Shown in pieces: positions 1 through 64,000 of a stretch of 64,000 bases of DNA. The notes under the pieces were generated by a model, which did no database searches, had not been told where the DNA came from, and was given only the letters and a program-made list of their open reading frames with translations. The stretch comes from Loktanella sp. 3ANDIMAR09. Its GTDB lineage: Bacteria; Pseudomonadota; Alphaproteobacteria; Rhodobacterales; Rhodobacteraceae. Where the stretch lies: the NCBI RefSeq assembly GCF_001420005.1, contig NZ_LJAK01000004.1, positions 1 to 64,000 of the forward strand, in the 5' to 3' direction. The position numbers were made by a program, and so were the translations under genes. Each line of letters begins with the position of its first letter. Position 1 is the first letter of the stretch.

Positions 1-198
1 AGTGCCCAGCAGGCTTGGCACATCGCCCGCCGTCTGGTCGATCCGGCCCCGGATCGCATCGCGCGCGGCCTGTGCCGCCGCGCGCGCCTCGGCCTGCGCG
101 ATTGCCGCCTCGGCATAGTCCAAGGCTAATGCCTCGGCGCGGGTGACGGAATAGACGGACCGGTCGCCGTCCGTGACGTTCAGCATGATTTCGGGCAT
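1..198 (-). CDS. Phage tail-region protein, partial (C-terminus off the left edge)
   Basis: This reading frame is open from an ATG at 198 to the left edge, giving 66 visible residues. It starts one base after the stop of the fibre-like gene (TGA-T-ATG), so it is almost certainly the next gene of the late operon. The visible part begins MPEIMLNV and runs into a helical Ala/Glu/Gln-rich stretch. The position downstream of a fibre-like gene suggests a tail-fibre accessory or assembly protein, but I do not recognise a family. No function is assigned. Confidence 0.6.
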   Translation of the reverse strand, partial: MPEIMLNVTDGDRSVYSVTRAEALALDYAEAAIAQAEARAAAQAARDAIRGRIDQTAGDVPSLLGT

Positions 199-199
199 A

Positions 200-1387
200 T
201 CAGACCGTCCCAACGATGTTGCCGCCAAGGCTGAAGCGATTGAGCATGGCCGCACCGTTTTGCAACTGAACACCCTGCGTTCCTGCCATGACGAATGGAT
301 TAACGAGTACTGTGCGACCGATGCCCGTCACGACACCCGAAAGCGTGCCGCTCCTGAGAACCACCCTCGCACACGCCACCCCGTTGAACCCGATCAGGCA
401 AGCTTCCTGCTCACCCGAGAAACCGAAATCATACAGGCTGACGCCGCCGATCCAGCCTGTCTCGCCAGTGTAAACCGACGTATTTTCGCGGAACTTTTGA
501 CCCGGAATAGCGAGCGCGCCGTGGGTGTGTTGGACCTCTACTGTGGTCACCGTGCAGGTGTCGAACATACGAAAGCCACAAAGGGCGTTGCGCGACGATA
601 TGTCCTTAACAGTGTGGTTCACGACCGCCGGGTTGTTTTTGGGTCCGACAAGGACCAAGTGGCGATTGCCCTCAATATCCACATCAGATGCAAACGGCAC
701 TGACCCTGCGCTACCACCGGGCAGGTTCAGAACAACCCGCTGACCCGGTGACGACGCCGCAACCGCGTCGGCAATCGTCGTGTATGTCCCGCCGTTTCCG
801 CCCACCGGGTTGACCGCCGCAGGATCGATGGTCGCGGCGAAATTCAGACCCGCCGCTGCTTGTGCCGCCTGCACTTGAAATTCGGACAGCGCGGTATTCG
901 CATCCGCATCAAAGTCGGTCAGCGCTTGTGCGGTCTGCGCCTCTGCCGCAGCAACAGCCGACGCCGTCTGCGCCTCTAGTTCAGCGATCGCCGCCAGAAT
1001 GTCATCGCCCGTCTCAGTCACGATCAGCGTGACCGGATCGGTGTCGACCGTCGCAACCTCGGACGTGACGTAGAACACCCGACGCGCCAAGGTATCGCCC
1101 TGGCTGACGTAGATGCTCGAGCCCAGAAAATCGGCCGGGGCTGACAGGTCAGCCGCGCGGCCCCAAGCATCCGCCGCCGCGATATAGACGCCATTCTTCT
1201 CCGGGTCAGATTGCGCGGGCAACAGAACGCGGTCGCCGTCCGCGATCGCAACACCGTCCACAGAGGTAAGGCCGCTGCGCGGATGATTGATCGGGCTGGC
1301 CGCGACCACGGCGGCGCGCGGCTTGGCGACGTTGAATTGCGCAAGGGCCGCTGTTGTCACCAATTCAATTTGCTGGGTGTTGCTCAT
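200..1387 (-). CDS. Putative tail fibre / receptor-binding structural protein
   Basis: This is a 395-residue protein at the distal end of the late operon. Residues of about 25-125 form a domain often seen at the N-terminus of phage tail proteins (SVDGVAIADGDRVLL, then NGVYI and W.RA.D). An Ala/Gln/Glu-rich helical linker follows at about 130-180. The C-terminal 200 residues are rich in Gly, Val and Thr with short alternating strands, as in beta-helical fibre tips. It overlaps the upstream gene by ATGA, so translation is probably coupled. The role in host recognition is inferred from architecture and position. Confidence 0.6.
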   Translation of the reverse strand: MSNTQQIELVTTAALAQFNVAKPRAAVVAASPINHPRSGLTSVDGVAIADGDRVLLPAQSDPEKNGVYIAAADAWGRAADLSAPADFLGSSIYVSQGDTLARRVFYVTSEVATVDTDPVTLIVTETGDDILAAIAELEAQTASAVAAAEAQTAQALTDFDADANTALSEFQVQAAQAAAGLNFAATIDPAAVNPVGGNGGTYTTIADAVAASSPGQRVVLNLPGGSAGSVPFASDVDIEGNRHLVLVGPKNNPAVVNHTVKDISSRNALCGFRMFDTCTVTTVEVQHTHGALAIPGQKFRENTSVYTGETGWIGGVSLYDFGFSGEQEACLIGFNGVACARVVLRSGTLSGVVTGIGRTVLVNPFVMAGTQGVQLQNGAAMLNRFSLGGNIVGTV

Positions 1388-1803
1388 AGGATTTCCAATT
1401 TCAGATTTCCATCCACAAGAGACAGAATTGATTTTTCATCGACGTTGACCGTCACGGTCCCATCGGGATTGACCGTCGCGCTTCGCAGCGCGCTTCCTTG
1501 ATTCACCGACAGGCGGAAGGTCGCGGTAGAGGATCCGACCGAAACGAATTCGAGCGACGGATCGACGACCAGCGCGTTCAACTGTGAGATTTCCGCCCCG
1601 ACCTTGTCGGGCGTCACGGTGTAATCGTTGCCCCGTTCGCCCGCGATCGCGACGCCGTCGGCAAGCCAAGGCACCGACGCGGTCGATTGGTAGATTGAGC
1701 CCGCGCTGCCATCGCCTGACACCAAGGCAATCAGCGGTCGAAACGGCGGCGACGTGAAACTGGCCTCTCGAATGTCGCTTTTTACGGTCAGCGTGATCGC
1801 CAT
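1384..1803 (-). CDS. Phage structural-like hypothetical protein, beta-rich
   Basis: This 139-residue protein lacks Cys and is rich in Val, Ser and Thr, with alternating hydrophobic strands that suggest a beta-sandwich. It has no signal peptide or membrane segment. The start follows a good SD (AAGGGG, six bases upstream). It lies between the lysis cassette and the fibre-like gene, to which it is coupled by ATGA. A tail-tip or fibre-associated role is plausible, but I do not recognise the family. Confidence 0.6.
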   Translation of the reverse strand: MAITLTVKSDIREASFTSPPFRPLIALVSGDGSAGSIYQSTASVPWLADGVAIAGERGNDYTVTPDKVGAEISQLNALVVDPSLEFVSVGSSTATFRLSVNQGSALRSATVNPDGTVTVNVDEKSILSLVDGNLKLEIL

Positions 1804-1828
1804 GATCTACCCCTTGAAATTACGGAAA

Positions 1829-1848
1829 CCGCGCCCCGAAGGGCGCGG
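1829..1848 (-). terminator. Stable UUCG stem-loop between holin-like and tail genes
   Basis: Read on the minus strand this is an 8-bp perfect stem (CCGCGCCC / GGGCGCGG) closed by a C(UUCG)G tetraloop, followed by only three U. It fits an attenuator or mRNA-stabilising hairpin better than a full intrinsic terminator. Confidence 0.5.
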
Positions 1849-1858
1849 CGATGCGGAG

Positions 1859-2134
1859 TCATTCTTTGCGGAACGACAGCCGATTGTTCGGCGCGCGACG
1901 CTCGATCCAAAACCACACGCCCCCGGCCAAGCCGAGCAGGGCGTTGATGGCGTTTACGGCCGTTTCCGCGCCGTCCTGGATCGACTCTTCGTTTGCGACA
2001 ATCTCGGCAGCGATTTCGCCAAGGCCGCCGCCGATCAAGGGGCCGATCAGACCGACGATCGTCAGGGCCGCCGCAAGCGTTGACCGCGCCAACAGGGGAT
2101 TCAGGGGGGGCAGGCTTTTGTTTGGGTTTGACAT
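1859..2134 (-). CDS. Putative holin-like small membrane protein
   Basis: This 91-residue protein has two hydrophobic segments, at about 17-45 (Gly/Ile/Leu-rich) and about 60-78, and a basic C-terminus. It lies directly downstream of the muramidase gene, and its SD (AAGGAGG) is strong. Size, membrane topology and position match a holin or antiholin that releases the endolysin. The family is not recognised with certainty. The small membrane protein at 3435-3644 could instead be the true holin. Confidence 0.5.
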   Translation of the reverse strand: MSNPNKSLPPLNPLLARSTLAAALTIVGLIGPLIGGGLGEIAAEIVANEESIQDGAETAVNAINALLGLAGGVWFWIERRAPNNRLSFRKE

Positions 2135-2146
2135 TGCAGGCCCTCC

Positions 2147-2917
2147 TTAGGCCATTGCTGGAACAGGTGTGTCAGGGATGCGCGCCCATTTGGCGTAGGC
2201 CGCAGCCAGACGGGTGTGGTAGCCGTGGGTCGCGTAGCTGGAGCCGTTGTAGCCCCGCGCGAAACCACGCCAGTCATGCCGGCGCAGCTCGTCGTCCAGA
2301 CCCGCCGACACGATGAATTTCACCATCGCGGCAAGGTGCCGATCCTCGTCCTCGGCAAAGTCCTCGACCATCGACCGCGCGTCGGGATATCCGGCCATCA
2401 GGCAGTTGAACCCCATGATCTGACCGAGACCCCAGGATGCCGACCGCAGCGCCGCGCCCTCGTTGATCTCGATCGCAGCGAGCAGGCGCGGATAGCTGTC
2501 GCGCGGATAGGCGCGCTGTCCCCAACGCGGATAAGCCAAACCAGCTGCAGCGGCGCGGTCACGCTCCGGGCCGGGGCCAAGCTCGCGCCAGAACACATGC
2601 GGCTCGAATAGCATCCGCACCCGCCCCTCCCGATCAAACCCGCCGCCAGCGGTCTCGACCTCGATGACCGCGTGGATCTCGTCCTCGCCCACGCCGATCG
2701 TTGCGCCGATGCGCGGCAGGTCCAGGTCATCCAGACGCTTGGCCGCCCCTTTGAATTTGACCGGGCGAACCGCTGGGACAGGATCTAGCGACGCGATGAA
2801 GTCGCGTGCGGCCGCGTCAGTCAGGCCGCCATACCAGCCGTCGATTCCGCCCGGATCGAAGCCAAGCTCTGCCAGTGCTGTTTGCAGCACCCGCGTGCGT
2901 TCGCGTTGTGAAAGCAT
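2147..2917 (-). CDS. Endolysin: N-acetylmuramidase (DUF3380-type) with peptidoglycan-binding segment
   Basis: The 256-residue protein would hydrolyse peptidoglycan at the end of infection. Residues of about 1-60 resemble a peptidoglycan-binding repeat (LQTALAELGFDPGGIDGWYG). The remainder is the N-acetylmuramidase domain: VIEVETAGGGFD contains the likely catalytic Glu, followed by RMLFEPHVFW, SWGLGQIMGFN and a C-terminal YNG. The frame is open further upstream, but GGGAG lies seven bases before the ATG at 2917, which favours that start over the ATG at 2923. No signal peptide is seen, so release should depend on a holin. Confidence 0.85.
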   Translation of the reverse strand: MLSQRERTRVLQTALAELGFDPGGIDGWYGGLTDAAARDFIASLDPVPAVRPVKFKGAAKRLDDLDLPRIGATIGVGEDEIHAVIEVETAGGGFDREGRVRMLFEPHVFWRELGPGPERDRAAAAGLAYPRWGQRAYPRDSYPRLLAAIEINEGAALRSASWGLGQIMGFNCLMAGYPDARSMVEDFAEDEDRHLAAMVKFIVSAGLDDELRRHDWRGFARGYNGSSYATHGYHTRLAAAYAKWARIPDTPVPAMA

Positions 2918-2931
2918 CGTCATTCTCCCAT

Positions 2932-2956
2932 AAAAAAAGCCCCGCTTACGCAGGGC
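2932..2956 (-). terminator. Intrinsic terminator upstream of the endolysin gene
   Basis: On the minus strand a 7-bp stem (GCCCTGC / GCGGGGC, one wobble pair) with a GUAA tetraloop is followed by seven U. The U-tract ends just before the endolysin SD. The site should stop or attenuate transcription coming from the tail genes into the muramidase gene. Confidence 0.7.
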
Positions 2957-2982
2957 CGGTGAAAATCGGTGGTGAGTTTCAG

Positions 2983-3438
2983 CTATTGCTCGCCGGGCAC
3001 CACGATGATGGTCACGTCGTCGATCGTCGGTGCGGGCCGCTCGCCCTCGACCTCGGTGCGTTGAACCATCTTGCGCAGCGGGATCACGCCAAACAGCAAC
3101 ACGCGCCGGGTCGTGGTCAGGTAGAATGGCGGGCCAGCCTCGATGCACTTGTCAGCCCAAGAACCAAGATCATAGGTGACAGTGTTTCCCGGTATTTGCT
3201 GATATGTGGCGACCGCCCACGGGCCGGATGCACACTCAAAACCGTCACCGTCGATCAACGTGATTTCGGCGTGCCATTCTGCCGTTACGTCGCCGAAAGG
3301 CGTTTCGCGCACATAGCGCACGGTCCTGCCGTCCACCGTCAGACTGATATCCCGAAGAAACAGGCTGGACGGTATCGCCAAGATAGCGGCACCAACGAGG
3401 ATCGCGACCGTCAGGGCCGCGTAGAAAAGCCGGTTCAT
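2983..3438 (-). CDS. Membrane-anchored hypothetical protein of the lysis region
   Basis: This 151-residue protein has a short cytoplasmic N-terminus and one transmembrane or signal-anchor segment at about 5-25. A likely extracytoplasmic domain with two Cys follows (FECASG and ADKCIEAG). The start at 3438 is set by GGAGG and an ATGA overlap with the upstream gene; the longer frame lacks an SD. A spanin or lysis accessory role is possible from topology and neighbours, but it is not a recognised spanin. Confidence 0.55.
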   Translation of the reverse strand: MNRLFYAALTVAILVGAAILAIPSSLFLRDISLTVDGRTVRYVRETPFGDVTAEWHAEITLIDGDGFECASGPWAVATYQQIPGNTVTYDLGSWADKCIEAGPPFYLTTTRRVLLFGVIPLRKMVQRTEVEGERPAPTIDDVTIIVVPGEQ

Positions 3439-3644
3439 TTCATCCCTCCGAGCAAGCGCAAAACCGCAGCGATGCTGATCGCCGCCCCAGCCAGCCAAAG
3501 CACGGCGCGGGCGGTCAGTTTCCCCGCCCGGACGGCCTCAAGCAGATCATCAATCTGCGCCGCCCGGGACGGCTTGCCCGGCGCGCGGGGTTTGAGGAAA
3601 AAATCATGCAGATCATCCAGCTTTTGCTTTTCGTCTGGGCTCAT
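3435..3644 (-). CDS. Small membrane protein, lysis-region hypothetical
   Basis: This 69-residue protein has a charged N-terminal half (about 1-45) and one hydrophobic segment near the C-terminus (about 46-64). ATGA overlaps join it to the baseplate-hub gene upstream and the membrane protein downstream. It may be a holin-like or tail-lysis linking protein. No family is recognised. Confidence 0.5.
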   Translation of the reverse strand: MSPDEKQKLDDLHDFFLKPRAPGKPSRAAQIDDLLEAVRAGKLTARAVLWLAGAAISIAAVLRLLGGMK

Positions 3645-4657
3645 ATCGTCGTCACCTCGTCTTGCGCCGCCAGGGCGACCGGTTTCACGGTTCCGGTCAG
3701 ATCCGTTGTGTATCCGTCTTTTCCAAAACGATGCTCGGCACCGGACAGGATGAACTCACGGCCATCCATTCCGACGCGACACCCTGCAAAGACGATGGGT
3801 GCGCCGGCCCGGGCTGTGGGGCGACCGACGATAGTGCAGCGAACCTCAAGCAGCGACCGCCGCAATTCATCCGCCTTGGAACGGGCCGCCCGATAGGCCT
3901 CGCCCTCGGAGGCAAGAGGCTGGTCGATACGGAAAACCGAAGCGTTTTCCGGGTCGATCTCAAACGACACGTCTTTTCGCGCGGCCCCCGATCGGTCCAT
4001 ATATGACGCAACCACCTTGCCGTAGCTTCCCCGGCTGGACGTGCGGAACATCAGTGATCCCGGGACAATATCGCCGGGGCCAATAACCGTCGGCGTCAGG
4101 GGCGCACCGCCCGGCGCGATCCCCGCCCCGCGGATGGCAAAGACCAGCGTTCGCCCCTTGATCGAAAACAGCGCGCCGTGCCGTCCCGCCAAGCGTTCAA
4201 GAAAGTGCATCGGAGACTCGCCGATCATTCCGATCCACGAATACAAGAACCCGCCGATCTCCGGCGCGACCTTTGACTCAAGCCCGAGGTCAGTCGCAAT
4301 GTCGCCGACGATTTGAGAGATGCTGGCGTTGTCCCAATTTCGTTGAACGTGGTTTTTCACCTTTCCGGTCAGATCAGCCGCCGTCGCCGTCAGGCGCAAT
4401 TTTCCGGGCAAGGCGAACACGTCGACCCCGTCGACGATGTATTGCCCCATATCGACCAGGTCCGCGCCGTATCCCATCCGACAGGAAATCACGTCGCCAA
4501 GCGACGGGATTTGCGCGGGGGGATCATCGGTCAGTTCAACCGATAGGCTGTCGGATGAAAGCCCTTCGCGGTCGCTGACGACACAAGCGACAACGCGATC
4601 CCGGAACAAGCCCGACACAGGGACGCCGTTGATGAAAATATCGCAGACAGGGCGCAC
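3641..4657 (-). CDS. D: Baseplate hub protein, P2 gpD / late control D family
   Basis: The 338-residue protein matches the phage late control D family, whose members form the central hub between tail tube and spike of contractile tails. The start is a GTG preceded by GAGG; no ATG is available nearby. Recognisable features are the N-terminal beta domain (VSVELTDDPP), the central segment (PMHFLERLAGRHGALFSIKG) and the C-terminal domain with YTTDLTG. It is the last of the P2-like tail genes (T-U-X-D order), immediately after the LysM-like X gene. Confidence 0.88.
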   Translation of the reverse strand: MRPVCDIFINGVPVSGLFRDRVVACVVSDREGLSSDSLSVELTDDPPAQIPSLGDVISCRMGYGADLVDMGQYIVDGVDVFALPGKLRLTATAADLTGKVKNHVQRNWDNASISQIVGDIATDLGLESKVAPEIGGFLYSWIGMIGESPMHFLERLAGRHGALFSIKGRTLVFAIRGAGIAPGGAPLTPTVIGPGDIVPGSLMFRTSSRGSYGKVVASYMDRSGAARKDVSFEIDPENASVFRIDQPLASEGEAYRAARSKADELRRSLLEVRCTIVGRPTARAGAPIVFAGCRVGMDGREFILSGAEHRFGKDGYTTDLTGTVKPVALAAQDEVTTI

Positions 4658-4667
4658 AATGATTGCC

Positions 4668-4880
4668 TCAATAAAGGGTCACGATTTCGACCGACGCTTG
4701 AGGTCGATCGGGAAGGTCGGGAAGCCTGACCGGCGTTCCGACCGGCAGGATTGGGCCCAAGCCGGCAAGTCCCGGATTTGCGTTCAGAACCGCCTCAACG
4801 AACCCGGATTCATCGCCATATTGACGGCGGCAGATCAGGTCGACCGTGTCGCCGGCCACGCTTAGAACTTGGCCGGCCAT
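4668..4880 (-). CDS. X: Tail protein X (P2 gpX, LysM-like)
   Basis: This 70-residue protein is of the tail X family: V.GDTVDLICRRQYG at the N-terminus, then the NPGLAGLGPILPVGTPVRLP stretch typical of a LysM-like fold. In P2-type tails it is a small baseplate hub component. It shares a base with the preceding U gene (stop and start overlap), indicating coupled translation. Confidence 0.88.
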   Translation of the reverse strand: MAGQVLSVAGDTVDLICRRQYGDESGFVEAVLNANPGLAGLGPILPVGTPVRLPDLPDRPQASVEIVTLY

Positions 4881-5317
4881 CAGAAGATCAGCGACAGGAG
4901 TGAACCCGCCGTCCCTACCCCGCCCGATGGACGCTTTGTCAGGCTGATCTCATAGGCGTTCCGCCCCGCGCGGCCGTTTCGATCAATGAAATCCTCGTCC
5001 TCCGATACGCGCGTCACGACATACATGCCGAACACGTTGAACGGAAAATTCCCAAGGGACACCAACGGAAGCGCGACTCCGTTTTGCGCCGACGCCTTGA
5101 TGCCCTCAAGCGATGCCTGCCCGCCGAATTCAGAGAACAGCACGCCCCGGATCTTCCGGGACGTGCCTTTTCCGCCAAGCCATTGCATTTGATCGGGACC
5201 GCCAGCGACCGATATTTCGGCCCAGGGCGTTTCGGTCGCGGTTGTGCGGCCCTGGAAACCAAAGCCCAGCGTCGTAAACGCATAAGGCCCCAGCGCCATA
5301 ACGGTTGGTCCGGTCAT
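4880..5317 (-). CDS. U: Tail protein U (P2 gpU)
   Basis: This 145-residue protein has P2 gpU family features: LGPYAFTTLGFGFQ near the N-terminus, W..... GP..MQWLG, and a central segment with VSLGNFPFNVFGMYVV. GpU family proteins act in tail assembly, probably at the tube end or baseplate. It is ten bases downstream of the tape-measure gene, the usual P2 order. Confidence 0.88.
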   Translation of the reverse strand: MTGPTVMALGPYAFTTLGFGFQGRTTATETPWAEISVAGGPDQMQWLGGKGTSRKIRGVLFSEFGGQASLEGIKASAQNGVALPLVSLGNFPFNVFGMYVVTRVSEDEDFIDRNGRAGRNAYEISLTKRPSGGVGTAGSLLSLIF

Positions 5318-5326
5318 TGCTTACCC

Positions 5327-7747
5327 TCAATCGGAAAAGTTGTATTGCAGCTGGGCGCTGATTTGGTCGCCAAGCGCCTTCGCCAAATCCTCGACGCTGC
5401 CGCCCGGTGCCCCGGTGATATTGATATCGCCGAAACGGACGTTGATCGAACGGGAGGATCCACCCCCGGTTGCCGTCGCTGACGACAAACCAGAAACCCC
5501 AGGGCGCGGCGACATTGCCACGCCCTGCATGGTCGACCGCAGCGCCGCCTTGGCCTGCGATACGGTCAGGACCGCCCCACTGGTTGACGGCACCATGATT
5601 TCTGACCGCGCGGTTCGCTCGTTGACCAAATAGGGAACGCCCGCCCGCACCGGGCCGCCCGTCGCCCGACGCCGCCGACGAGTGTCCGACCGAACAGATG
5701 ATCCGCTTGTCGCCCCGATGCTGCCGACGATCGCGCTGCCGAGGTTGATCGACCCGACCGCCTCGCCGATACGCCCCGGGATTCCTTTGACCCAATCGAG
5801 CAACTCGGTCAGCTTTTCACGCATCCCGTCGCCCAGCGACGTAATTGCGTCCCGACCGATTTGCAGCAACCGAACCGGAAGCCCGACGATTGCCCCGACA
5901 ATCCTTGCGGTGATCTCCCGCGCACTGGCCTCGACCCTTGCCTTTTCGCTGTCGGGCAGGATCGTGCGCGACCAGAACGACCCGGAAAACAGGCCCGTGA
6001 TCGACGACGCCATGCTGTTGAGCCCATCAAAGACGGGCGACAGAATGCCCCGAAGGAACTCCAAACGAGTCTGGACCCCCTCGATCACCGGACGGATCAG
6101 ATCGAACGCAGGTTTCAGCCCGTCGACGATCCCGCCCGCGACGCCCCGCATGATCGCGGAAATCCGGTCCCAGTTCTTGTAGATCAAGAACCCGGCCGCA
6201 CCAATCGCGGCGGCAACGGCCGCCACGGTTGCCCAGACCGGTGCGCTGATCCCGGCGACGACCGCCGCCGCAGACCCAAGGCCCGACGCGACAGCCGACA
6301 TTCCCGTGATCCCGGCAATCCCGCGCAAGACCGCGCGAACCTTGTCCAGCCGCGTGACGGTTGATCCGCCCATTCCCGCAAGGGCCGATTGCAAGCGCAA
6401 CGACTCCGAAATCGGCACGGCAATGCCCCGGCCTGCGGCGACGATTCCAGATAGACCCTGGGCGGTCAGCCAAAGCACACCGCCCTTGCCCAGCAGACCC
6501 GCAAGTTTCAGGCCCAGAAAGCCCAGCCGCAGGCCAAAGACAGCGCCCGTGACCTGAACGATCCGGGCGACCAGTTCCCGGTTCTCCTTTGCCCACGCGG
6601 TCGTCGCCCGGATGATTGGCGCGACCGTGTCCATCGTATCGCTAAGGATCGGCAAGAGCGCCTCGCCGATCGTCACCGTCAGTTCGTAAAAGGTGTTCTT
6701 GAACCGGGTCAGGTCGGACTCGAAGGTTTCCGAACGTGCCGCAAATTCGGCAAACGCCGATCCCGCAAAGGTCGCCTCGTCACCAACTCGCAAAAGCGTG
6801 CTGCGCAAAAGTTCCCTATTTGTCAGAAGCGGCGTCAGCGCGCGCGCCTCGTCGCCGAATAGGTCGGACATTGTCGCCGCCTGCACCGCCTTGGGCAGCG
6901 CCGCGATCCGGTCGATCACGTCCAGCGTCGTCCCGACCGCGTCCTCTTGCATCTGACGGGCGACCTCGCCCGCCTCTAGGCCGAGGGCCGACATTGCGTT
7001 CGTTTGGCGCTTGGTCGCGCTTTCCCCGCGGGTCAGCGCACGACCCATGTTGCGGAAGCTGGTTGCCGAAACTTCGGAGTTCTTCGTCACCGCGATCATG
7101 GCCGCACCAAAGGCGGCCGCTTCCTCGGCGGCGAAACCAAACCCGGCCGCGTCGGCGGCGACGCGGGTCATGAAATCCATCATGTCGGGCGCGGTGGCCG
7201 CAAAGTTGTTTGACAGGTCGTTGACCGCGTCGGACAGCAGCAAAGTGTCGTCGAGCGTCAGGTTCAGACCAGCCTGCACGGACGTGATGAAATCACCGGC
7301 TGCGTCGGCGGTCGTCCCAAATGCGACCTGTAGTTTCGCCGTCATTTCGACGAATTGCAGGAGGTCGTCACCGCGCAGGCCTGCCTCGCCGCCCTTGGCC
7401 GCCAGCGCCGCAAGTTCCTCGACCGCGAGGGGAATGTCGCGGGACATTGCCAGCAACGACGCACGGAATTCGTCGAATTGGGCGGCCGTCTCAAAGTCGG
7501 CGACCTTGCGCACGTCAGCCATTGCCGACTCAAAGTTCATGGCCGCACGAACCGGACTGCGCAGCGCAGCCACAACTCCAGTTGCGACCAAGGCCGTGCC
7601 GCCGATCTGCCGCGATACCGCGCGAACCTGCTGCCGGTTCTTTTCTACCTCGGACCGGGTCGACGCAAGCGCGCGCTGGACGCGCCCCGCGTTTGGGCTG
7701 ACCTCGTCGATCAGCCGCAGAACCAGTTCGGAGGTCAGGCGTGCCAT
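5327..7747 (-). CDS. T: Tail tape-measure protein (P2 gpT, TP901 core)
   Basis: The 806-residue protein sets tail length. Residues of about 60-330 form the TP901-type core, starting from MNFESAMADVRKVADFE, with helical segments rich in Ala and acidic residues. The middle (about 400-520) contains several long hydrophobic stretches, which may enter the host membrane during DNA injection. The C-terminus is Gly/Ser-rich. At 806 residues it predicts a fairly short contractile tail. It follows E and E' as in P2. Confidence 0.93.
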   Translation of the reverse strand: MARLTSELVLRLIDEVSPNAGRVQRALASTRSEVEKNRQQVRAVSRQIGGTALVATGVVAALRSPVRAAMNFESAMADVRKVADFETAAQFDEFRASLLAMSRDIPLAVEELAALAAKGGEAGLRGDDLLQFVEMTAKLQVAFGTTADAAGDFITSVQAGLNLTLDDTLLLSDAVNDLSNNFAATAPDMMDFMTRVAADAAGFGFAAEEAAAFGAAMIAVTKNSEVSATSFRNMGRALTRGESATKRQTNAMSALGLEAGEVARQMQEDAVGTTLDVIDRIAALPKAVQAATMSDLFGDEARALTPLLTNRELLRSTLLRVGDEATFAGSAFAEFAARSETFESDLTRFKNTFYELTVTIGEALLPILSDTMDTVAPIIRATTAWAKENRELVARIVQVTGAVFGLRLGFLGLKLAGLLGKGGVLWLTAQGLSGIVAAGRGIAVPISESLRLQSALAGMGGSTVTRLDKVRAVLRGIAGITGMSAVASGLGSAAAVVAGISAPVWATVAAVAAAIGAAGFLIYKNWDRISAIMRGVAGGIVDGLKPAFDLIRPVIEGVQTRLEFLRGILSPVFDGLNSMASSITGLFSGSFWSRTILPDSEKARVEASAREITARIVGAIVGLPVRLLQIGRDAITSLGDGMREKLTELLDWVKGIPGRIGEAVGSINLGSAIVGSIGATSGSSVRSDTRRRRRATGGPVRAGVPYLVNERTARSEIMVPSTSGAVLTVSQAKAALRSTMQGVAMSPRPGVSGLSSATATGGGSSRSINVRFGDINITGAPGGSVEDLAKALGDQISAQLQYNFSD

Positions 7748-7748
7748 G

Positions 7749-7880
7749 TCAGGTATCCCTTTTTCGTTCGGCGTTCACCAACGCGACAGCCTCGGCGTGA
7801 AACGCAAAAAAAACGAGGTCCTCCCATTCGAGAACCTCGTTAATTGGTTGGTGCAGATACCTTGCGATTTCCGCGATCAT
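7749..7880 (-). CDS. Tail assembly protein E' (P2 GpE-like), overlapping gene E
   Basis: This 43-residue frame (MIAEIARYLHQPINEVLEWE at the N-terminus) matches the short P2 GpE-type pattern I.....H.....V..W. Its ATG lies in the -1 frame over the stop codon of gene E (ATGA). There is no SD at normal spacing, so expression must rely on termination-reinitiation or on -1 frameshifting in E as in P2. It sits exactly between E and the tape-measure gene, the conserved place for the tape-measure chaperone extension. A run of eight T lies inside it. Confidence 0.7.
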   Translation of the reverse strand: MIAEIARYLHQPINEVLEWEDLVFFAFHAEAVALVNAERKRDT

Positions 7881-8215
7881 TCGGATGAAACTGGCATCCC
7901 CTCCGGTTGTTCGTCCTGACGGAGACCCCGGATCGTTTCCGTCGTCCGCTTTCCCATCAGGGCCACGGTTTCGTCGGTAATTCGTTCGTAATCCTCGCTG
8001 TCAAGTTCAAGGATCACGGGCAACGGAACGTCAGCCATAGACGCCAAAAGTGCCATGTGCTGCTGCGAATCGCCGTTTACCTTTTCCATCGCCACAAGGT
8101 CTTTGGCCTTCCGGCGCCGGAACGTCAGAGCGTCGTAGGTCTTGCCTTTGTGTTCGACCGGATCAGCCAGCGGAATCGTCAGCGTTTTGGGCGGGTCTTG
8201 CGGTGTCTCGACCAT
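7877..8215 (-). CDS. E: Tail assembly chaperone E (P2 gpE family)
   Basis: The 112-residue protein is of the phage tail E family: ITIPLADPVEHKGKTYDALTF-like N-terminus (here LTIPLADPVEHKGKT) and FRRRKAKDL, then a helical C-terminal half. It is a non-structural chaperone for the tape measure. The SD AAAGG is seven bases before the ATG. The -1 frame is open through its 3' end into E', so a fused product is possible. Confidence 0.88.
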   Translation of the reverse strand: MVETPQDPPKTLTIPLADPVEHKGKTYDALTFRRRKAKDLVAMEKVNGDSQQHMALLASMADVPLPVILELDSEDYERITDETVALMGKRTTETIRGLRQDEQPEGMPVSSE

Positions 8216-8246
8216 CGTGCGGCCTTTCTTTTCAGGGGGATTGTCC

Positions 8247-8268
8247 GGGGCGCTTTCACGCCCCGGTA
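8247..8268 (-). terminator. GNRA-capped stem-loop downstream of the tail-tube gene
   Basis: On the minus strand, CCGGGGCGU-GAAA-GCGCCCCGG forms an eight-to-nine-pair stem capped by GAAA, starting just after the FII stop codon. There is no U-tract. It probably stabilises the upstream mRNA or attenuates transcription, giving high FII and low E expression. Confidence 0.5.
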
Positions 8269-8272
8269 TCTA

Positions 8273-8773
8273 TCAAATCGCCAGCGCAGCGCGGCGGCCC
8301 GGCATCTGCTCAACGCCGCCGATACGAACCGTGTGATCGTCGAAAAAGAAGATTTCCTCGTCGTCGATGAACAGCGCACCCGAATGAACGGTGCAGTCGT
8401 ATTCCGTTTCGGACTTGCCGCCCGAGGCCCACGACCCCCCGTCCATCTTGAGAACGTCGGCCCGCATTTCGAACCGGGCCTGATGTTCCCGACCGTCCTC
8501 GCTTTGCATGTAGCCCAGGGCGATCAGCTGCTCGTCACGACCGACATCGAGCAGTTTCATCATGGTCGGATCAAACGCCGTTTCCTTGAATGAACAGCCC
8601 GTCGCCTCGTAGGCCATTGTCACGAGGCGCGGTTTGATCATCCCGGCGTTTTTGAACTCTTCCGTGACCTTGGCAATGACCGGAATCGTGATTTCCATGA
8701 CCTGGCCGATGCGGTTTTCGCCGGCGGCGAGGATCGTGCAATCCTTGATGATGTAGGCAGGAATGTTGCTCAT
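8273..8773 (-). CDS. FII: Major tail tube protein (P2 FII)
   Basis: This 166-residue protein carries the FII family signature: a short N-terminus followed by G...IGQVMEITIPVI, and a conserved core with GCSFKETAFDP. It forms the hollow tube inside the contractile sheath. It follows the sheath gene by 12 bases with a strong SD (AAGGGG), and a stable hairpin follows it, consistent with high expression. Confidence 0.92.
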   Translation of the reverse strand: MSNIPAYIIKDCTILAAGENRIGQVMEITIPVIAKVTEEFKNAGMIKPRLVTMAYEATGCSFKETAFDPTMMKLLDVGRDEQLIALGYMQSEDGREHQARFEMRADVLKMDGGSWASGGKSETEYDCTVHSGALFIDDEEIFFFDDHTVRIGGVEQMPGRRAALAI

Positions 8774-8785
8774 GGTCTTTTCCCC

Positions 8786-9979
8786 TTACGCCGTTTCGGC
8801 AATGTCGAAGGTGCCCGTGATCGAATTGAACAGGGCGGTGTAACCGATCTCGATACTGCGGTAGGCGGTGATCCGCAGGTCGTAGATCGGCGCGGGAACC
8901 TCAAAGGCCATCCCGAACTTGATGATGCCCTGAACCCCGGTTGTCGGCGTATTCGAGGTGTCCAGACCAAAGCGCGACCCCGGCAGGAGAATGTTCTCAT
9001 TCTCGAAGTCAGCGAGGGCAAACGCCCCGGCCTGAACCATCAGCGGCAGCGTTGCGCCCGAAATCGGACGCCCCACAAAGCGCATAAATACGCGTTCCAG
9101 CGACTCGTTGACGAAATCTGTCGCTCGCACCACGTTTGCGAATTTCCAGATACCGCCCGCCTCTTGGGCAGCAAGCGTTGTCGGCCCCCAAAGGCGGAAC
9201 CCGTCGCCGCGGTTGATGATCGTATTCACGCCCGCCTCGTTCAGTTCCGTGGCCTCCGTGCCGTAATCGACGGGCCGGTTCACACCGACGACGCCGTTCG
9301 CGATCACATTCGTCGCGGGCCACGCGACGTTGCGCGTCCGATCGAGATTGGACTGAACCGCCGCGAACAGCGTCGACGATGGTTTCGCGACGGATTGGCC
9401 GGCCACCGCCTTGAGAACGTCAGGATCGGACATGCAGACCCGGCGCTGCGCCCCGATCAAAGCAGCCGCCGCCTTGGCGTCCGCAATGGTGGTATTCGGG
9501 CCGTCAATGTAGATCTGCGCCCGAAGATCGTCGGTCAGGCTGATTGCTGCGGCGATCACCGGATCGGCGGTCCCGGTCGTTGCCCGCGCGACGCCGGGCA
9601 GGCAGATCAGCTTGGGAACCGACAGGCCCATCGCGGCGGCCTTGCGCAGCGCATGAATGCCTGTCTTGGTCGTTTCGTCACCTGCGGCGTTTGTCGCCTT
9701 GGCCGCGGCGTCCTCGCCCTGGTCGACAAAGGTCAAAATGACCTCGCCGCCGTTGTTGTCGAAAACGGTCGCAAGTTCGGCTTTGACCGCATCGGGGAGT
9801 TCAGCCGCATCCGAGGGCTTTCGAACCGAGATCGGTGTATTCAGATCGACCCCGGACGGCAGGTCCGACGGGTCGACCGCCTGCAACATGCCGATGGTCG
9901 AGGTTTTCACCGACGATACAACGACCGGCTCGTTCGCGTCTTGAAAGACGCGCGCGCCGTGGAAGGTTTCGGTAGTCAT
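8786..9979 (-). CDS. FI: Tail sheath protein (P2 FI)
   Basis: The 397-residue protein is a contractile tail sheath subunit. It starts MTTETFHGARVFQ and has a central segment, ICLPGVARATTGTADPVIAA, then the conserved WKFANVVRATDFVNESLERV and FVGRPI motifs near the C-terminus used for inter-subunit contacts. The SD AAGGAG is seven bases upstream. Its presence makes the phage a myovirus. Confidence 0.93.
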   Translation of the reverse strand: MTTETFHGARVFQDANEPVVVSSVKTSTIGMLQAVDPSDLPSGVDLNTPISVRKPSDAAELPDAVKAELATVFDNNGGEVILTFVDQGEDAAAKATNAAGDETTKTGIHALRKAAAMGLSVPKLICLPGVARATTGTADPVIAAAISLTDDLRAQIYIDGPNTTIADAKAAAALIGAQRRVCMSDPDVLKAVAGQSVAKPSSTLFAAVQSNLDRTRNVAWPATNVIANGVVGVNRPVDYGTEATELNEAGVNTIINRGDGFRLWGPTTLAAQEAGGIWKFANVVRATDFVNESLERVFMRFVGRPISGATLPLMVQAGAFALADFENENILLPGSRFGLDTSNTPTTGVQGIIKFGMAFEVPAPIYDLRITAYRSIEIGYTALFNSITGTFDIAETA

Positions 9980-10019
9980 GGGGTTTCTCCTTGGGGGATG
10001 CCGGTCGCCCGGCTGTTGA

Positions 10020-10658
10020 TCAGGTTTTGATGCAAAGCATCAGGGCGTGGTTCTTGGGGCGGGTTTCGGTGCCACCAAAAAGTTCGGTCTGCGAAACATT
10101 GGTGCCGTCGTCTGTTTGTGCTGGCCCCTGCACCGCAGTTCCCGTGTCGGACGCCACCGCCGGGCTGATACCGTGGCGGTGTTCCTTGATCTCGTCGGCC
10201 TGCCACGACGCCAAGGTTCGACCTGGATCGACCCCGCGCCCGTTGTCCCAGACCCGCACGAATTGCCCGCGCAAATCGGGCAGCTTGAACGTCGTGGTGC
10301 CGTTGCCCGGGCCAAAATGACCATCCAGCGCACCGGTCGGGTCATAAGCCCCCGAAACTTGAGCATACTCCCAGAGGCGCGCGTATGTCGTGCGACTGAC
10401 AAGCGCCCCGTTTGCCTCAAGCCAACCAGTCGGTGCCGTCTCCCCAAAATAGGACATGGCAAAGCCTGGGGGAATCAGAAGGTCGAGGGCGTCCTTGAGG
10501 AACGCCGTTCGCTGGGCAAGTTGCAGGGCCTGAATGTTGGCGAGTCCCTGATCGGCCGCGAGGTCAGGCGGCCCGCCTTGCTGCAATTCGCCGTCCTGGC
10601 GTTCGTGGATTTGGTCGACCCAGACAGCGTCATGGGCCAATGGGACTAGGTCAGCCAT
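10020..10658 (-). CDS. Tail fibre with tail-collar domain
   Basis: This 212-residue protein has a helical N-terminal third and a tail-collar domain at about 80-170 (PPGFAMSYFGETAPTGWLEA, then TTFKLPDLRGQFVRVWDNG). Such domains occur near the receptor-binding ends of fibres. It overlaps gene I by eight bases and occupies the slot of P2 gene H, but is much shorter than H. The end EHRHGI...NHALMLCIKT resembles the metal-binding HxH tips of short tail fibres. Confidence 0.85.
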   Translation of the reverse strand: MADLVPLAHDAVWVDQIHERQDGELQQGGPPDLAADQGLANIQALQLAQRTAFLKDALDLLIPPGFAMSYFGETAPTGWLEANGALVSRTTYARLWEYAQVSGAYDPTGALDGHFGPGNGTTTFKLPDLRGQFVRVWDNGRGVDPGRTLASWQADEIKEHRHGISPAVASDTGTAVQGPAQTDDGTNVSQTELFGGTETRPKNHALMLCIKT

Positions 10659-11238
10659 CGTTCACTCCGTCAAATTTGTATGTTGCGCCCATCGCCGACC
10701 CGTCGCCGATGGCGTGTCCGTCACCGATCGTCAGGCCAACGGATGTTGTCAGCCGCACAAGGCGGCATCGGGCCGGGGCGACAGCGTTCAGAATATCCCG
10801 CAGGACAGCAGCCTGCGCCAAGTTCAGGGGCGATCTGACCGTGACGCCATAGTCGGCCCAATGGAGGACGTTGCTGATCCGGTGCCCGTCACCGATCCGC
10901 GATCCGTCGCCGATCCGGGATCCCGCCCCGCCCTCCTCGATATCAGCGTCGAAATACCCAGCCGATGCGAGGGCACGCCGGATTGAGCCGATGGTTCCTT
11001 TTTCGCGATGAATACCGACGCTTGCCGCGATCACCGACCGCTTGGTTTTTGTCGACCATTCGGGATCCCAGAAGTCGACCGACAGGGTCCAGGCGAGATG
11101 ATCCAGCGCAATTACCGGGCAATTCTGCACGACCCATAGCTGGCTGATCGGCACCGACATTCCAGAAAGTCGCGACCCCACCGCCCGGTCAATCGCCTTC
11201 TCTTGATCCGTCGCGTTATCCGGCAAAAGGTCCGTCAT
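10651..11238 (-). CDS. I: Tail protein I (P2 gpI), baseplate wedge
   Basis: The 195-residue protein is of the tail protein I family: LLPDNATDQEKAIDRA, VIALDHLAWTLSVDFWDPEW and KGTIGSIRRAL are typical. It is a baseplate wedge component acting with J and W. The C-terminal half contains repeated IGDG motifs (RIGDGSRIGDGHRI and TIGDGHAIGDGSAMG) that are not part of the usual core and look like turns of a small beta-solenoid. Confidence 0.87.
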   Translation of the reverse strand: MTDLLPDNATDQEKAIDRAVGSRLSGMSVPISQLWVVQNCPVIALDHLAWTLSVDFWDPEWSTKTKRSVIAASVGIHREKGTIGSIRRALASAGYFDADIEEGGAGSRIGDGSRIGDGHRISNVLHWADYGVTVRSPLNLAQAAVLRDILNAVAPARCRLVRLTTSVGLTIGDGHAIGDGSAMGATYKFDGVNDG

Positions 11239-11245
11239 TCGTTCC

Positions 11246-12124
11246 TCACGTCAGATCAAAGTTTCCAGCAAACGGCACCTGCGTCGCCGACGGTTCAACG
11301 TCGCCCGCAGGCGATACGAGATCCACGTTCTCCACATCGTCGACAAACAGCGCCGCGATCAGGCCGCTACGCGGCACGACGCGACCAATTCGGCGGCGTG
11401 AACGCAGATATCCCGCTACCGACTCTTGCGCTTTCGCGAGAACCTCGGTCGCCGAGGCCGAACCTGACACGGTGATAACCGCCTCAACGTCGAACAGCAG
11501 AATTTCAGCGTTGACCACGTCGACCGTATCGCACAGCGGGCGTATCGCCTCGCCGTTCAGCGTTGCGTCGACCGCCGCCACCGGCGCGTCGATCGGGTTT
11601 CCGTCCTGATCCTCGGAATAGACGATCACGGACACAAGGCCCGGCGTATCGCTGAAAACGGATACGTCCCGGATCCGCCCATCAACGGATCGGGCGTGGA
11701 ATTCATAAGCGCCCCGCGGGCCCGCAACGCTCAAGGCCTCGAGCGATGTTTGAACGCGGAGTCGCAGATCCGCGTCGCTTTCCAAAATCGCAGGGATCGG
11801 CGGGACCGCCGCAGGATCGGCGGGACGGACGATAAGGCGCGCGACACCAAACAACGACGCGAGGTTGTCCAAATCGCCGCCCTGGGCCGTCGGAAGCATT
11901 ACGGCGCGCGCCGCGTCGTTGACACGAGCCCGCACCAACAGTTCGCGGTAGGCAAGTGCCTGCAAAACCTTGACGATCGGTTCGCTTTCCAAGGAAAGCG
12001 TATCCGAAAGGCTCGGCTCAATCTGGCGAACCGCCTCGACCATTTCCGAAAAGACAGTTTCAAAATCCAGCGCCTCGATCACGTCCAGGGGCGGAAGTTG
12101 TGCAAGATTGATTGCGCTGGTCAT
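11246..12124 (-). CDS. J: Baseplate wedge protein J (P2 gpJ)
   Basis: The 292-residue protein is a baseplate J-like protein: it begins LAQLPPLDVIEALDFETV, and has AYRELLVRARVNDAARAVML and DLDNLASLFGV, then AYEFHARSVDGRI. J proteins form the wedge ring that triggers sheath contraction. It shares the last base of gene W's stop codon with its own start (TGATG-type overlap), in V-W-J-I order. Confidence 0.92.
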   Translation of the reverse strand: MTSAINLAQLPPLDVIEALDFETVFSEMVEAVRQIEPSLSDTLSLESEPIVKVLQALAYRELLVRARVNDAARAVMLPTAQGGDLDNLASLFGVARLIVRPADPAAVPPIPAILESDADLRLRVQTSLEALSVAGPRGAYEFHARSVDGRIRDVSVFSDTPGLVSVIVYSEDQDGNPIDAPVAAVDATLNGEAIRPLCDTVDVVNAEILLFDVEAVITVSGSASATEVLAKAQESVAGYLRSRRRIGRVVPRSGLIAALFVDDVENVDLVSPAGDVEPSATQVPFAGNFDLT

Positions 12125-12456
12125 TACGCCTCCATCGCGATACGCCCTTCGACGGTCTCGCCCTTATATTTTCCGACAATCTGGATCGCGACGACACCGG
12201 CGCTCCCGCCCTCGACAGACACGCCCTCGATTTCAAATCGCGGCTCCCATTGCGAAAGAGCGAGGGCGGTTGCCGCGTAAATCTTGACGATTGTTTCCGA
12301 CGTCGCCGGCCGACCGATCAGGTCAGGAACGGACGAGCCGTATTCCCGACGCATGATGCGGGAACCGATTTTCGTCGTCAGGATATCGCGGATTGATTGC
12401 TGGACGTGATCCCATCCGTCGATCGCGCGAAGCGTTGTCTGATCAATTCCCGCCAT
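12124..12456 (-). CDS. W: Baseplate protein W (GPW/gp25 family)
   Basis: This 110-residue protein is of the GPW/gp25 family: SIRDILTTKIGSRIMRREYG followed by GSSVPDLIG. It connects sheath and baseplate in contractile tails. It overlaps the small preceding gene by 14 bases. Confidence 0.92.
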   Translation of the reverse strand: MAGIDQTTLRAIDGWDHVQQSIRDILTTKIGSRIMRREYGSSVPDLIGRPATSETIVKIYAATALALSQWEPRFEIEGVSVEGGSAGVVAIQIVGKYKGETVEGRIAMEA

Positions 12457-12661
12457 CGGCCGTAGCCTCTTGCTTCGGTGCCGGTTCCGCTTTCCGTGAC
12501 CGGCGACCTGCCGCCTGCGCAGTGATCGCTCCCGCCGCGATGAACGGGGCGGCCTGTTCTTTGGTCAGGACGGCGACCTCGTCGGCCTTTTTCCACTGGC
12601 CCAGAATCCATGCGCCCTGGACGACCGTGTAGGCCGCCTTTGTGTCGTTCGATTTTGCCAT
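12443..12661 (-). CDS. Small phage hypothetical between V and W
   Basis: This 72-residue protein has an N-terminal folded part with W (AYTVVQGAWILGQWKKADEV) and a low-complexity, charged C-terminal tail. GAGGA precedes the ATG. It lies between baseplate genes V and W. I do not recognise it; a small tail accessory protein is possible. Confidence 0.55.
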   Translation of the reverse strand: MAKSNDTKAAYTVVQGAWILGQWKKADEVAVLTKEQAAPFIAAGAITAQAAGRRSRKAEPAPKQEATADGGN

Positions 12662-12677
12662 ATTGTCCTCGCTTGGT

Positions 12678-13199
12678 TTAAGGCGTTCCGGTTTGCGACG
12701 CGCCGGCGGTCACGCCGCTATGCGTGTGCGTATCGCCGATATTCACGCCGTTGTGGCTGACGCCGTTACCGGTCACGTCGAGTCGTCCGGTGATAGATAC
12801 ATCGCCGACGATGGAGACCCCTTCGGCGGAAAGGACCATTTTCACACCGCCCTTTGCGACGGCGAATTCCCCGGACTTTCCGTGCGGTCGCGGGGCCGCG
12901 TCGGAAAACGACGACAGCGCGATTTGCGCATCGGTCAGGTCGCCGCTTTCCGAGGTAACGGTGACAGACTGGCCGACGGTTGGCTCGGCCATGATTTGCA
13001 CGCCGCCAGACGATAGCGCCTGAACCCGAATCCACGGCGTCGTCAGACCCTCGCCCAGCTGGACGCGGTATAGGCCCGCGCCCGGATCAGACTCGACGAC
13101 AACGCCCTCGCGGGAACGACCTCGCAGGCGTCGTTCCAACTCGGCGATGCGCCGATCCATTGCCTTGAGAATGCCACCTAGATCGACCGGACCCGCCAT
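12678..13199 (-). CDS. V: Baseplate spike protein V (P2 gpV)
   Basis: This 173-residue protein is of the baseplate assembly V family. It has an N-terminal OB-like part (VESDPGAGLYRVQLGEGLTT), LTDAQIALSSF, and a C-terminal beta-helical part with VDVTGNGVSHNGVNIGDTHT-like repeats (VTGNGVSHNGVNIGDTHTHS at about 140-165). The THTH motif near the tip resembles the metal-binding HxH of gpV spikes. It would puncture the outer membrane. Confidence 0.9.
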   Translation of the reverse strand: MAGPVDLGGILKAMDRRIAELERRLRGRSREGVVVESDPGAGLYRVQLGEGLTTPWIRVQALSSGGVQIMAEPTVGQSVTVTSESGDLTDAQIALSSFSDAAPRPHGKSGEFAVAKGGVKMVLSAEGVSIVGDVSITGRLDVTGNGVSHNGVNIGDTHTHSGVTAGASQTGTP

Positions 13200-13201
13200 C
13201 G

Positions 13202-13960
13202 CTATTCGCCTCCGTCGGGTTCGGTGATGGCGATAGTTTCATCGCCTCGGTTCAGGACGCCAAGGCGATCAGCCGCGACGCGCGACAAACCAAGCCCCTG
13301 CGACACGACCTCGTCAATCGGGCCACCGCTGGCGACCATAAACCTGTCGGCGACAGGCCCGAGGGCGGGTTCGTCCTGCCGGATCGCGTCAGACACGCGA
13401 CGCCAGATCGAGGCCGCCGCGATCGGTTGCCCGGGGATCGGGTCAGGCAAAACGTCCAGCGTCACCCGTATCTGTCGGGCCGCCAGACGAATGCCTTGAT
13501 CGACCGTTGTCGTTCTGACCCGTTTGATCTTGCTGACCGAATTCGACAGGCCGCGCCATAGATCGGCCCATTCATCGTTTGCCGTCAGCGCCCGGACGAT
13601 ATCCGCGTCGATCAGGTCAAGGGTTGCCTCCATCGTCGCATCCGTCAGCGGGACGTTGATGCCGCTGATGATGGTCCCGCCCGTGTCCGGGTCGACCTCA
13701 AACATTGGAGTCGCTAAACCGAACTCGCAGACGAAATCGACCATCCCGTTTTGACGAAGACTCCGCGTTTCGACGCCCTGGGCCTCGCTGTCGTCGGTGT
13801 AGATCAGAATGAACGGCCGTTCGCTTTCGGATCGGGCGTCGCCATCGGCACCAAAGGTCAGGGCGGAAAAGTCGCTGTCGAGGACGTTGTCGGCAACAAT
13901 CGTTTTCCCTTGCATGGCCTTAAGGGCGGTGCGGCGCAGGGCCCATCTTGCAAAACTCAT
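13202..13960 (-). CDS. Hypothetical structural protein, candidate tail terminator
   Basis: The 252-residue protein begins MSFARWALRRTALKAM, and includes RPFILIYTDD and a segment IKRVRTTTVDQGIRLAARQI before a PDP-rich turn. It lies between the head-tail joining gene and gene V, where a tail terminator/completion protein is expected. The first about 170 residues have the alternating pattern of such proteins. This is a positional guess; the family has no function known to me. It is coupled by ATGA to the upstream gene. Confidence 0.55.
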   Translation of the reverse strand: MSFARWALRRTALKAMQGKTIVADNVLDSDFSALTFGADGDARSESERPFILIYTDDSEAQGVETRSLRQNGMVDFVCEFGLATPMFEVDPDTGGTIISGINVPLTDATMEATLDLIDADIVRALTANDEWADLWRGLSNSVSKIKRVRTTTVDQGIRLAARQIRVTLDVLPDPIPGQPIAAASIWRRVSDAIRQDEPALGPVADRFMVASGGPIDEVVSQGLGLSRVAADRLGVLNRGDETIAITEPDGGE

Positions 13961-14334
13961 GTCGCACCCAGTTCCAAAACGATACGTTCGGACGGCCCAT
14001 CGTGGACCGTCAAAATTTCAAAGAATGGCTGACCGACACGGTCAACCAGACGAACCTTGTCGTGCTTGCGGAAATCTGGAATCACCTGCCCGCTGCGCCG
14101 CACATGCGCTTGGCCTTTGCCAGCCGACAGACGCGTGCCCCAGCCCCGGCTTGTCCCGCCGGTCACGCTTGAATTGTCGCCGGTTCCAATGCGAACAACA
14201 GCGCGCAGCGTAGTCTTTTGACGGGCCGCGTCGGGCGTGTTCCCGGTCAGCGGATAAAAGGCAATTTCCTCCGACAGCAAGTCGTCGACGATCGCCGCAG
14301 AGTTTGCCTGTATCGCCTGAAATCGCGCCGCCAT
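13957..14334 (-). CDS. Putative head-tail joining protein (lambda FII-like)
   Basis: This 125-residue protein has a helical N-terminus and a beta-rich C-terminal half (DKVRLVDRVGQPFFEILTVH). Size, predicted fold and place after the capsid genes match head-tail connector proteins such as lambda FII. Sequence identity to a named family is not obvious. The SD AAAGGG lies nine bases upstream. Confidence 0.55.
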   Translation of the reverse strand: MAARFQAIQANSAAIVDDLLSEEIAFYPLTGNTPDAARQKTTLRAVVRIGTGDNSSVTGGTSRGWGTRLSAGKGQAHVRRSGQVIPDFRKHDKVRLVDRVGQPFFEILTVHDGPSERIVLELGAT

Positions 14335-14365
14335 ATCAGAAAACCCTTTGAACGGAGAAAAGGCC

Positions 14366-14391
14366 CGGGGCGCTTTCCAGCGCCCCGGGTA
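14366..14391 (-). terminator. GNRA-capped 11-bp stem-loop after the capsid operon
   Basis: A perfect 11-bp stem (CCCGGGGCGCT / AGCGCCCCGGG) with a GGAA loop on the minus strand fills the 60-bp gap between two late genes. No U-tract follows. It shares the CCGGGGCG core with the hairpin at 8247-8268. It is probably an mRNA-stabilising or attenuating element. Confidence 0.5.
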
Positions 14392-14394
14392 AGG

Positions 14395-14787
14395 TTAGCC
14401 TACCGTCACTTGGGCCGAGATCATCGACCACGCGACGTCGCGCTCTGCCGCCGAAACCGGCTCGGAACCATCGGGCATCGCCGCGTTGACGGCCTTCACA
14501 TCAGGCAAGCCGCCTTGCGTGAAGTCCTCGTCAGGGTCGAGGTTCGAAATCACCTCGACGATCACGCCGAGGCGGTCGTCGTCGGATTCCTGCGTTCCGC
14601 CGTCGCCCTCGTCGGATTCCTGCGTTCCGCCGTCGCCGGCGAAAACCGCCAGTTTCAGGTCGTAAAGGTGCGAACCATAGGCCTCCGGCAGATCGACATG
14701 CTGGCCCGCCACGACCGTTTGTCCCTCGGGGATTTCGGCCACGTCCTTCGGAATGATCGTGGCCGCCCGGATCAGATACCCGGCCAT
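14395..14787 (-). CDS. Hypothetical head protein with duplicated decapeptide
   Basis: This 130-residue protein is immediately downstream of the capsid gene, with stop and start overlapping as TGATG. The position is that of lambda FI, a packaging accessory protein, but similarity is not visible. Residues of about 50-70 contain a tandem acidic decapeptide (GDGGTQESDE, GDGGTQESDD) encoded by a 30-bp DNA repeat at 14581-14640. Residues of about 105-130 match a W-containing C-terminus. Function is unknown. Confidence 0.55.
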   Translation of the reverse strand: MAGYLIRAATIIPKDVAEIPEGQTVVAGQHVDLPEAYGSHLYDLKLAVFAGDGGTQESDEGDGGTQESDDDRLGVIVEVISNLDPDEDFTQGGLPDVKAVNAAMPDGSEPVSAAERDVAWSMISAQVTVG

Positions 14788-15794
14788 CAGGTCAGCGTCA
14801 GCCGGCGCAGGACTTCGGGGCGCGTGCAGATCGAAATTGCGTTCATCTGCATTTCGAGGTTCACGCCCTTGTCGTTCGGCATCGGAAACTGCTTTGCATA
14901 CATCGGCAGGCCAACGGTGTTCACCGTTTCGATGTAGTCAGCCGGGGCAAAGCGGGTCAGGAATAGTTCAGGCACACCGACCGGAACCAGCTGAGCCTCG
15001 TCGTGGGCGATGTAGGCCGCGCCCGCATCTTCCGAGGCCTTTTTCCCGGTGCGGTAACGCTCCCAGGTCACGCCGCCAAATTCGAACGTATCCGGCACGG
15101 CCATGCGCAACGCGACCGCACCCGCGTGCGACAGCAGCGTTTCCTTCACCGACTTGTGACGCCACAGGGCCGTGTGGAAATCGCGGCCGGTGAAAGCGTG
15201 CAGGCCCTCGTAAACGTCATCAAGGCTGTCCTCGACGCCGAAACGCACACCGTCGACGACCTTGCCCACGTCGGTCGAATCAACGTCCAGTTCAAGCGAA
15301 ATTGCTGCGGGCGTTGCGATGTTGAAACGGGTGTAGAGGTTCTCAAGCACCCGCCCCGATTTGGCCGTCACGACACCTTTGATCGCGCCAACGCGCTGGT
15401 GTTCGAGCGTCATTTGCAAATCTTGGCCGTGGCGGGCCAGCTTGCGATCGACCCGGCCCTGAACCGTTTCCAGTTCGTCCTCGGTCCCAAACGCACGCAC
15501 GCCCTGGACTTCGTCGGCCTTGACCGCGTCGTCACGCTCGTAGTGCGGGATGCGGAACGGAATCGCATCGCGATTTTCGTCCGCGGTGGTCTCGCCCGGG
15601 CCGCCACGTTCGGACGGCTCGACCAGCCCCAGCTTGCCGTCGCGCTGCTCGATATAGACGGTGGTCGTGGTGACGCCGTCCTCCTCGAAAATGCCGGTCG
15701 CACTGATTTGGCCGGGGCGGTATTTCTGGCGGTTGATTGCCGCCGTCATGCCCACGACGCCGAAGGCGTCGTCGTTGAAAATGTCGAGTCTCAT
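14787..15794 (-). CDS. Major capsid protein E (lambda gpE family)
   Basis: The 335-residue protein is a lambda-type major capsid protein: MRLDIFNDDAFGVVGMTAAI at the N-terminus, RVGAIKGVVTAKSGRVLENL in the middle and MQMNAISICTRPEVLRRLTL at the C-terminus. The length agrees with the family (about 340). It follows the decoration protein gene by 14 bases, as in lambda D-E. Confidence 0.93.
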   Translation of the reverse strand: MRLDIFNDDAFGVVGMTAAINRQKYRPGQISATGIFEEDGVTTTTVYIEQRDGKLGLVEPSERGGPGETTADENRDAIPFRIPHYERDDAVKADEVQGVRAFGTEDELETVQGRVDRKLARHGQDLQMTLEHQRVGAIKGVVTAKSGRVLENLYTRFNIATPAAISLELDVDSTDVGKVVDGVRFGVEDSLDDVYEGLHAFTGRDFHTALWRHKSVKETLLSHAGAVALRMAVPDTFEFGGVTWERYRTGKKASEDAGAAYIAHDEAQLVPVGVPELFLTRFAPADYIETVNTVGLPMYAKQFPMPNDKGVNLEMQMNAISICTRPEVLRRLTLT

Positions 15795-15808
15795 GTGAAG
15801 GCCCTCCT

Positions 15809-16186
15809 TTAGCGAACGATCAGGCCGACGGCGGCAAGCTCGTCGATCTGGGTTTGTGTTTTGGCGGCGTCGTCGACACCGTCGTCGTAGATCAGTTCGG
15901 GGCCCTTGAGTTGGGCGGCGCGGGTCAGCGCAACGGCCAGCGCATCGTCAGACGACGCATCGACTGAGTAGCCCAAGACCGCGACCGCAACCTGGCTGCC
16001 GTCAGTCGCGGCGGGATCGGCGGGAACATATTTCCCGGACTCCGTGATTTTGCCGAGAACCTGACCCGGACGCAGAATGCCCGCACCCGACGCGATCGTA
16101 ACCTCGTCGCGGCTGCGGCCATGCTCGGCCTCGGAAAGTGCGAAGCCGAGCGAACGCGGCCCCTCTGTTTTGGTTTCGTAGGCCAT
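15809..16186 (-). CDS. Head decoration protein (lambda gpD family)
   Basis: This 125-residue protein is of the HDPD/lambda D family: TIASGAGILRPGQVLGKI, then a segment with AVAVLGYSVDA, and AVALTRAAQLKGPELIYDDG near the C-terminus. Trimers stabilise the expanded capsid. It lies between the protease/scaffold and the capsid genes. Confidence 0.88.
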   Translation of the reverse strand: MAYETKTEGPRSLGFALSEAEHGRSRDEVTIASGAGILRPGQVLGKITESGKYVPADPAATDGSQVAVAVLGYSVDASSDDALAVALTRAAQLKGPELIYDDGVDDAAKTQTQIDELAAVGLIVR

Positions 16187-16189
16187 CTC

Positions 16190-16555
16190 TTACCCTTTCG
16201 TCATTTGTTGACGGCGCGATGCGTAGATCCCCGCCGTGTCGATGGTTGCTTTCGCTTTCCGTTGGGGGGCCTGACCGCTGCCCGCACCGTCGGCCGTCGC
16301 GCGATCACCGATCGGCGGCAGAGGCGTTTTGTCGTCCGTCGACGCCTTCGGCGCTGCGGCCAAAATCGCCTTGATTTCGTCGACGCTGGACTCTGTCTCG
16401 GTCAGCATGTGTTCGGCCAAGGCCTCGCGGCCCTTTGCCTCGTCCAACGCCAAAACAGCGGTGCGGCGCGCACGATCAGCTTCGACCGCCTCCTTCTTGG
16501 CGGCCTCGATCTTTTCGGCTTCCGTCTCTGCGGAGGCCCCGGTTTTGTTGGTCAC
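16190..16555 (-). CDS. Probable nested scaffold protein (Nu3-like) from an internal start
   Basis: Within the protease gene, AAGGA lies seven bases before an in-frame GTG at 16555, which would yield 121 residues starting VTNKTGASAETEAEKIEAAK. The product is highly charged, helical and lacks Cys or Trp, as expected for a scaffold. Lambda uses the same arrangement (C and Nu3). Expression is inferred from the SD and composition only. Confidence 0.5.
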   Translation of the reverse strand: MTNKTGASAETEAEKIEAAKKEAVEADRARRTAVLALDEAKGREALAEHMLTETESSVDEIKAILAAAPKASTDDKTPLPPIGDRATADGAGSGQAPQRKAKATIDTAGIYASRRQQMTKG

Positions 16556-17257
16556 GATAAATTCCTTTTCCGTGGGTTGGGATTTTGGCGGAGCCGAATT
16601 GGCCGTCGCCTTTTGCATCGCGGCGGGATGCCGCCATCCGTTCGCCTGCGCCATCGCCACAAGGGGCTGGGGCGCGCGGGCATACGATTGGTAGGGGAAC
16701 GCCGCGACGGCGGTCGCCTGTTCGTCGGTGGTTGCGTCGGCAAAACCCGCGGCAACGGCTGCGGCGTCGTCCATCCAGGTCTCGGCCTTCATCATGTCGC
16801 GACACGCGGCCTCGGATTGACCCGACCGCTTGGCGTAAACCCGCGCGTAGCCGGTCGCGATGCTGTCCAGCGCGCGCCGGCTTTTGTCGTGATCGTCGGC
16901 GGTGCCGAAGGTGAAACCCGACGGGTCATGGATCATCAGCTGCGATCCGGTCGCCATCGTGATCGTTTCGCCTGCCATTGCGATGATCGAGGCGGCGCTG
17001 GCGGCGATCCCCTCGATCACAACGTCGGTGCGACCCGACCGTTCGGCGAGTGCGGAACGGATCGCGACGCCATCCGTCGCAATTCCGCCGCCGCTGTTGA
17101 TCCGCACGGTAAGCGGGGCGTCGTCGTCAATCTGACCCAACGCCTCAAGAACCATCGCCTGGGTGATCCCGTCGATGATCACATCGCCCGCGTATTCCCA
17201 ATGGTCGCCGACGTATCCGGTCAGCGTCAGGTTTCCGTCTTTCAAAATCACGGCCAT
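16190..17257 (-). CDS. Head maturation protease (ClpP/S49-like), with C-terminal scaffold region
   Basis: The 355-residue protein combines an N-terminal ClpP-fold protease (about 1-190) with an Ala/Glu/Lys-rich helical C-terminus. Motifs are INSGGGIATDG, GIAASAASIIAMAG (likely nucleophile Ser87) and MIHDPSGFTFG (His110). It should cleave scaffold and capsid proteins during head maturation, like lambda C. The start at 17257 is set by AGGAGG nine bases upstream, and it overlaps the gpW-like gene by ten bases. The C-terminal third can be made separately from an internal start (see the nested feature). Confidence 0.88.
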   Translation of the reverse strand: MAVILKDGNLTLTGYVGDHWEYAGDVIIDGITQAMVLEALGQIDDDAPLTVRINSGGGIATDGVAIRSALAERSGRTDVVIEGIAASAASIIAMAGETITMATGSQLMIHDPSGFTFGTADDHDKSRRALDSIATGYARVYAKRSGQSEAACRDMMKAETWMDDAAAVAAGFADATTDEQATAVAAFPYQSYARAPQPLVAMAQANGWRHPAAMQKATANSAPPKSQPTEKEFIVTNKTGASAETEAEKIEAAKKEAVEADRARRTAVLALDEAKGREALAEHMLTETESSVDEIKAILAAAPKASTDDKTPLPPIGDRATADGAGSGQAPQRKAKATIDTAGIYASRRQQMTKG

Positions 17258-17490
17258 CGGCGGTGCCCTCCTGTTGCAACAGCGAACCGACGGGGCGGTC
17301 GCTTGCCCTTCTCGATTGCGCATTCACGTTCGGCCTCTTGGATCAGCCGGTTTAGTTCGGCCAGGTCGCCCCGGCCGAATTTGACTCCGTCCTCGCCGAA
17401 GCGCGTTTCGGAGACCTGTTTGCCCATCGCGATATCGTCGCGGGCCTTTTTCAGCTGGGCGAGTCGTTCGCACGCCGTTTGTTCAGCCAT
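17248..17490 (-). CDS. Head-tail joining protein, gpW-like
   Basis: This 80-residue protein matches the gpW pattern: L..LK.ARDDIAMGKQV, a beta hairpin (RFGEDGVKFGRGDLAEL), then a second helix and a basic tail. GpW plugs and extends the portal. It overlaps the portal gene by eight bases and the protease gene by ten. Here W lies after the portal gene, whereas lambda has A-W-B. Confidence 0.8.
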   Translation of the reverse strand: MAEQTACERLAQLKKARDDIAMGKQVSETRFGEDGVKFGRGDLAELNRLIQEAERECAIEKGKRPPRRFAVATGGHRRWP

Positions 17491-19120
17491 CGTCGTCCTC
17501 CGTGCTGTCGGAATCGTCGTCGTCGTTTTCCGACCCGGAGGGCGAATTGCCGCCACCCACGCCGATCAGCGTCGGTTCAGGCACGCCGTATTCAAGGCGC
17601 AGGGTTTGCGCCTCCTCCATGTCGGCCAGCACGTCCTCGTAATCGAACCCGAGGTCGTTGCAGATCATCTGCTCGGACATGACGCCCATCGCGCGCCAAA
17701 CCGAGTGGGCTTTTGCCTTCTTGGTCTCGTCTGCGATGGGGCGCGCCGCCCCCCGCCAATCGGCGCGGCAGGCCGCCTGACGATTTGTCAGAAACCCGAC
17801 AATCCCACCCGGGAACGGGATATCGCCACGCTCGATTTCTTCCTCCAACCACGCCTCGTAAAAGGGTTGGCTGAACGGAGCGACCAAGTGCGCGCGCCGC
17901 GCTTTCGTGACCTCGAACACTTCCGAATTTCCGTTGTTCAGGCTGGCATACGATGCGTTCGAATGATCGCCCGACGCGCTTTCGTAGGTCATTCCCAGAC
18001 AACGGGCGATTTCACGAAGAAGCATTTTCGAGAAGTCGGGATAGTTCCCATTCGGGTGTTCAGCTGCTTTAAAATCCAGCTTTTGCCCCGGCATAATATG
18101 CGAAACGCGACCGTTCAGCCGGGTATCAAAGATTCCATCGCCATAGAAATCAGCGACGGCCTCAAGATAAACCTCCATCGGGGTAATGCCGTCTGACACC
18201 ATCCGGGCGCGCTCTTGCGAGGTCATTAGGCCTTCAAGCGCATCCTCGGTCGCACCATCTGATGTAATGGTCGCGGCAAAAAGGGTCTGGATGATCGCCG
18301 CCGAAAGCGTTGCGTCGGACAGTTCGTCGAACTGACGGACGACCTGCAGGACGGGTGCCAGCGGGGTAATTCCCCGGCAGGTTTCCGGGGGGCCGCTAAA
18401 CACATGAACCATTCGCGCACGACCATAAGCCGCCATTGCCGGGATGGTCCGAAAAGCGTTCGGGTTCCATTCCTCGCGGTTCGGCCGGATTTCATAGGAC
18501 AGCGCGAGGCCGTCGGCATCCATCCGAACGCCGTTAATCAGCCCTTCGTGCAGCGCCGACCGGCGCGACAGCCGGGTCGGACAGATCAGGCGGAACTTCG
18601 TTCCCGTCGGCGATTGATCCCGCACCCGCCAAGCAACCTCGCCGAGCATTTCCCCGGTCGCCAGCCAATGGCGGAACGCCGTCGCCTGCATTTCGCCGAA
18701 TGTGCGCCGCCCCTCGATATCGCAGACGCGCTTGTTTCGGGACCACAACTCGAACCGGCTTTCGACGAGCCGCACCCATTCACGGGCCTCGGCCTTGCTC
18801 ATTCCGAGAACGACGGTTTCGGGCTGGGGTTTGACGCGGAGACCAGTGCCGACCGTGTTTGCGGTCGCCTGATCAATCGCGCCCGCAAGCCAGCCGCTGT
18901 TGTGGATCGAGTCGACCGCCCGGGCAGTCGCCAATTTCCACGACGCGCCGATTTCGTCTTGCGATCGACGCGCGGCTGGATTCCAACGCTGGAAAACCGG
19001 GCCGCGGTTGCCCCGCATAAACGAGGCCAACGCGGGGCCGCGCCGCCCGGCTTGGGTCGAAACATCGGCCCCAGCCGTCGCGCGTCCCGCGCGTCCAAAT
19101 ACGCGGCCCATCAGGTTCAT
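17483..19120 (-). CDS. Portal protein (lambda gpB family)
   Basis: The 545-residue protein is a lambda-family portal: RGPVFQRWNPAARRSQDEIG near the N-terminus, AIDQATANTVGTGLRVKPQP, CRGITPLAPVLQVVRQFDEL, and the VSHIMPGQKLDFKAAEHPNG segment. The last about 25 residues are an Asp/Ser/Glu-rich tail. It forms the dodecameric DNA channel at the packaging vertex. It starts five bases after the terminase gene with SD AGAGGT. Confidence 0.93.
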   Translation of the reverse strand: MNLMGRVFGRAGRATAGADVSTQAGRRGPALASFMRGNRGPVFQRWNPAARRSQDEIGASWKLATARAVDSIHNSGWLAGAIDQATANTVGTGLRVKPQPETVVLGMSKAEAREWVRLVESRFELWSRNKRVCDIEGRRTFGEMQATAFRHWLATGEMLGEVAWRVRDQSPTGTKFRLICPTRLSRRSALHEGLINGVRMDADGLALSYEIRPNREEWNPNAFRTIPAMAAYGRARMVHVFSGPPETCRGITPLAPVLQVVRQFDELSDATLSAAIIQTLFAATITSDGATEDALEGLMTSQERARMVSDGITPMEVYLEAVADFYGDGIFDTRLNGRVSHIMPGQKLDFKAAEHPNGNYPDFSKMLLREIARCLGMTYESASGDHSNASYASLNNGNSEVFEVTKARRAHLVAPFSQPFYEAWLEEEIERGDIPFPGGIVGFLTNRQAACRADWRGAARPIADETKKAKAHSVWRAMGVMSEQMICNDLGFDYEDVLADMEEAQTLRLEYGVPEPTLIGVGGGNSPSGSENDDDDSDSTEDDDG

Positions 19121-19124
19121 ATCT

Positions 19125-21182
19125 TTACCTCTTGTTAATGCGCCCCCCTAGTCCGCGGATACGGGATCGGCGGGAAACCGGTTTGCCCGGATCCGGCTTT
19201 TCGGTTGCGGGCGGCGCTTTCGCTTTTGCGGTTTCACGAACGGGAGGGGCCGCCTTTTCAGGTGCCGCCCGGACCTCACTTGCGTCAGGGATGCGATCGA
19301 CGTTCAGGCCATAGGCCGCCGCCGCCGCCATCGCCTCGCAGTCGAGGAAGTGGTTGTCCCGCTGGCGCTGAATCCAGACCGGTTTCCCGTTCACGATCAT
19401 GCGCTCCTCGGAAACCAACTGCCGACAATAGTCCTCGGTCACGTCCTCGGGCAGATAGAACGCCCCAGGCGATCCCGGCGGCAAGGCCAGACGATGGAAC
19501 ACAAGCCCTTTGAAGAAGTCAGACGACAGGTGGATCAGTTCGAGCGAACGCTTTGCCCGACTCCCGTCCTTTGCAACTTCGATCTTTGCGACGCGATACG
19601 GCTGCGATTGCGTGTCGTGGCCTTTCGTCGCAAAGCAAAGCCAAGCCATCCGGCGCACATAGGAGTAAACCTTGTGTTCCTCGCCGCGATCCTTCTTGTT
19701 CGGGCGGAAGCCCGAGTCGATAAACGAACGCTCGATTTGCCATCCGTCGATTGTCGTCATCAGCAACTCGGTCAGATCATTCCAGACCTTGTCCTCGGAG
19801 GTCACGCCATACAGCTGGCCGTAATCAACGAGCCAAGACGTGCCCCGCGCCCCAAAGGCGCGCACGACGAAATAGAGGCACGACCCCTGAACGTCGACGC
19901 CCGCGACCAGACGCAACGCACCGGCCGGGATTTCGCCCTTCCGATACGGCAGGACTTGGCGACGTTGGACCTCTTGCCACTCGGGCACATCACCCGAACC
20001 AGCCATCGCGTAGCACTCGCCGAACGATGCGTTCATCGCCGTTTGGATTCGGTCGTGGTCGCCTGACGCCTTGGCAGTCAGATAGGTTTCCGCGCGCTGC
20101 CCGAAACTGACGAACGGCGAACAAAGACCCGACGTCCAAAACGAAAGCGTCGACGTTTCCGCCGGTGCGCCGGTGACGACCGGAACGTCGTTTTCCAGGA
20201 CGACGCTTTCCCCCGGCGCAACCATAGCGCCACGCTCGTTCATCCACACCTTATCGGACTCAGTGTGGACGCCACCGCACGTCGGACATTCGACCCAGGC
20301 GTCGGCCTTGGCCTGCGCCGGTGTTGCGTTCTTGGGCCATTTCAGACGTTCGCGGCGAGGCACAAAATACTCGTGGCAATGCCGACAGGGCCAGCACCAA
20401 TGGTGGCGCGTGCCTTCTTGCCAAAGACGCCAGATCGGGCTTTCCACGTCCTCGGGCGCGGCGACCGCCCAAAATTCAAGGCCCGTGGCCGCGTCTTTTT
20501 CAGTCACCACCAGCCCCCGGCTGCACGTCGACGTCACGCCCGTGACAAAATCGGCGTAGGTTTCGCCGCGGGCCTCGACAAGCCCCAGGACGTCGCCCTG
20601 TCCTCGCACGTTGCCCATCATCTCGTCGTATTCGTCGACCAAGGCCAACGCCGCCGGGTCCGATTTCAGCGCCGAGGATGATCCGCCATGTGCAAGGCGG
20701 ATCGGCACGCCTGCAACCTGCTTCAAGGTCTTTTTCATCTTGCGGCCGCGCACGACCTTGGCCTTCAAAGTATCGGCCTCGTCGAGCAGCGCCATCAGGC
20801 GCGGCTCAAACTGGTCACGATTGAAGTCAGCGGTCGGGCCGACATAGAGGATCGGTGCCGGCTTTTGATCCAGCCGCGCGCCGATTACGTCCAGCATTGC
20901 CTCCGATTTCCCGGATTGTGCCGATGTTGCCAGCACCGCGCGCTTGTAGGACCGCCCGCGATAGTTGCCGCTGTTATGCAGCGCATCAGAAAATGGAACC
21001 GTCGCCGGTGTCAGCCACGGATCACGCGGGCCGGGTATGCCAGCGGTCTGTGGGTAAATGCGGTTTTTTGATGCCCACTTTGCTGGGCTTTCCCGTTCAG
21101 CCTTGGTCCAGATCGACGCCGCTAGATCGTAAAGCGTCGGCACGCTGCGATGCACGCTCTTTGATGCGTCTGACGAGGTCAT
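19125..21182 (-). CDS. Terminase large subunit (lambda gpA family)
   Basis: This 685-residue packaging ATPase/nuclease has the GpA family layout: AASIWTKAERESPAKWASKN, the ATPase P-loop region VLATSAQSGKSEAMLDVIG, the Walker B-like LALVDEYDEMMG, a CxxC...CxxC zinc element (CWPCRHC and CPTC), and the nuclease region with VAGVDVQGSCLYFVVRAFG. The frame extends upstream to a TTG, but the ATG at 21182 fits better with the GAGAAAG upstream. It overlaps the small subunit gene by 86 bases. Confidence 0.92.
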   Translation of the reverse strand: MTSSDASKSVHRSVPTLYDLAASIWTKAERESPAKWASKNRIYPQTAGIPGPRDPWLTPATVPFSDALHNSGNYRGRSYKRAVLATSAQSGKSEAMLDVIGARLDQKPAPILYVGPTADFNRDQFEPRLMALLDEADTLKAKVVRGRKMKKTLKQVAGVPIRLAHGGSSSALKSDPAALALVDEYDEMMGNVRGQGDVLGLVEARGETYADFVTGVTSTCSRGLVVTEKDAATGLEFWAVAAPEDVESPIWRLWQEGTRHHWCWPCRHCHEYFVPRRERLKWPKNATPAQAKADAWVECPTCGGVHTESDKVWMNERGAMVAPGESVVLENDVPVVTGAPAETSTLSFWTSGLCSPFVSFGQRAETYLTAKASGDHDRIQTAMNASFGECYAMAGSGDVPEWQEVQRRQVLPYRKGEIPAGALRLVAGVDVQGSCLYFVVRAFGARGTSWLVDYGQLYGVTSEDKVWNDLTELLMTTIDGWQIERSFIDSGFRPNKKDRGEEHKVYSYVRRMAWLCFATKGHDTQSQPYRVAKIEVAKDGSRAKRSLELIHLSSDFFKGLVFHRLALPPGSPGAFYLPEDVTEDYCRQLVSEERMIVNGKPVWIQRQRDNHFLDCEAMAAAAAYGLNVDRIPDASEVRAAPEKAAPPVRETAKAKAPPATEKPDPGKPVSRRSRIRGLGGRINKR

Positions 21183-21582
21183 CTGTTGCTTTCTCGATTT
21201 CCTTGCGCTGATCAAGGTCGCGCGTGATCCGGGCGGGTAGCCCCGTCAGTTCGGCCAGCACCAAACCTGCAAGGTCAGCAACAACCGCAGATGCGTCCTC
21301 AATCGGGATCAGCCGCCGTTCGCGCTCGGCGATACGGAGTTCGATCTCACGAGTCCGAGCATCGCTTGACCTGGTCGCTGCGGCCTTCTGGTTCGATTTT
21401 TCGGCAAGGCCCTCGTAGTAAGCCACGACACCCTGAACAAAATCCGAAATCACGTATCGGCCGCGATCCGTTTTTTGCAAATATCCCTCGGTCACGCGCA
21501 GCTGCACCCAACGGGTGCTTTTCCCTACCATCGTTGCCGCTTCCTTAAGCGTCACGCTTGGCGGCCCAGCCGGTCTGCCCAT
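21097..21582 (-). CDS. Terminase small subunit (Nu1-like)
   Basis: The 161-residue protein begins MGRPAGPPSVTLKEAATMVG and has a winged-HTH (about 8-50, KSTRWVQLRVTEGYLQK) like lambda Nu1, followed by a long charged helical part that would bind the large subunit. The start at 21582 is set by GAGGT four bases upstream; the longer frame has no SD. It should recognise the cos or pac site. Confidence 0.8.
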   Translation of the reverse strand: MGRPAGPPSVTLKEAATMVGKSTRWVQLRVTEGYLQKTDRGRYVISDFVQGVVAYYEGLAEKSNQKAAATRSSDARTREIELRIAERERRLIPIEDASAVVADLAGLVLAELTGLPARITRDLDQRKEIEKATDDLVRRIKERASQRADALRSSGVDLDQG

Positions 21583-21717
21583 AGCAACCTCTTGAAGTGA
21601 AACGGATTTGGAAAAACGAAAAAAACGCGCGAATTTCGGGCTGCGGCGCACCGCGATAGGTTGGCCCCGGGGAACGGTCCCTAACGGGGGGGCGGGTCGC
21701 GGCGGCTGTGCGGGTCG

Positions 21718-22293
21718 TCAGTCGACGACACCGTCGGTGATGGCGCGAACCTCGTGGGCGATGCGGTCGGGTAGGTCGAGGGACTTGTCCTCGAACGCCT
21801 TTGCGCTTTCGTCCTTGATGATCTCGCGCGGGATGGCGGGTCCGAACATCATCTTGATCGGATAGGAGGCGCTGGTCGTTCGATGGAACACATGGCCGCC
21901 GCCGACGAATTGTCCTGAACGATGGTTGCCGGCAAAGATGAACGTGCCTTGGAACCGTCGCTGGTTCCCCCACGGCTTTGCCTTGACGCCATAGGAGAAC
22001 TGGCGCGCGGAGAATTCCCGGAGGCTGATGTGCCGACCTGTCGAACGGATCGTGTAGGTCAGATTCGAATTATTGGCGCGGATTGTTCGGATGCCACCGA
22101 ACCGCCTGACCTTTGTCTGGGTCAACCCGACCTGTTTTGCGACGGCTCGGATTGTGTGGGTCCGGGCCGTATCTCCGACGCGGTTCAGGCCGCGGCGGAA
22201 TGCGGCTTGGGCTTTTTTCGATCCGAGGGTTTCGGCGACGTCCTGGAACCGAATGAGGTTTCCGTCGCGAAAGGAAATCGAGACGTCGGACAC
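21718..22293 (-). CDS. Prophage minor tail protein Z-like (GPZ)
   Basis: From a GTG at 22293 (AGGAA seven bases upstream) this encodes 191 residues with the basic, Arg-rich pattern of phage minor tail protein Z: RRGLNRVGDTARTHTIRAVA, VGLTQTKVRR and a C-terminal GHVFHRTTSASYPIKMMFGP. GPZ-type proteins act in tail completion. It lies upstream of the terminase genes rather than between head and tail genes, an unusual place. The longer frame upstream has no SD and odd composition. Confidence 0.6.
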   Translation of the reverse strand: MSDVSISFRDGNLIRFQDVAETLGSKKAQAAFRRGLNRVGDTARTHTIRAVAKQVGLTQTKVRRFGGIRTIRANNSNLTYTIRSTGRHISLREFSARQFSYGVKAKPWGNQRRFQGTFIFAGNHRSGQFVGGGHVFHRTTSASYPIKMMFGPAIPREIIKDESAKAFEDKSLDLPDRIAHEVRAITDGVVD

Positions 22294-22701
22294 TTGGGGG
22301 TTCCTGTCGAGTCGATCAGGCCGATGCGCTGTCGTCAGGTAAGGGGTTTGTCTTAGGCCCACTTGAGGTGGGCCACGACAACCCTGCACCGTCTGGACAG
22401 GATGCCTTGTCATTGATGGGGGGGGAGATGCGCGCACGAGGCGCTGCTACGCCAGAAAAAAGGGGTTTTTTCGCAAAATCAGCAAATCACATTTTGTTAC
22501 AGGATTTGGGCAAATGCGGCCTTTGGGCCTTTTTTCTTTGGCTTTTGTCGATCTGAAAAAAATGCAGATGCGGAAACTTACGCAAACGGGATAACGGATA
22601 GTCCATCGGAGCGATTTGCCCCGGACAATTCACCGGACAAGCCCGGACATTTTGCGCCCCGTCCTGTCCGTTTTCTCGCTAACGCATTGATATCTTGCCG
22701 T
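22294..22701 (-). promoter_or_regulatory. Gene-free region: AT-rich stretch and CGGACA repeats, candidate cos/pac or origin
   Basis: I see no credible gene here. Positions 22455-22570 are A/T-rich for this genome, with A and T tracts. From 22621 onward CGGACA or TGTCCG occurs eight times in about 200 bp: 22622, 22634, 22644, 22665, 22731, 22782, 22791 and 22812. The last copies run into the neighbouring gene, and two form an inverted repeat with a 3-base spacer at 22782-22796. The site lies just before the packaging genes, so terminase binding or replication initiation is plausible. Confidence 0.45.
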
Positions 22702-22995
22702 TTAACAAAACGGACGCAATTTCCTGATTTCGGACAGGCCGCGATTTTGGGGCATTTTGGCGGGGGCCCGGGCTGATCCCCCGGACATTTTGTCCGAATC
22801 GTCCGTCGGGCTGTCCGTCCGTCCGCCTTTGGGGCTTTGGGAGGCCGGGGCATCGCCTAACGCGTCGCAGTCGCAAGGCGTCGGGCGCTCACCCTTTGGC
22901 CCCCGATTGAACCAATACGCCGGGCGCGGGCGGCGTTCGGGATAGACCCAAAGCACCCAGCCCTTGCCCTTGCAGTCCTTGCATTTCGCGATCAC
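22702..22995 (-). CDS. Small zinc-ribbon-like hypothetical protein
   Basis: From a GTG at 22995 that overlaps the methyltransferase stop (GTGA) this encodes 97 residues. The N-terminus carries CKDCKGKGWVLWVYPE and then PTPCDCDALG, a CxxC...CxC set that could bind zinc. The C-terminal 50 residues are low-complexity and are encoded by DNA containing CGGACA repeats, so their coding value is doubtful. An ATG at 23076 in the same frame is an alternative start. Function is unknown. Confidence 0.5.
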   Translation of the reverse strand: MIAKCKDCKGKGWVLWVYPERRPRPAYWFNRGPKGERPTPCDCDALGDAPASQSPKGGRTDSPTDDSDKMSGGSARAPAKMPQNRGLSEIRKLRPFC

Positions 22996-24296
22996 TGGTC
23001 GCCCCAGGTGGTGAATATCCCGGTCGGCACGTTCGTCCCGCTTTCGGCGAAACTTGCGACGGGAAGGTCGCGCCATTGCCCGGCGACGCCCTCGAGGTGG
23101 CCGTCATACCAAGCCGACGCGGGGAGAATGCAGCGGATTACGCCCCGGCCCCGATCGCGCTGACGCAGGAACCGCCGCGCGTGATCCAAATGCTTGCGCC
23201 AATGACGGCCGACAAACGGCGGATTCATCAGAACCGCGTCGAACGTCGGATCGGGCGGGACGTCCAAGAAATTGCCCGTCGTCACCGCGTAGCCCTTGGA
23301 ACGCGACAGCGCGGCCCGGCCCGGATCAACCTCGATGCCGCGAATGATCGCGTGGCGATACGCCTTGCGCGCCGAGTCCAATATCCGGCCGCACCCACAG
23401 GACGGCTCCAAAATCCGCATGTCGTCGTGCGGATACAGGTCGCCAACCAAACGGTCGGCAACCGCCACCGGAGTCGGGTAATAGGCAAGATCCTTTGCAA
23501 CGTCCCTGCCCGCGCGGCGCGGCTGATCGCCGTCCTCGGCGTCGGGCAACACCTCGCCGTAGAATTCGGCCAAGGCCATGTTGATATCCCGGCAGGTCGT
23601 TGGATCAAACAGAACGTGCATGTTTCCGTTGTTGAACGCGCGCAGGGTGATCCCGTCGCGGGCGGCGTCGCCCGCCTTGCGGGCCTCCTTCTTCCATTCG
23701 GACAATTCCGCGTGTTCCAGATGATCCTCGCCCCGATAGACCCGGAGGGCGTTCAGCATGTCCCGCAGGCGATCCGCGCCCAAAGACCCGTAGCTATGGC
23801 GCGCCGCCGCGCCGTTGATGATCACCCGCTTTGGCAGGCCCTTGACCCCGATACGCACCTTGCTGTGGCTCTTATAGGCCGGGTCAAGGTCGACAAACGC
23901 CTCGGCCAATCCGCGCAGGATCGAGCCACGCTGATCGACGATATAGGCCCCGAACGTCGCGCGGATATTGTCGATGGTGAATTCGGGCGGGTCGTCCATT
24001 TCGCGCTCGAACCTCGACCTGTCGCTTGCCGGCGCAATCTTGTCGATATTCAGGCCGCGATAGACGTGACGCCAGGCGCTGGACCGCAGGACGCGCTTGG
24101 CGTCGAAAACGGCGGGCTTGCCGCCGCGCCCCCAGATATCCCCGCCATAGGCCCCGCCGATTGAAACGCCAATTTCGCAAGCCATTGCCGCATCGGACAG
24201 GGCTTTTTTCAAATTGGGCAAATTCGCCTTTTTCCCATCGTATTCGTCGACAAGGTCAGAAAGCGAAATTCTGAACGCTGGTGCTTGCATATTCAT
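22992..24296 (-). CDS. DUF4942-type DNA N6-adenine methyltransferase
   Basis: The 434-residue protein has an N-terminal DUF4942-like domain (about 20-240) and a C-terminal SAM-dependent methyltransferase. AYYPTPVAVADRLV and ILEPSCGCGRILD (SAM motif I, about 290-305) are followed by the adenine-methyltransferase catalytic tetrad in VLMNPPFVGRHW (about 360). It would methylate adenine in phage DNA, probably against restriction. It starts two bases after the cytosine methyltransferase stop with AAGGAG upstream. Confidence 0.85.
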   Translation of the reverse strand: MNMQAPAFRISLSDLVDEYDGKKANLPNLKKALSDAAMACEIGVSIGGAYGGDIWGRGGKPAVFDAKRVLRSSAWRHVYRGLNIDKIAPASDRSRFEREMDDPPEFTIDNIRATFGAYIVDQRGSILRGLAEAFVDLDPAYKSHSKVRIGVKGLPKRVIINGAAARHSYGSLGADRLRDMLNALRVYRGEDHLEHAELSEWKKEARKAGDAARDGITLRAFNNGNMHVLFDPTTCRDINMALAEFYGEVLPDAEDGDQPRRAGRDVAKDLAYYPTPVAVADRLVGDLYPHDDMRILEPSCGCGRILDSARKAYRHAIIRGIEVDPGRAALSRSKGYAVTTGNFLDVPPDPTFDAVLMNPPFVGRHWRKHLDHARRFLRQRDRGRGVIRCILPASAWYDGHLEGVAGQWRDLPVASFAESGTNVPTGIFTTWGDQ

Positions 24297-24298
24297 CG

Positions 24299-26266
24299 TT
24301 ATTTTTCTCCTTTTGCTTTAACCAATTCATCCGACCAATCGTCTGCCGTGCCTGACGCCAGATGCGCGCAATTCGCTGCGACCAGTGCCTGCGCCAGATC
24401 GGGGCAGACGGAATTGCCGCAGCAGCTGACCTGCGTGGATTTCGTGAACGGGTGCCAAGTCCAGTCGCCGCCATCGTCGTTCCAGACGCCTTCGATCACG
24501 TAGTCAGGCGGAAAGCCCTGCGCGTTGAACAATTCGCGCGGGGTCAGCATCCGCATTCCAATGTCGACGATCACGCATGTGGTGCCCTGGACCTTGACCG
24601 TGACGAACTCGCGGTGGTCCCATGCGTCGTGGGCCCGCAGGAAGGCCGCGACCTCGCGCGCCCGATCGGCCTGTTCTGTGGTAAAGGGTGGCAATCCCGC
24701 GCTCGCCTCGACGTGGCCCATGCGGTCGCGCACGGTGACGGTGTGCATCGGTTCGTCTGAACGCGCGCCGTCACCGGTGCCGTAGTATTTCGCGATCCAC
24801 GGCAGGACGGCGTTCTGATGCGACCCTGACGCGATGATGGTCGACAGCGGCGCGTCTGCCGCCCGGCCGGGATTGATGCCGCCGTCGCGGGCGCTGTTGT
24901 GCTGGGCGAGAAAGGGCGTGGCAACGGCGTGTTTGATGCCGCCCGCAACAACGGTTCCCAGCGGTGCGCCAACGTCCAGACAGCGTGGGGCCTGACCCTG
25001 TGCCTCGCCATAGCCGCTTTGCACCAACACCGGGGCCAGCATCATGTTCTGATCTTTGCTGGAGGCGCAGATCGTGTGGTGCGGGTCGCGCATGTCGCGG
25101 TTGCCGCCGCCTTGCTGGGCATAGGTCAACACAGGTGCTACCAGCGCGTGATGCTGGCCGCCTGCGGTGACGGTTTTCACGGGGCGGTCAACCTGGCCGT
25201 CACCGCCTGCCGTGTTCGATGTGTAGAGGTGCGTCATCATCGGGGCGATCAGGCCCAGCGGGGCCGCGCCGCCGGGGCGCTTGATGAAGCTGTTCGCGGT
25301 CACGGTCGCCAGCGGGTCGGACAGCGGTTGCCCGGTCGCGCCGCCGTTGAACCGGGTGATGTGTGGGTTCACGATGGCTTTCTCGCCGCGGTTGGCCCCG
25401 GTGATGGTGTTGAACGGGCGGGCGGTATCCTCGAGCCGCGCGCCGTGCGTCAGGTTGACGATGAACGGATCCGCGCTGTCGAGGACATAGCGTTTCAGGC
25501 CACGGGCGATGCGGGCCATCGTGTTGTTGGCAAGCGGGCGCACGGCGGTCAGGTTGTGCTTTGCCTTGATCGTTGCCTTGTCGTCGAAAATCGACGGACA
25601 CGGCAGGGACCAGTCGATGCAGTCCGCCGCGGTGCGCCAAGGCAGGCGGTGGCCGCGTTTCACCGACAGGCTATCAGGATCGCCGTGTGAGGCCTTGGGC
25701 CAGACGATCGGGCGACCGTCGCGCCGCGCGACCATGAAAAACCGCTTGCGGATCGTCGGTGCGCCAAAGTCGCAGGCGCGCAGTTCTTTCCATGCGACGC
25801 GATACCCGGCCTTGCGCAGACGCTTGATCCACAACTCGAACGTGACCCCCTCGAATTCGCGGACCGGGCGGCCATCCTCGTCGACCGGGCCCCAGGTTTT
25901 AAATTCCTCGACGTTCTCCATCAGAATAACGTCGGGGCGCACCTTCTCGGCCCAGTCGACCACGACCCACGCCAGATCGCGGATGTTGCGGTCGCGGGGT
26001 GCGCCGCCCTTGGCCTTGGAGAAATGTTTGCAATCGGGCGAGGCCCACAGCAGGCCGACCGGGCGACCCGCCGCGACCTCGACCGGATCCACGTTCCAGA
26101 TATCGTTGGACAGGTGCAGCGTTTCGGGGTGGTTTGCCGCGTGCAGGGCAAGCGCCGCTGCGTTGTGGTTGATCGCTACGTCAGGGCTGCGGCCAAGGGC
26201 GCGTTCGATCCCGGTGGACGCACCACCGCCGCCGGCAAAGCTGTCGATGATCAGGGGTTGGGTCAC
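24299..26266 (-). CDS. DNA (cytosine-5) methyltransferase with repeated recognition modules
   Basis: The 655-residue protein starts at a GTG (AAGGAG six bases upstream) as VTQPLIIDSFAGGGG, motif I. The catalytic Cys is in ASPDCKHFSKAKGG, in place of the common PCQ. ENVEEF (motif VI) and FGAPTIRKRFFMVARR (motif VIII) follow. Residues of about 290-560 hold seven imperfect modules with a [D/A/E]P..T[V/I].A core, which replace a conventional target-recognition domain. The C-terminus has the motif IX-X region RMLTPRELFNAQGFPPDYVI. It should protect phage DNA from host enzymes. Confidence 0.9.
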   Translation of the reverse strand: MTQPLIIDSFAGGGGASTGIERALGRSPDVAINHNAAALALHAANHPETLHLSNDIWNVDPVEVAAGRPVGLLWASPDCKHFSKAKGGAPRDRNIRDLAWVVVDWAEKVRPDVILMENVEEFKTWGPVDEDGRPVREFEGVTFELWIKRLRKAGYRVAWKELRACDFGAPTIRKRFFMVARRDGRPIVWPKASHGDPDSLSVKRGHRLPWRTAADCIDWSLPCPSIFDDKATIKAKHNLTAVRPLANNTMARIARGLKRYVLDSADPFIVNLTHGARLEDTARPFNTITGANRGEKAIVNPHITRFNGGATGQPLSDPLATVTANSFIKRPGGAAPLGLIAPMMTHLYTSNTAGGDGQVDRPVKTVTAGGQHHALVAPVLTYAQQGGGNRDMRDPHHTICASSKDQNMMLAPVLVQSGYGEAQGQAPRCLDVGAPLGTVVAGGIKHAVATPFLAQHNSARDGGINPGRAADAPLSTIIASGSHQNAVLPWIAKYYGTGDGARSDEPMHTVTVRDRMGHVEASAGLPPFTTEQADRAREVAAFLRAHDAWDHREFVTVKVQGTTCVIVDIGMRMLTPRELFNAQGFPPDYVIEGVWNDDGGDWTWHPFTKSTQVSCCGNSVCPDLAQALVAANCAHLASGTADDWSDELVKAKGEK

Positions 26267-26309
26267 GTTTTTCTCCTTTGCTACAAATCTCAACTTGAGG
26301 AATTTTCGA

Positions 26310-26558
26310 TCATTCCGCGGGCCCGCCTTTGAACAGCGCCTCGGCGCGGTCGATTGCGGTCAGGCGCGGTGGCCCGGCCTTTTCGGCCCGACCCCGGATC
26401 AGCCGGGCAACGCGGGTTTTCAGGCGCGCCTTTTCCGTCCAAAGCGTTTGGATCAGCCGCGCCTGTCGATCGTTGCGGGCCTGCAATTCGGCAATTTCGC
26501 GCCGCATTTCATTATTGGCGCGCATCAGGCGCAGCGTTTCGTTTTTCGCCCATCCCAT
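26310..26558 (-). CDS. Small coiled-coil phage hypothetical
   Basis: This 82-residue basic protein (MGWAKNETLRLMRANNEMRR at the start) is helical with heptad-like hydrophobics over residues of about 5-55. The ATG overlaps the upstream stop as TAATG, and GGGGGA lies six bases before it. The frame continues upstream but that part is Arg-rich shadow sequence. Function is unknown. Confidence 0.6.
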   Translation of the reverse strand: MGWAKNETLRLMRANNEMRREIAELQARNDRQARLIQTLWTEKARLKTRVARLIRGRAEKAGPPRLTAIDRAEALFKGGPAE

Positions 26559-26845
26559 TATGAATCCCCCATGACATTTTCGCCCGGCACACCGTTTGGC
26601 CTTTCGGACTCTTTTTTCCTTTGGTTTCGCCGCGCCCTTTCGGCGATCTGGTCCCTGACGTGTCGATCGCCGCCGTAATGGCTGATCACGGTCAGCGTTT
26701 CCGCGGCGGTTTCGATTACGGCGATTTCCTCGACGCTCAATCGGATCAGCCCCTCGCCGTCCTTGCCGGATTTCATTTTCATCCGGCGCGCGATCGAGGC
26801 CAAAACGCAGGACATATCGTCCAGCGTCATTTTCACCCTTGCCAT
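26558..26845 (-). CDS. Small phage hypothetical
   Basis: This 95-residue protein is mostly helical, with a basic tail. AAGGGGG precedes the ATG. It overlaps the upstream gene by 13 bases and the downstream gene by one base. No family is recognised; it belongs to the early operon of small proteins. Confidence 0.55.
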   Translation of the reverse strand: MARVKMTLDDMSCVLASIARRMKMKSGKDGEGLIRLSVEEIAVIETAAETLTVISHYGGDRHVRDQIAERARRNQRKKESERPNGVPGENVMGDS

Positions 26846-27306
26846 AGCGGCACCCCCTTTTCGGATAGTCGGACGGATATGATCGCAAGGCCTCGATCAC
26901 GCAGGGCGTGGCCGCGTGACCGCGAAAGGCCGAGTTTTTCGAGCATTTTTGCAAACGAGCGATCGGCGGCCTCGGCCAAGCAGGCGGCCGACACGGCCCG
27001 CGCCATATCAGGATCCCGCATCCCGCCTTTCGTCAGGTATTCCGACGGCCAGCAAAGCGCCTCGTAATATCGACTGACGTCCTCGGGCGTGACCGGGATC
27101 GGCGCGGCCGCCTCCAATTCGTCGACAGGAACAACGGAGTCCCAGCCCTCGGCTAGTCGGTCCTCAATATCCATCTGTATCGCCGGCATGCCGCTGGATA
27201 TCCCGCGGGGGCCGTCCTTTGACGGAACCCGCGCCTGCCAGCGCATCGCCTCAACGATTGCCTCGCGCACAAGGTCAGGCGTCCAGGTTTCGACCGGTCT
27301 GCTCAT
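26833..27306 (-). CDS. DUF6362-like hypothetical, possible HTH regulator
   Basis: The 157-residue protein resembles a phage family (DUF6362) by its N-terminal WTPDLVREAIVEAMRW, a central P.TPEDVSRYYEAL, and a C-terminal helical repeat with KLGLSRSRGHALRDRGLAII, which looks like an HTH. A regulatory or packaging role is speculative. It is coupled by ATGA to the upstream gene. Confidence 0.55.
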   Translation of the reverse strand: MSRPVETWTPDLVREAIVEAMRWQARVPSKDGPRGISSGMPAIQMDIEDRLAEGWDSVVPVDELEAAAPIPVTPEDVSRYYEALCWPSEYLTKGGMRDPDMARAVSAACLAEAADRSFAKMLEKLGLSRSRGHALRDRGLAIISVRLSEKGVPLWQG

Positions 27307-27743
27307 GGTGTTGTCACTTTCTTGATTGCCTCTTTTGCGGGCGTCCCGGTCGCGACGAGGGCCGCCGCACGGTCGGATTGACGAACCGTCATTCCCGCCA
27401 TCGGCGTGCCGTCAAATCGCTTGCACGCCCGGTCGAACCGCAGCCCATAGGCGGCCGACATGTGCTTTACGGCGCGGATCGAACGGGAAAGGTGCCGGGC
27501 GGTCTGCTGGCGCGTCAGCCCGGCCTTGGCACACGCGCGGTAATCTTCGACCGTCAGACAGTTCGGCATATACGCGCGTCGCCCGCATTGATCGCGCGCG
27601 ACCTTGATGCCGGCGCGGCGCAAAAGGCTGAAGGTCACATTATAGGACTGCCCGAACCGCCGAGCGATTTCGCGCACGGTGTGGGTTTCGGCGTTGTCGC
27701 GGGCAAAGGCGACGATTTCGGCGTTTCGGGCGCGCACGTTCAT
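27303..27743 (-). CDS. Phage hypothetical with repeated HTH-like segments
   Basis: This 146-residue protein starts at 27743 through an ATGA overlap. It has two or three HTH-like units: HTVREIARRFGQSYNVTFSL at about 21-40, AKAGLTRQQTARHLSRSIRA at about 72-91, and DRAAALVATGTPAKEAI at about 124-140. It probably binds DNA, but I recognise no family. Confidence 0.6.
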   Translation of the reverse strand: MNVRARNAEIVAFARDNAETHTVREIARRFGQSYNVTFSLLRRAGIKVARDQCGRRAYMPNCLTVEDYRACAKAGLTRQQTARHLSRSIRAVKHMSAAYGLRFDRACKRFDGTPMAGMTVRQSDRAAALVATGTPAKEAIKKVTTP

Positions 27744-28276
27744 TCTGACGCCCCCGCGGCGCTGAATTTGTCGACCTCGTTCCCCCATGACTCCCAACCC
27801 CGACGGGTCGTTCGGGCGAATAGTTCCAGCTTGCGTTGGCAAGGCCACGCCGCCTCGATCCGGCGCACAATTTCGTCGGGCTTCCGGCTGTGTTCGCGCT
27901 GCTGACCGCTGATCACCGAGTCTGGAAACGGGCAAGGCTTTGGCAACGGGAGCCGGCCGCGCTTGCAGATCAACAGCAGCTCGTGGCGATTGCGCGCCCA
28001 ATATCCGGTGCCGATCCGGTCTTTGATCCAGACGACTTGGCTCACGTATTTGAAGCCCCAGGCAGGCGGCACTGCCATCGACCGGGCCAACATCGGGGCG
28101 GTTGTCCACATCAACAGAAGTGCGTCCTTGGCCGCCCAATCCCTGACAGGCAAAGCGCATATTTCGGCGTCGCTCATACAGGCGTAGTGCCGACGCGGGT
28201 TCCGTCCGGGCTTGGCCGCGCTGTTGCTGGCAAATTTCCAAGGCGGGTCAGCATAGATCAGATCAAACGGGCCCAT
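27740..28276 (-). CDS. MT-A70 family DNA N6-adenine methyltransferase
   Basis: The 178-residue protein carries the MT-A70 catalytic motif DPPW (FDLIYADPPWKF, about 5-15), then DALLLMWTTAPML and ISGQQREHSRKPDEI, the conserved H.RKP segment. MT-A70 enzymes in phages methylate adenine in DNA. The ATG at 28276 overlaps the upstream stop as TGATG; a TTG two codons upstream is possible. It is the third methyltransferase of the operon. Confidence 0.88.
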   Translation of the reverse strand: MGPFDLIYADPPWKFASNSAAKPGRNPRRHYACMSDAEICALPVRDWAAKDALLLMWTTAPMLARSMAVPPAWGFKYVSQVVWIKDRIGTGYWARNRHELLLICKRGRLPLPKPCPFPDSVISGQQREHSRKPDEIVRRIEAAWPCQRKLELFARTTRRGWESWGNEVDKFSAAGASE

Positions 28277-28506
28277 CACCAATAACCCGCCCGCACGTCG
28301 ATCTCTTTTTCACCGGAGAAACCGGGCAGTCTGCGCGTGGACGCTGCAATGTCGTCGTTTCGGACCGCGTTTGACTTGGTGTTCACATAGGCCAAGCCCA
28401 CGCCCAGGCGGGCCGCGATATCCTTTGCGATTTCGCCGGCGCACCGCAGTTTCAGTATTTCCAGAACGCGCTCGTCGTCGTTGCGACTTGGGGTGGGGCT
28501 TGCCAT
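28276..28506 (-). CDS. Small HTH protein (LuxR/sigma-4-like)
   Basis: This 76-residue protein has an HTH over residues of about 12-45 (VLEILKLRCAGEIAKDIAAR, then LGVGLAYVNTKSNAV). It resembles the C-terminal HTH of sigma factors or GerE-type regulators. The start overlaps the primase stop as TGATG. The likely role is as a small phage regulator or DNA-binding accessory protein. Confidence 0.55.
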   Translation of the reverse strand: MASPTPSRNDDERVLEILKLRCAGEIAKDIAARLGVGLAYVNTKSNAVRNDDIAASTRRLPGFSGEKEIDVRAGYW

Positions 28507-30902
28507 CAGTGGAATTCCTCAACATCGAATGGAAGGTCGTTTGAAACGGGGGGCTGATCGCCGGGGCCGTCGGCGTGATCGTTGTCGATCGCGGCGCGCC
28601 GACCGTTTGGCCGCGCGAACCCCATCACGGGCTTTCCGGTCAACCAGACCAGATCCTCGGACATGCCGATGATGCCTTTCCCGTGCAGGTGATCGCGGGC
28701 CCGCGTCGCCGCCTTGCGGTTTGCGTCCAGATGCCGCGCGCGCGCATCTTCCTCGCTTGTCCCTTTCGGGCGGTCAGCGATTGCGGAGGGATCGTTCATC
28801 ACCGCTTTGAGGTGGGCCGATACGTCCTTTTTATCGACGACCCGGACGCTGTCGGGCAGGCCAAGCATTGACGGCGCGGGGCGACCCCGGTCGTTTATGA
28901 CCTCGTGGATGGCCCGCAGAACCTGCATATTTGTGCCCGAGACCCGCACCGCGCCGTCGCCCTGCGTCGCCGCCTCCTCGGCCCCGATCGGCGGGGAAAC
29001 GACGCAAGACGTGATTTCGTCGCCGTCCTCGTCGTGGCCCAGCACGACCTGCGGCAAAACGAACTTGCAGGACACACCGTCCTCGCCCTCTTTCATCTTG
29101 GAAATCGACCACTCGCGCACCTGACGGCCGTTCGAGTCGAACATATCCTCGACCTTGCGAACGTGGATCGTCGAGTCGACAGCGGCGAAAAGCGATGTAT
29201 GCCCGCGGGCCTTGGTCCCGCCGGCATTCATGTGGTGGACCAACATGACGTGGGCACCCGTTTTGCGCCGGATATATTCGCAACGCTCGATGATCGCGCC
29301 CATGTCGCGGCCGTCGTTTTCGTTCGCGCCTGGCGTTGCCCGGTTGAACGTATCAATGACGATCAGGCGCAGCGGTTCATCGCGATACGCGGCCCATTCC
29401 AAGGCCTCGGACGCAAGGTTTTCCGCGTCGGCGTCGCTGTTGAAAAGGTCTATCTGCGATTGCAACAGGATTAGCGGCAGGTCTTGATCGTCGCATCCAT
29501 TATGCAGCGCGTAGGCCGGGAGGCGACGCCGACGAAGGCCGGCGGCGCTTTCCCCCGCCTGATAGACGACCGCGCCGCGCGAAACGCGCCGGTCGTTGAA
29601 TTTGACGCCACGCGCGACAGCCATCGCGATATCGACCGCAACAAAGGACTTTCCCGATTGGCTTTCGCCGACAAGCAGGCTGATCTCGTTCTGCGTCAAA
29701 ATTCCTTTGATCAGCGGCTCGACCTTTGGGCCCGGGTCAGAAAGGTTTTTGAACTGAACCGCGCCAAACTTGGAAAAGGGCGGCAGAGGTTTCCAAGGGC
29801 GCGCGATTTCCCGGCGCAGCCTGAACAGCTTTTCAGCCGTGCCACCGGCCGGAATCCAATCGTCGACGCTGCCCGAAACCGGAACGCCGGGCAGTTCGAG
29901 TATTTCAACGCTTTCGGCGATCCCCTTGAGCATACCGCCGACCGATTGCGCGTGATCCTGACCCGGGAAAACCGGGCGACCGTCTGAATGGAACCGGAGC
30001 GAACCGTCAGGTTTTCGGGCCTGGGCATCGTTGTCGGGAATGATCGTGACGTTCGCGCCCTTAAACCACTTTGCGTGTTCGGCCATAAATTTGCCCGCCC
30101 CGCCGTGGTTTGTCGTCGCCGGGACGCCGATTTCCCGAAGCATGTCGGCCTTCTTTTCGCCCTCGACGACAAAAACGCGCTGACCGGCCTTGATCGCCTC
30201 CAAAAGTTCCGGGAGGCGATAGGGCAACGGCTTGGCCGCGGCATTCTTGTAAACAAACTGTTCGGGCTTTTGTGGGTGCGGCCGCCGCTGCAGAAACGTC
30301 TTTCCGCGCCCCTTTGCGCTGTTCTGATCGTCCCATTCATAGCGCACGACCTGATACGCCAAGACTCCCTTTTCGTTCGCATATTCGTGGATGGCGGTCA
30401 GTCGGGCCCCGTCGGGAATATGCGGCGGGATCCAGTTTCCGTCGGTGTCCCGATGAACAGGCCGCTGATCGTCGCCTTGATGGAACCCGCCTCCCTGGGC
30501 CACGTCCTCGTAGGCGTCGACCGGCGGCAGGGGCGGCCCCTCGTCGCGATCAAATCGGTCGCGAAGATTGGTCGCGTCTTTGACCGGGTCACGGCGTTCG
30601 CTTTGCCTTTGCACCGGCGGCTCGCCCGATCCTATGTCGAACCCGTTTTCGCGCATCCAGCGGGCGGCATGGCCGCCTGAAACGCTTTGTCCGGTTTCGC
30701 GCTCGATAAACCAAAGAACGCCGCCGCCTTCGTTTTGCGCGTGGTCGAAAAACTGCCCGGTCTCCAAATCAACCGATAGGCTCCCGCCCGGCCAGAAGCG
30801 CAGCTCTTTAGGCTTTGACAGCGCCTTATTCGGTTCCCCCATCAGCAGGCGCGCGACGGCCTCGGCGTGGCGCGCAATGCTGTCAACTTTGGTCGTCGAC
30901 AT
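28506..30902 (-). CDS. Primase-helicase (TOPRIM plus RecA-like AAA ATPase)
   Basis: The 798-residue replication protein has an N-terminal zinc-free primase-like region (LRFWPGGSLSVD), a TOPRIM domain at about 235-330 (VFVVEGEKKADML and VTIIPDNDAQA), and a RecA-like ATPase at about 415-640 with Walker A GESQSGKS, Walker B LRLIVIDTF and a VMLVHHMN motif III. The C-terminus is a charged helical region that may bind DNA. It probably primes and unwinds phage DNA. The operon downstream depends on it by tight overlaps. Confidence 0.87.
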   Translation of the reverse strand: MSTTKVDSIARHAEAVARLLMGEPNKALSKPKELRFWPGGSLSVDLETGQFFDHAQNEGGGVLWFIERETGQSVSGGHAARWMRENGFDIGSGEPPVQRQSERRDPVKDATNLRDRFDRDEGPPLPPVDAYEDVAQGGGFHQGDDQRPVHRDTDGNWIPPHIPDGARLTAIHEYANEKGVLAYQVVRYEWDDQNSAKGRGKTFLQRRPHPQKPEQFVYKNAAAKPLPYRLPELLEAIKAGQRVFVVEGEKKADMLREIGVPATTNHGGAGKFMAEHAKWFKGANVTIIPDNDAQARKPDGSLRFHSDGRPVFPGQDHAQSVGGMLKGIAESVEILELPGVPVSGSVDDWIPAGGTAEKLFRLRREIARPWKPLPPFSKFGAVQFKNLSDPGPKVEPLIKGILTQNEISLLVGESQSGKSFVAVDIAMAVARGVKFNDRRVSRGAVVYQAGESAAGLRRRRLPAYALHNGCDDQDLPLILLQSQIDLFNSDADAENLASEALEWAAYRDEPLRLIVIDTFNRATPGANENDGRDMGAIIERCEYIRRKTGAHVMLVHHMNAGGTKARGHTSLFAAVDSTIHVRKVEDMFDSNGRQVREWSISKMKEGEDGVSCKFVLPQVVLGHDEDGDEITSCVVSPPIGAEEAATQGDGAVRVSGTNMQVLRAIHEVINDRGRPAPSMLGLPDSVRVVDKKDVSAHLKAVMNDPSAIADRPKGTSEEDARARHLDANRKAATRARDHLHGKGIIGMSEDLVWLTGKPVMGFARPNGRRAAIDNDHADGPGDQPPVSNDLPFDVEEFH

Positions 30903-30907
30903 ACCCC

Positions 30908-31453
30908 CTACCCCCGGCCCAGCGGCAGCGGCGTGGCGATATCTTTCCCGGGCTCAAGGATGGCGCTGGCAAATAGCGCAATCGCGATCGCGTCGGCCTC
31001 GTTGTCGTCCGTCGGGCGATAACCAAGGATCGACAGCATACGAGCCACCGCGATTTTGGCCTCGCCCTTTGGCGGGCGGCCTTTTAAAAGGTGCTTCCGC
31101 ACAGACTGAACGGGGGCCTCGAAAATACGCGGGATGCCGCAAATGCGCGACCGCGCCTCGGTGACAGCGCAAAGCCCAAGAAGAAGCCGGATCGTGTCGA
31201 AGTTTGTCGTCGCCCTGCCCGTTTTCGGGTTTTTCATGTGGCGCGGGTCCATCGGCTGCTCGTAAACGACCGCCGTGATTTCATTTTCTCGAAAGATATC
31301 GTCCAGCCATTCGGAATACCGGGCAAAGGCCATCGCCTGATCCTCTTTCGGACCGGCAAAACGAACGGAACCCGACCGCATGGAAACGCCCGGCGTGCAA
31401 ATCGCCCAGCCGGTTGTCGTTGCAAGGTCAAGGGCAAGGATTTTCGTAGGCAT
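30908..31453 (-). CDS. RuvC-like Holliday-junction endonuclease
   Basis: This 181-residue protein has the RNase H/RuvC fold: first Asp in ILALDLATTTGWA, then a Glu in AVVYEQPM, and the closing Asp pair in TDDNEADAIAIALFA. KGRPPKGEAK is the basic loop. It probably resolves branched DNA before packaging. The gene starts five bases upstream of the primase-helicase gene region, with the same direction. Confidence 0.82.
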   Translation of the reverse strand: MPTKILALDLATTTGWAICTPGVSMRSGSVRFAGPKEDQAMAFARYSEWLDDIFRENEITAVVYEQPMDPRHMKNPKTGRATTNFDTIRLLLGLCAVTEARSRICGIPRIFEAPVQSVRKHLLKGRPPKGEAKIAVARMLSILGYRPTDDNEADAIAIALFASAILEPGKDIATPLPLGRG

Positions 31454-31471
31454 GCAGACTCCGTGCGGGGC

Positions 31472-31552
31472 CTTCGCCCCGTCAAAATTGGCTGACGGTT
31501 CAGATCGGTGTTTTGCGCCTGGGGCGCGTCCCGCCCGAACAGATCGGGCGGG
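31472..31552 (-). other. Pair of GC-rich stem-loops upstream of the RuvC-like gene
   Basis: The gap 31454-31560 holds no gene. It has two hairpins: CGGGGC / GCCCCG at 31472-31487 with a 4-base loop, and a perfect 9-bp stem CCCGCCCGA / TCGGGCGGG at 31530-31552 with a 5-base loop. Neither is followed by a U-tract on the minus strand. They may adjust expression between early genes. Confidence 0.4.
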
Positions 31553-31560
31553 AAAAGGGA

Positions 31561-31827
31561 TTAGGGTCGGTGGCCTTTGAAAAGGCGCGGGCGACTGATG
31601 CGGGTGACGTTTCCGTCGTCGTCGAACGCAACCGCGTGCCGCGACGCCCGGGTGATGTGCTTGCGCGCCGGCGTCCCGCGATTGGCGTGCGGGGCTTTAT
31701 AGTCGCGGAGGGAATTCCCGCCGTCGACGATATCGAGGATCAGACGCTGCGCGTCGTTCAGGTCAAAGCGATCACGGCCCGCCAGATCCCCAGGTCGCGT
31801 TGCGACCTTGTAGGACGCCGGGATCAT
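31561..31827 (-). CDS. Small phage hypothetical
   Basis: This 88-residue basic protein has an N-terminal RFDLNDAQRLILDIVDGG segment, then a RGTPARKHITRASRHAV part that could contact nucleic acid. It overlaps the upstream gene by ATGA. I recognise no family. Confidence 0.5.
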   Translation of the reverse strand: MIPASYKVATRPGDLAGRDRFDLNDAQRLILDIVDGGNSLRDYKAPHANRGTPARKHITRASRHAVAFDDDGNVTRISRPRLFKGHRP

Positions 31828-32249
31828 TGCACGACGCTCATTGCTGGCGCGGCCTTGGCCGGGACCGGATCGCCACCGTTTGCGTTTGTGGCCTGCCGCT
31901 GGGCCTCGCGTTCGCGTTCGCGATCGACGATCCGGCCCATGACGGAAATCAGGTCGTCGTCAAACGCGTCGCGATGGGCAAACATTCCCATAAAATCCGC
32001 GCCCTGAATCAGTTCCCGCAGGAATGTGGTCTGGGTCGGCGGTTCCTTCTTTGACAGCTTGGCGACCGTTGTCAGCGCCTGCTTGTCGAGGGCGTGATCG
32101 TCGGCAAAGGTCTTTGTAGCCGACGCGGCGACGCCGTTATGTTCCTTGGCCTTTTCCTTGGCCGTGTTGATCTGGCCGATCGCGTCGCGATACTTGTCGC
32201 GGGTCAGCGTCACGGTTTCGACCGTGTCAGTCTTGAGTGTTTTCGCCAT
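31824..32249 (-). CDS. Phage hypothetical, helical (possibly GapR-like)
   Basis: This 141-residue protein has a helical core (KYRDAIGQINTAKEKAKEHN and LDKQALTTVAKLSKKEPPTQ) whose helix-loop-helix layout faintly recalls the GapR/DUF2312 DNA-binding fold. The last 35 residues are charged and low-complexity. It overlaps the upstream gene by 23 bases. The GapR resemblance is weak and unverified. Confidence 0.5.
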   Translation of the reverse strand: MAKTLKTDTVETVTLTRDKYRDAIGQINTAKEKAKEHNGVAASATKTFADDHALDKQALTTVAKLSKKEPPTQTTFLRELIQGADFMGMFAHRDAFDDDLISVMGRIVDREREREAQRQATNANGGDPVPAKAAPAMSVVQ

Positions 32250-32631
32250 CTTTGGAGTCCTTTTCCAATTTTGCCGCGCGTCGCTTTTTCAGCCACGCCC
32301 GGATTTCGGTCGATTGAACGTCGTCGTCGAAAGGGAGAGGTTCGCAGCGCGGAACCTCGGCAGGCCAAGGCAATTCGCTGGGCCAAATTTGCGAAATCAG
32401 GCCGAGGGCCCGATCCATGCGATGCGAGGAAAATTTGAAGGGCGTTCCCGAAATCACCGAATAGCGCGCGGTCTGAAAAAACCGGGTGTCGTTCAGCAAA
32501 ATCGAGGAAAGGGCCGCGGGACCGGTGCCGTAAAAAATACAGAGGTCCGAGACCAAGATCGAAAGGTCAAACGCGACGCGCTGGGAATAAACCCGCCGGG
32601 ACGCCGCAACGTGCTGGAAGCCTTGTCCCAT
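32227..32631 (-). CDS. Phage hypothetical
   Basis: This 134-residue protein starts at 32631, four bases after the upstream stop. It has a compact hydrophobic part, FDLSILVSDLCIFYGTG, and a C-terminal basic tail (WLKKRRAAKLEKD). The part of the frame further upstream is shadow sequence. Function is unknown. Confidence 0.55.
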   Translation of the reverse strand: MGQGFQHVAASRRVYSQRVAFDLSILVSDLCIFYGTGPAALSSILLNDTRFFQTARYSVISGTPFKFSSHRMDRALGLISQIWPSELPWPAEVPRCEPLPFDDDVQSTEIRAWLKKRRAAKLEKDSKDGENTQD

Positions 32632-32635
32632 ATCG

Positions 32636-33076
32636 TCAGCCCCCCGCCTCGATCGTTGCGCGGGCGGTTCGCAGCGCCTCAATCGCTTCGTCAATCTCGG
32701 AAAGGGCATCCGCCCGGCAGTTGTCCTCGGCGCTGGATTGCGCCGAAAGGATCGCCGCGACAGCCTCGCCACATTCTTTGGATATCGCGCCCGCCTGTCG
32801 CGTGATGCAAAGGCTCGAACCGGCACCGGTTTCCTTGAGGCGGCGCGCCATCATCCGCGTGACCGGATATTTCCCGGCGGCATCCTCAAGCGCGAGAATG
32901 TCAGCCAGCGGCCAATCAAGCGAACCGGAGCGTCGCCGGGAAATTGTCGCCTTTGAAACCCCGTTGCCCAATCGGGCGACGATCGTATCAGCGGCCGCGT
33001 CGTAGCACTGAAACGTGCCGTCGATCAGGGCCGACACAAGGGCGTTGATCTGCGCCCGTGGGTTCCCGCCGATCAT
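32636..33076 (-). CDS. HTH protein in CII position (early regulator)
   Basis: The 146-residue protein starts at 33076, with GAGGT six bases upstream. Residues of about 30-80 look like an HTH (VARLGNGVSKATISRRRSGS, then LDWPLADILALED), resembling phage regulatory proteins of the CII type. A long acidic helical C-terminus (about 100-146) could oligomerise. It is the second gene after Cro, the usual place of CII. The assignment is by position and fold. Confidence 0.55.
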   Translation of the reverse strand: MIGGNPRAQINALVSALIDGTFQCYDAAADTIVARLGNGVSKATISRRRSGSLDWPLADILALEDAAGKYPVTRMMARRLKETGAGSSLCITRQAGAISKECGEAVAAILSAQSSAEDNCRADALSEIDEAIEALRTARATIEAGG

Positions 33077-33143
33077 CGTGCAACCTCGTTGCTTTGCCCT
33101 GCCCGCGATTGGCGACCATGTTTGAGGCATGAAACAAAAAACA

Positions 33144-33389
33144 TCATCCCGCCTCCCGCAAAGCGTCGATCACGCTCTCAGGGTAGAAATCCGCCGGGCT
33201 CAAACCCCAGCCCCTGGCGGGCGAGGCCGCCAAAAGCAGCGCGGCACACTCGGGCGGGATAAATCCGCCAGTGCCGCGCTTTTCTTTCGAGAAGGTCCAC
33301 TTTCGGACAGACGACACCGCCCGTCCGGTGACTTCGGAGACGGCCTCAAAGCCGCCGCAGGTCGCAATGATTGATTTAGCAGGTTCCAT
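33144..33389 (-). CDS. Cro-like repressor
   Basis: This 81-residue protein has a single HTH (IIATCGGFEAVSEVTGRAVS followed by VRKW) as in Cro/YdaS-type proteins. It is divergent from the S24 repressor, across TTCCGAT operators. A -35/-10 pair lies at 33420-33425 / 33397-33402, which puts the probable start site within one or two bases of the ATG, so the mRNA may be leaderless. It would repress the repressor gene during lytic growth. Confidence 0.72.
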   Translation of the reverse strand: MEPAKSIIATCGGFEAVSEVTGRAVSSVRKWTFSKEKRGTGGFIPPECAALLLAASPARGWGLSPADFYPESVIDALREAG

Positions 33390-33396
33390 AGCGCCA

Positions 33397-33474
33397 CATA
33401 TTCCGATTATCGGAGATTTAGTCAAGCGCGAATGTTCCGATTTTGTGAGGTTTCCCGTTTTGCGGAAATCGGAA
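33397..33474. promoter_or_regulatory. Immunity operators and cro promoter
   Basis: Operator-like sites share the half-site TTCCGAT. O1 at 33402-33414 is the perfect inverted repeat TCCGAT-T-ATCGGA. O2 has one good half-site at 33435-33441. O3 has ATCGGAA at 33468-33474. On the minus strand TTGACT (33425-33420), 17 bases and AATATG (33402-33397) form a promoter for cro, with O1 between the two boxes. O3 overlaps the likely repressor SD, so it may be autoregulatory. Confidence 0.65.
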
Positions 33475-33486
33475 AGAATGCACGAC

Positions 33487-34146
33487 ATGGAAATCGTCGA
33501 CGCCGAATGGATCAAAAAACGCCTGACAGGTGCGCGCGGCGAGAAGTCCCGCCTTGCCGATTGGCTAGGCATGCCCGCAAACAAAGTGACCAAAATCCTA
33601 ACCGGCGAACGGCGCGTTCAGGCGGCCGAGGTCCCGGCCATCCTTTCCTTTTTCGAGGAGGAACAAGCCAACCGGTCAGCCGACGACGCGCTTCCGTTTC
33701 GGATCAACGAAAACACGGGGCCCGCATCGGACTCGACGATGGTTCAGCTTTTCCAGGTCGAGGCGTCGGCCGGCAACGGATCGGTGGTCGACGAATCCGA
33801 CGAGGTCGCAACCGAATTGACCCTGCCCCGTGGATATTTGCGAAAAATTACGGCGTCGCACCCGCGGCATTTGGCGATTATCAGCGTTAAGGGCGACAGC
33901 ATGAGCCCGACACTACGCGACGACGACCTAGTCATGGTCGACCGCAGCAAGACCGATCTGTCATTCGACGGCCTGTTCGTTTTGCGCTTTGACAACGCCC
34001 TGCACGTCAAAAGGATCGGCCGATCACCTGTTCGCGGCCACGTTCGAATTATATCAGATAACGCGGTTTACGGGGCGCAGGACTATCCTGCCGACGACGT
34101 TGCCGCGATTGGGAAAGTCATCTGGTCAGGAGGGAAAATAGGATGA
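33487..34146 (+). CDS. S24-family phage repressor (CI/LexA-like)
   Basis: The 219-residue protein has an N-terminal HTH (about 5-45, LADWLGMPANKVTKILTGER) and a C-terminal S24 peptidase domain with VKGDSMSP (Ser138) and ALHVKRIG (Lys175). An Ala95-Gly96 pair in VEASAGNG is a possible self-cleavage site, so RecA-triggered induction is plausible. GGAAAG lies ten bases before the ATG at 33487; the ATG at 33478 has it too close. It maintains lysogeny by binding the TTCCGAT sites. It overlaps the next gene by ATGA. Confidence 0.88.
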   Translation: MEIVDAEWIKKRLTGARGEKSRLADWLGMPANKVTKILTGERRVQAAEVPAILSFFEEEQANRSADDALPFRINENTGPASDSTMVQLFQVEASAGNGSVVDESDEVATELTLPRGYLRKITASHPRHLAIISVKGDSMSPTLRDDDLVMVDRSKTDLSFDGLFVLRFDNALHVKRIGRSPVRGHVRIISDNAVYGAQDYPADDVAAIGKVIWSGGKIG

Positions 34147-34640
34147 AATCAAAGTGTTTGGCGGCAATTTTGTCGGTGATAGCGACCGCCGGATCGGCAC
34201 AGTGGATGCACGAGGAGTCAGGCGGCGCATTTGACGGATCACCTACGCAGCTGGCGATGGCGGCAAACCTCGATTACGGCTTTGGGCTGCGATGCACCGA
34301 CGAATTTGATCTGGTCGCGATATTCGTGACCCCGGAACAAATCGACCAGGATACCCTGGACCGCATGACGGCGTTGCTGCCGACGGTGCTGATCAGGGTC
34401 GACGACAACGAACCCTTTGAATTGCCATCCGAAGGGCTCGTGGCTCCACAAGGCGCGTCCTATCTTGGCGACGCGCCCGCCGACCTTGCGGTTCAAATCG
34501 CAGGCGCGAAAACAAGCGTATCTGTCGCGATTTCCTTGCTGGGGGAGATTTACCACGAAACCCGGTTCGGATCATCGGGATCGACCCGGGCGGCAAATCT
34601 TGTGATCGAAAACTGCGGATTGGACCCGGCGGATAGCTGA
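34143..34640 (+). CDS. Secreted protein co-expressed with repressor (candidate lysogenic-conversion gene)
   Basis: This 165-residue protein has a typical signal peptide at 1-19 (MKSKCLAAILSVIATAGSA) followed by a periplasmic domain with two Cys (GLRCTDEF and IENCGLDP) that could form a disulfide. The ATGA overlap with the repressor stop makes it translationally coupled, so it should be made during lysogeny. Superinfection exclusion or modification of the lysogen surface are possible roles. No family is recognised. Confidence 0.65.
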   Translation: MKSKCLAAILSVIATAGSAQWMHEESGGAFDGSPTQLAMAANLDYGFGLRCTDEFDLVAIFVTPEQIDQDTLDRMTALLPTVLIRVDDNEPFELPSEGLVAPQGASYLGDAPADLAVQIAGAKTSVSVAISLLGEIYHETRFGSSGSTRAANLVIENCGLDPADS

Positions 34641-34782
34641 TCCTCTACCCCCGCGCGCGCGGTGATTGAGAACGCGCGCACGCGCATGGAATGACCGTTC
34701 CGCTTGTTGATACGTTGTCTCATTCTATCGTTGCAATTTTTTACAAACGTCAGTCAAGAGGAAAAAAAGCGACACGGTTGAT

Positions 34783-34816
34783 GGGGGCGGCCCTTATAGG
34801 GGCCGCCCCCTTTCTC
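34783..34816 (+). terminator. Terminator of the repressor operon
   Basis: An 11-bp stem (GGGGGCGGCCC / GGGCCGCCCCC) at 34783-34793 and 34800-34810 is followed by TTTCTC. It is the obvious stop for transcripts of the repressor and secreted-protein genes. Confidence 0.7.
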
Positions 34817-34911
34817 TACCGACTCGCCTGATCAGCACCAGCGCCTGACGGATTCGCGCAAGGACGTCCGCACGTCCGCAAGCGTGAGTCGCAACGGCGG
34901 CACAAAGAAAT

Positions 34912-34964
34912 TTCCGATCATCGGAATTTTTTGGGTTGACCTTAGTTCCGATATTCGGATTAAG
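34912..34964 (+). promoter_or_regulatory. Early rightward promoter with two repressor operators
   Basis: TTGACC (34936-34941), a 17-base spacer and ATTAAG (34959-34964) form the promoter. A perfect operator TTCCGAT-C-ATCGGAA lies at 34912-34926. A second, TTCCGAT-A-TTCGGAT, lies at 34946-34960 between the boxes. The layout mirrors the cro promoter, so the repressor should shut both. Confidence 0.7.
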
Positions 34965-34988
34965 TCGGTTCCAACGAAGGAGCCAAAA

Positions 34989-35189
34989 ATGCTGATTTCC
35001 CGATTTGCAAACATTCGCGACCAAGACCTGCTGCCCTGGTCGCCGCCCCGCAGGGGGCGCATCCGAGGCGCGATCAAGGAGGCGTTTTACGCCGTCGCCT
35101 TTGTCGTCGTCGTCATGTCGTTGGTCTGGGTCTTGGCTGACGTCGCATGGACCTACCTCGTGTTTTGCGAACCCTGCGAGGCGCGATAA
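34989..35189 (+). CDS. Small single-pass membrane protein
   Basis: This 66-residue protein starts at 34989 with AAGGAG six bases upstream. A strong transmembrane segment covers residues of about 34-58; the N-terminal half is basic and should be cytoplasmic. It is the first gene after the operator-controlled promoter, and its stop overlaps the next start (TAATG). Function is unknown. Confidence 0.6.
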   Translation: MLISRFANIRDQDLLPWSPPRRGRIRGAIKEAFYAVAFVVVVMSLVWVLADVAWTYLVFCEPCEAR

Positions 35190-36136
35190 TGGGGCGGATC
35201 GAGGCGCATTATCCCAAGACCCGCGACGCCTGGCACGCCCTGCGCGCAAAGGACGTGACCGCGTCGGTCGTCGGAGCCCTTTTCGGGGCTCACGAATACA
35301 CGACCCGGTTCGAACTTTGGCACCAAAAGGCGGGAAATCTGACAACCGCGCGCGAGGAAACCGCCGCAATGCGTCGGGGCACGCTTCTTGAGCCGGTCGC
35401 GGTTGCCATGCTTGCTGATGCCCGGCCGGATTGGCGGATCAGCTACAGCACATCGCAGATGGTCTATTTTCGCGATGCCGAGGTTCGTCTTGGCGCAACG
35501 CCTGATTTGATCGTGGATTGCCCCCAGCGTGGACGGGGAACGGTTCAGATCAAAACCTGCACCGCTGGCGACTTCGCAAAGAAGTGGCGCGGCGACGATG
35601 GCGAACCCGAGGCCCCCCTCTGGATCAATCTGCAAACCGAGGTCGAGCGATATCTGACGAATTCGCAATGGGCCGCCGTTGCCGTTCTGACGCTCGACAC
35701 AAGGGCTCAACTCGAAATCGAAATTGTCGACGTTCCGCGCGTCGACGGGGTGATCAGTTCAATCAAAGGCGCTTGCCGCACATTCTGGGCCGACGTCGCG
35801 TCGGGCCTTGAGCCTGATCCAGATTTCACGCGCGACGCCGACGTCATATCCGCCGCCTACCCTGCCGAGGATCCTGAAAAGCATCTCGACCTGACCACCG
35901 CCGCCGATATTGAAACACTGATATCGGAGGCGCAGGAGGCGTCCCGGCAGCGCCAAGAGGCCGACGCCCGGCTCAAATCATTGCGTGCGGAAATCAAGCA
36001 CCGGATGGGCGACGCTGATACGGCGCACCTATCGGGCGGGCGTCAAATCACACTCCGAACCGAGCATCGGCCTGGCGCATTTACGGGGCCCAGCAAGTTC
36101 CGGCGCCTACGCCTTCCGCGGGCGATCCAGCAATGA
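35189..36136 (+). CDS. YqaJ-type recombination exonuclease
   Basis: The 315-residue protein is a YqaJ-family (lambda Exo-like) nuclease. DAWHALRAKDVTASVVGALF is the N-terminal DNA-binding signature, and GATPDLIVD with VQIKTC is the PD-(D/E)XK-type core. Gln stands where Glu is common (QIK). The C-terminal 90 residues are helical and acidic. It would make 3' single strands for the RecT protein encoded downstream. Confidence 0.85.
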   Translation: MGRIEAHYPKTRDAWHALRAKDVTASVVGALFGAHEYTTRFELWHQKAGNLTTAREETAAMRRGTLLEPVAVAMLADARPDWRISYSTSQMVYFRDAEVRLGATPDLIVDCPQRGRGTVQIKTCTAGDFAKKWRGDDGEPEAPLWINLQTEVERYLTNSQWAAVAVLTLDTRAQLEIEIVDVPRVDGVISSIKGACRTFWADVASGLEPDPDFTRDADVISAAYPAEDPEKHLDLTTAADIETLISEAQEASRQRQEADARLKSLRAEIKHRMGDADTAHLSGGRQITLRTEHRPGAFTGPSKFRRLRLPRAIQQ

Positions 36137-36516
36137 CGCGCCAACAGAACATAAAGGCCGCCGCCCCGACCCGCTGGGTTCTGGCGGCGCGGTTCGATCA
36201 AGATATCGACACGCGCGGGATGCGTCAGATGTGGGCCAAGGCCCTGATGCTTGCGCTTTGCGATATTGTGAAGCCCCCCGCGCTGACCGGGACCAAAGAG
36301 AAAGACACGCGCAATCACGTCGAATGGCAAAACGGGTTTTCCTATTTGGACAGCCGCGATTTTCGCGAAGTCGCCAGCCTTGCCGGGTTTGAACCCAGCG
36401 CGATTGCAGATCGGATCCGCCCTCTTGCCAACGACCGAAAGGCCGCCGCGCGCATGGCGAAAGACTTTTACGCAGACCGCAACCACCAGAAAAAAGGGAA
36501 AATCAAAGATGCCTGA
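36133..36516 (+). CDS. Phage hypothetical
   Basis: This 127-residue basic protein has two Trp-containing segments (RWVLAARFDQDIDTRGMRQM, HVEWQNGFSYLDSRDFREVA) and a helical C-terminus. It is coupled by ATGA between the exonuclease and the coiled-coil gene of the recombination cluster. Function is unknown. Confidence 0.55.
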   Translation: MTRQQNIKAAAPTRWVLAARFDQDIDTRGMRQMWAKALMLALCDIVKPPALTGTKEKDTRNHVEWQNGFSYLDSRDFREVASLAGFEPSAIADRIRPLANDRKAAARMAKDFYADRNHQKKGKIKDA

Positions 36517-37276
36517 TGGAACAACAACAGCCCGCCGTCGCGCTGTCGACCAAGTGTTCGGCGACAACCGCGCGCCGATCGCGGAGGTCCTGCCCGCCGA
36601 CCACGCCGATCTGGTCGCGGAAATCAACCGCGCTTGCGTCGACGCCAAAAACCGCACGCCGGCAAAAATCACGACGGAAAATGAACTGACAGACGCGGGG
36701 AAGATCATCACCGAACTCCGCGCCTTGGCGAAAAAGGCCGACGGCGTTCGATCGGATGAAAAGGCCCCGATCATCGAAACGGGCCGCGCGATTGACGGAT
36801 TTTTCCGCGATCTGATCCAGATGATCGACGGCGCGATCACGCCGTTGCGCAGCGCCGCCGATGATTTTGCGCGCCGTCGGGCGGCCGAGGAAGCCGCACG
36901 CCGCCGCCGCGAGGAAGAAATCGCCCGGGAAAAGGCCGCCGCCGCCCAGAAACGCGCGGAGAACGCCAAATCGCCCGAGGCCGCGGCAAAGGCCGCCGCC
37001 GAACAGGAGGCGCAAGAGGCCGTCGCCAGCGGCGCGGCACAGGCCAAGACGCAACCGGTTCGCGGGAATGGCGTCACCGCCGGCACGCGCAAAACCTGGG
37101 ACTTTGAAATCCTGGACTCGTCGGCCTTGCGCCAATCGCTGGGGGCCCTTGGTCCGTTTCTCGACGAGGCGTCGCTTGAAAAGGCGATCCGATCCTTCGT
37201 GAAAATCCACAAGGGTTCGACCGCCCTGCCCGGCGTTCGCGCCTTTGAAAAAACCACCACGCAATTCCGCGCCTAA
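36509..37276 (+). CDS. Coiled-coil protein of the recombination cluster
   Basis: The 255-residue protein has a long charged helix at about 110-180 with Ala/Glu/Arg repeats. The C-terminal domain (about 195-255) has a KTWDFEILDSSALRQSLGAL segment. Similar coiled-coil proteins often sit with phage recombinases, and may organise single-stranded DNA, but I cannot name a family. It overlaps the previous gene by eight bases. Confidence 0.6.
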   Translation: MPDGTTTARRRAVDQVFGDNRAPIAEVLPADHADLVAEINRACVDAKNRTPAKITTENELTDAGKIITELRALAKKADGVRSDEKAPIIETGRAIDGFFRDLIQMIDGAITPLRSAADDFARRRAAEEAARRRREEEIAREKAAAAQKRAENAKSPEAAAKAAAEQEAQEAVASGAAQAKTQPVRGNGVTAGTRKTWDFEILDSSALRQSLGALGPFLDEASLEKAIRSFVKIHKGSTALPGVRAFEKTTTQFRA

Positions 37277-37296
37277 GCGCGACGAAAGGGAACGAC

Positions 37297-38235
37297 ATGA
37301 ACGACCTAGCGACAACAACGGCCACGCAACAACAGGCCCCGACGCGAAAAGCCGACCTCCGGTCTGATCGTCCGGGCGGCGCGATGCTCCCAAGCACGTT
37401 CGAGGAAGCCTGGCGCTTGTCCGAGGCGCTTGCCAAGGGTGGTGGCGACATGATCCCGAAGCATTTTCAGGGCAACGTCGGCGCGGTCTTTGCCGCGATC
37501 CAGCGCGGGGCCGAATTGGGCTTTGCCCCAATGGCCTCGATGCAACAGATCGCGGTGATCAACGGTCGCCCGTCGATTTGGGGCGACGCCCTCCCCGCCT
37601 TGGTCCTTCGGGCCGGCCATCGGCTCGACGAGGTCGTCGAGGGCGAGGGCGACAAGGCCGTGGCGACCGCGACCGTGACCCGTGGCGATACCGGGCACCA
37701 GATCACCCGCACGTTTTCGATGGCTGATGCAAAAAAGGCGGGCCTCGCCGGGAAGCAGGGCCCTTGGCAGCAATACCCAAAACGGATGCTCCAAATGCGG
37801 GCCCGTGGCTTTGCTGTTCGCGACGGCTGCGCCGACGTTTTGCTGGGCTTGTCGGTTGTCGAGGAGGTCCGGGACGCGCCGCAAATGCGTGACGTGACCC
37901 CGGCCAGCGCCGCCCAGAAAATGCAGGCAATCGCAAGCGCCGGGACCGCCGATCCCGCGCCCGCTGACGATCAGATTGATGATCACGGTGCGCAAAACGA
38001 CGCGACACGGGAAACCACCGACGATCACCGCCAAGCGGATCCGGGCGAAACCGCCAAGGAGCCCAGCGAACCGACCGGAGACGAAATCGAGGCGGCGCGG
38101 AGCCGCGGGTTCGAGTCTTTCGACCTGGGCGTTCCCTTGGCGGCAACGCCCCCCGAATACGCCGATTTTCCCGCGCTGACGAAGGCGTGGAAGGCCGGAT
38201 GGAACGAAGGCGAGAAGGCCGCAAAGGCGGGCTGA
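37297..38235 (+). CDS. recT: RecT-family annealase with RMF-like C-terminus
   Basis: The 312-residue protein is RecT-like over residues of about 30-200: LPSTFEEAWRLSEALAKGGG, VGAVFAAIQRGAELGFAPMA, INGRPSIWGDALPALVLRAG and a WQQYPKRMLQMRARGFAVRD core. It would anneal complementary single strands with the YqaJ nuclease. After an acidic linker, residues of about 262-312 (RSRGFESFDLGV, ALTKAWKAGWNEGE) resemble ribosome modulation factor/CrpP folds, an unusual addition. The start is ATG at 37297 following a short 20-base gap. Confidence 0.87.
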   Translation: MNDLATTTATQQQAPTRKADLRSDRPGGAMLPSTFEEAWRLSEALAKGGGDMIPKHFQGNVGAVFAAIQRGAELGFAPMASMQQIAVINGRPSIWGDALPALVLRAGHRLDEVVEGEGDKAVATATVTRGDTGHQITRTFSMADAKKAGLAGKQGPWQQYPKRMLQMRARGFAVRDGCADVLLGLSVVEEVRDAPQMRDVTPASAAQKMQAIASAGTADPAPADDQIDDHGAQNDATRETTDDHRQADPGETAKEPSEPTGDEIEAARSRGFESFDLGVPLAATPPEYADFPALTKAWKAGWNEGEKAAKAG

Positions 38236-38280
38236 TCCCCACGAAATAGGTCGCCGCGACCTCCTCCCCGCGTCGATCTA

Positions 38281-38303
38281 GGGGCGATCCAAAAGATCGC
38301 CCC
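38281..38303 (+). terminator. Perfect 9-bp stem-loop between RecT and the exonuclease
   Basis: GGGGCGATC / GATCGCCCC with a 5-base CAAAA loop lies in the 94-bp gap. No U-tract follows. It is a candidate mRNA processing or attenuation site. Confidence 0.4.
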
Positions 38304-38329
38304 GCCAACAACCCCCGAAAGGAATCCAC

Positions 38330-38998
38330 ATGATCCCGACCTACCTTGTTTTTGACACCGAAACCACCGGCTTGCCCGTTCGTTCCGCGCGCGGCGAACC
38401 GCCGGTCCCTGCCGATGATCCCCGCCAGCCCCGCGTGCTGTCGTTTGCCGCTATCGTTGCCAACGCAGACGGACACGAAATCAGCCGGGACAAGATTTAC
38501 GTGCGGCCCGAGGGTTTCACGGTCGCGGAATGCGATGCCCGCGCAATCGCTGACGGCAAGCGCCCCGCTTCTGAAATCAATGGTCTAAATGACGATTTCC
38601 TTAACGAATATGGCCATCCGATTGGCGCTGTTCTTGATATCTGGAATCAGGCGATAGACGGGGGCCTGATCCCGGTCGCCTTCAACGCGCAGTTCGACAC
38701 CAAGATGATGCGGGGCGAATTGCGTAGCGCAGGGATGCCGGATCGGTTTGAAGAAACGCCCAACATCTGCGCCATGAAGGCACTATGGCCCTACCGCGCC
38801 GAGGGCCTGGACGTAAAGTCTGGCGGATTTGTTTCCCTCGCCATTGCCTGCGAATACTTCGGGATCGTCAACGAAAACGCTCACGATGCAATGGCCGACG
38901 CCGAGGCCGCGCGGGCAATCCTTGAACGATTGATCCGCGATGATCGCCTGCCTAATCCGACGCTCCGGACAGCCAAGAATCACGGGGCCACACTATGA
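38330..38998 (+). CDS. DnaQ-like 3'-5' exonuclease (DEDDh)
   Basis: This 222-residue protein has the four exonuclease motifs: FDTETTG (DxE), NAQFDTKMM (Exo II), HDAMADAEAARAI (His and Asp of Exo III), and an intervening conserved segment. It is a stand-alone exonuclease for recombination or proofreading. SD GAAAGGAA lies upstream, and it is coupled by ATGA to the acyl carrier protein gene. Confidence 0.85.
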   Translation: MIPTYLVFDTETTGLPVRSARGEPPVPADDPRQPRVLSFAAIVANADGHEISRDKIYVRPEGFTVAECDARAIADGKRPASEINGLNDDFLNEYGHPIGAVLDIWNQAIDGGLIPVAFNAQFDTKMMRGELRSAGMPDRFEETPNICAMKALWPYRAEGLDVKSGGFVSLAIACEYFGIVNENAHDAMADAEAARAILERLIRDDRLPNPTLRTAKNHGATL

Positions 38999-39276
38999 AC
39001 CGCGCCCTTATCAAAACCGAGACCAAGGTCATTGAAATCCTGACCGAGCATCTTTTTGCGCACTCGGAACACAAGATCCGCATCGTTCCGACAACGACCC
39101 TTGGCGACATGGACACCGACAGCCTCGATCACGTCGAAATCGCGATGCTGATCGAGGAAGAATTCGAGATGGAATTCAGTTCGACCGTGATCGACACGGT
39201 CTTTAACGGCTCGGCCACGGTCGCAAGCATCGCGGCAGCAATCGACGCCCATCGTTCCGAAAAGGGGGCGGCATAG
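38995..39276 (+). CDS. Acyl carrier protein-like protein
   Basis: The 93-residue protein is an acyl carrier protein by the attachment motif DTDSLDHVEIAMLIEEEF (Ser43 carries 4'-phosphopantetheine) and by helix II-III patterns. The length is typical. It overlaps the exonuclease gene by four bases, so it is part of the phage operon and not a stray host gene. No fatty-acid or polyketide gene is nearby. It may be charged by a host transferase and serve a membrane or regulatory function, but no substrate is evident. Confidence 0.85.
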   Translation: MNRALIKTETKVIEILTEHLFAHSEHKIRIVPTTTLGDMDTDSLDHVEIAMLIEEEFEMEFSSTVIDTVFNGSATVASIAAAIDAHRSEKGAA

Positions 39277-39278
39277 TC

Positions 39279-39611
39279 ATGGGCCGCGCATTGAACGACA
39301 CGGTCGTCATTCGCTTGGCCCGCAGCGAGGCGGAATCCATCCGGCTTGGTCTTGCCGATATCCTTTGCTGGATATCCGGTTTCAGGGCCGCACGGGAGGG
39401 CACGGACCTTGCCGGTCACGAGCCGCTTGGCGTTGACCGGGCCCGCGATATCAGCCGCAAGCTACTTGGTGCCTTGGAACCGTTGGATTTGGCCCAGATC
39501 GAACTGCAATCCTTGATTGCGGCGACGCACACGAGACTCAAGGCCGCGGGCGACCATCAGACCGCCCACCTGCTCCTGACCGTCGCCCGCGAGGCAGGGT
39601 ATGACCTATGA
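39279..39611 (+). CDS. Phage hypothetical
   Basis: The 110-residue protein is helical, with RARDISRKLLGALEPLDLAQ and an IELQSLIAATHTRLKAAGD segment. It starts two bases after the ACP stop. I recognise no family; a role with ACP is only suggested by proximity. Confidence 0.5.
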   Translation: MGRALNDTVVIRLARSEAESIRLGLADILCWISGFRAAREGTDLAGHEPLGVDRARDISRKLLGALEPLDLAQIELQSLIAATHTRLKAAGDHQTAHLLLTVAREAGYDL

Positions 39612-39934
39612 CATACCGACCCAAAACGTTCCGCGATGAAACCGCCCGCCAACAGTGGCTCGCAAAGCAAAGGCGCAGTCCTGACGGCCTCGGCCCCGCG
39701 CCGGATGCCGATTTCCGCGCCCTGCTTGATGCGAATACCGAACAGCGGGTGCTAGAAACCAAGGCGCTGCACGCGGTTCGCGATCTGCGCCAAGCCGCCA
39801 GCGCCGCAATCGAGGCAATGGACAAGGCACATCCGAACTCCGACGCGACCGCGCTGGTGCGCTCGATCCGCGACCAGATTGACACGCTGTTTATGTCCGG
39901 CCGGCGTGCCGTGTCTCGGGAGCCACGCGAATGA
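39608..39934 (+). CDS. Phage hypothetical
   Basis: The 108-residue protein is helical and charged, with a LETKALHAVRDLRQAASAAI helix and an N-terminal RPKTFRDETARQQWLAKQRR basic part. It is coupled by ATGA on both sides. Function is unknown. Confidence 0.5.
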   Translation: MTYRPKTFRDETARQQWLAKQRRSPDGLGPAPDADFRALLDANTEQRVLETKALHAVRDLRQAASAAIEAMDKAHPNSDATALVRSIRDQIDTLFMSGRRAVSREPRE

Positions 39935-40080
39935 GCCGCCCGCGCATGTGCTGGCCTTGCCGCCTGTTCTGGCAGGCCGTGGTTGTATTTGTCGCGGTTG
40001 GGCTTGTGGCGATTGCCGTCCTGCTGATCGCCGTGGCCGCTGACGCGCTGTTTTACCTGACAACGATGAAAGGAAAGTGA
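39931..40080 (+). CDS. Small single-pass membrane protein
   Basis: This 49-residue protein has an N-terminal MSRPRMCWPCRLFW with a CxxC, then one transmembrane helix (about 16-40) and a short KGK tail. ATG overlaps the previous stop (ATGA), and its stop is followed after one base by the next ATG. Such tiny membrane proteins are common in phage operons and may inhibit host functions. Function is unknown. Confidence 0.55.
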   Translation: MSRPRMCWPCRLFWQAVVVFVAVGLVAIAVLLIAVAADALFYLTTMKGK

Positions 40081-40081
40081 G

Positions 40082-40639
40082 ATGGGTGATGCACTGAAAC
40101 CATGCCCGTTTTGTGGGGGGAATGCCGCGATATCGAAAGACTATGACCCAGACGGCAGTGGCGCATTCTATGCAATTCGATGCAACAACTGCCGCGCCCA
40201 GTCATCGAACGTTTACGCGGTTGAGACATGCCCAATTCACTTCGCGCAAGTCAGGGGCGCATGGAACACCCGCGCCGAGGCCGACGCCCTGCGCGCAGAG
40301 GTCGAAAGGCTGCGGGGGGAACTTCGGAGCGTTGCAAGGCTCGCGCATAGCGGATTGCAGTCTGGCAAGCGAATATCAGAGCAATCTTGCCTTGAACTGA
40401 TTTTGAAGGACGCCCGCGCCGCCCTCGCCCCGACAGGTGATGCACAGAAGGCCCCTGCCGATACCGTAGAGGTGATGGCGGTGGATTGCGTCGGCTGCGG
40501 CAAACCAGCGACCGGGCGATGCATGGTCGATTGCGGTATGTCGCTTTGCGGCTATCCGGTCTGCGACACATGCGCTCATGTTGATGAAGGCTACGGGTGG
40601 TCGCACAAGCCCCGCCGCACGACTGGCGGTGACGCATGA
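40082..40639 (+). CDS. Lar-like restriction-alleviation protein with added zinc-binding tail
   Basis: The 185-residue protein starts LKPCPFCGGNA, then IRCNNCRAQS and VRGAWNTRA, which is the Lar family signature (two CxxC pairs). The tail (about 135-185) adds more Cys pairs (CVGCGKPATGRCMVDCG, VCDTCAH) not found in Lar. Lar modulates type I restriction in the Rac prophage, so anti-restriction is plausible. SD-like GGAAAGTGAG precedes the ATG. Confidence 0.75.
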   Translation: MGDALKPCPFCGGNAAISKDYDPDGSGAFYAIRCNNCRAQSSNVYAVETCPIHFAQVRGAWNTRAEADALRAEVERLRGELRSVARLAHSGLQSGKRISEQSCLELILKDARAALAPTGDAQKAPADTVEVMAVDCVGCGKPATGRCMVDCGMSLCGYPVCDTCAHVDEGYGWSHKPRRTTGGDA

Positions 40640-40908
40640 TCGACGGCAACACCCGCGCAATCGACGCACACCTCGCAGAACACGACGCCAGGATCGGGAC
40701 CGAGGAAGGTGAACGCTGCAACCGTCAGGGCTGCGACGGGACGATGGTTTTCGAGGACGTTGAGGGCTGTTCCTGCCACATCAACGCGCCGTGCCACGGC
40801 CACGAGAACCAGCAAATAATTTGCGACGGCTGCGGCTACGGCCCAGACGATGAACCCGCCGACGATGATCGCGGCGACTATCTCCGCGACAAGGCACAGG
40901 ACAGGTGA
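40636..40908 (+). CDS. Zinc-ribbon-like hypothetical
   Basis: The 90-residue protein has CNRQGC, CSCH and CDGCGYG with interspersed His, likely a zinc-binding fold. It overlaps the Lar-like gene by four bases. Function is unknown. Confidence 0.55.
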   Translation: MIDGNTRAIDAHLAEHDARIGTEEGERCNRQGCDGTMVFEDVEGCSCHINAPCHGHENQQIICDGCGYGPDDEPADDDRGDYLRDKAQDR

Positions 40909-40912
40909 CGAA

Positions 40913-41569
40913 ATGACCGACCGCCCGATCCCCTTTTCCCCAGACATGATGCGCGCGGTCCTGCGCGAGATCGCCGCGCCTGGCACCGGCAAGACGCAGA
41001 CGCGGCGGGTGCTGAAACCGCAGCCCGAACCGGGCGGCGAGGCGCGTTTATGGACGCCGCCCAACCCGTCGATGCTTTGCGTCCAAATAGACAAGCGGCA
41101 CATACACGGCAGCACAGTGGCAATTACCGTTCCTGCCCCCAGCGACCGGCTCTGGGTCCGCGAGGCGTGGCGGACCACCACGTTTTACGACGACCAACCG
41201 CCGCGCGACATGGGAAGCGAGACACCGATCCGCTACGAGTGCGACGGCGCATGGGAAACATGGGGATGGAAGCGAGACCACAACGAAGGCCGCTACCGCC
41301 CGCCGATGTTCATGCCTCGCTGGGCCAGCCGCGTGACGCTGACCGTCACCGACGTGAAAGTGCAGCGCGTGCAGGACATATCCGAGGCCGATGCGTGGGC
41401 GGAAGGCGTCCACAGACAGCCGTTCGACACCGGAACCGAAATGTTCCGTACCCTCTGGGACAGCCTGAACGACAAGCGCGGATTCGGCTGGGACGTGAAC
41501 CCGTGGGTCGTCGCCGTCACCTTCCGCCCGGTGGCGGGCAACATCGACCAGATTGGAGAGGCAGCATGA
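40913..41569 (+). CDS. Conserved phage ASCH-like protein
   Basis: This 218-residue protein matches a widespread phage family: TQTRRVLKPQP near the N-terminus, DRLWVREAWR, PPMFMPRWASRVTLTVTDVK and FRTLWDSLNDKRGFGWD. The family has the ASCH/PUA-like fold expected to bind RNA or nucleotides. Its role in phages is not known to me. It starts five bases after the previous stop. Confidence 0.7.
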   Translation: MTDRPIPFSPDMMRAVLREIAAPGTGKTQTRRVLKPQPEPGGEARLWTPPNPSMLCVQIDKRHIHGSTVAITVPAPSDRLWVREAWRTTTFYDDQPPRDMGSETPIRYECDGAWETWGWKRDHNEGRYRPPMFMPRWASRVTLTVTDVKVQRVQDISEADAWAEGVHRQPFDTGTEMFRTLWDSLNDKRGFGWDVNPWVVAVTFRPVAGNIDQIGEAA

Positions 41570-42150
41570 TCGACGCATTCCCTTTGCAATGGCCGCACGG
41601 CCGCGCGCGCACAAAGGCCCGGTCGGATTCCCGGTTCAAGGTTTCGCATTCCAAAGCGTTCGAGGAAATGGTGTCAGAACTGGACCGGTTCGACGTTACA
41701 CACGTCGTCGTCAGCACAAACATTCCCCTGCGGCGCGACGGCACGCCATACCGCGACGGCCTAAATGAGCTGCTCGAAGATCCGGGCGTTGCGATCTACT
41801 TCACCCGCAAGAAGCGACAGATTGCGCTGTGCTGCGATACCTACCGCCGCCCATACGAAAATATCCGGGCGCTGGGACTGGCGATCAAATCTCTGCGCGA
41901 CATGGACCGACACGGGGCAGGCCAGATCCTAGATCAAGCGTTCGAGGGTTTGACTGCGCTGCCCGCGCCCGGCGCGACGGACGAGGCCGACAACCGCGCG
42001 TGGTGGGTTGTGCTGGGATGCCAACCCAACGCCAGCGCCGACGAGGTTCGGGCCGCCTACAAGAAGCAAGCCCGCGAGGCGGGCGGCGCATCGGTTGAAT
42101 TGAACGCGGCAAAGGATGCCGGGCTGATAGCAGCGGGAGAGGCAGCATGA
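41566..42150 (+). CDS. J-domain-like phage protein lacking HPD
   Basis: The 194-residue protein starts at 41566 with GGAGAGG upstream. Residues of about 15-140 (FEEMVSELDRFDVTHVVVST, then RQIALCCDTYRRPYENI) form a conserved phage domain. The last 50 residues (WWVVLGCQPNASADEVRAAY, then KKQAREAGG) look like J-domain helices I-II, but the HPD loop is missing. DnaK activation is therefore doubtful. It may bind DNA or partner proteins. Confidence 0.65.
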   Translation: MIDAFPLQWPHGRARTKARSDSRFKVSHSKAFEEMVSELDRFDVTHVVVSTNIPLRRDGTPYRDGLNELLEDPGVAIYFTRKKRQIALCCDTYRRPYENIRALGLAIKSLRDMDRHGAGQILDQAFEGLTALPAPGATDEADNRAWWVVLGCQPNASADEVRAAYKKQAREAGGASVELNAAKDAGLIAAGEAA

Positions 42151-42362
42151 TTTGGCGCGGTGAAACCCAGAAGCAATGGATAGAGCGGATGGCAACGTGG
42201 CAGCGATGGTTCGCCTGGCATCCAGTCCAGTTGGATGATGGGTGCTGGATTTGGTTAGAAACGGTCGAACGAGTCGTTGATCACTACCGGGGGCCGTATT
42301 TGCGGCTGGATCGCGTCTGGCGCTACCGGAAAATCGCAGCGGGAGGATCCGATGGGACATAA
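42147..42362 (+). CDS. Small Trp-rich phage hypothetical
   Basis: The 71-residue protein has eight Trp in its first 60 residues (WQRWFAWHPVQLDDGCWIWL). It is coupled by ATGA to the J-domain-like gene and overlaps the excisionase start. Function is unknown. Confidence 0.5.
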   Translation: MIWRGETQKQWIERMATWQRWFAWHPVQLDDGCWIWLETVERVVDHYRGPYLRLDRVWRYRKIAAGGSDGT

Positions 42363-42639
42363 CCGCCGAACAGATCACGCCCTCGCGGCCTCTGCCGTCC
42401 AGACGCCCCCGGCCCCTCGACTGCTTGGATACGTCAGCGTCAGCACCCTTGCGCAGCTGCTCGACGTATCCGAAACGACCGTCTGGGACTTGACTCGCAA
42501 GGGCCACATACCGAAGCCTGTCCGCTACGGCGGTTCAACCCGCTGGCGCTGGTCGGACGTCGAGGCCCACATCGAGGGGCGACAGGGCGCGCCGGCCGTC
42601 GACGACGATCCGATTTTGAGGGCAAGCCGTGGCAGCTGA
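42352..42639 (+). CDS. Excisionase / AlpA-type HTH protein
   Basis: The 95-residue protein has an AlpA/MerR-like HTH at about 27-65 (VSVSTLAQLLDVSETTVWDL, then GHIPKPVRYGGSTRWRWSDV). It overlaps the integrase gene start, a usual arrangement for Xis. GGGAGG lies five bases before the ATG at 42352. Confidence 0.78.
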   Translation: MGHNRRTDHALAASAVQTPPAPRLLGYVSVSTLAQLLDVSETTVWDLTRKGHIPKPVRYGGSTRWRWSDVEAHIEGRQGAPAVDDDPILRASRGS

Positions 42640-43771
42640 TCTGACGCTTGAGGCCTACGTGCAGCGCAAGAAGCGCGGCGCGCGGGAATACTTCTATTTT
42701 CGCGTGGTGCGCGACGGGAAAGAAACCCGCCTGCCATTGCCCCACCCGTTCAGCGCAGACTACCGCGCCGCCTATGACGCAGCACACCGCCAGGTTTTCG
42801 GGTCGGCACCTGGTGATTTCGACAGCCCTACCGGGGTGCGCGCCTTGGTCAAGGCGCATCGCGCCAGCGCCCGCTACGAACGCCTGCCGAAGCAGTCCAA
42901 AACGATCCGCGAATACGCCCTGACCCTGATCGACGATCGCTGGGGCGATTTCGAGGCCCGCGATATTCGCCCGATCCACGTTCAGGCGCTTTACGACACC
43001 CTTGCCGCACGCCCGGCCAGCGCCAACCGACGGCTGGACGATATCAGCGCCATTTTTGGCTGGGGGATCCCGCGCGGGTTTGTCGACGAAAACCCCTGCC
43101 GCGGCGTCGAACGGGTCCAAAGCACCGACAGCTATGAGCCTTGGCCCGACGCGGCCCTTACGATCCTGATGGAGCAAGGCCTGCCGCATATCGTGCGGCC
43201 CGCGCTTGTCGCCACCTACACCGGCCAGCGGCGCGGCGACGTTCTCAAACAATTCTGCGACCACCAGATCGACGGCGCGACGTGGTATCTCAAACAGGGC
43301 AAGACGCAGAACGAGGTTCCGGTCCCGCTGCACCCGGTTGTGCTGGCCTTGGCAGAATCCGAACGGGCCGCCCGTCGCGCGGCCGCCGTGGTCGATCCCA
43401 AGCGCCCGCTGCTGACGAACAGCAAGGGCGACGTCTGGACCGATAGTGGATACGGCGCGTCATGGCGCACCGAACTGATCCGGCTGGGCCTGCGCCCCGA
43501 AAAGAATGACGATTACGAGGACGGCCAGTTTCGCCCGACATTCCACGGGCTGCGCCATACGACGGCTACGATGATCGCAAACGCGGTCGCCCGGAACCCG
43601 GATCTATTCGGCGGAATCGGTCGGGTGAAAACGATGCTCGACCACCTGTCCGAGCGCATGGCCGCGCACTACGCGCGCCGCGCTGAGGTCGAACACATGA
43701 ACGCCGAAACGATTCTGCTCTTGCCTGACATTGGGAACACAGGGGCAAAAATTGGGAACGCGCCGCGATGA
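42629..43771 (+). CDS. int: Tyrosine recombinase integrase
   Basis: The 380-residue integrase starts at a GTG (GAGGG six bases upstream). It has an arm-binding N-terminal part, a core-binding SAM-like domain at about 85-175 and the catalytic domain. Catalytic residues are Arg201 (TGQRRGD), Lys225 (QGKTQNE), His306/Arg309 (HGLRH), His339 (MLDHLSERM) and Tyr348 (AAHYARR). It integrates the phage at the neighbouring tRNA-Val. Its gene ends 23 bases from the tRNA 3' end. Confidence 0.93.
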   Translation: MAADLTLEAYVQRKKRGAREYFYFRVVRDGKETRLPLPHPFSADYRAAYDAAHRQVFGSAPGDFDSPTGVRALVKAHRASARYERLPKQSKTIREYALTLIDDRWGDFEARDIRPIHVQALYDTLAARPASANRRLDDISAIFGWGIPRGFVDENPCRGVERVQSTDSYEPWPDAALTILMEQGLPHIVRPALVATYTGQRRGDVLKQFCDHQIDGATWYLKQGKTQNEVPVPLHPVVLALAESERAARRAAAVVDPKRPLLTNSKGDVWTDSGYGASWRTELIRLGLRPEKNDDYEDGQFRPTFHGLRHTTATMIANAVARNPDLFGGIGRVKTMLDHLSERMAAHYARRAEVEHMNAETILLLPDIGNTGAKIGNAPR

Positions 43772-43794
43772 AAGGTCAGAAAACGCCTTATTTA

Positions 43795-43840
43795 TGGTGG
43801 GTGGTGAGGGGCTCGAACCCCCGACATTTTCGGTGTAAAC
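43795..43840. other. Putative prophage attachment site in tRNA-Val 3' part
   Basis: The integrase gene abuts the 3' end of tRNA-Val, and the phage lies entirely on that side. The attachment core is therefore expected within the tRNA 3' half, which is intact here. The partner copy would be past the left edge; no second copy occurs in the window. Confidence 0.45.
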
Positions 43841-43870
43841 GAAACGCTCTACCAACTGAGCTAACCACCC
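43795..43870 (-). tRNA. tRNA-Val(UAC)
   Basis: The minus strand reads GGGTGGTTAGCTCAGTTGG, an anticodon arm TTTCG-TTTACAC-CGAAA (anticodon UAC), a T arm with GGTTCGAGCCC, and an acceptor ending ACCACCC-A-CCA. The CCA is encoded. The 5' ten bases overlap the 3' end of the histidine phosphatase gene on the same strand. Confidence 0.97.
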
Positions 43871-44466
43871 GCTGCGGATGGATTACCTAATGCTGAGGGC
43901 GAGCGCAACTCCTCCTGGTGACCCTGGCTGAGGTAAAACACGTTGCCCTGCCCCCCCGGCAGATCCGCCAGCGCCTCGGGCCCCAGACCCAGCACCAGAC
44001 GGCGCAACACGCGGCTGATGATCCCGTGACACACGATGACGGCTGGACCGTCCAGATCATCCAGAAACGCCTGTGCACGGGCCGTCAGTGCCGCCAGCCC
44101 CTCACCCGGTGCCCGTGCATAGAGCGTGACATCCCCGTCCGGTCCTTCGACCAGGTCACCCGTCACGAGGTCGCGGCGCAAACGGCCCTGCCACGCGCCC
44201 ACGTCGATTTCCATCAGGCGGTCATCCGTGCGGATCGTGGTGGCAAGCGGTCCCAACGCGATCGCCGCCGTTTGCACAGCGCGGCCCAACGGGCTGGTGT
44301 AGAAGGCAAATCCGGTCAGATCCACACCCGCCAACAGCGCCGCCTGCGCTTGCGCCTGGGCCATACCACGTGGTGTCAGCGGTGAATTCAAGTGCCCCTG
44401 CATGCGACCCTCGGCGTTCCAGACGGTTTCGCCGTGCCGCAGGATGTAGAGGTCCGGATAGGTCAT
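43861..44466 (-). CDS. Histidine phosphatase family protein (phosphoglycerate mutase-like)
   Basis: The 201-residue protein carries YILRHGETVWN at the N-terminus (catalytic His in RHGE), then GHLNSPLTPRGMAQA, and VIVCHGIISRV (second His). It is a phosphatase of small phosphorylated metabolites, substrate unknown. Its last codons and TAG stop lie inside the tRNA-Val gene, so both are likely on one transcript. A 10-codon longer start at 44496 is possible. Confidence 0.85.
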   Translation of the reverse strand: MTYPDLYILRHGETVWNAEGRMQGHLNSPLTPRGMAQAQAQAALLAGVDLTGFAFYTSPLGRAVQTAAIALGPLATTIRTDDRLMEIDVGAWQGRLRRDLVTGDLVEGPDGDVTLYARAPGEGLAALTARAQAFLDDLDGPAVIVCHGIISRVLRRLVLGLGPEALADLPGGQGNVFYLSQGHQEELRSPSALGNPSAAGG

Positions 44467-44499
44467 AGCGTTGATCCCGTGTTCATGCGCCGACAATGC

Positions 44500-44530
44500 A
44501 AAAAGGCGCCACCCTGCGGTGACGCCTTTT
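44500..44530 (-). terminator. Terminator after tRNA-Val(CAC)
   Basis: A stem GGCG-CACC / GGTG-CGCC (44505-44526) with one internal mismatch and CTGC loop has five U following it on the minus strand. It ends the tRNA transcript and is nearly symmetrical, so may act on both strands. Confidence 0.65.
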
Positions 44531-44536
44531 GTATTC

Positions 44537-44611
44537 TGGTGGGTGATAAGAGATTTGAACTCCTGACATCTTCGATGTGAACGAAGCGCTCTACCACTGA
44601 GCTAATCACCC
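44537..44611 (-). tRNA. tRNA-Val(CAC)
   Basis: The minus strand folds as a tRNA: GGGTGAT acceptor, GCTCAGTGGTAGAGC D arm, CTTCG-TTCACAT-CGAAG anticodon arm (CAC), GGTTC-type T arm (AGTTCAAATCT) and ATCACCC-A-CCA end. CCA is encoded. Confidence 0.97.
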
Positions 44612-44623
44612 GCGAGTGGGGAT

Positions 44624-45067
44624 TTAGCCGTCCTCGTCGTCGTCTGCAACCCCGGTTTTTGAAGTGTTTGGCCCTGCGCCCTGACCAGCGCCATCCTTCA
44701 TCGTGCGCAGCTTGAGCGTCAGCATCTGCGCGCCCTCGCCCAGATCCTTGGATTTGATGGATTTCAACTTGCCCATCGGTGGCAATATCACCTCTCCACC
44801 GGCCAGCAAAATGTCCGCAAGTTCCGCCATGGCGGCCTCGATGGCGGGTTTGGCGTCCTTTTTCTTGACGCCGGACCGGGCCACGGCGCGGTCGATGAAT
44901 TCGGGTTTCTTGATTGGCTCGCCTGCGTCCAATGCGGTCGCGGTCCCGACCACCTTGGGGGCCGGTGCGGCCACTTGCGCCCTGGCTGGGGTCGTGTCGA
45001 CCTTTGGCGTCGCAGCCTTGAGTGTGACGGTCTTGCCCTCGGTGGCGGGGTTCGTTTTCGTTGACAT
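44624..45067 (-). CDS. HU-family DNA-binding protein with N-terminal extension
   Basis: The 147-residue protein has an HU/IHF-like fold at about 50-120 (KKPEFIDRAVARSGVKKKDA, ELADILLAGGEVILPPMGKL). About 45 Ala/Thr/Lys-rich residues precede it, as with histone-like tails, and an acidic C-terminal tail follows. It probably coats or bends DNA in the nucleoid. The arm region is shorter than in classical HU. Confidence 0.8.
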   Translation of the reverse strand: MSTKTNPATEGKTVTLKAATPKVDTTPARAQVAAPAPKVVGTATALDAGEPIKKPEFIDRAVARSGVKKKDAKPAIEAAMAELADILLAGGEVILPPMGKLKSIKSKDLGEGAQMLTLKLRTMKDGAGQGAGPNTSKTGVADDDEDG

Positions 45068-45170
45068 CGCAGGCTCCGATTCCGGTGTGCGCCAACCTTA
45101 ACGAAACTTTGCGGCCTGACCATGACCGATCCGCAGGAATTCACGACCTGTGACGACCGCGCCGCCAAAA

Positions 45171-45202
45171 CGAAAAACAGCCCCGCCGGTGTGGCGGGGC
45201 TG
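45171..45202 (-). terminator. Terminator of lon
   Basis: On the minus strand a 10-bp stem (CAGCCCCGCC / GGCGGGGCTG) is followed by GTTTTTCGTTTT. It starts 22 bases after the lon stop codon. Confidence 0.8.
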
Positions 45203-45224
45203 CATTGGCTGTCTGGTCAAAGGG

Positions 45225-47633
45225 TCAGTGGAAACCGGTCGATGCCTCGAGGCCGCGCCGGGCCAGCGTGGCCGCAGCGGCGGCATCCTCTGCCTCTTGG
45301 TCCCATTCGATCGGCTCTGGCTGGCGAACCAGCGCATGTTCCAGAACCTCTGACACATGCGTCACCGGGATCAGGGTCAGACCTTCCTTCACGTTGTCGG
45401 GAATATCGGCCAGATCCTTTTCGTTTTCCGCAGGAATCAGCACGGTCTTGATTCCGCCGCGCAGGGCGGCCAGCAGTTTCTCCTTGAGCCCGCCAATCGG
45501 CATCGCGTTACCGCGCAGGGACACCTCGCCGGTCATGGCGATATCCTTGCGCACCGGAATCTGCGTCAGTACCGATACGATCGACGTGACCATCGCCAGA
45601 CCGGCGCTGGGGCCGTCCTTGGGTGTGGCCCCGTCGGGGACGTGCACGTGAATGTCCAGCGTGTCGAACTTGGGCGGCGCAACCCCGATCTGCGGTGCTA
45701 CCGACCGGACATAGCTGCTGGCGGCGTCGATGGATTCCTTCATCACGTCGCCAAGTTTCCCGGTCGTCTTCATGCGGCCCTTGCCCGGCAGGCGCAGCGC
45801 CTCGATGCTCAGCAGTTCGCCGCCGACCGACGTATAGGCCAGTCCTGTGACAACGCCGATCTGGTCCTCTTGTTCGGCCAGACCGTAGCGATGCTTGCGC
45901 ACACCCAGGTAGTCGCCCAGATTTTCGGCCGTCACATCAATGGATTCGACCTCTCTCTTGACGATCTTCGTCACTGCCTTGCGGGCAACCTTGGCCAGTT
46001 CGCGTTCAAAGTTACGCACACCGGCCTCGCGGGTGTAATACCGCGCGATGTCGGTCAAGGCGCTGTCATCGACGGAAAACTCCTTGGGCTTCAACCCATG
46101 GTTTTTCATGACCTTGGGCAGCAGGTGCTGGCGCGCGATCTCGCGCTTTTCGTCCTCGGTGTAGCCGGACAGGCCGATGATTTCCATCCGGTCCAAGAGT
46201 GGCCCCGGCATGTTGTAGGAGTTCGCCGTCGTCAGGAACATCACGTTCGACAGGTCGTATTCGACCTCGAGGTAGTGATCGACAAAGCTGCCGTTCTGTT
46301 CCGGGTCCAGCACCTCGAGCATGGCAGACGCAGGGTCGCCACGGAAATCCTGACCCATCTTGTCGATCTCATCCAGCAGGATCAGCGGGTTCGTGGTTTT
46401 CGCCTTTTTCAGCGCCTGAATGATCTTGCCCGGCATGGACCCGATATAGGTCCGACGGTGACCCCGGATTTCGGATTCGTCGCGCACGCCACCCAGCGAG
46501 ATGCGGATGAACTCGCGGCCCGTCGCCTTGGCCACGGATTTACCCAGCGAGGTCTTGCCCACACCCGGCGGGCCGACAAGGCACATGATCGGGCCCTTCA
46601 GCTTCTTGCTGCGCTGCTGTACGGCCAGATATTCGACAATACGTTCCTTGACCTTTTCAAGGCCATAGTGGTCGTCATCCAGCACCTTTTGCGCGTGACC
46701 AAGGTCCTTCTTGGTGCGCGATTTGGTGCCCCATGGCACGGCCAGGATCCAGTCGAGATAGTTGCGCACGACAGTCGCCTCTGCCGACATGGGCGACATG
46801 TTCTTCAGCTTTTTCAGTTCGGCATCGACCTTTTCACGGGCTTCCTTGGACAGCTTGGTGTCGTTGATCCGCGCTTCCAGCTCGTCGACCTCGTTCTGGC
46901 CGTCCTCGCCGTCGCCCAGCTCCTTCTGGATCGCCTTCATCTGTTCGTTCAGATAGTATTCGCGCTGCGTGCGCTCCATCTGGGTCTTGACGCGGGTCTT
47001 GATCTTTTTCTCGACCTGCAGCACGGACATTTCGCCCTGCATCTGGCCGTAAACCTTTTCCAGCCGGTCGGACACGGACAGGGTTTCCAGCAGTTTCTGC
47101 TTTTCATCCACCTCGATCCCCAGATGACCTGCGATCAGGTCTGCCAGCTTGGCAGGCTCCGTCGCTTCGCTGACGGCGGCCATTGCTTCTTCGGGGATGT
47201 TTTTCTTGACCTTGGCATAGCGTTCGAACTCTGCCGCGGCCGTGCGCGTCAGCGCCTTGAGCTCGTCCTCCTGACCGGGGACTTCCTCCAGGTAGCGGGC
47301 CGATGCCTCAAAGAACTGGTCGTTCTCGTGGAATTCCGTGATTTCGACGCGCGCACGCCCTTCGACCAGCACCTTGACTGTGCCGTCGGGCAGTTTGAGC
47401 AATTGCAGCACATTCGCCAGAACGCCGGTCCGGTAGATACCGTCGATCGCGGGATCATCTTCGCCCGGATTCATCTGGCTGGACAGCAGAATCTGCTTGT
47501 CGTCGCGCATCACCTCTTCGAGGGCGCGCACCGATTTTTCGCGGCCCACGAACAGCGGCACGATCATGTGCGGGAACACAACGATATCGCGCAGCGGCAG
47601 GACGGGGTATGAAGTCGCAAGTGGCTCTTGCAT
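45225..47633 (-). CDS. lon: ATP-dependent protease Lon
   Basis: The 802-residue protein degrades unfolded and regulatory proteins in the cytoplasm. It begins with the LON substrate-binding domain (YPVLPLRDIVVFPHMIVPLF), then a coiled coil at about 200-270, the AAA+ module (LVGPPGVGKTSLGKSVA; Walker B in ILLDEIDKMG) and the C-terminal peptidase with Ser in KDGPSAGLAM and the paired Lys downstream. Length and domain order are normal. An RpoH-like promoter lies upstream and a terminator follows. Confidence 0.97.
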   Translation of the reverse strand: MQEPLATSYPVLPLRDIVVFPHMIVPLFVGREKSVRALEEVMRDDKQILLSSQMNPGEDDPAIDGIYRTGVLANVLQLLKLPDGTVKVLVEGRARVEITEFHENDQFFEASARYLEEVPGQEDELKALTRTAAAEFERYAKVKKNIPEEAMAAVSEATEPAKLADLIAGHLGIEVDEKQKLLETLSVSDRLEKVYGQMQGEMSVLQVEKKIKTRVKTQMERTQREYYLNEQMKAIQKELGDGEDGQNEVDELEARINDTKLSKEAREKVDAELKKLKNMSPMSAEATVVRNYLDWILAVPWGTKSRTKKDLGHAQKVLDDDHYGLEKVKERIVEYLAVQQRSKKLKGPIMCLVGPPGVGKTSLGKSVAKATGREFIRISLGGVRDESEIRGHRRTYIGSMPGKIIQALKKAKTTNPLILLDEIDKMGQDFRGDPASAMLEVLDPEQNGSFVDHYLEVEYDLSNVMFLTTANSYNMPGPLLDRMEIIGLSGYTEDEKREIARQHLLPKVMKNHGLKPKEFSVDDSALTDIARYYTREAGVRNFERELAKVARKAVTKIVKREVESIDVTAENLGDYLGVRKHRYGLAEQEDQIGVVTGLAYTSVGGELLSIEALRLPGKGRMKTTGKLGDVMKESIDAASSYVRSVAPQIGVAPPKFDTLDIHVHVPDGATPKDGPSAGLAMVTSIVSVLTQIPVRKDIAMTGEVSLRGNAMPIGGLKEKLLAALRGGIKTVLIPAENEKDLADIPDNVKEGLTLIPVTHVSEVLEHALVRQPEPIEWDQEAEDAAAAATLARRGLEASTGFH

Positions 47634-47702
47634 GGTATTTTTCCTTGTTTTGGCAAGACGGACCGGCCCCAATGCGGCGGCGCTCGTCCATCTCCTCGGA
47701 TA

Positions 47703-47734
47703 CAATATCTGGGGCATCAACGGATGCATTTCAA
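47703..47734 (-). promoter_or_regulatory. Heat-shock (RpoH/sigma32) promoter of lon
   Basis: On the minus strand TTGAAA (47734-47729) is separated by 14 bases from CCCCAGATATTG (47714-47703). This fits the sigma32 consensus CTTGAAA-N14-CCCCAT, about 70 bases before the lon start. Confidence 0.65.
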
Positions 47735-47899
47735 CCAGACGATTGCAGCGCATTGGTGGCAATGATGAAACCTGCGCCGCAGAATAACAACCCACAGATG
47801 GCGATGCAGCGCGCGCGCCAAGATCGCGCCGCACAGCCCATCAGGCCTGCGTCACACCGCAGTCACCGACAAGGTCGGCAATGCGGGCCGCGCGACCCG

Positions 47900-48460
47900 T
47901 TATTCGCGGGTCAGCACCGAAGCAACGGTCACGAACAGGACCATCTCGCCCGTGTTCACGTCAAACTGATCAAGGCGCAGGATGCGGTCGTCGAAATAGG
48001 GGATCAACACCACCTGCCCGTCGAAACGCACGCCATCGGTATCTGCCTGATCGAAACCGAATGTGGCCACGAACTGCGGCAGCTTCTCTGGTCCGCAGGG
48101 CGTGTCCGACAGCACATCGGCCAGCGCCTCGGCCTGTGTGGTCTCCAGCAGATCATCCACCTGATCCACGTTGTAGACGGGGGTGGGTGACAGGACCATC
48201 GGCAACCCCTCGCCCCCCATCGCCGCTGCGATCGCCTCGACACTCAGGATACCGTCCGTCCCGATCGTGACACGTTCGGCCTCGGCGCGGGGCTGGATTT
48301 CCGTCTGGTCGATGACCGCGTTGACCCCCGACAGATAGGTGTCACCGCGCCAATCACCCGCCAGCCTGTCCAGCAGGGCTGCATTGTCGGTGACGCCGCA
48401 CAGACTCTCCGCGCGCAAGCCAGCAGGCAGCAGCAAAAGTATGGCAAGAATGAAACGCAT
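47900..48460 (-). CDS. Exported hypothetical protein
   Basis: The 186-residue protein has a clear signal peptide (MRFILAILLLLPAGLRAES, cleavage near 18). The mature part has two Cys (LCGVTDN and TPCGPEKL), W.GDTYLSG and a repeated hydrophobic pattern. It follows tgt by 16 bases and may be co-transcribed with it. Family is not recognised. Confidence 0.65.
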   Translation of the reverse strand: MRFILAILLLLPAGLRAESLCGVTDNAALLDRLAGDWRGDTYLSGVNAVIDQTEIQPRAEAERVTIGTDGILSVEAIAAAMGGEGLPMVLSPTPVYNVDQVDDLLETTQAEALADVLSDTPCGPEKLPQFVATFGFDQADTDGVRFDGQVVLIPYFDDRILRLDQFDVNTGEMVLFVTVASVLTRE

Positions 48461-48476
48461 GGCTTGGCTCCTGAAT

Positions 48477-49625
48477 TTATAGCGGGTCGATATCGCCCTG
48501 TGCCCGACCCGCGTGAAAGCCGGCCTCCCATTCGGCAAAGCTGCCCGCCGCGATGGCCGTGCGCATCTCCTGCATGATGACTTGGAAATAATGAAGGTTA
48601 TGCCATGTCAAAAGCATGCCCGAAATCATTTCCTTGGCCCGGAACACGTGGTGCAGATAGGCGCGGGAATAGCCTGTGCAGGCCGGGCAGCTGCATCCCT
48701 CGTCCAGCGGGCGGGGATCGTCCTGATGGCGCGCGTTCTTGATGTTCACGACGCCGTGGCGGGTGAACGCCTGCCCCGTGCGCCCGGAACGGCTGGGCAG
48801 CACGCAGTCCATCATGTCGATCCCGCGTTTGACCGCACCCACGATGTCGTCGGGTTTGCCCACCCCCATCAGATAGCGCGGCTTGTCCACCGGCAGCATG
48901 TCGGTCGCATAATCGAGGCATCCGAACATGGCCTCCTGCCCCTCGCCCACGGCAAGTCCGCCCACCGCATAGCCTTCGAACCCGATGTCGATCAGGGCCT
49001 TGGCGCTTTCGGCGCGCAGATCGCGTTCCAGACCACCTTGCTGGATGCCGAACAGCGCATATCCCGGCCGATCGCCAAAGGCCGCGCGACTGCGCGCAGC
49101 CCAGCGCATCGACAGCCGCATGCTGTCCTCGATCCGCGCACGGTCCGCCGGCAAGGCGGGGCATTCATCAAAGGCCATCACGATGTCCGACCCCAGCAGG
49201 CGCTGAATTTCCATGCTGCGTTCCGGAGACAGATGATGGCGCGATCCATCCACGTGACTGCGAAAGGTCACGCCGTCCTCGGTCAGTTTGCGCAGCTCTG
49301 CCAGCGACATGACCTGAAACCCGCCACTGTCGGTCAGAATGGGTTTGTTCCAGTTCATGAAACCGTGCAGGCCGCCCAGCCGGTCGATGCGTTCCGCAGT
49401 GGGGCGCAGCATCAGGTGATAGGTATTGCCCAGCAGCACATCCGCCCCGGTCGCCGCCACACTGTCCGGCAGCATCGCCTTGACCGTAGCCGCCGTCCCT
49501 ACCGGCATGAAGGCCGGTGTGCGGATGTCGCCGCGCGGCGTATGGATCACACCCGTGCGGGCCGCCCCGTCTGTCGCGTGCAAATCGAATGAAAAGCGGT
49601 CTGTCATTGTATTGGCCCCGGTCAT
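48477..49625 (-). CDS. tgt: tRNA-guanine transglycosylase
   Basis: The 382-residue enzyme exchanges G34 of Asp/Asn/His/Tyr tRNAs for preQ1 in queuosine biosynthesis. Motifs are [19 protein letters not shown] (Asp), [17 protein letters not shown] and the zinc site [16 protein letters not shown]. The start is set by AAGGAGGGG before 49625. It is a standard full-length protein. Confidence 0.96.
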
Positions 49626-49778
49626 GTCGCCCCTCCTTAATGCGAAGTGCGCGCGGATGGAATGCATGGGCGAAGACCTGCCACTCAGAGGATTTCATCT
49701 GGCCGTCACAAACCTGATGCGCCAGCGTTACAACTACAGGTTTTAGACCGCCTGCGATAACCAATTAGGGAGAACCCG

Positions 49779-51017
49779 ATGAAAACCCGCATGCTGACAT
49801 GTGTTGCAGCCCTCGCCGCAACATCCGCCCTGGCCGAGACGCACAGCGCCGCTGGACCGCTGGATGGCTACGGCCCGCGCCCTGCATATCTGATCAGCCA
49901 GATGCAGGACGGCCCGCTGAAAGACGCGCTTGCCGCCTGCGAGGGTCAGCAGATCGCCCGCACCGATTTTTCGATCGGTCACCGCGGCGCGCCGCTGATG
50001 TTCCCCGAACATACCGTCGAATCGAACCGCGCCGCCGCTGGCATGGGCGCAGGCATCCTTGAGTGTGACGTGACCTTTACCGCCGATCACGAACTGGTCT
50101 GCCGTCACGCGCAGAACGACCTGCACACGACGACGAACATTCTGGCCACCGATCTGGCCGAAAAATGCACCGCACCCTTTACCCCCGCCAGCGGTGACAC
50201 CTCCGCCAGCGCGGAATGCCGCACCTCGGACCTGACACTGGCCGAATTCCAGACGCTGCGCCCCAAGATGGACGCCGCTGATTCCACCGCCACCACGGTC
50301 GAGGCCTATCTGGGCGGCACCGCCGACTGGCGCACGAACCTTTACGACGACAACGCACAGCTGATGACCCACGCCGAGAGCATTGCGCTGTTTGCCGACC
50401 TTGGCGCAAAGTTCACGCCCGAACTGAAATCCGCCAGCGTGCCGATGCCCGACGGTGATTTCACCCAAGAGGCCTACGCCCAGAAGCTGGTGGATGAATA
50501 TGTCGCAGCCGGTGTCGATCCCGCAGATGTCTGGCTGCAATCGTTCAATCTGGACGATGTGAAATACTGGATCGCGAACACCCCGGAATTCGGCGCGCAG
50601 GCCGTTTATCTGGACGACCGCTATGAGGCATCGGACGAAGACGAAGGCATGATCGACCCACTGGACACGGCAACTTTTCAGCCGACGATGCAGGAACTGG
50701 CCGATATGGGCGTGAACTATATTGCACCGCCGCTGTGGATGCTGATCACGCTGGACGACGCAGGCCAGATTGTCCCCTCGCCCTATGCCACAGCGGCCAA
50801 GGACGCCGGTCTGAACATCATCGCATGGAGCTATGAGCGCAGCGGTCCGCTGGCCAACGGTGGCGGATGGTATTTCCAGTCCGTTGCAGACGCGATCAGC
50901 AGTGACGGCGACTACTACGAAGTGCTGGACGTTCTGGCACAAGATGTCGGCATCGAAGGCATGTTCAGCGACTGGCCCGCGACGGTCACCTATTACGCCA
51001 ACTGCATGGGCCTGTAA
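49779..51017 (+). CDS. glpQ: Secreted glycerophosphodiester phosphodiesterase
   Basis: The 412-residue protein has a signal peptide ([20 protein letters not shown]) and the GDPD domain with [18 protein letters not shown] (His and Arg of the active site) and [11 protein letters not shown] (acidic metal ligands). It would split glycerophosphodiesters in the periplasm to feed phosphate and glycerol-3-phosphate metabolism. It is divergent from tgt. The protein is acidic, usual in marine bacteria. Confidence 0.9.
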
Positions 51018-51022
51018 TCACG

Positions 51023-51055
51023 GCGGCGCGGGTCACCCTTTACGGCCCGCGCCGC
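51023..51055 (+). terminator. Possible terminator hairpin of the phosphodiesterase gene
   Basis: A 10-bp stem GCGGCGCGGG / CCCGCGCCGC with a 13-base loop begins six bases after the stop codon. No U-tract follows, so it is only a candidate. Confidence 0.4.
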
Positions 51056-51097
51056 TAATCCTATATGATTGGTCAGGAATAGCCGGGAATCGAAGAC

Positions 51098-51457
51098 ATG
51101 ACCGATCAGACACCGATGGAAGGCACGCCACTGATTGCGCCCTCCTCTACCGATCATCCACTGCACGAAAAGATCGTCGAGGCCTGCCGGTCCGTCTATG
51201 ATCCCGAAATCCCGGTCAATATCTACGACCTGGGCCTGATCTACACGATCGCGATCGACGACGAAAACGCGGTGAACATCACGATGACGCTGACGGCACC
51301 GGGTTGCCCCGTGGCAGGCGAAATGCCGGGCTGGGTCGCTGATGCGGTCGAACCCCTCGAAGGTGTGAAACACGTCGATGTCGAAATGACGTTCGAGCCG
51401 CAGTGGGGCATGGACATGATGTCGGACGAGGCGCGTCTGGAACTGGGGTTCATGTAA
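51098..51457 (+). CDS. sufT: SUF-system Fe-S assembly protein (SufT, DUF59)
   Basis: The 119-residue protein has the DUF59/MIP18 signature: VYDPEIPVNIYDLGLIY and LTAPGCPVAGEMP with a conserved Cys. It aids maturation of Fe-S proteins. It lies ahead of an A-type carrier gene, consistent with a joint role. Confidence 0.9.
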   Translation: MTDQTPMEGTPLIAPSSTDHPLHEKIVEACRSVYDPEIPVNIYDLGLIYTIAIDDENAVNITMTLTAPGCPVAGEMPGWVADAVEPLEGVKHVDVEMTFEPQWGMDMMSDEARLELGFM

Positions 51458-51624
51458 CCCCGCCTGCCTGCGGTAATAGCAGACATTTTCGGCGGGCCGC
51501 GACGGCGGCGCACCCCCGTTCGTACGGTGGTACAGGGCAGCGGCTGCCTGCGCACCTCCGAACCGCCCCCTTGAGACACGGTGCCATCCCGCCTACATTG
51601 ATAAGGCATCAGAAAGGACACCCC

Positions 51625-51987
51625 ATGTTCGGCATTCCCGGCAAACAGGCCGTCACCATCACCGACAAGGCCGCGCGCCAGATCGCGAAACTGATGGCCA
51701 AGGACGGGTCGCAGGGCCTGCGTATCGGCGTCAAGAAAGGCGGATGCGCTGGCATGGAATACACGATGGACTACGTGTCGGAGGTCGATCCGATGGACGA
51801 GGTCGTGGAACAGGACGGCGCACGGGTGATGATCGCGCCCATGGCGCAAATGTTCCTGTTCGGCACCGAAATCGACTATGAAACCACCCTGCTGGAAAGC
51901 GGTTTCAAGTTCCGCAACCCCAATGTCGTGGATGCCTGCGGCTGCGGCGAGTCGATCAAGTTCAACGAGGCGATCACGACCACCTAG
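51625..51987 (+). CDS. A-type Fe-S carrier (IscA/ErpA/SufA family)
   Basis: This 120-residue protein has the three conserved Cys of A-type carriers: KKGGCAGMEY and DACGCGESI. It delivers Fe-S clusters to target proteins. The ATG at 51625 has AAAGGA seven bases upstream. It ends in a 4-base convergent overlap with the oxygenase gene. Confidence 0.92.
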   Translation: MFGIPGKQAVTITDKAARQIAKLMAKDGSQGLRIGVKKGGCAGMEYTMDYVSEVDPMDEVVEQDGARVMIAPMAQMFLFGTEIDYETTLLESGFKFRNPNVVDACGCGESIKFNEAITTT

Positions 51988-52904
51988 GCCTTTTGCAGGT
52001 GGATATAGGTTTCGTTGAACCGTCTTTGCAGATGATCCATAGCCATGACAGGTGCGGCACCCGATGGGGCCACATTGGCATCATGGTCAGGGTTGAAAAA
52101 CAACGGCACTGAAATCCGTTCATCCTGCGTGCCGATGACACGATGCGGCGTCGCCTTGACCCGGCCGGCTGTCCAGATTTCCAGCATTTCACCGAAATTG
52201 ATCACGAATTCACCGGGCGGTGCACTGACCGGTATCCAGCCGCCACCGCGCTGGCGGACCTCCAGACCGGGCGATCCGTCGGTCGCCAACAAGGTCAGGC
52301 AGCCATAATCGGTATGTGTGGCGATCCCGAAATCCTTGTCCCCCGCCGAGGCCGGACGCTGAGGGTAGAAATTCCCGCGCAACAACGCCATCGGCGTGCC
52401 GAACTTGTCCGCAAAAAACGGGCCGTCCTCGCCCACGGCATTCAGGATCGCGACCAGCAGATCGCGCGCCACAAGACAGGCATCGGTAAAATAACGCCGC
52501 AGCAACGGGGCGAAATCGGCAGGCTGATCGGGCCATTGGTTGCGGGCATAGGCCGGAATGCCCGCCGTGCGATAGGGATGGCTGGCAGGCAGGGTGACGC
52601 CGCAGTCAAAGACCTGTTTGTAATCGGGATTGGCGTCGGGATTGACCTGTTCCGACCCGGACGCCCCCCAGCCCCGGTTCGATCCGGTGCGGGACATGTC
52701 AACAGCCTGCTTGGCCGCGGCGGGCAGGTGGAAAAATGCGCGGTAGGCCGCGATCACCTCTGACACGCGTGCAGGCGTCAAAGCGGTGTTATGAATGGTC
52801 AGGAACCCCACACCGGTTGCGGCAGTCGCGGCGGCGTCACGCGCCACGGCGTGCCCTGCGTGCTGCGGATCGGTCAATGCGGCGGCGTCAATACGTGGGA
52901 TCAT
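51984..52904 (-). CDS. 2-oxoglutarate/Fe(II) oxygenase, isopenicillin-N-synthase type
   Basis: The 306-residue protein has the DIOX_N and 2OG-FeII_Oxy domains: [12 protein letters not shown] (His and Asp iron ligands), ATPHRVIG (third His) and the [11 protein letters not shown] segment that binds the co-substrate carboxylate. The substrate is unknown. It is convergent with the carrier gene and divergent from tpiA. Confidence 0.9.
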
Positions 52905-52971
52905 GGTCGGCCTTTCCGTTCTGTGTGCGACTTGCTACCAAAGCCGTGGGCATTGGCAAAGGGGACCTCTC

Positions 52972-53715
52972 ATGCGACGCAGACTGGCGGCAGGCAACTG
53001 GAAGATGAACGGCTTGGTCGATGACCTGAGCGAAATCAAGGCCTTGACCGAGGCTCACCCTGACCCGGACGTCGATATGCTGATCTGCGCGCCCGCCACA
53101 CTGATCGCGCAGATGGCCTGGGCGCGTGGCACCCATGCGCTTCAGATCGGGGGGCAGACGTGCCATGCCGAACGCAATGGCGCACATACGGGCGACATCA
53201 GTGCACCGATGCTGCGTGATGCAGGTGCCAGCCACGTGCTGGTCGGCCATTCCGAACGCCGCACAGACCACGGCGAAAGTGATGCAGATGTCGCGGCGCA
53301 AGCCGCTGCCGCCCATGCAGCAGGCCTTGTGGCGGTGATCTGCATCGGTGAAACGCTGGACCAACGCGACAGCGGTCACGCGCTGACGGTCATCACCGAC
53401 CAACTGCGCGGGTCGCTGCCGCCCGGTGCAACAGCAGCCAATACAGTCATCGCCTATGAGCCGGTGTGGGCGATCGGCACCGGCAAAGTGCCCACCACCG
53501 AACAGATCGGCGAGGTGCACGGCACCCTGCGCACCACCCTGCGCGACCTGATGAAACAGGCCGAGGGCGTGCGCCTGCTATATGGCGGGTCGGTCAAGGG
53601 ATCGAATGCGGGCGAAATCTTTGCGGTGGCGGATGTGGATGGTGCCCTAGTCGGCGGCGCCAGCCTGAAGGCCGCCGATTTCTCGCCGATCGTGTCGGCG
53701 CTGGAAAACGCCTGA
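52972..53715 (+). CDS. tpiA: Triosephosphate isomerase
   Basis: The 247-residue enzyme interconverts dihydroxyacetone phosphate and glyceraldehyde-3-phosphate. It begins with AAGNWKMNG (catalytic Lys), then VGHSERR (His) and [11 protein letters not shown] (Glu), then LYGGSV at the phosphate loop. The start at 52972 follows AAGGGGA. It is complete. Confidence 0.96.
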
Positions 53716-53717
53716 GA

Positions 53718-54524
53718 TCAGCCCTGCAAGCGCTGTCGCAACCGCAAGACGGCGCTGGGCAGATCCGTCAGCCAGTCCTCGGACGGGACACCGGGAATCT
53801 CGGGCGCTGATTCCACGATACCACCCGCCATCAGCACTGCCCCGTCGGGCAGTGCTGCACGCAGGTCATCCACAAGGCTGGCAAAGATCAGCGCGTCCCC
53901 CTGCCCGTAACCCACAAGCACCACGACATCGTGGCTGCCTTCGCGGGCACGTTTCAGGATGCTCGCCTGCGTCCCGCCGATGCAGATATCAACGTCCCAT
54001 CCATCATCACGCAGCAGGTTGGCAAAAATTTCGATCCCCAGCGTATGGGTTTCACCCGGGGCCAGCGCCAGCATGGCGTGGGGCGCATCGCCCTTGCGCC
54101 CATCTGCCCGGTCGTGATGCGCGCTGAGGTCGCGGACGATCTGATGCAACCGTCCGGATCCCAGTGTCACCTCGGCAAAGCTGCGGCAATCTTCGGCCCA
54201 ATCCTGCCCCAGCCTGCGCGCCGCAGATGCGATATAGCCGATGTAGATCTTGGCCGGCGAATTGCCGTCATCAAGCAACCCCTTGATGTATTGCTTCAGC
54301 GGCTTGCTGTCCGGCTCTATCAGCAGCTGGCACAGGCGGTCGATTTCGGCGCGGCCGGGATCGAATCCCTGTTCTGCCGCCTTTGGCATCCTGAAGGCCA
54401 GACGACGCATCGCCTCCTTGGCCACATCACGCACGGAATCGTCCGACGTGCGCCGGTACGCTGCTTCGCCTTGGTTTTTCCGGCTGTCTTTATCGGTCAC
54501 GGTCTCCCCTCCCGGCAGACTCAA
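53718..54524 (-). CDS. Cobalamin-binding sensor protein (AerR/PpaA-like)
   Basis: The 268-residue protein has a helical N-terminal half (about 30-130) and a B12-binding domain with GETHTLG (variant of DxHxxG) and a C-terminal GGIVESAP. Such proteins act as B12-dependent light or redox antirepressors of photosynthesis genes in this group. No photosynthesis gene is in the window, so its target is unknown. It is convergent with tpiA. Confidence 0.75.
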   Translation of the reverse strand: MSLPGGETVTDKDSRKNQGEAAYRRTSDDSVRDVAKEAMRRLAFRMPKAAEQGFDPGRAEIDRLCQLLIEPDSKPLKQYIKGLLDDGNSPAKIYIGYIASAARRLGQDWAEDCRSFAEVTLGSGRLHQIVRDLSAHHDRADGRKGDAPHAMLALAPGETHTLGIEIFANLLRDDGWDVDICIGGTQASILKRAREGSHDVVVLVGYGQGDALIFASLVDDLRAALPDGAVLMAGGIVESAPEIPGVPSEDWLTDLPSAVLRLRQRLQG

Positions 54525-54660
54525 GCGCTGTCAGTAGCCTGACTTATCCTGCACCCCGTTGTATACATTTTTTTACGGAATGCTTTGGTATGCCGACCGG
54601 GGGGACAGAATGCCGCAACCCAGACTTGCACATGGCCGCGACTGGTAGCATGCAGAGATC

Positions 54661-55836
54661 ATGGAACATTTTGATCAAAGCCCGACCGATCCGGCCTTCG
54701 TGCAGGACCCATATCCGCTTTACGATCGCATGCGGGCAGCCGGTGATTTCGCCTACTGGACGGACTATGCCATGCCCTGTGCGGTCAGCCATGCCGCCGT
54801 ATCAGCCGTGCTGCGTGACAAACGCATGGGCCGCGCGCCACTGACACAACCGGCCGCTGACCCCGCGCGCGCCGCATTCGACGCCATCGAGGCCCATTCC
54901 ATGCTGGAACTTGAGGCCCCGGACCACACCCGCCTGCGCGGGCTGGTGCTGCGCGCCTTTACCTCGCGCACGATTGCCGCCCTTGAGGATGGCATCCGGT
55001 CGCTGTGCCACGACCTGATCGACCATTTTCCGGACGGCGATTTTGATCTGCTGGATGCCTATGCCCGGCCCGTGCCGGTCATTACCATCGCCCGCCTGCT
55101 GGGGGTTCCGGAACAGGCCGCGGACGACTTGCTGCGCTGGTCAAACGCCATGGTCGCGATGTATCAGGCCCGCCTGACACCGCAGATCATGACCGAGGCG
55201 GACAGCGCCACCCGCGCGTTCACCGCCTTTCTTCGGGATCATATCACGGCCAAGCGCACAACACCCGGCGATGACCTGCTGTCCACCCTGATCGCCGCCC
55301 GCGACGGCGACGCCCGCCTGTCGGAACCGGAACTGATTTCGACTGTGATCCTGTTGCTGAACGCAGGCCACGAGGCGACGGTTCACACCCTTGGCAACGG
55401 CGTGGCGACCATGCTGAAAACCGGACAGCGCCGCGCCGATGCGGCCGCGGTCGAGGAAATCATGCGCCATGACCCGCCGCTGCATATGTTTACGCGCTGG
55501 GTCTATGACACTTGCGAGATTCTGGGACAGACATTTGAGCGCGGTGACCGGATTGCATGCCTGCTGGGCGCTGCCAACCGCGATCCGGCGATCTGGTCAG
55601 AACCGCACCGATTTGATCCCGACCGGTCCGGTCCGGCGCATGTGGCGTTCGGCGGCGGCATCCATTTCTGCGTCGGCGCACCACTGGCCCGGCTGGAGTT
55701 GCGTGTCGCCCTCGATGTGTTGTGGGAAAGGCTGCCGCAGCTCGCACTCGTGACACAACCTGTCTATGCCGACGCCTATCATTTCCACGGGCTGGAGCGT
55801 TTGATGGTGCGGGATGCCTCCGGCGGGAGTATTTGA
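54661..55836 (+). CDS. Cytochrome P450
   Basis: The 391-residue monooxygenase has NAGHEATVHT (I-helix), an EEIMR E-x-x-R motif, and FGGGIHFCVGAPLARLE with heme ligand Cys337. It lacks a membrane segment, as in soluble bacterial P450s. The substrate cannot be read from the sequence. No ferredoxin gene is adjacent; electron supply may involve the FNR-type reductase further downstream. Confidence 0.93.
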   Translation: MEHFDQSPTDPAFVQDPYPLYDRMRAAGDFAYWTDYAMPCAVSHAAVSAVLRDKRMGRAPLTQPAADPARAAFDAIEAHSMLELEAPDHTRLRGLVLRAFTSRTIAALEDGIRSLCHDLIDHFPDGDFDLLDAYARPVPVITIARLLGVPEQAADDLLRWSNAMVAMYQARLTPQIMTEADSATRAFTAFLRDHITAKRTTPGDDLLSTLIAARDGDARLSEPELISTVILLLNAGHEATVHTLGNGVATMLKTGQRRADAAAVEEIMRHDPPLHMFTRWVYDTCEILGQTFERGDRIACLLGAANRDPAIWSEPHRFDPDRSGPAHVAFGGGIHFCVGAPLARLELRVALDVLWERLPQLALVTQPVYADAYHFHGLERLMVRDASGGSI

Positions 55837-55851
55837 GGCAAGATGATGCGA

Positions 55852-56313
55852 CTAGAGCGGCAGGGCCACCGTGGATTTGATTTCCTCCATCGACAGCAGC
55901 GCAGTAACGGTGTGGACCTTTACCTCTGAAATGAGCGCTTGGTAAAAGATGTCATAGGCGCGGGCATTGGCGACGCGCACCTTGAGGATGTAGTCGATAT
56001 CGCCTGCCAGGCGGTGCGCCTCTTGCACCTCTGGCCGGGCGGTCAGCGCATTCAGGAAGCGTGACTGCCAGACCGCATCGTGTTCGCTGGTGCGGATCAG
56101 CACAAAGAAGCACGCCTCGAAGCCCAAGGCCTCGGCATCCAGCAGGACGGTCTGCGATTTGATGACCCCCGCCTCGCGCAGCTTGCGGATCCGGTTCCAG
56201 ACCGGCGTCTTGGACGACCCGATTTCGGTGGCGATCTCGTCCAGCGACCGTGATGCGTCGCGCTGCAATGCCGCAAGAATTTTCCGGTCTGTGTCATCGA
56301 TACGGATCGTCAT
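55852..56313 (-). CDS. Lrp/AsnC-family regulator
   Basis: The 153-residue protein has an N-terminal HTH (RKILAALQRDASRSLDEIAT) and a RAM domain ending MEEIKSTVALPL. It is divergent from cysG, so it may control the sulfur-assimilation operon, perhaps sensing a sulfur amino acid. AGGA lies seven bases before 56313; an ATG at 56340 is an alternative start. Confidence 0.87.
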   Translation of the reverse strand: MTIRIDDTDRKILAALQRDASRSLDEIATEIGSSKTPVWNRIRKLREAGVIKSQTVLLDAEALGFEACFFVLIRTSEHDAVWQSRFLNALTARPEVQEAHRLAGDIDYILKVRVANARAYDIFYQALISEVKVHTVTALLSMEEIKSTVALPL

Positions 56314-56333
56314 TCGCATATCCTGCCATTTGT

Positions 56334-56418
56334 AGAACATTGCACCAGAACAGTGCGGCCACTGGAACGTGCGTTCTTAACTAAGCGGGCCACTGTCCAA
56401 ATACCAGAACAATGTTCT
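56334..56418. promoter_or_regulatory. Lrp operator candidates in the cysG promoter region
   Basis: AGAACA-A-TGTTCT is a perfect inverted repeat at 56406-56418. AGAACA also occurs at 56334-56339 and 56347-56352. The repeats sit in the 136-bp divergent region between the Lrp gene and cysG. Confidence 0.55.
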
Positions 56419-56449
56419 ATATGACAGGGCAGAACCGAAAGGATGCGCA

Positions 56450-57847
56450 ATGGATCATTTTCCCGTTTTCATGGCCGTCGCTGGACGCCGCATCGTCCTG
56501 TCCGGTGGTGGCGAGGCCGCCCTGGCCAAGCTGCGCCTGATCCTCAAGACCCGCGCTCATGTGACGGTCTTTGCCGCTGACGCCCATCCAGACCTGCACC
56601 GGTTGGCGCATGAGGGCAAGCTGACGCTGGTCCAGCGCGCGATGGAGCCCGGCGACGCCATGTGCGCCGTGCTGTTCTATGCCGCCAATGAGGACGAGAC
56701 CGAGGATGCCCGCGTGGCGGCCCTTGCGCATCGCGATGGGGCCCGCGTCAACATCGTCGACAATCTGGCCGACAGCCAGTTCATCACGCCCGCCATCGTG
56801 GACCGTGATCCTGTCGTCATAGCGATCGGCACCGAAGGGGCCGCCCCCGTTCTGGCCCGCAAGATCAAGGCCGACCTCGAGGAACGCCTGCCGACATCGC
56901 TGGGCCTGCTGGCGCGGATCGGCAAGACGTTTCGGTCTGCGGTCGACGTCTTGCCGATGGGGCGCGTGCGCCGCGATTTCTGGTCCGCGTTCTATTTCGA
57001 TGCGGGGCCAAAGGCGCTGGAAGCTGGTGGAGAGGAAGCAATCCTGCCGACACTCAACAGCCTGCTTGATGATGCGATCAACACACCCGCCAAGGTCGGT
57101 CATGTCGATCTGGTCGGCGCGGGACCGGGCGACCCCGACCTGCTGACGCTCAAGGCGCGTCGCGCGCTCGATACCGCTGATGTGGTGATCTACGACCGGC
57201 TGGTCACGCCCGAGATCCTGGAACTTGCACGGCGCGAAGCGCTGATGATCGACGCCGGCAAGGAAGGATTCGGCAGCGCCATGGCGCAGGACGACATCGA
57301 TGCGCTGATCGTGCAGCATGCGCTGGACGGCCATCATGTCGTGCGCCTGAAATCCGGCGATCCCACCGTGTTCGGACGTCTGGACGAGGAAATCGAGGCC
57401 TGCACCGCCGCCGGTGTCAGCTGGCGCATCATCCCCGGTATCACCGCCGCAAGTGCCGCCGTCGCAGGTCTGGGCCAGAGCCTGACCAAACGTGGGCGCA
57501 ATTCGTCCGTGCGGTACATAACAGGCCACGACACGCGGGGTTTTGCAGATCACGACTGGAAAACGCTGGCCCGCCCCGGCGAGGTCGCCGCGATCTACAT
57601 GGGCAAGCGGGCGGCACGGTTCATCCAGGGCCGCCTGCTGATGCATGGGGCCGATCCCGCAACTCCCGTGACCATCATCGAAAACGTCAGCCGTACCGAT
57701 CAGCGTATTCTGGCCACCACATTGGCCCAGCTGGAACCGACCCTGACAGAGGCCCGTTTATCAGGTCCGGCCCTGACGTTTCTCGGTCTTGCACCCCGCG
57801 ACGCACTGGCCGCCAGCACCGATATCCCCGCAGAGGAATTTGCATAA
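56450..57847 (+). CDS. cysG: Siroheme synthase
   Basis: The 465-residue protein fuses precorrin-2 dehydrogenase/ferrochelatase (about 1-205, VLSGGGEAALAKLRLIL) with uroporphyrinogen-III methyltransferase (about 215-455: VGAGPGDPDLLTLKARRAL, VVIYDRLV, GDPTVFGR). It makes siroheme for the sulfite reductase encoded downstream. The stop overlaps the next start as TAATG. Confidence 0.95.
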   Translation: MDHFPVFMAVAGRRIVLSGGGEAALAKLRLILKTRAHVTVFAADAHPDLHRLAHEGKLTLVQRAMEPGDAMCAVLFYAANEDETEDARVAALAHRDGARVNIVDNLADSQFITPAIVDRDPVVIAIGTEGAAPVLARKIKADLEERLPTSLGLLARIGKTFRSAVDVLPMGRVRRDFWSAFYFDAGPKALEAGGEEAILPTLNSLLDDAINTPAKVGHVDLVGAGPGDPDLLTLKARRALDTADVVIYDRLVTPEILELARREALMIDAGKEGFGSAMAQDDIDALIVQHALDGHHVVRLKSGDPTVFGRLDEEIEACTAAGVSWRIIPGITAASAAVAGLGQSLTKRGRNSSVRYITGHDTRGFADHDWKTLARPGEVAAIYMGKRAARFIQGRLLMHGADPATPVTIIENVSRTDQRILATTLAQLEPTLTEARLSGPALTFLGLAPRDALAASTDIPAEEFA

Positions 57848-58146
57848 TGCCAAAGGCTTTCACACCAAAGGTCATCACCGCCAACGCGCTTCTCGAGGGT
57901 GACGCCGTCTGGCTGACCGCCGACGACCGCTGGTCGCGCGACATCGCAGAGGCAGAGCTGCTGACCGACGAGGCCCACGCGGAACTGCGCCTGCTGGAGG
58001 CCAGCGCGCGCCAGTCCGAAATCGCAGGGGCCTATCTGGCCGACGCACAAGAGGGAGAAGCCGGACCGGAGCCCGTGCATTTCCGCGAGGCCTTCCGCAC
58101 CCGCGGACCATCGAACTATCCCCACGGCAAACAGACGAGGGCCTGA
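57847..58146 (+). CDS. DUF2849 protein
   Basis: This 99-residue protein is of the DUF2849 family, always found between cysG and the sulfite reductase in this group: FTPKVITANALLEGDAVWLT at the N-terminus and FREAFRTRGPSNYPHGKQTR at the C-terminus. It starts within the cysG stop. It may aid siroheme or electron transfer, but its function is unknown to me. Confidence 0.85.
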   Translation: MPKAFTPKVITANALLEGDAVWLTADDRWSRDIAEAELLTDEAHAELRLLEASARQSEIAGAYLADAQEGEAGPEPVHFREAFRTRGPSNYPHGKQTRA

Positions 58147-58149
58147 TCC

Positions 58150-59823
58150 ATGTACAAGTACAACGATTTCGACGCCGCATTCGTGCGCGAACGTGTCGCC
58201 CAATTCCGCGGTCAGGTCGCACGCCGCATCGACGGATCCCTGACCGAGGACGAATTCAAGCCGCTGCGCCTGATGAACGGCCTGTATCTGCAACTGCACG
58301 CCTACATGCTGCGTGTGGCCGTGCCCTATGGCACGCTGAACAGCCGCCAGATGCGCCAGCTTGCCATGATCGCGGACCGGTGGGACAAGGGTTATGGCCA
58401 TTTCACCACGCGGCAGAACATCCAGTACAACTGGCCGGAACTGCGTGACGTGCCCGATATCCTTGACGCGCTGGCCGACGTGGAAATGCACGCGATCCAG
58501 ACCAGCGGCAACACGATCCGCAACGTGACGGCGGACCATTTTGCCGGTGCGGCCGCTGACGAAATCGCAGACCCCCGCCCCTATGCAGAGCTGCTGCGGC
58601 AATGGTCCACGGACCATCCCGAATTCCAGTTCCTGCCGCGCAAGTTCAAGATCGCGGTCACCGGGGCCGAGGCCGACCGCGCGGTCATTCGCGCCCATGA
58701 CATCGGACTGCAACTGGTCCGCAATGACGCCGGAGACATCGGGTTCCGCGTGCTGGTGGGCGGTGGTCTGGGCCGCACGCCGATGATCGGCAAGGTGCTG
58801 ACGGATTTCCTGCCAGTCGCTGACCTGCTTCCCTATTGCGAGGCGATCGTCAGCGTCTACAACCTGTTGGGCCGGCGCGACAACAAGTACAAGGCGCGCA
58901 TCAAGATCACCGTGCACGAGAACGGCATCGACCAGATCCGGGCCTTGGTGGATGAACGCTTTGCACGCATCCGCGCCGCGTTTTCGGGCATCGATCAGGC
59001 CTTGCTGGCGGAAATCCAGACCGCCTTTGCGCCGCCTGCATTCAAGACGGCACAGACCGATGGATATGAGGCGGCTCGCCTGGCCAACCCTGCGTTCCGA
59101 TCCTGGTCCGACACCAACCTGACCGCGCACATGGCCGATGGCTATGCCATCGTCAGCGTGTCGATCAAGAAACACGGTGCCACGCCGGGCGATGCGACAT
59201 CCGACCAGATGCGCGCGCTGGCCGATATCGCCGAAACCTACGGTCATGACGAGCTGCGCATCAGCCACGAACAGAACGTGATCCTGCCGCATGTGCATCA
59301 ATCCGATCTGCCTGCTGTCTATGCCGCATTGCGTGCGGCGGACCTTGCCACGGCAAATATCGGGCTGGCGTCGGACATCATCGCCTGCCCCGGCATGGAT
59401 TACTGCGCGCTGGCAACAGCGCGGTCGATCCCCATTGCACAGCAAATCGCGACCCGGTTTGACGAACTCAAACTGGAACACGAGGTCGGCCCGCTCAAGA
59501 TCAAGATTTCAGGCTGCATCAACGCCTGTGGTCACCACCATGTAGGTCACATCGGCATCCTTGGCCTCGACCGTGCAGGAGTGGAAAACTATCAGATCAC
59601 GCTGGGCGGCGACGGGTCCGAGGACGCGGCGATCGGCGAACGCGCGGGGCCGGGTTTCAGCGCGGATGAGATCATCCCTGCGATCGAACGGCTGGTGCTG
59701 GGCTACCTTGATCTGCGTGAGGACGCGTCCGAGACCTTTCTTCAGGCCTACCGCCGTCTGGGCGCTGGTCCGTTCAAGGCGGTCCTCTATCCTGACAAGG
59801 AAGGCGCACGCGATGCCGCTTGA
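58150..59823 (+). CDS. cysI: Sulfite/nitrite reductase, siroheme and 4Fe-4S
   Basis: The 557-residue enzyme reduces sulfite to sulfide with six electrons. It has two ferredoxin-like repeats and the cluster/siroheme ligands C413-x5-C419 (ACPGMDYCA) and C456-x3-C460 (GCINACG). It is three bases after DUF2849 and overlaps cysH by 11 bases. Nitrite reductase function cannot be excluded, but the sulfate-assimilation neighbours favour sulfite. Confidence 0.92.
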   Translation: MYKYNDFDAAFVRERVAQFRGQVARRIDGSLTEDEFKPLRLMNGLYLQLHAYMLRVAVPYGTLNSRQMRQLAMIADRWDKGYGHFTTRQNIQYNWPELRDVPDILDALADVEMHAIQTSGNTIRNVTADHFAGAAADEIADPRPYAELLRQWSTDHPEFQFLPRKFKIAVTGAEADRAVIRAHDIGLQLVRNDAGDIGFRVLVGGGLGRTPMIGKVLTDFLPVADLLPYCEAIVSVYNLLGRRDNKYKARIKITVHENGIDQIRALVDERFARIRAAFSGIDQALLAEIQTAFAPPAFKTAQTDGYEAARLANPAFRSWSDTNLTAHMADGYAIVSVSIKKHGATPGDATSDQMRALADIAETYGHDELRISHEQNVILPHVHQSDLPAVYAALRAADLATANIGLASDIIACPGMDYCALATARSIPIAQQIATRFDELKLEHEVGPLKIKISGCINACGHHHVGHIGILGLDRAGVENYQITLGGDGSEDAAIGERAGPGFSADEIIPAIERLVLGYLDLREDASETFLQAYRRLGAGPFKAVLYPDKEGARDAA

Positions 59824-60547
59824 TAACCTGTCCGACAGGGTCACATCCCTGAACGAGGCCTACAAACACCATTCGGCCCGCGCCGTTCTGGAACGCGCCC
59901 TGACCGACAGCCAGACTGGCAACCTCACGCTTGTCAGCTCTTTCGGGGCGGAATCCGTGGCGCTACTTCATATGGTGTCAGTGCTGGATCGCAACCTGCC
60001 GGTGTTGTTTCTGGATACCGAGATGCTGTTTGCGGAAACGCTGACCTACCAGATGGAAGTCGCTGAACGCCTGCACCTGGGCGACGTGCGCGTCCTGCAT
60101 CCCGACCGTGATGCGCTGCTGGCACGCGACAACGAAGGGCTGCTGCACCTGTCGGACCCCGACGGCTGCTGCGCCCTGCGCAAGACCGAACCGCTGATGC
60201 GCGCCTTGGGCGAATTCGACGGCTGGATCACCGGGCGCAAGCAATACCAGGGCGGTCAGCGCAAGGCTCTGCCGTTCTTCGAGGCGGATGGCGACCTGCT
60301 CAAGGTCAACCCGCTGGCGCATTGGACCCGTGACGATGTGCAGGATTACATGGTCGAAAACCGCCTGCCCCGGCATCCGCTGGTGGCGCAGGGGTATCCG
60401 TCGATCGGCTGCGCCCCCTGCACGACCAAGGTCGCACCCGGCGAAGACCCGCGCGCGGGACGCTGGCGCAACCGCGAAAAAACCGAATGCGGCATCCATT
60501 TTGTCGACGGCAAGATGGTCCGCATCCCGGCGGGTGCCGGACTTTGA
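59813..60547 (+). CDS. cysH: Phosphoadenylyl/adenylyl-sulfate reductase (4Fe-4S type)
   Basis: The 244-residue protein has SSFGAESVALLH (PP-loop-like site), DGCCALRKTEPL, GCAPCTTKV and ECGIH. The CC...CxxC set binds a 4Fe-4S cluster as in APS reductases, and the ECGIH Cys is the nucleophile. It feeds sulfite to the reductase encoded by the preceding gene. Confidence 0.93.
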   Translation: MPLDNLSDRVTSLNEAYKHHSARAVLERALTDSQTGNLTLVSSFGAESVALLHMVSVLDRNLPVLFLDTEMLFAETLTYQMEVAERLHLGDVRVLHPDRDALLARDNEGLLHLSDPDGCCALRKTEPLMRALGEFDGWITGRKQYQGGQRKALPFFEADGDLLKVNPLAHWTRDDVQDYMVENRLPRHPLVAQGYPSIGCAPCTTKVAPGEDPRAGRWRNREKTECGIHFVDGKMVRIPAGAGL

Positions 60548-60590
60548 ACATCACAGACGCGCGGACCATAACGTCCCGCAGGAGAAACCG

Positions 60591-60986
60591 ATGAGCGTGA
60601 TTGTAACCGATAGCGGGTTCGCACCCGATGATTTCACAGGCACCTTTGTCCCCATGGGCGAGGACGGTGTGGCCGTGGACGTGCCCTCTGATGCCGACCC
60701 TGACGCCGTGCGCGCCCTGACCCGCGCGCAGGTCGTGCGGATCGCATTCCCCAGCTTTGCCGATGGGCGCGGATTCACCCTCGCGGCGATTTTGCGGCGC
60801 GCGGGTTTTACCGGGCGTCTGCGGGCCCACGGTCACGTGCTGGCCGACCAATACGCCATGGCGCGCCGCAGTGGTTTTGACGAGGTCGAAATCGACGACA
60901 CGCTGGCCGCCCGGCAACCGCAGGATCAATGGATCGCCCGTGCCGACTGGCGCGCCCACGCCTATCAGGCGCGTATGCGCGGCTGA
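60591..60986 (+). CDS. DUF934 protein of the sulfate-assimilation operon
   Basis: The 131-residue protein is of the DUF934 family: RIAFPSFADGRGFTLAAILR and GHVLADQYAMARRSGFDEVE. It is regularly next to cysI and cysH in alphaproteobacteria. AGGAGAAA precedes the ATG. Function is unknown. Confidence 0.9.
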   Translation: MSVIVTDSGFAPDDFTGTFVPMGEDGVAVDVPSDADPDAVRALTRAQVVRIAFPSFADGRGFTLAAILRRAGFTGRLRAHGHVLADQYAMARRSGFDEVEIDDTLAARQPQDQWIARADWRAHAYQARMRG

Positions 60987-61048
60987 CTTTCACCCATTTT
61001 CTTTTTGCACTAGACGGAGGGCGGCGCAGACGTGCCGCTGATGACCCA

Positions 61049-61897
61049 ATGACAGAGCAACGCCCCGTGACAGATACCGCCGCAAAACCCGTGCCCACCC
61101 TGCCCGACGCCCAGACCGTCACGGCGGTGCAGCACTATACGGACAAACTGTTTTCATTCCGCGTGACCCGCCCCGCATCGCTGCGGTTCCGGTCGGGCGA
61201 ATTCGTCATGATCGGTCTGATGGGCGACCCGCACCCCGAAACCGGCAAGCAAAAGCCGCTGCTGCGCGCCTATTCCATCGCATCGCCCGCCTGGGACGAC
61301 GAACTGGAATTCTATTCGATCAAGGTCGAGAACGGCCCGCTGACATCGAAATTGCAGCACATCCAGCCCGGCGACCAGATCATCCTGCGCCCCAAACCCG
61401 TGGGCACGCTGGTGCATGATGCGCTGCTGCCCGGCAAACGGCTGTATATGTTCGCCACGGGCACAGGCTTTGCCCCCTTTGCGTCGCTGCTGCGCGAACC
61501 CGAAACCTATGAACGGTTCGACGAGGTCATCGTCACGCATACCTGCCGCGACGTGGCGGAACTGACCTATGGTGCCAATCTGATCGCCGATCTCAAGCAA
61601 GACGAGATGATGATCGAACTGCTGGGCCAAGAGGCGCTGGACAAGATCCGCTACTACCCGACCACTACCCGCGAAAAGAGCGACAAGATGGGCCGGATCA
61701 CGACCCTGATCGAGAACGGCGACCTGTTCACCGATCTGGGTGTGCCACCACTGAACGCGCAGGATGATCGCGCGATGGTCTGCGGCAGCTTGGCCTTCAA
61801 CAAGGACATCGCGGCGCTGATGGAGGCCGCTGGCCTGCACGAGGGGGCTAATTCCGAACCCGGCGAATTCGTCATCGAAAAGGCATTCGTCGGCTGA
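61049..61897 (+). CDS. fpr: Ferredoxin-NADP reductase
   Basis: The 282-residue FAD protein has RAYSIASPAWDDELEFYSIK (FAD-binding), GTGFAPFASLLREPETYERF (NADP-binding) and a C-terminal EFVIEKAFVG. It likely supplies electrons via ferredoxin to sulfite reductase. It is the last gene of the operon, before a strong terminator. Confidence 0.92.
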   Translation: MTEQRPVTDTAAKPVPTLPDAQTVTAVQHYTDKLFSFRVTRPASLRFRSGEFVMIGLMGDPHPETGKQKPLLRAYSIASPAWDDELEFYSIKVENGPLTSKLQHIQPGDQIILRPKPVGTLVHDALLPGKRLYMFATGTGFAPFASLLREPETYERFDEVIVTHTCRDVAELTYGANLIADLKQDEMMIELLGQEALDKIRYYPTTTREKSDKMGRITTLIENGDLFTDLGVPPLNAQDDRAMVCGSLAFNKDIAALMEAAGLHEGANSEPGEFVIEKAFVG

Positions 61898-61918
61898 ACA
61901 AGCCCCCCAATGAACATC

Positions 61919-61955
61919 AAAAAAGGGCCGCATCCTGTTGGGATGCGGCCCTTTT
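61919..61955 (+). terminator. Bidirectional terminator after fpr
   Basis: An 11-bp perfect stem (GGGCCGCATCC / GGATGCGGCCC, 61925-61951) has A-tract before and T-tract after it. It serves fpr on the plus strand and the convergent alanine-rich gene on the minus strand. Confidence 0.9.
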
Positions 61956-61973
61956 GTCGTCGTTCTGGCGGGA

Positions 61974-62963
61974 TCAGTTCACGCCCATCGCGGCACGGAT
62001 CTGGTCCAGCACGCTGGACAGCATATCGGGATTGTCGCGCACCGTTTCGGCAGCGCGGGTCAACACCGTTTTCTGCATCGCACCCAGCTCGCTTGCCTCG
62101 ATACGCGCGATGACGGCATCCGCGTCGAAACCTTCGGGGGTCAGCAGTTCGGTCAACGGAACCTCGGCCGCGTCAGTGCCGGCATCGGCGGCAGCAGCAT
62201 CGCCTTCGGTCGTTTCTTCGGCGGTTGCGACTTCTGCCTCGGCGGCCACGTCCGCGTCAGGTGCAACAGCCTCTGCCTCGGCTACGGCTGCATCTGCCTG
62301 ATCTGCGGCTGCATCAACACCTTCGGCAGCTGCATCGGCGGTCGCATCAACTGCGGCGGCGGCATCGGCGGCTGCGTCTTCGGTCGCGGCGGCAGCATCA
62401 TCGACGGCTGCGGCGGCATCGGCTGCAGCATCTTCGGTCGCCGCGGCGGCGTCTTCGGTTGCAGCAGCCGCATCCGCAGCTGCGTCTTCGGTTGCGGCGG
62501 CAGCATCATCGACGGCTGCGGCGGCATCGGCTGCGGCATCTTCGGTCGCGGCGGCGGCGTCTTCGGTTGCAGCTTCAACTTCGGCTGCGGCTGCATCTGC
62601 GGCGTCTTGGACGGCAGCGGCGGCCTCGGCGGCAGCGGCATCAGCCTCAGCGGCCATCGCTTCGGCTTCGGCAGCGGCGGCCTCTGCGGCGGCGGCCGTT
62701 TCTTCGGTCGCGTCACCTGCTGCGTCCGTCATGGCGTCAACCGCTGCATCTGCTGCGGCAGCAGTTTCTTCAGTCGCATCCTCGACTGCCGCGGCCGTGT
62801 CTGCGGCAGCGTCTTCGACGGCCGTTTCTGCCTCTTCTGCGGCGACGGCGACGTCATCCGTCTGGCCTGTCACAACAGCCTGAGGGTCCTGCCCATCTAC
62901 AAAATACTGATACCCGAAAAAGCCGAGAACAGCGACGACAACGATGATGACAAGTGCTTGCAT
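61974..62963 (-). CDS. Membrane-anchored alanine-rich rod protein
   Basis: The 329-residue protein has one N-terminal transmembrane anchor (about 3-22), a 220-residue region almost only of Ala, Asp, Glu, Thr and Val, and a folded C-terminal domain at about 265-329 (LTELLTPEGFDADAVIARIE). The central part has [TV][ED]D at alternating 7- and 11-residue steps, an 18-residue repeat that suits a straight alpha-helical rod. It may span the periplasm. Function is unknown. Confidence 0.75.
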   Translation of the reverse strand: MQALVIIVVVAVLGFFGYQYFVDGQDPQAVVTGQTDDVAVAAEEAETAVEDAAADTAAAVEDATEETAAAADAAVDAMTDAAGDATEETAAAAEAAAAEAEAMAAEADAAAAEAAAAVQDAADAAAAEVEAATEDAAAATEDAAADAAAAVDDAAAATEDAAADAAAATEDAAAATEDAAADAAAAVDDAAAATEDAAADAAAAVDATADAAAEGVDAAADQADAAVAEAEAVAPDADVAAEAEVATAEETTEGDAAAADAGTDAAEVPLTELLTPEGFDADAVIARIEASELGAMQKTVLTRAAETVRDNPDMLSSVLDQIRAAMGVN

Positions 62964-63137
62964 GGCATTTGGTCCTTCTGATCCAGTTTCACCTTTTGGT
63001 GATCCGGTTCCTACTTGGTGTCAGTTGCAGGAAAAGAAAAGGGGTAACCCGCAACCACCAATTGCCGCTTGAAGGTCGCGGTGCAGCGCATTACCTACAT
63101 TTGCAACCCTCAAGACAACGATCGAAGGATAAAGATC

Positions 63138-63683
63138 ATAGGACGCAGACCCCACAACGCGCCACCACAGCGCGACACTGGCCCCCGCATCAACGACCGC
63201 ATTCGGGGCGGAGACATCAGACTCATCGGCGCCGAAGGCGAGAATGTCGGCGTTGTGTCGCCCGAACGGGCGCTGGCCATGGCCGAAGAGGCCGGTCTGG
63301 ACCTGGTAGAGATTTCCCCCAACGCCAATCCGCCCGTCTGCAAAATCATGGATTTCGGCAAGTACAAGTACGAAACCCAGAAGAAAGAAGCCGAAGCGCG
63401 CAAGAAGCAGAAGATCATCGAGATCAAGGAAATCAAATTCCGTCCGAATACCGATGACAACGACTACGGCGTCAAGATGCGGAACGTCTACAAGTTTCTG
63501 GCGAACGGCGACAAGGTCAAGATCACCCTGCGTTTCCGTGGCCGCGAAATGGCGCACCAGGAACTGGGCCGCGCCCTGCTGGAACGTGTGGCCGAGGACA
63601 CCAAGGAACACGGCAAGGTCGAAAACTTTCCCAAGATGGAAGGCCGCCAGATGGTCATGCTGATCGGGCCACTTCCCAAGTAA
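63138..63683 (+). CDS. infC: Translation initiation factor IF-3
   Basis: The 181-residue protein prevents subunit joining and proofreads initiator tRNA. Motifs are [40 protein letters not shown] and [18 protein letters not shown]. There is no ATG near the N-terminus: the frame starts at a TTG at 63069, but AAGGA (63125-63129) is eight bases before ATA at 63138 (or five before ATC at 63135). A non-AUG start is known for E. coli infC and gives autoregulation. Confidence 0.93.
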
Positions 63684-63705
63684 GCGACCCAATCGGCAAA
63701 GTTCG

Positions 63706-63736
63706 GGGGTCAGCGCATCGGCGCTGACCCCTTTTT
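63706..63736 (+). terminator. Terminator of infC
   Basis: An 11-bp stem (GGGGTCAGCGC / GCGCTGACCCC) with a 4-base loop is followed by TTTTT, 22 bases after the stop. Confidence 0.9.
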
Positions 63737-63795
63737 CATTGCGACAGGCCTATCTGCAGCGGGCCGGGGCGGCTCCTGCCCCCGCCCGCCCGTTT

Positions 63796-64000
63796 TCAGC
63801 TATCGCGCAGCAGCGGCGTGATATTGCGTACAGACGCACGGCGATTTTCGCGTTCGGCTTCCAGCGTCCGCACCTTGAGATAGGATTCGCCGTAGCCCTG
63901 CGTCACCAGGTTTTCCGGCGGCACACCGAAATACTGCGTCAGCGCCAGCGCCACCGTTTCCGCACGCCGGTCCGACAGGCCCAGGTTATAGGCCGCAGCG
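63796..64000 (-). CDS. OmpA-family protein, C-terminal part
   Basis: Sixty-seven residues are visible, with the OmpA-like peptidoglycan-binding domain end: YNLGLSDRRAETVALALTQY, LVTQGYGES and ERENRRASVRNITPLL. The N-terminus is outside the window. Confidence 0.85.
   Translation of the reverse strand, partial: AAAYNLGLSDRRAETVALALTQYFGVPPENLVTQGYGESYLKVRTLEAERENRRASVRNITPLLRDS

Follow-up and report, generated by a model that had tools for sequence, protein, structure and literature searches.

An acyl carrier protein gene in the recombination operon of a Loktanella prophage and its association with a small protein family beside phage annealing proteins

The carrier protein gene and its prophage

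The window analyzed in this work, a stretch of 64,000 nucleotides of Loktanella sp. 3ANDIMAR09 whose first base is the start of the genome contig, contains an IMG/VR-predicted prophage with terminase, portal, major head, tail sheath, tape measure and baseplate genes of a tailed phage. In the early region of this prophage lies an operon (Table 1) in which an acyl carrier protein (ACP) gene is preceded by the YqaJ and RecT genes and followed by genes for a 110-aa protein, a 108-aa protein and a Lar-like protein. The 110-aa protein, which matches no Pfam or PHROG family, belongs to a family that we have named LAD after its motif, LADxLxWxxGFxAA. The first-pass annotation of this DNA had described an operon with recT and a YqaJ nuclease, and both assignments are borne out by the PHROG profiles listed in the table; the Pfam RecT score of the window RecT taken alone is 21.6, below the cut-off of 24. 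The overlap of four bases that had been reported between the exonuclease and ACP genes is also present, with the TGA stop of the former and the ATG start of the latter sharing the bases ATGA at 38995-38998.

Table 1. Features of the prophage and its recombination operon, in window coordinates.
Feature	Position	Strand	Basis and remarks
Prophage, IMG/VR prediction IMGVR_UViG_2648501806_000007	1..43771	.	Same coordinates in IMG/VR; window base 1 is the genome contig start
CI-like repressor (S24 peptidase)	33271..34146	+	Pfam and PHROG scans
YqaJ / RecE-like exonuclease	35147..36136	+	Pfam YqaJ, phrog_434 E 8.5e-52; start codon uncertain
127-aa operon protein without assigned function	36133..36516	+	ORF; no Pfam or PHROG family
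255-aa operon protein without assigned function	36509..37276	+	ORF; no Pfam family
RecT-like ssDNA annealing protein	37297..38235	+	phrog_561 E 3.5e-53
DnaQ-like 3'-5' exonuclease	38330..38998	+	Pfam RNase_T, phrog_192
Phage acyl carrier protein (ACP), 93 aa	38995..39276	+	Pfam PP-binding, phrog_5934, AlphaFold2, Foldseek
LAD-family protein, 110 aa	39279..39611	+	46% identity to L037 homologue, reciprocal profile searches, low-confidence helical model
108-aa protein without assigned function, 4-base overlap with LAD	39608..39934	+	ORF; PHROG matches weak only
Lar-like restriction alleviation protein	40082..40639	+	Pfam PF14354, phrog_599
Tyrosine integrase, right end of prophage	42629..43771	+	phrog_1 E 1.1e-29; Pfam just below cut-off
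tRNA-Val, behind integrase	43795-43870	-	ARAGORN

The ACP gene runs from an ATG start to a TAG stop and carries the attachment motif DSL in the codons GAC AGC CTC (39118-39126), of which 39121-39123 encode Ser43. Its product matches the Pfam PP-binding domain with 26.5 bits (E 7.5e-6), above the gathering cut-off of 20.8, and phrog_5934, "acyl carrier protein", with an E-value of 2.2e-9. The phrog_5934 profile also matches bacterial AcpPs, in 292 of 295 genomes, and is thus useless as a marker of phage ACPs. Against the NCBIfam acyl_carrier equivalog the score is 35.8 bits, under the cut-off of 70.45, and the protein is therefore called an ACP but not the housekeeping AcpP. An AlphaFold2 model built from 35 sequences (pLDDT 89.8) has the four-helix ACP fold, with helices predicted at residues 3-20, 43-57, 63-69 and 76-92, the second of which is acidic and begins with Ser43. 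When this model was compared with the PDB by Foldseek, solved ACPs came out on top with a probability of 1.00, the best being the AcpS-ACP complex 4dxe (E 5.5e-3); none fell below 0.001. The earlier description of a complete ACP with the DSL motif is thereby upheld, and the window ACP is a real carrier protein that can probably be modified. It is a genuine member of a known group of phage ACPs, so that the kind of gene is not new.

The gene stands outside any fab cluster and within the recombination operon instead. As had been claimed from the first inspection, no other lipid gene lies nearby: of 30 window ORFs that were scanned, and which make up part of the prophage ORFs, the ACP was the only one to match a family of lipid, acyltransferase or ketosynthase genes (ten scanned with Pfam and PHROGs, ten with PHROGs and ten with Pfam). 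On the opposite strand at 22995-26293 the prophage also carries a C-5 cytosine methylase gene and a DUF4942/methyltransferase gene, which together with the Lar-like gene perhaps form an anti-restriction set.

Neighbors of the ACP gene

The closest relative of the operon was found in a second prophage of the same genus (G001:C21, IMG/VR 2695420928_000002; loci L006 and L037 in our numbering, hereafter L037). Its YqaJ and RecT genes are relatives of their window counterparts (E 9e-112 and 1e-16, from a comparison on a small scale), its RecT gave no match in the PDB, and the operon also includes a 125-aa protein. Identity between the two prophages is 63% for the exonuclease, 36% for the ACP and 46% for the LAD protein, which in L037 is a homologue of 132 aa. 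The exonuclease genes, 67% identical at the DNA level, overlap the ACP gene by four bases in the window and by one base in L037. The two ACPs agree at 12 of 16 residues of helix II versus 19 of 70 elsewhere (Fisher P 0.0009).

The tight overlap had been taken in the first-pass annotation as a sign that the ACP is a stable member of the phage operon, and for the link to the exonuclease this is overstated. Only two of 11 viral loci whose exonuclease is 38-100% identical to that of the window (L035-L045) have an ACP-like ORF in the flanks examined, and the exonuclease is hence no constant companion of the ACP; the LAD gene, for its part, is present in two of nine genomes of the genus. Among 80 viral loci found via the exonuclease an ACP-like ORF occurs in four (L035, L037, L098 and L106), and in a scan of genome contigs none was found in 80 loci among the exonuclease matches listed, which include a Mameliella exonuclease 53% identical to that of the window. 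An ACP in a recombination operon, which it had been proposed to look for elsewhere, does recur in other prophages and viral contigs.

A general tendency of phage ACPs to lie beside nucleases was considered and discarded. The comparison of 73 coupled neighbors of ACPs, taken from 75 non-redundant loci, with 73 controls (8 of 81 control entries were dropped as also being ACP neighbors) gave no clear nuclease excess: in the best 25 of 52 and 96 families there were three RusA, one or two HNH and one DnaQ beside ACPs, and two HNH and one RecE beside controls. No relative of the window exonuclease was found among the 73 ACP neighbors. Searches with the ACPs themselves returned little. By tblastn neither the window ACP nor that of L006 had a match in the phage collection at E 0.01, while scans of IMG/VR retrieved only the own prophage with the window ACP alone, only the two known prophages with the window and L006 ACPs, and only L098 itself with the L098 ACP.

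Several other arrangements of phage ACP genes were seen in the course of these searches. In Erythrobacter phage R6L (L232, 5174-6138) and in the UViG L317 (3929-4953) there is a direct overlap between the ACP gene and a gene for a RusA resolvase. At 3620-4459 of L304 and L305 a PP-binding domain forms part of a 279-aa phage protein whose N-terminal part appears MazG-like by eye; Pfam reported only ACP-type domains on the L304 protein. Pseudomonas phage HRDY3 (L319, 780-1749) has two tandem ACP genes, the first with an additional N-terminal part of about 170 aa.

Nine members of the LAD family have been found, in the window, L037, L098 and L341-L346. The L098 contig (IMG/VR 2864976888_000005) encodes a DnaQ-like exonuclease, a Bet-like annealing protein and a phrog_5934 ACP in succession, and among 21,414 ORFs from outside the family the 114-aa ORF behind this ACP scored best, with an E-value of 0.31, closely ahead of an unrelated ORF of L282 at 0.35; hhalign aligned the 114-aa ORF with the 110-aa protein of the window over 38 columns with a probability of 84.7. 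A scan of IMG/VR with the LAD proteins of the window, L037 and L098 added the six contigs L341-L346, and a second scan with all nine sequences found no further member. In the reciprocal direction, a profile of L098 and L341-L345, from which the window, L037 and L346 had been excluded, was searched against the 21,414 ORFs and placed L037 (E 0.0046) and the window (E 0.011) ahead of all other ORFs that were not part of it, the best of which came at 0.2. The homology of the window protein to other members lies mainly in the motif region, and the L346 ORF, of 161 aa, has the motif in its second half. The structure model of the LAD protein is helical, of low confidence (pLDDT 65.8), and had no meaningful match in the PDB by Foldseek, with nothing below E 1. 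The family was found neither in public phages (query L344 protein) nor in plasmids (query L098 protein), and among 385 genomes of the class it occurs in one, the own genome. A further small ORF lies between the ACP and LAD genes in L342 (5723-6004) and L098 (about 10294-10575) and, judged by eye, seems conserved between these two.

All nine LAD loci have a gene for an annealing protein of the RecT/Bet type nearby. It belongs to phrog_561 in the window, to the Bet-like phrog_252 in L098, L341, L342, L344 and L345, and to phrog_148 in L346; the gene of L037 is related to the window RecT (E 1e-16) and that of L343 is a homologue of the one in L342. An ACP gene lies upstream of LAD in the same operon in six of the nine (window, L037, L098, L341, L342 and L343), and was not found in the examined flanks of L344, L345 and L346. 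The gap between the ACP and LAD genes is 2 bases in the window and 195-720 bases in L037, L098, L341 and L342. When L342 and L343, which are 96% identical in DNA, are merged (L344 and L345, at 82%, being counted apart), the count becomes five of eight distinct loci, a figure that is inflated in that the window was the query, L037 was reached through the window and L098 was noticed through its ACP. Among the five distinct loci found by LAD alone (L341, L342/L343, L344, L345 and L346) an ACP is present in two. The chance of this is 0.00015 if the base rate is taken as 0.4%, from 195 ACP-bearing records among 50,697, and rises to 0.004 at 2% and 0.023 at 5%, so that LAD and ACP occur together more often than the base rate would give, although the excess is weak should that rate be close to 5%. 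The converse search, through flanks of up to 4 kb around 80 viral loci retrieved by their ACP, did not turn up a LAD gene, the best E-value being 0.2.

On these counts LAD appears to be a more constant neighbor of the ACP than the exonuclease, and the likeliest candidate for its partner. It had been suggested at the outset that the ACP might bind the next two small proteins; the co-occurrence of the LAD family would favor the first of the two only. The setting of a phage ACP with an annealing protein and LAD is new, recurring and unusual, and a search of the PMC literature, in the article text that it covered, did not come upon any paper that deals with an ACP in the annealing-protein operon of a phage or with phage ACPs lacking the serine.

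Origin of the ACP and its attachment serine

The origin of the ACP was addressed with two trees. The first (99 rows, 79 columns) comprised 14 bacterial AcpPs, 75 non-redundant viral ACPs and ten others, and placed the window and L037 ACPs together with an SH-aLRT of 87. The second (50 rows) contained 34 of 80 viral ACPs drawn at random and four further operon ACPs, with the long-branched named rows omitted, and again joined the two, with a bootstrap of 93, a value that had not yet stabilized, and an SH-aLRT of 61. Both trees give the two ACPs long branches and resolve only a minority of the forks. The operon ACPs fall in two places, and a single clade of all six, when tested, had a p-AU of 0.33. 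In the second tree the window and L037 ACPs lie within a supported set of 11 rows (95/89) that also holds bacterial AcpPs, which makes descent from a bacterial acpP long ago possible. A recent copy of the host acpP, the alternative that had been raised along with the first description, is rejected on account of the long branches and of an identity of just 36% between the window ACP and the AcpP of the same genome (G000:C2:314409).

Five of the six operon ACPs, or four of the five distinct ones, have the DSL motif, and in L098 it reads DRL. Loss of Ser43 in close relatives had been named beforehand as an outcome that would refute the first description. L037, the closest relative, retains the serine, and the more distant operon of L098 has lost it. 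Serine-less proteins in which helix II is kept were also seen in four of 25 ACP-like proteins from 24 named records (Lu11 and K452 with D, phiMAM1 and the rIIB protein of Aswh_1 with E), a proportion that is not a rate since these records were hand-picked; one of them, L330 (CAKLQH020000007, Acinetobacter MD-2021a, with fabD-fabG-acpP), looks bacterial. Relatives repeat the loss, with E in Kevin, KNP4 and ZPAH1 and D in AS-zj. The 80 ACP loci from IMG/VR are silent on other serine losses because the pattern used to find them admitted no residue but S or R at this position. The losses in L098 and in these ACP-like proteins from unrelated phages would suggest that an ACP surface can persist without the phosphopantetheine arm.

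Two of these groups deserve mention in their own right. In Aeromonas phages Aswh_1 (L326), ZPAH1 (L338) and AS-zj (L339) the rIIB protein has an N-terminal ACP-like domain in which the serine is replaced by Glu or Asp, and at 3647-5005 of L316 there is a 452-aa protein with HTH and PP-binding domains that is rIIB-like by eye and has an intact DSL. The Serratia Miltonvirus phages phiMAM1 (L237, 4977-5249), Kevin and KNP4 (L336 and L337) encode "acyl carrier proteins" with DEL for DSL, in which the usual attachment serine is thus absent.

Possible roles and comparison with known systems

The reading that we favor, tentatively and with a probability of about 0.4, is that the phage may keep its ACP as a dedicated subunit for docking or regulation in a single-strand annealing recombination module, with LAD as its likeliest partner. 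The ACP would be made after the exonuclease from the overlapping start, the overlap being observed and the coupling of translation presumed, and a host transferase of the AcpS type would load phosphopantetheine onto Ser43. The carrier protein would then bind the small, putatively helical LAD protein encoded next, as their co-occurrence suggests, and the pair might stabilize or tune the machinery of RecT and exonuclease, perhaps according to the cell's acyl state, which is the weakest step of the scheme. This docking or regulatory role is preferred because of the company of LAD and the serine losses, taken with the roles that ACPs have outside lipid synthesis elsewhere. The closer conservation of helix II and the exonuclease-ACP overlap retained in both prophages also speak for it. 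Against it count the serine itself, retained by five of the six operon ACPs as would equally be expected of a true carrier, the occurrence of LAD without an ACP in L344-L346, the failure to find LAD around the 80 ACP-retrieved loci, the variable gap between the two genes, the close runner-up to L098 in the ORF search, the absence of a clear nuclease excess beside phage ACPs and the poor LAD model. It is doubtful whether the idea extends to temperate phages of alphaproteobacteria and similar hosts at large, such that a two-protein ACP-LAD adaptor would dock on their annealing machines with or without the arm and the ACP would have a structural or acyl-sensing part in recombination.

The usual interpretation of phage ACPs is that they are auxiliary metabolic genes (in the parts consulted of PMC8224337 and PMC11705849), and applied to the window this would mean that host AcpS loads the phage ACP, which then carries acyl chains for fatty-acid, lipid A or membrane synthesis during infection. 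The intact DSL site, the acidic helix II, the ACP fold and the AcpS-ACP complex as best structural match all agree with such a use, but the location in a recombination operon, the want of any other lipid gene among the 30 scanned ORFs, the loss of the serine in one operon relative (L098) and the low identity to the own AcpP do not, and we consider it rather unlikely. Host proteins that normally bind AcpP include AcpS, SpoT and an SMC or iron-sulphur factor, and the phage ACP might take over such partners or act as a decoy, binding them and shifting their activity. That the binding helix is kept closer than the rest of the ACP and that serine-less phage ACP-like proteins exist would agree with this, and AcpP does have partners outside lipid synthesis according to the text consulted of PMC11406308 and PMC8602292; this reading does not explain, however, why LAD and annealing proteins are found with the ACP time and again, and we regard it as improbable.

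Just as improbable, in our judgment, is that the ACP and LAD are independent morons or anti-defence genes, accessory genes gathered in the early region that work neither with RecT nor with each other. The Lar gene downstream would suit a collection of this kind, as would the lack of an ACP in the examined flanks of three of nine LAD loci and in nine of 11 loci with a close exonuclease, and the absence of clear nuclease enrichment beside phage ACPs in general. The co-occurrence of LAD and ACP above the base rate argues against independence, weakly so if that rate is near 5%, as does the exonuclease overlap kept in two prophages. Phage ACPs have for years been listed as auxiliary metabolic genes with unclear roles, and the ACP-LAD pair supplies a concrete candidate partner; along with the serine-less relatives it offers a way to ask whether ACP serves phages for the docking of proteins in DNA metabolism and not for carrying lipids.

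The known phage ACPs resemble that of the window in part. Those of PHROG 5934 and 4154 are likewise ACP-like proteins with a DSL site in tailed phages. ORF32 of Erythrobacter phage R6L is an ACP, and the text consulted of the R6L paper states that the function of phage ACPs "remains unclear" and does not mention a setting of annealing protein and LAD (PMC5463345). This protein, gp32 of vB_EliS-R6L, also has 93 aa, and its gene overlaps the RusA resolvase gene by four bases; unlike the window, R6L has no LAD homologue within the 13 kb examined. Further ACPs are reported in phages R22Y and R16F in what was consulted of PMC11705849 and PMC10152775, and a putative ACP appears once in the mass-spectrometry table of a Vi01-like phage in the portion consulted of PMC10892097. 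In the consulted sections of PMC8224337 acpP is given as an auxiliary metabolic gene of eight Rhodobacteraceae phages and prophages, being the single such gene of Celeribacter marinus prophage 2; three of them have the bacterial order fabG-acpP-fabF, unlike the window, and these sections mention no recombination operon. The bacterial AcpP of the own genome has the fold, DSL motif and acidic helix II in common with the window ACP, which differs from it in its low identity and different helix III, in scoring below the NCBIfam cut-offs and in having no fab cluster.

The proposed working of the ACP-LAD pair would have parallels outside phages. Mitochondrial ACP-LYR pairs, in which an ACP and a small helical protein control a larger enzyme, are a parallel in idea only, and the ACP of Plasmodium, as far as the consulted text of PMC8547962 goes, binds Isd11-Nfs1 without the phosphopantetheine arm. 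The action of AcpP on MukB, which the apo and holo forms stimulate to an equal extent (PMC8602292, consulted in part), and the use of ACP by TnsD of Tn7 (PMC11406308, likewise) may be likened to the proposed working too.
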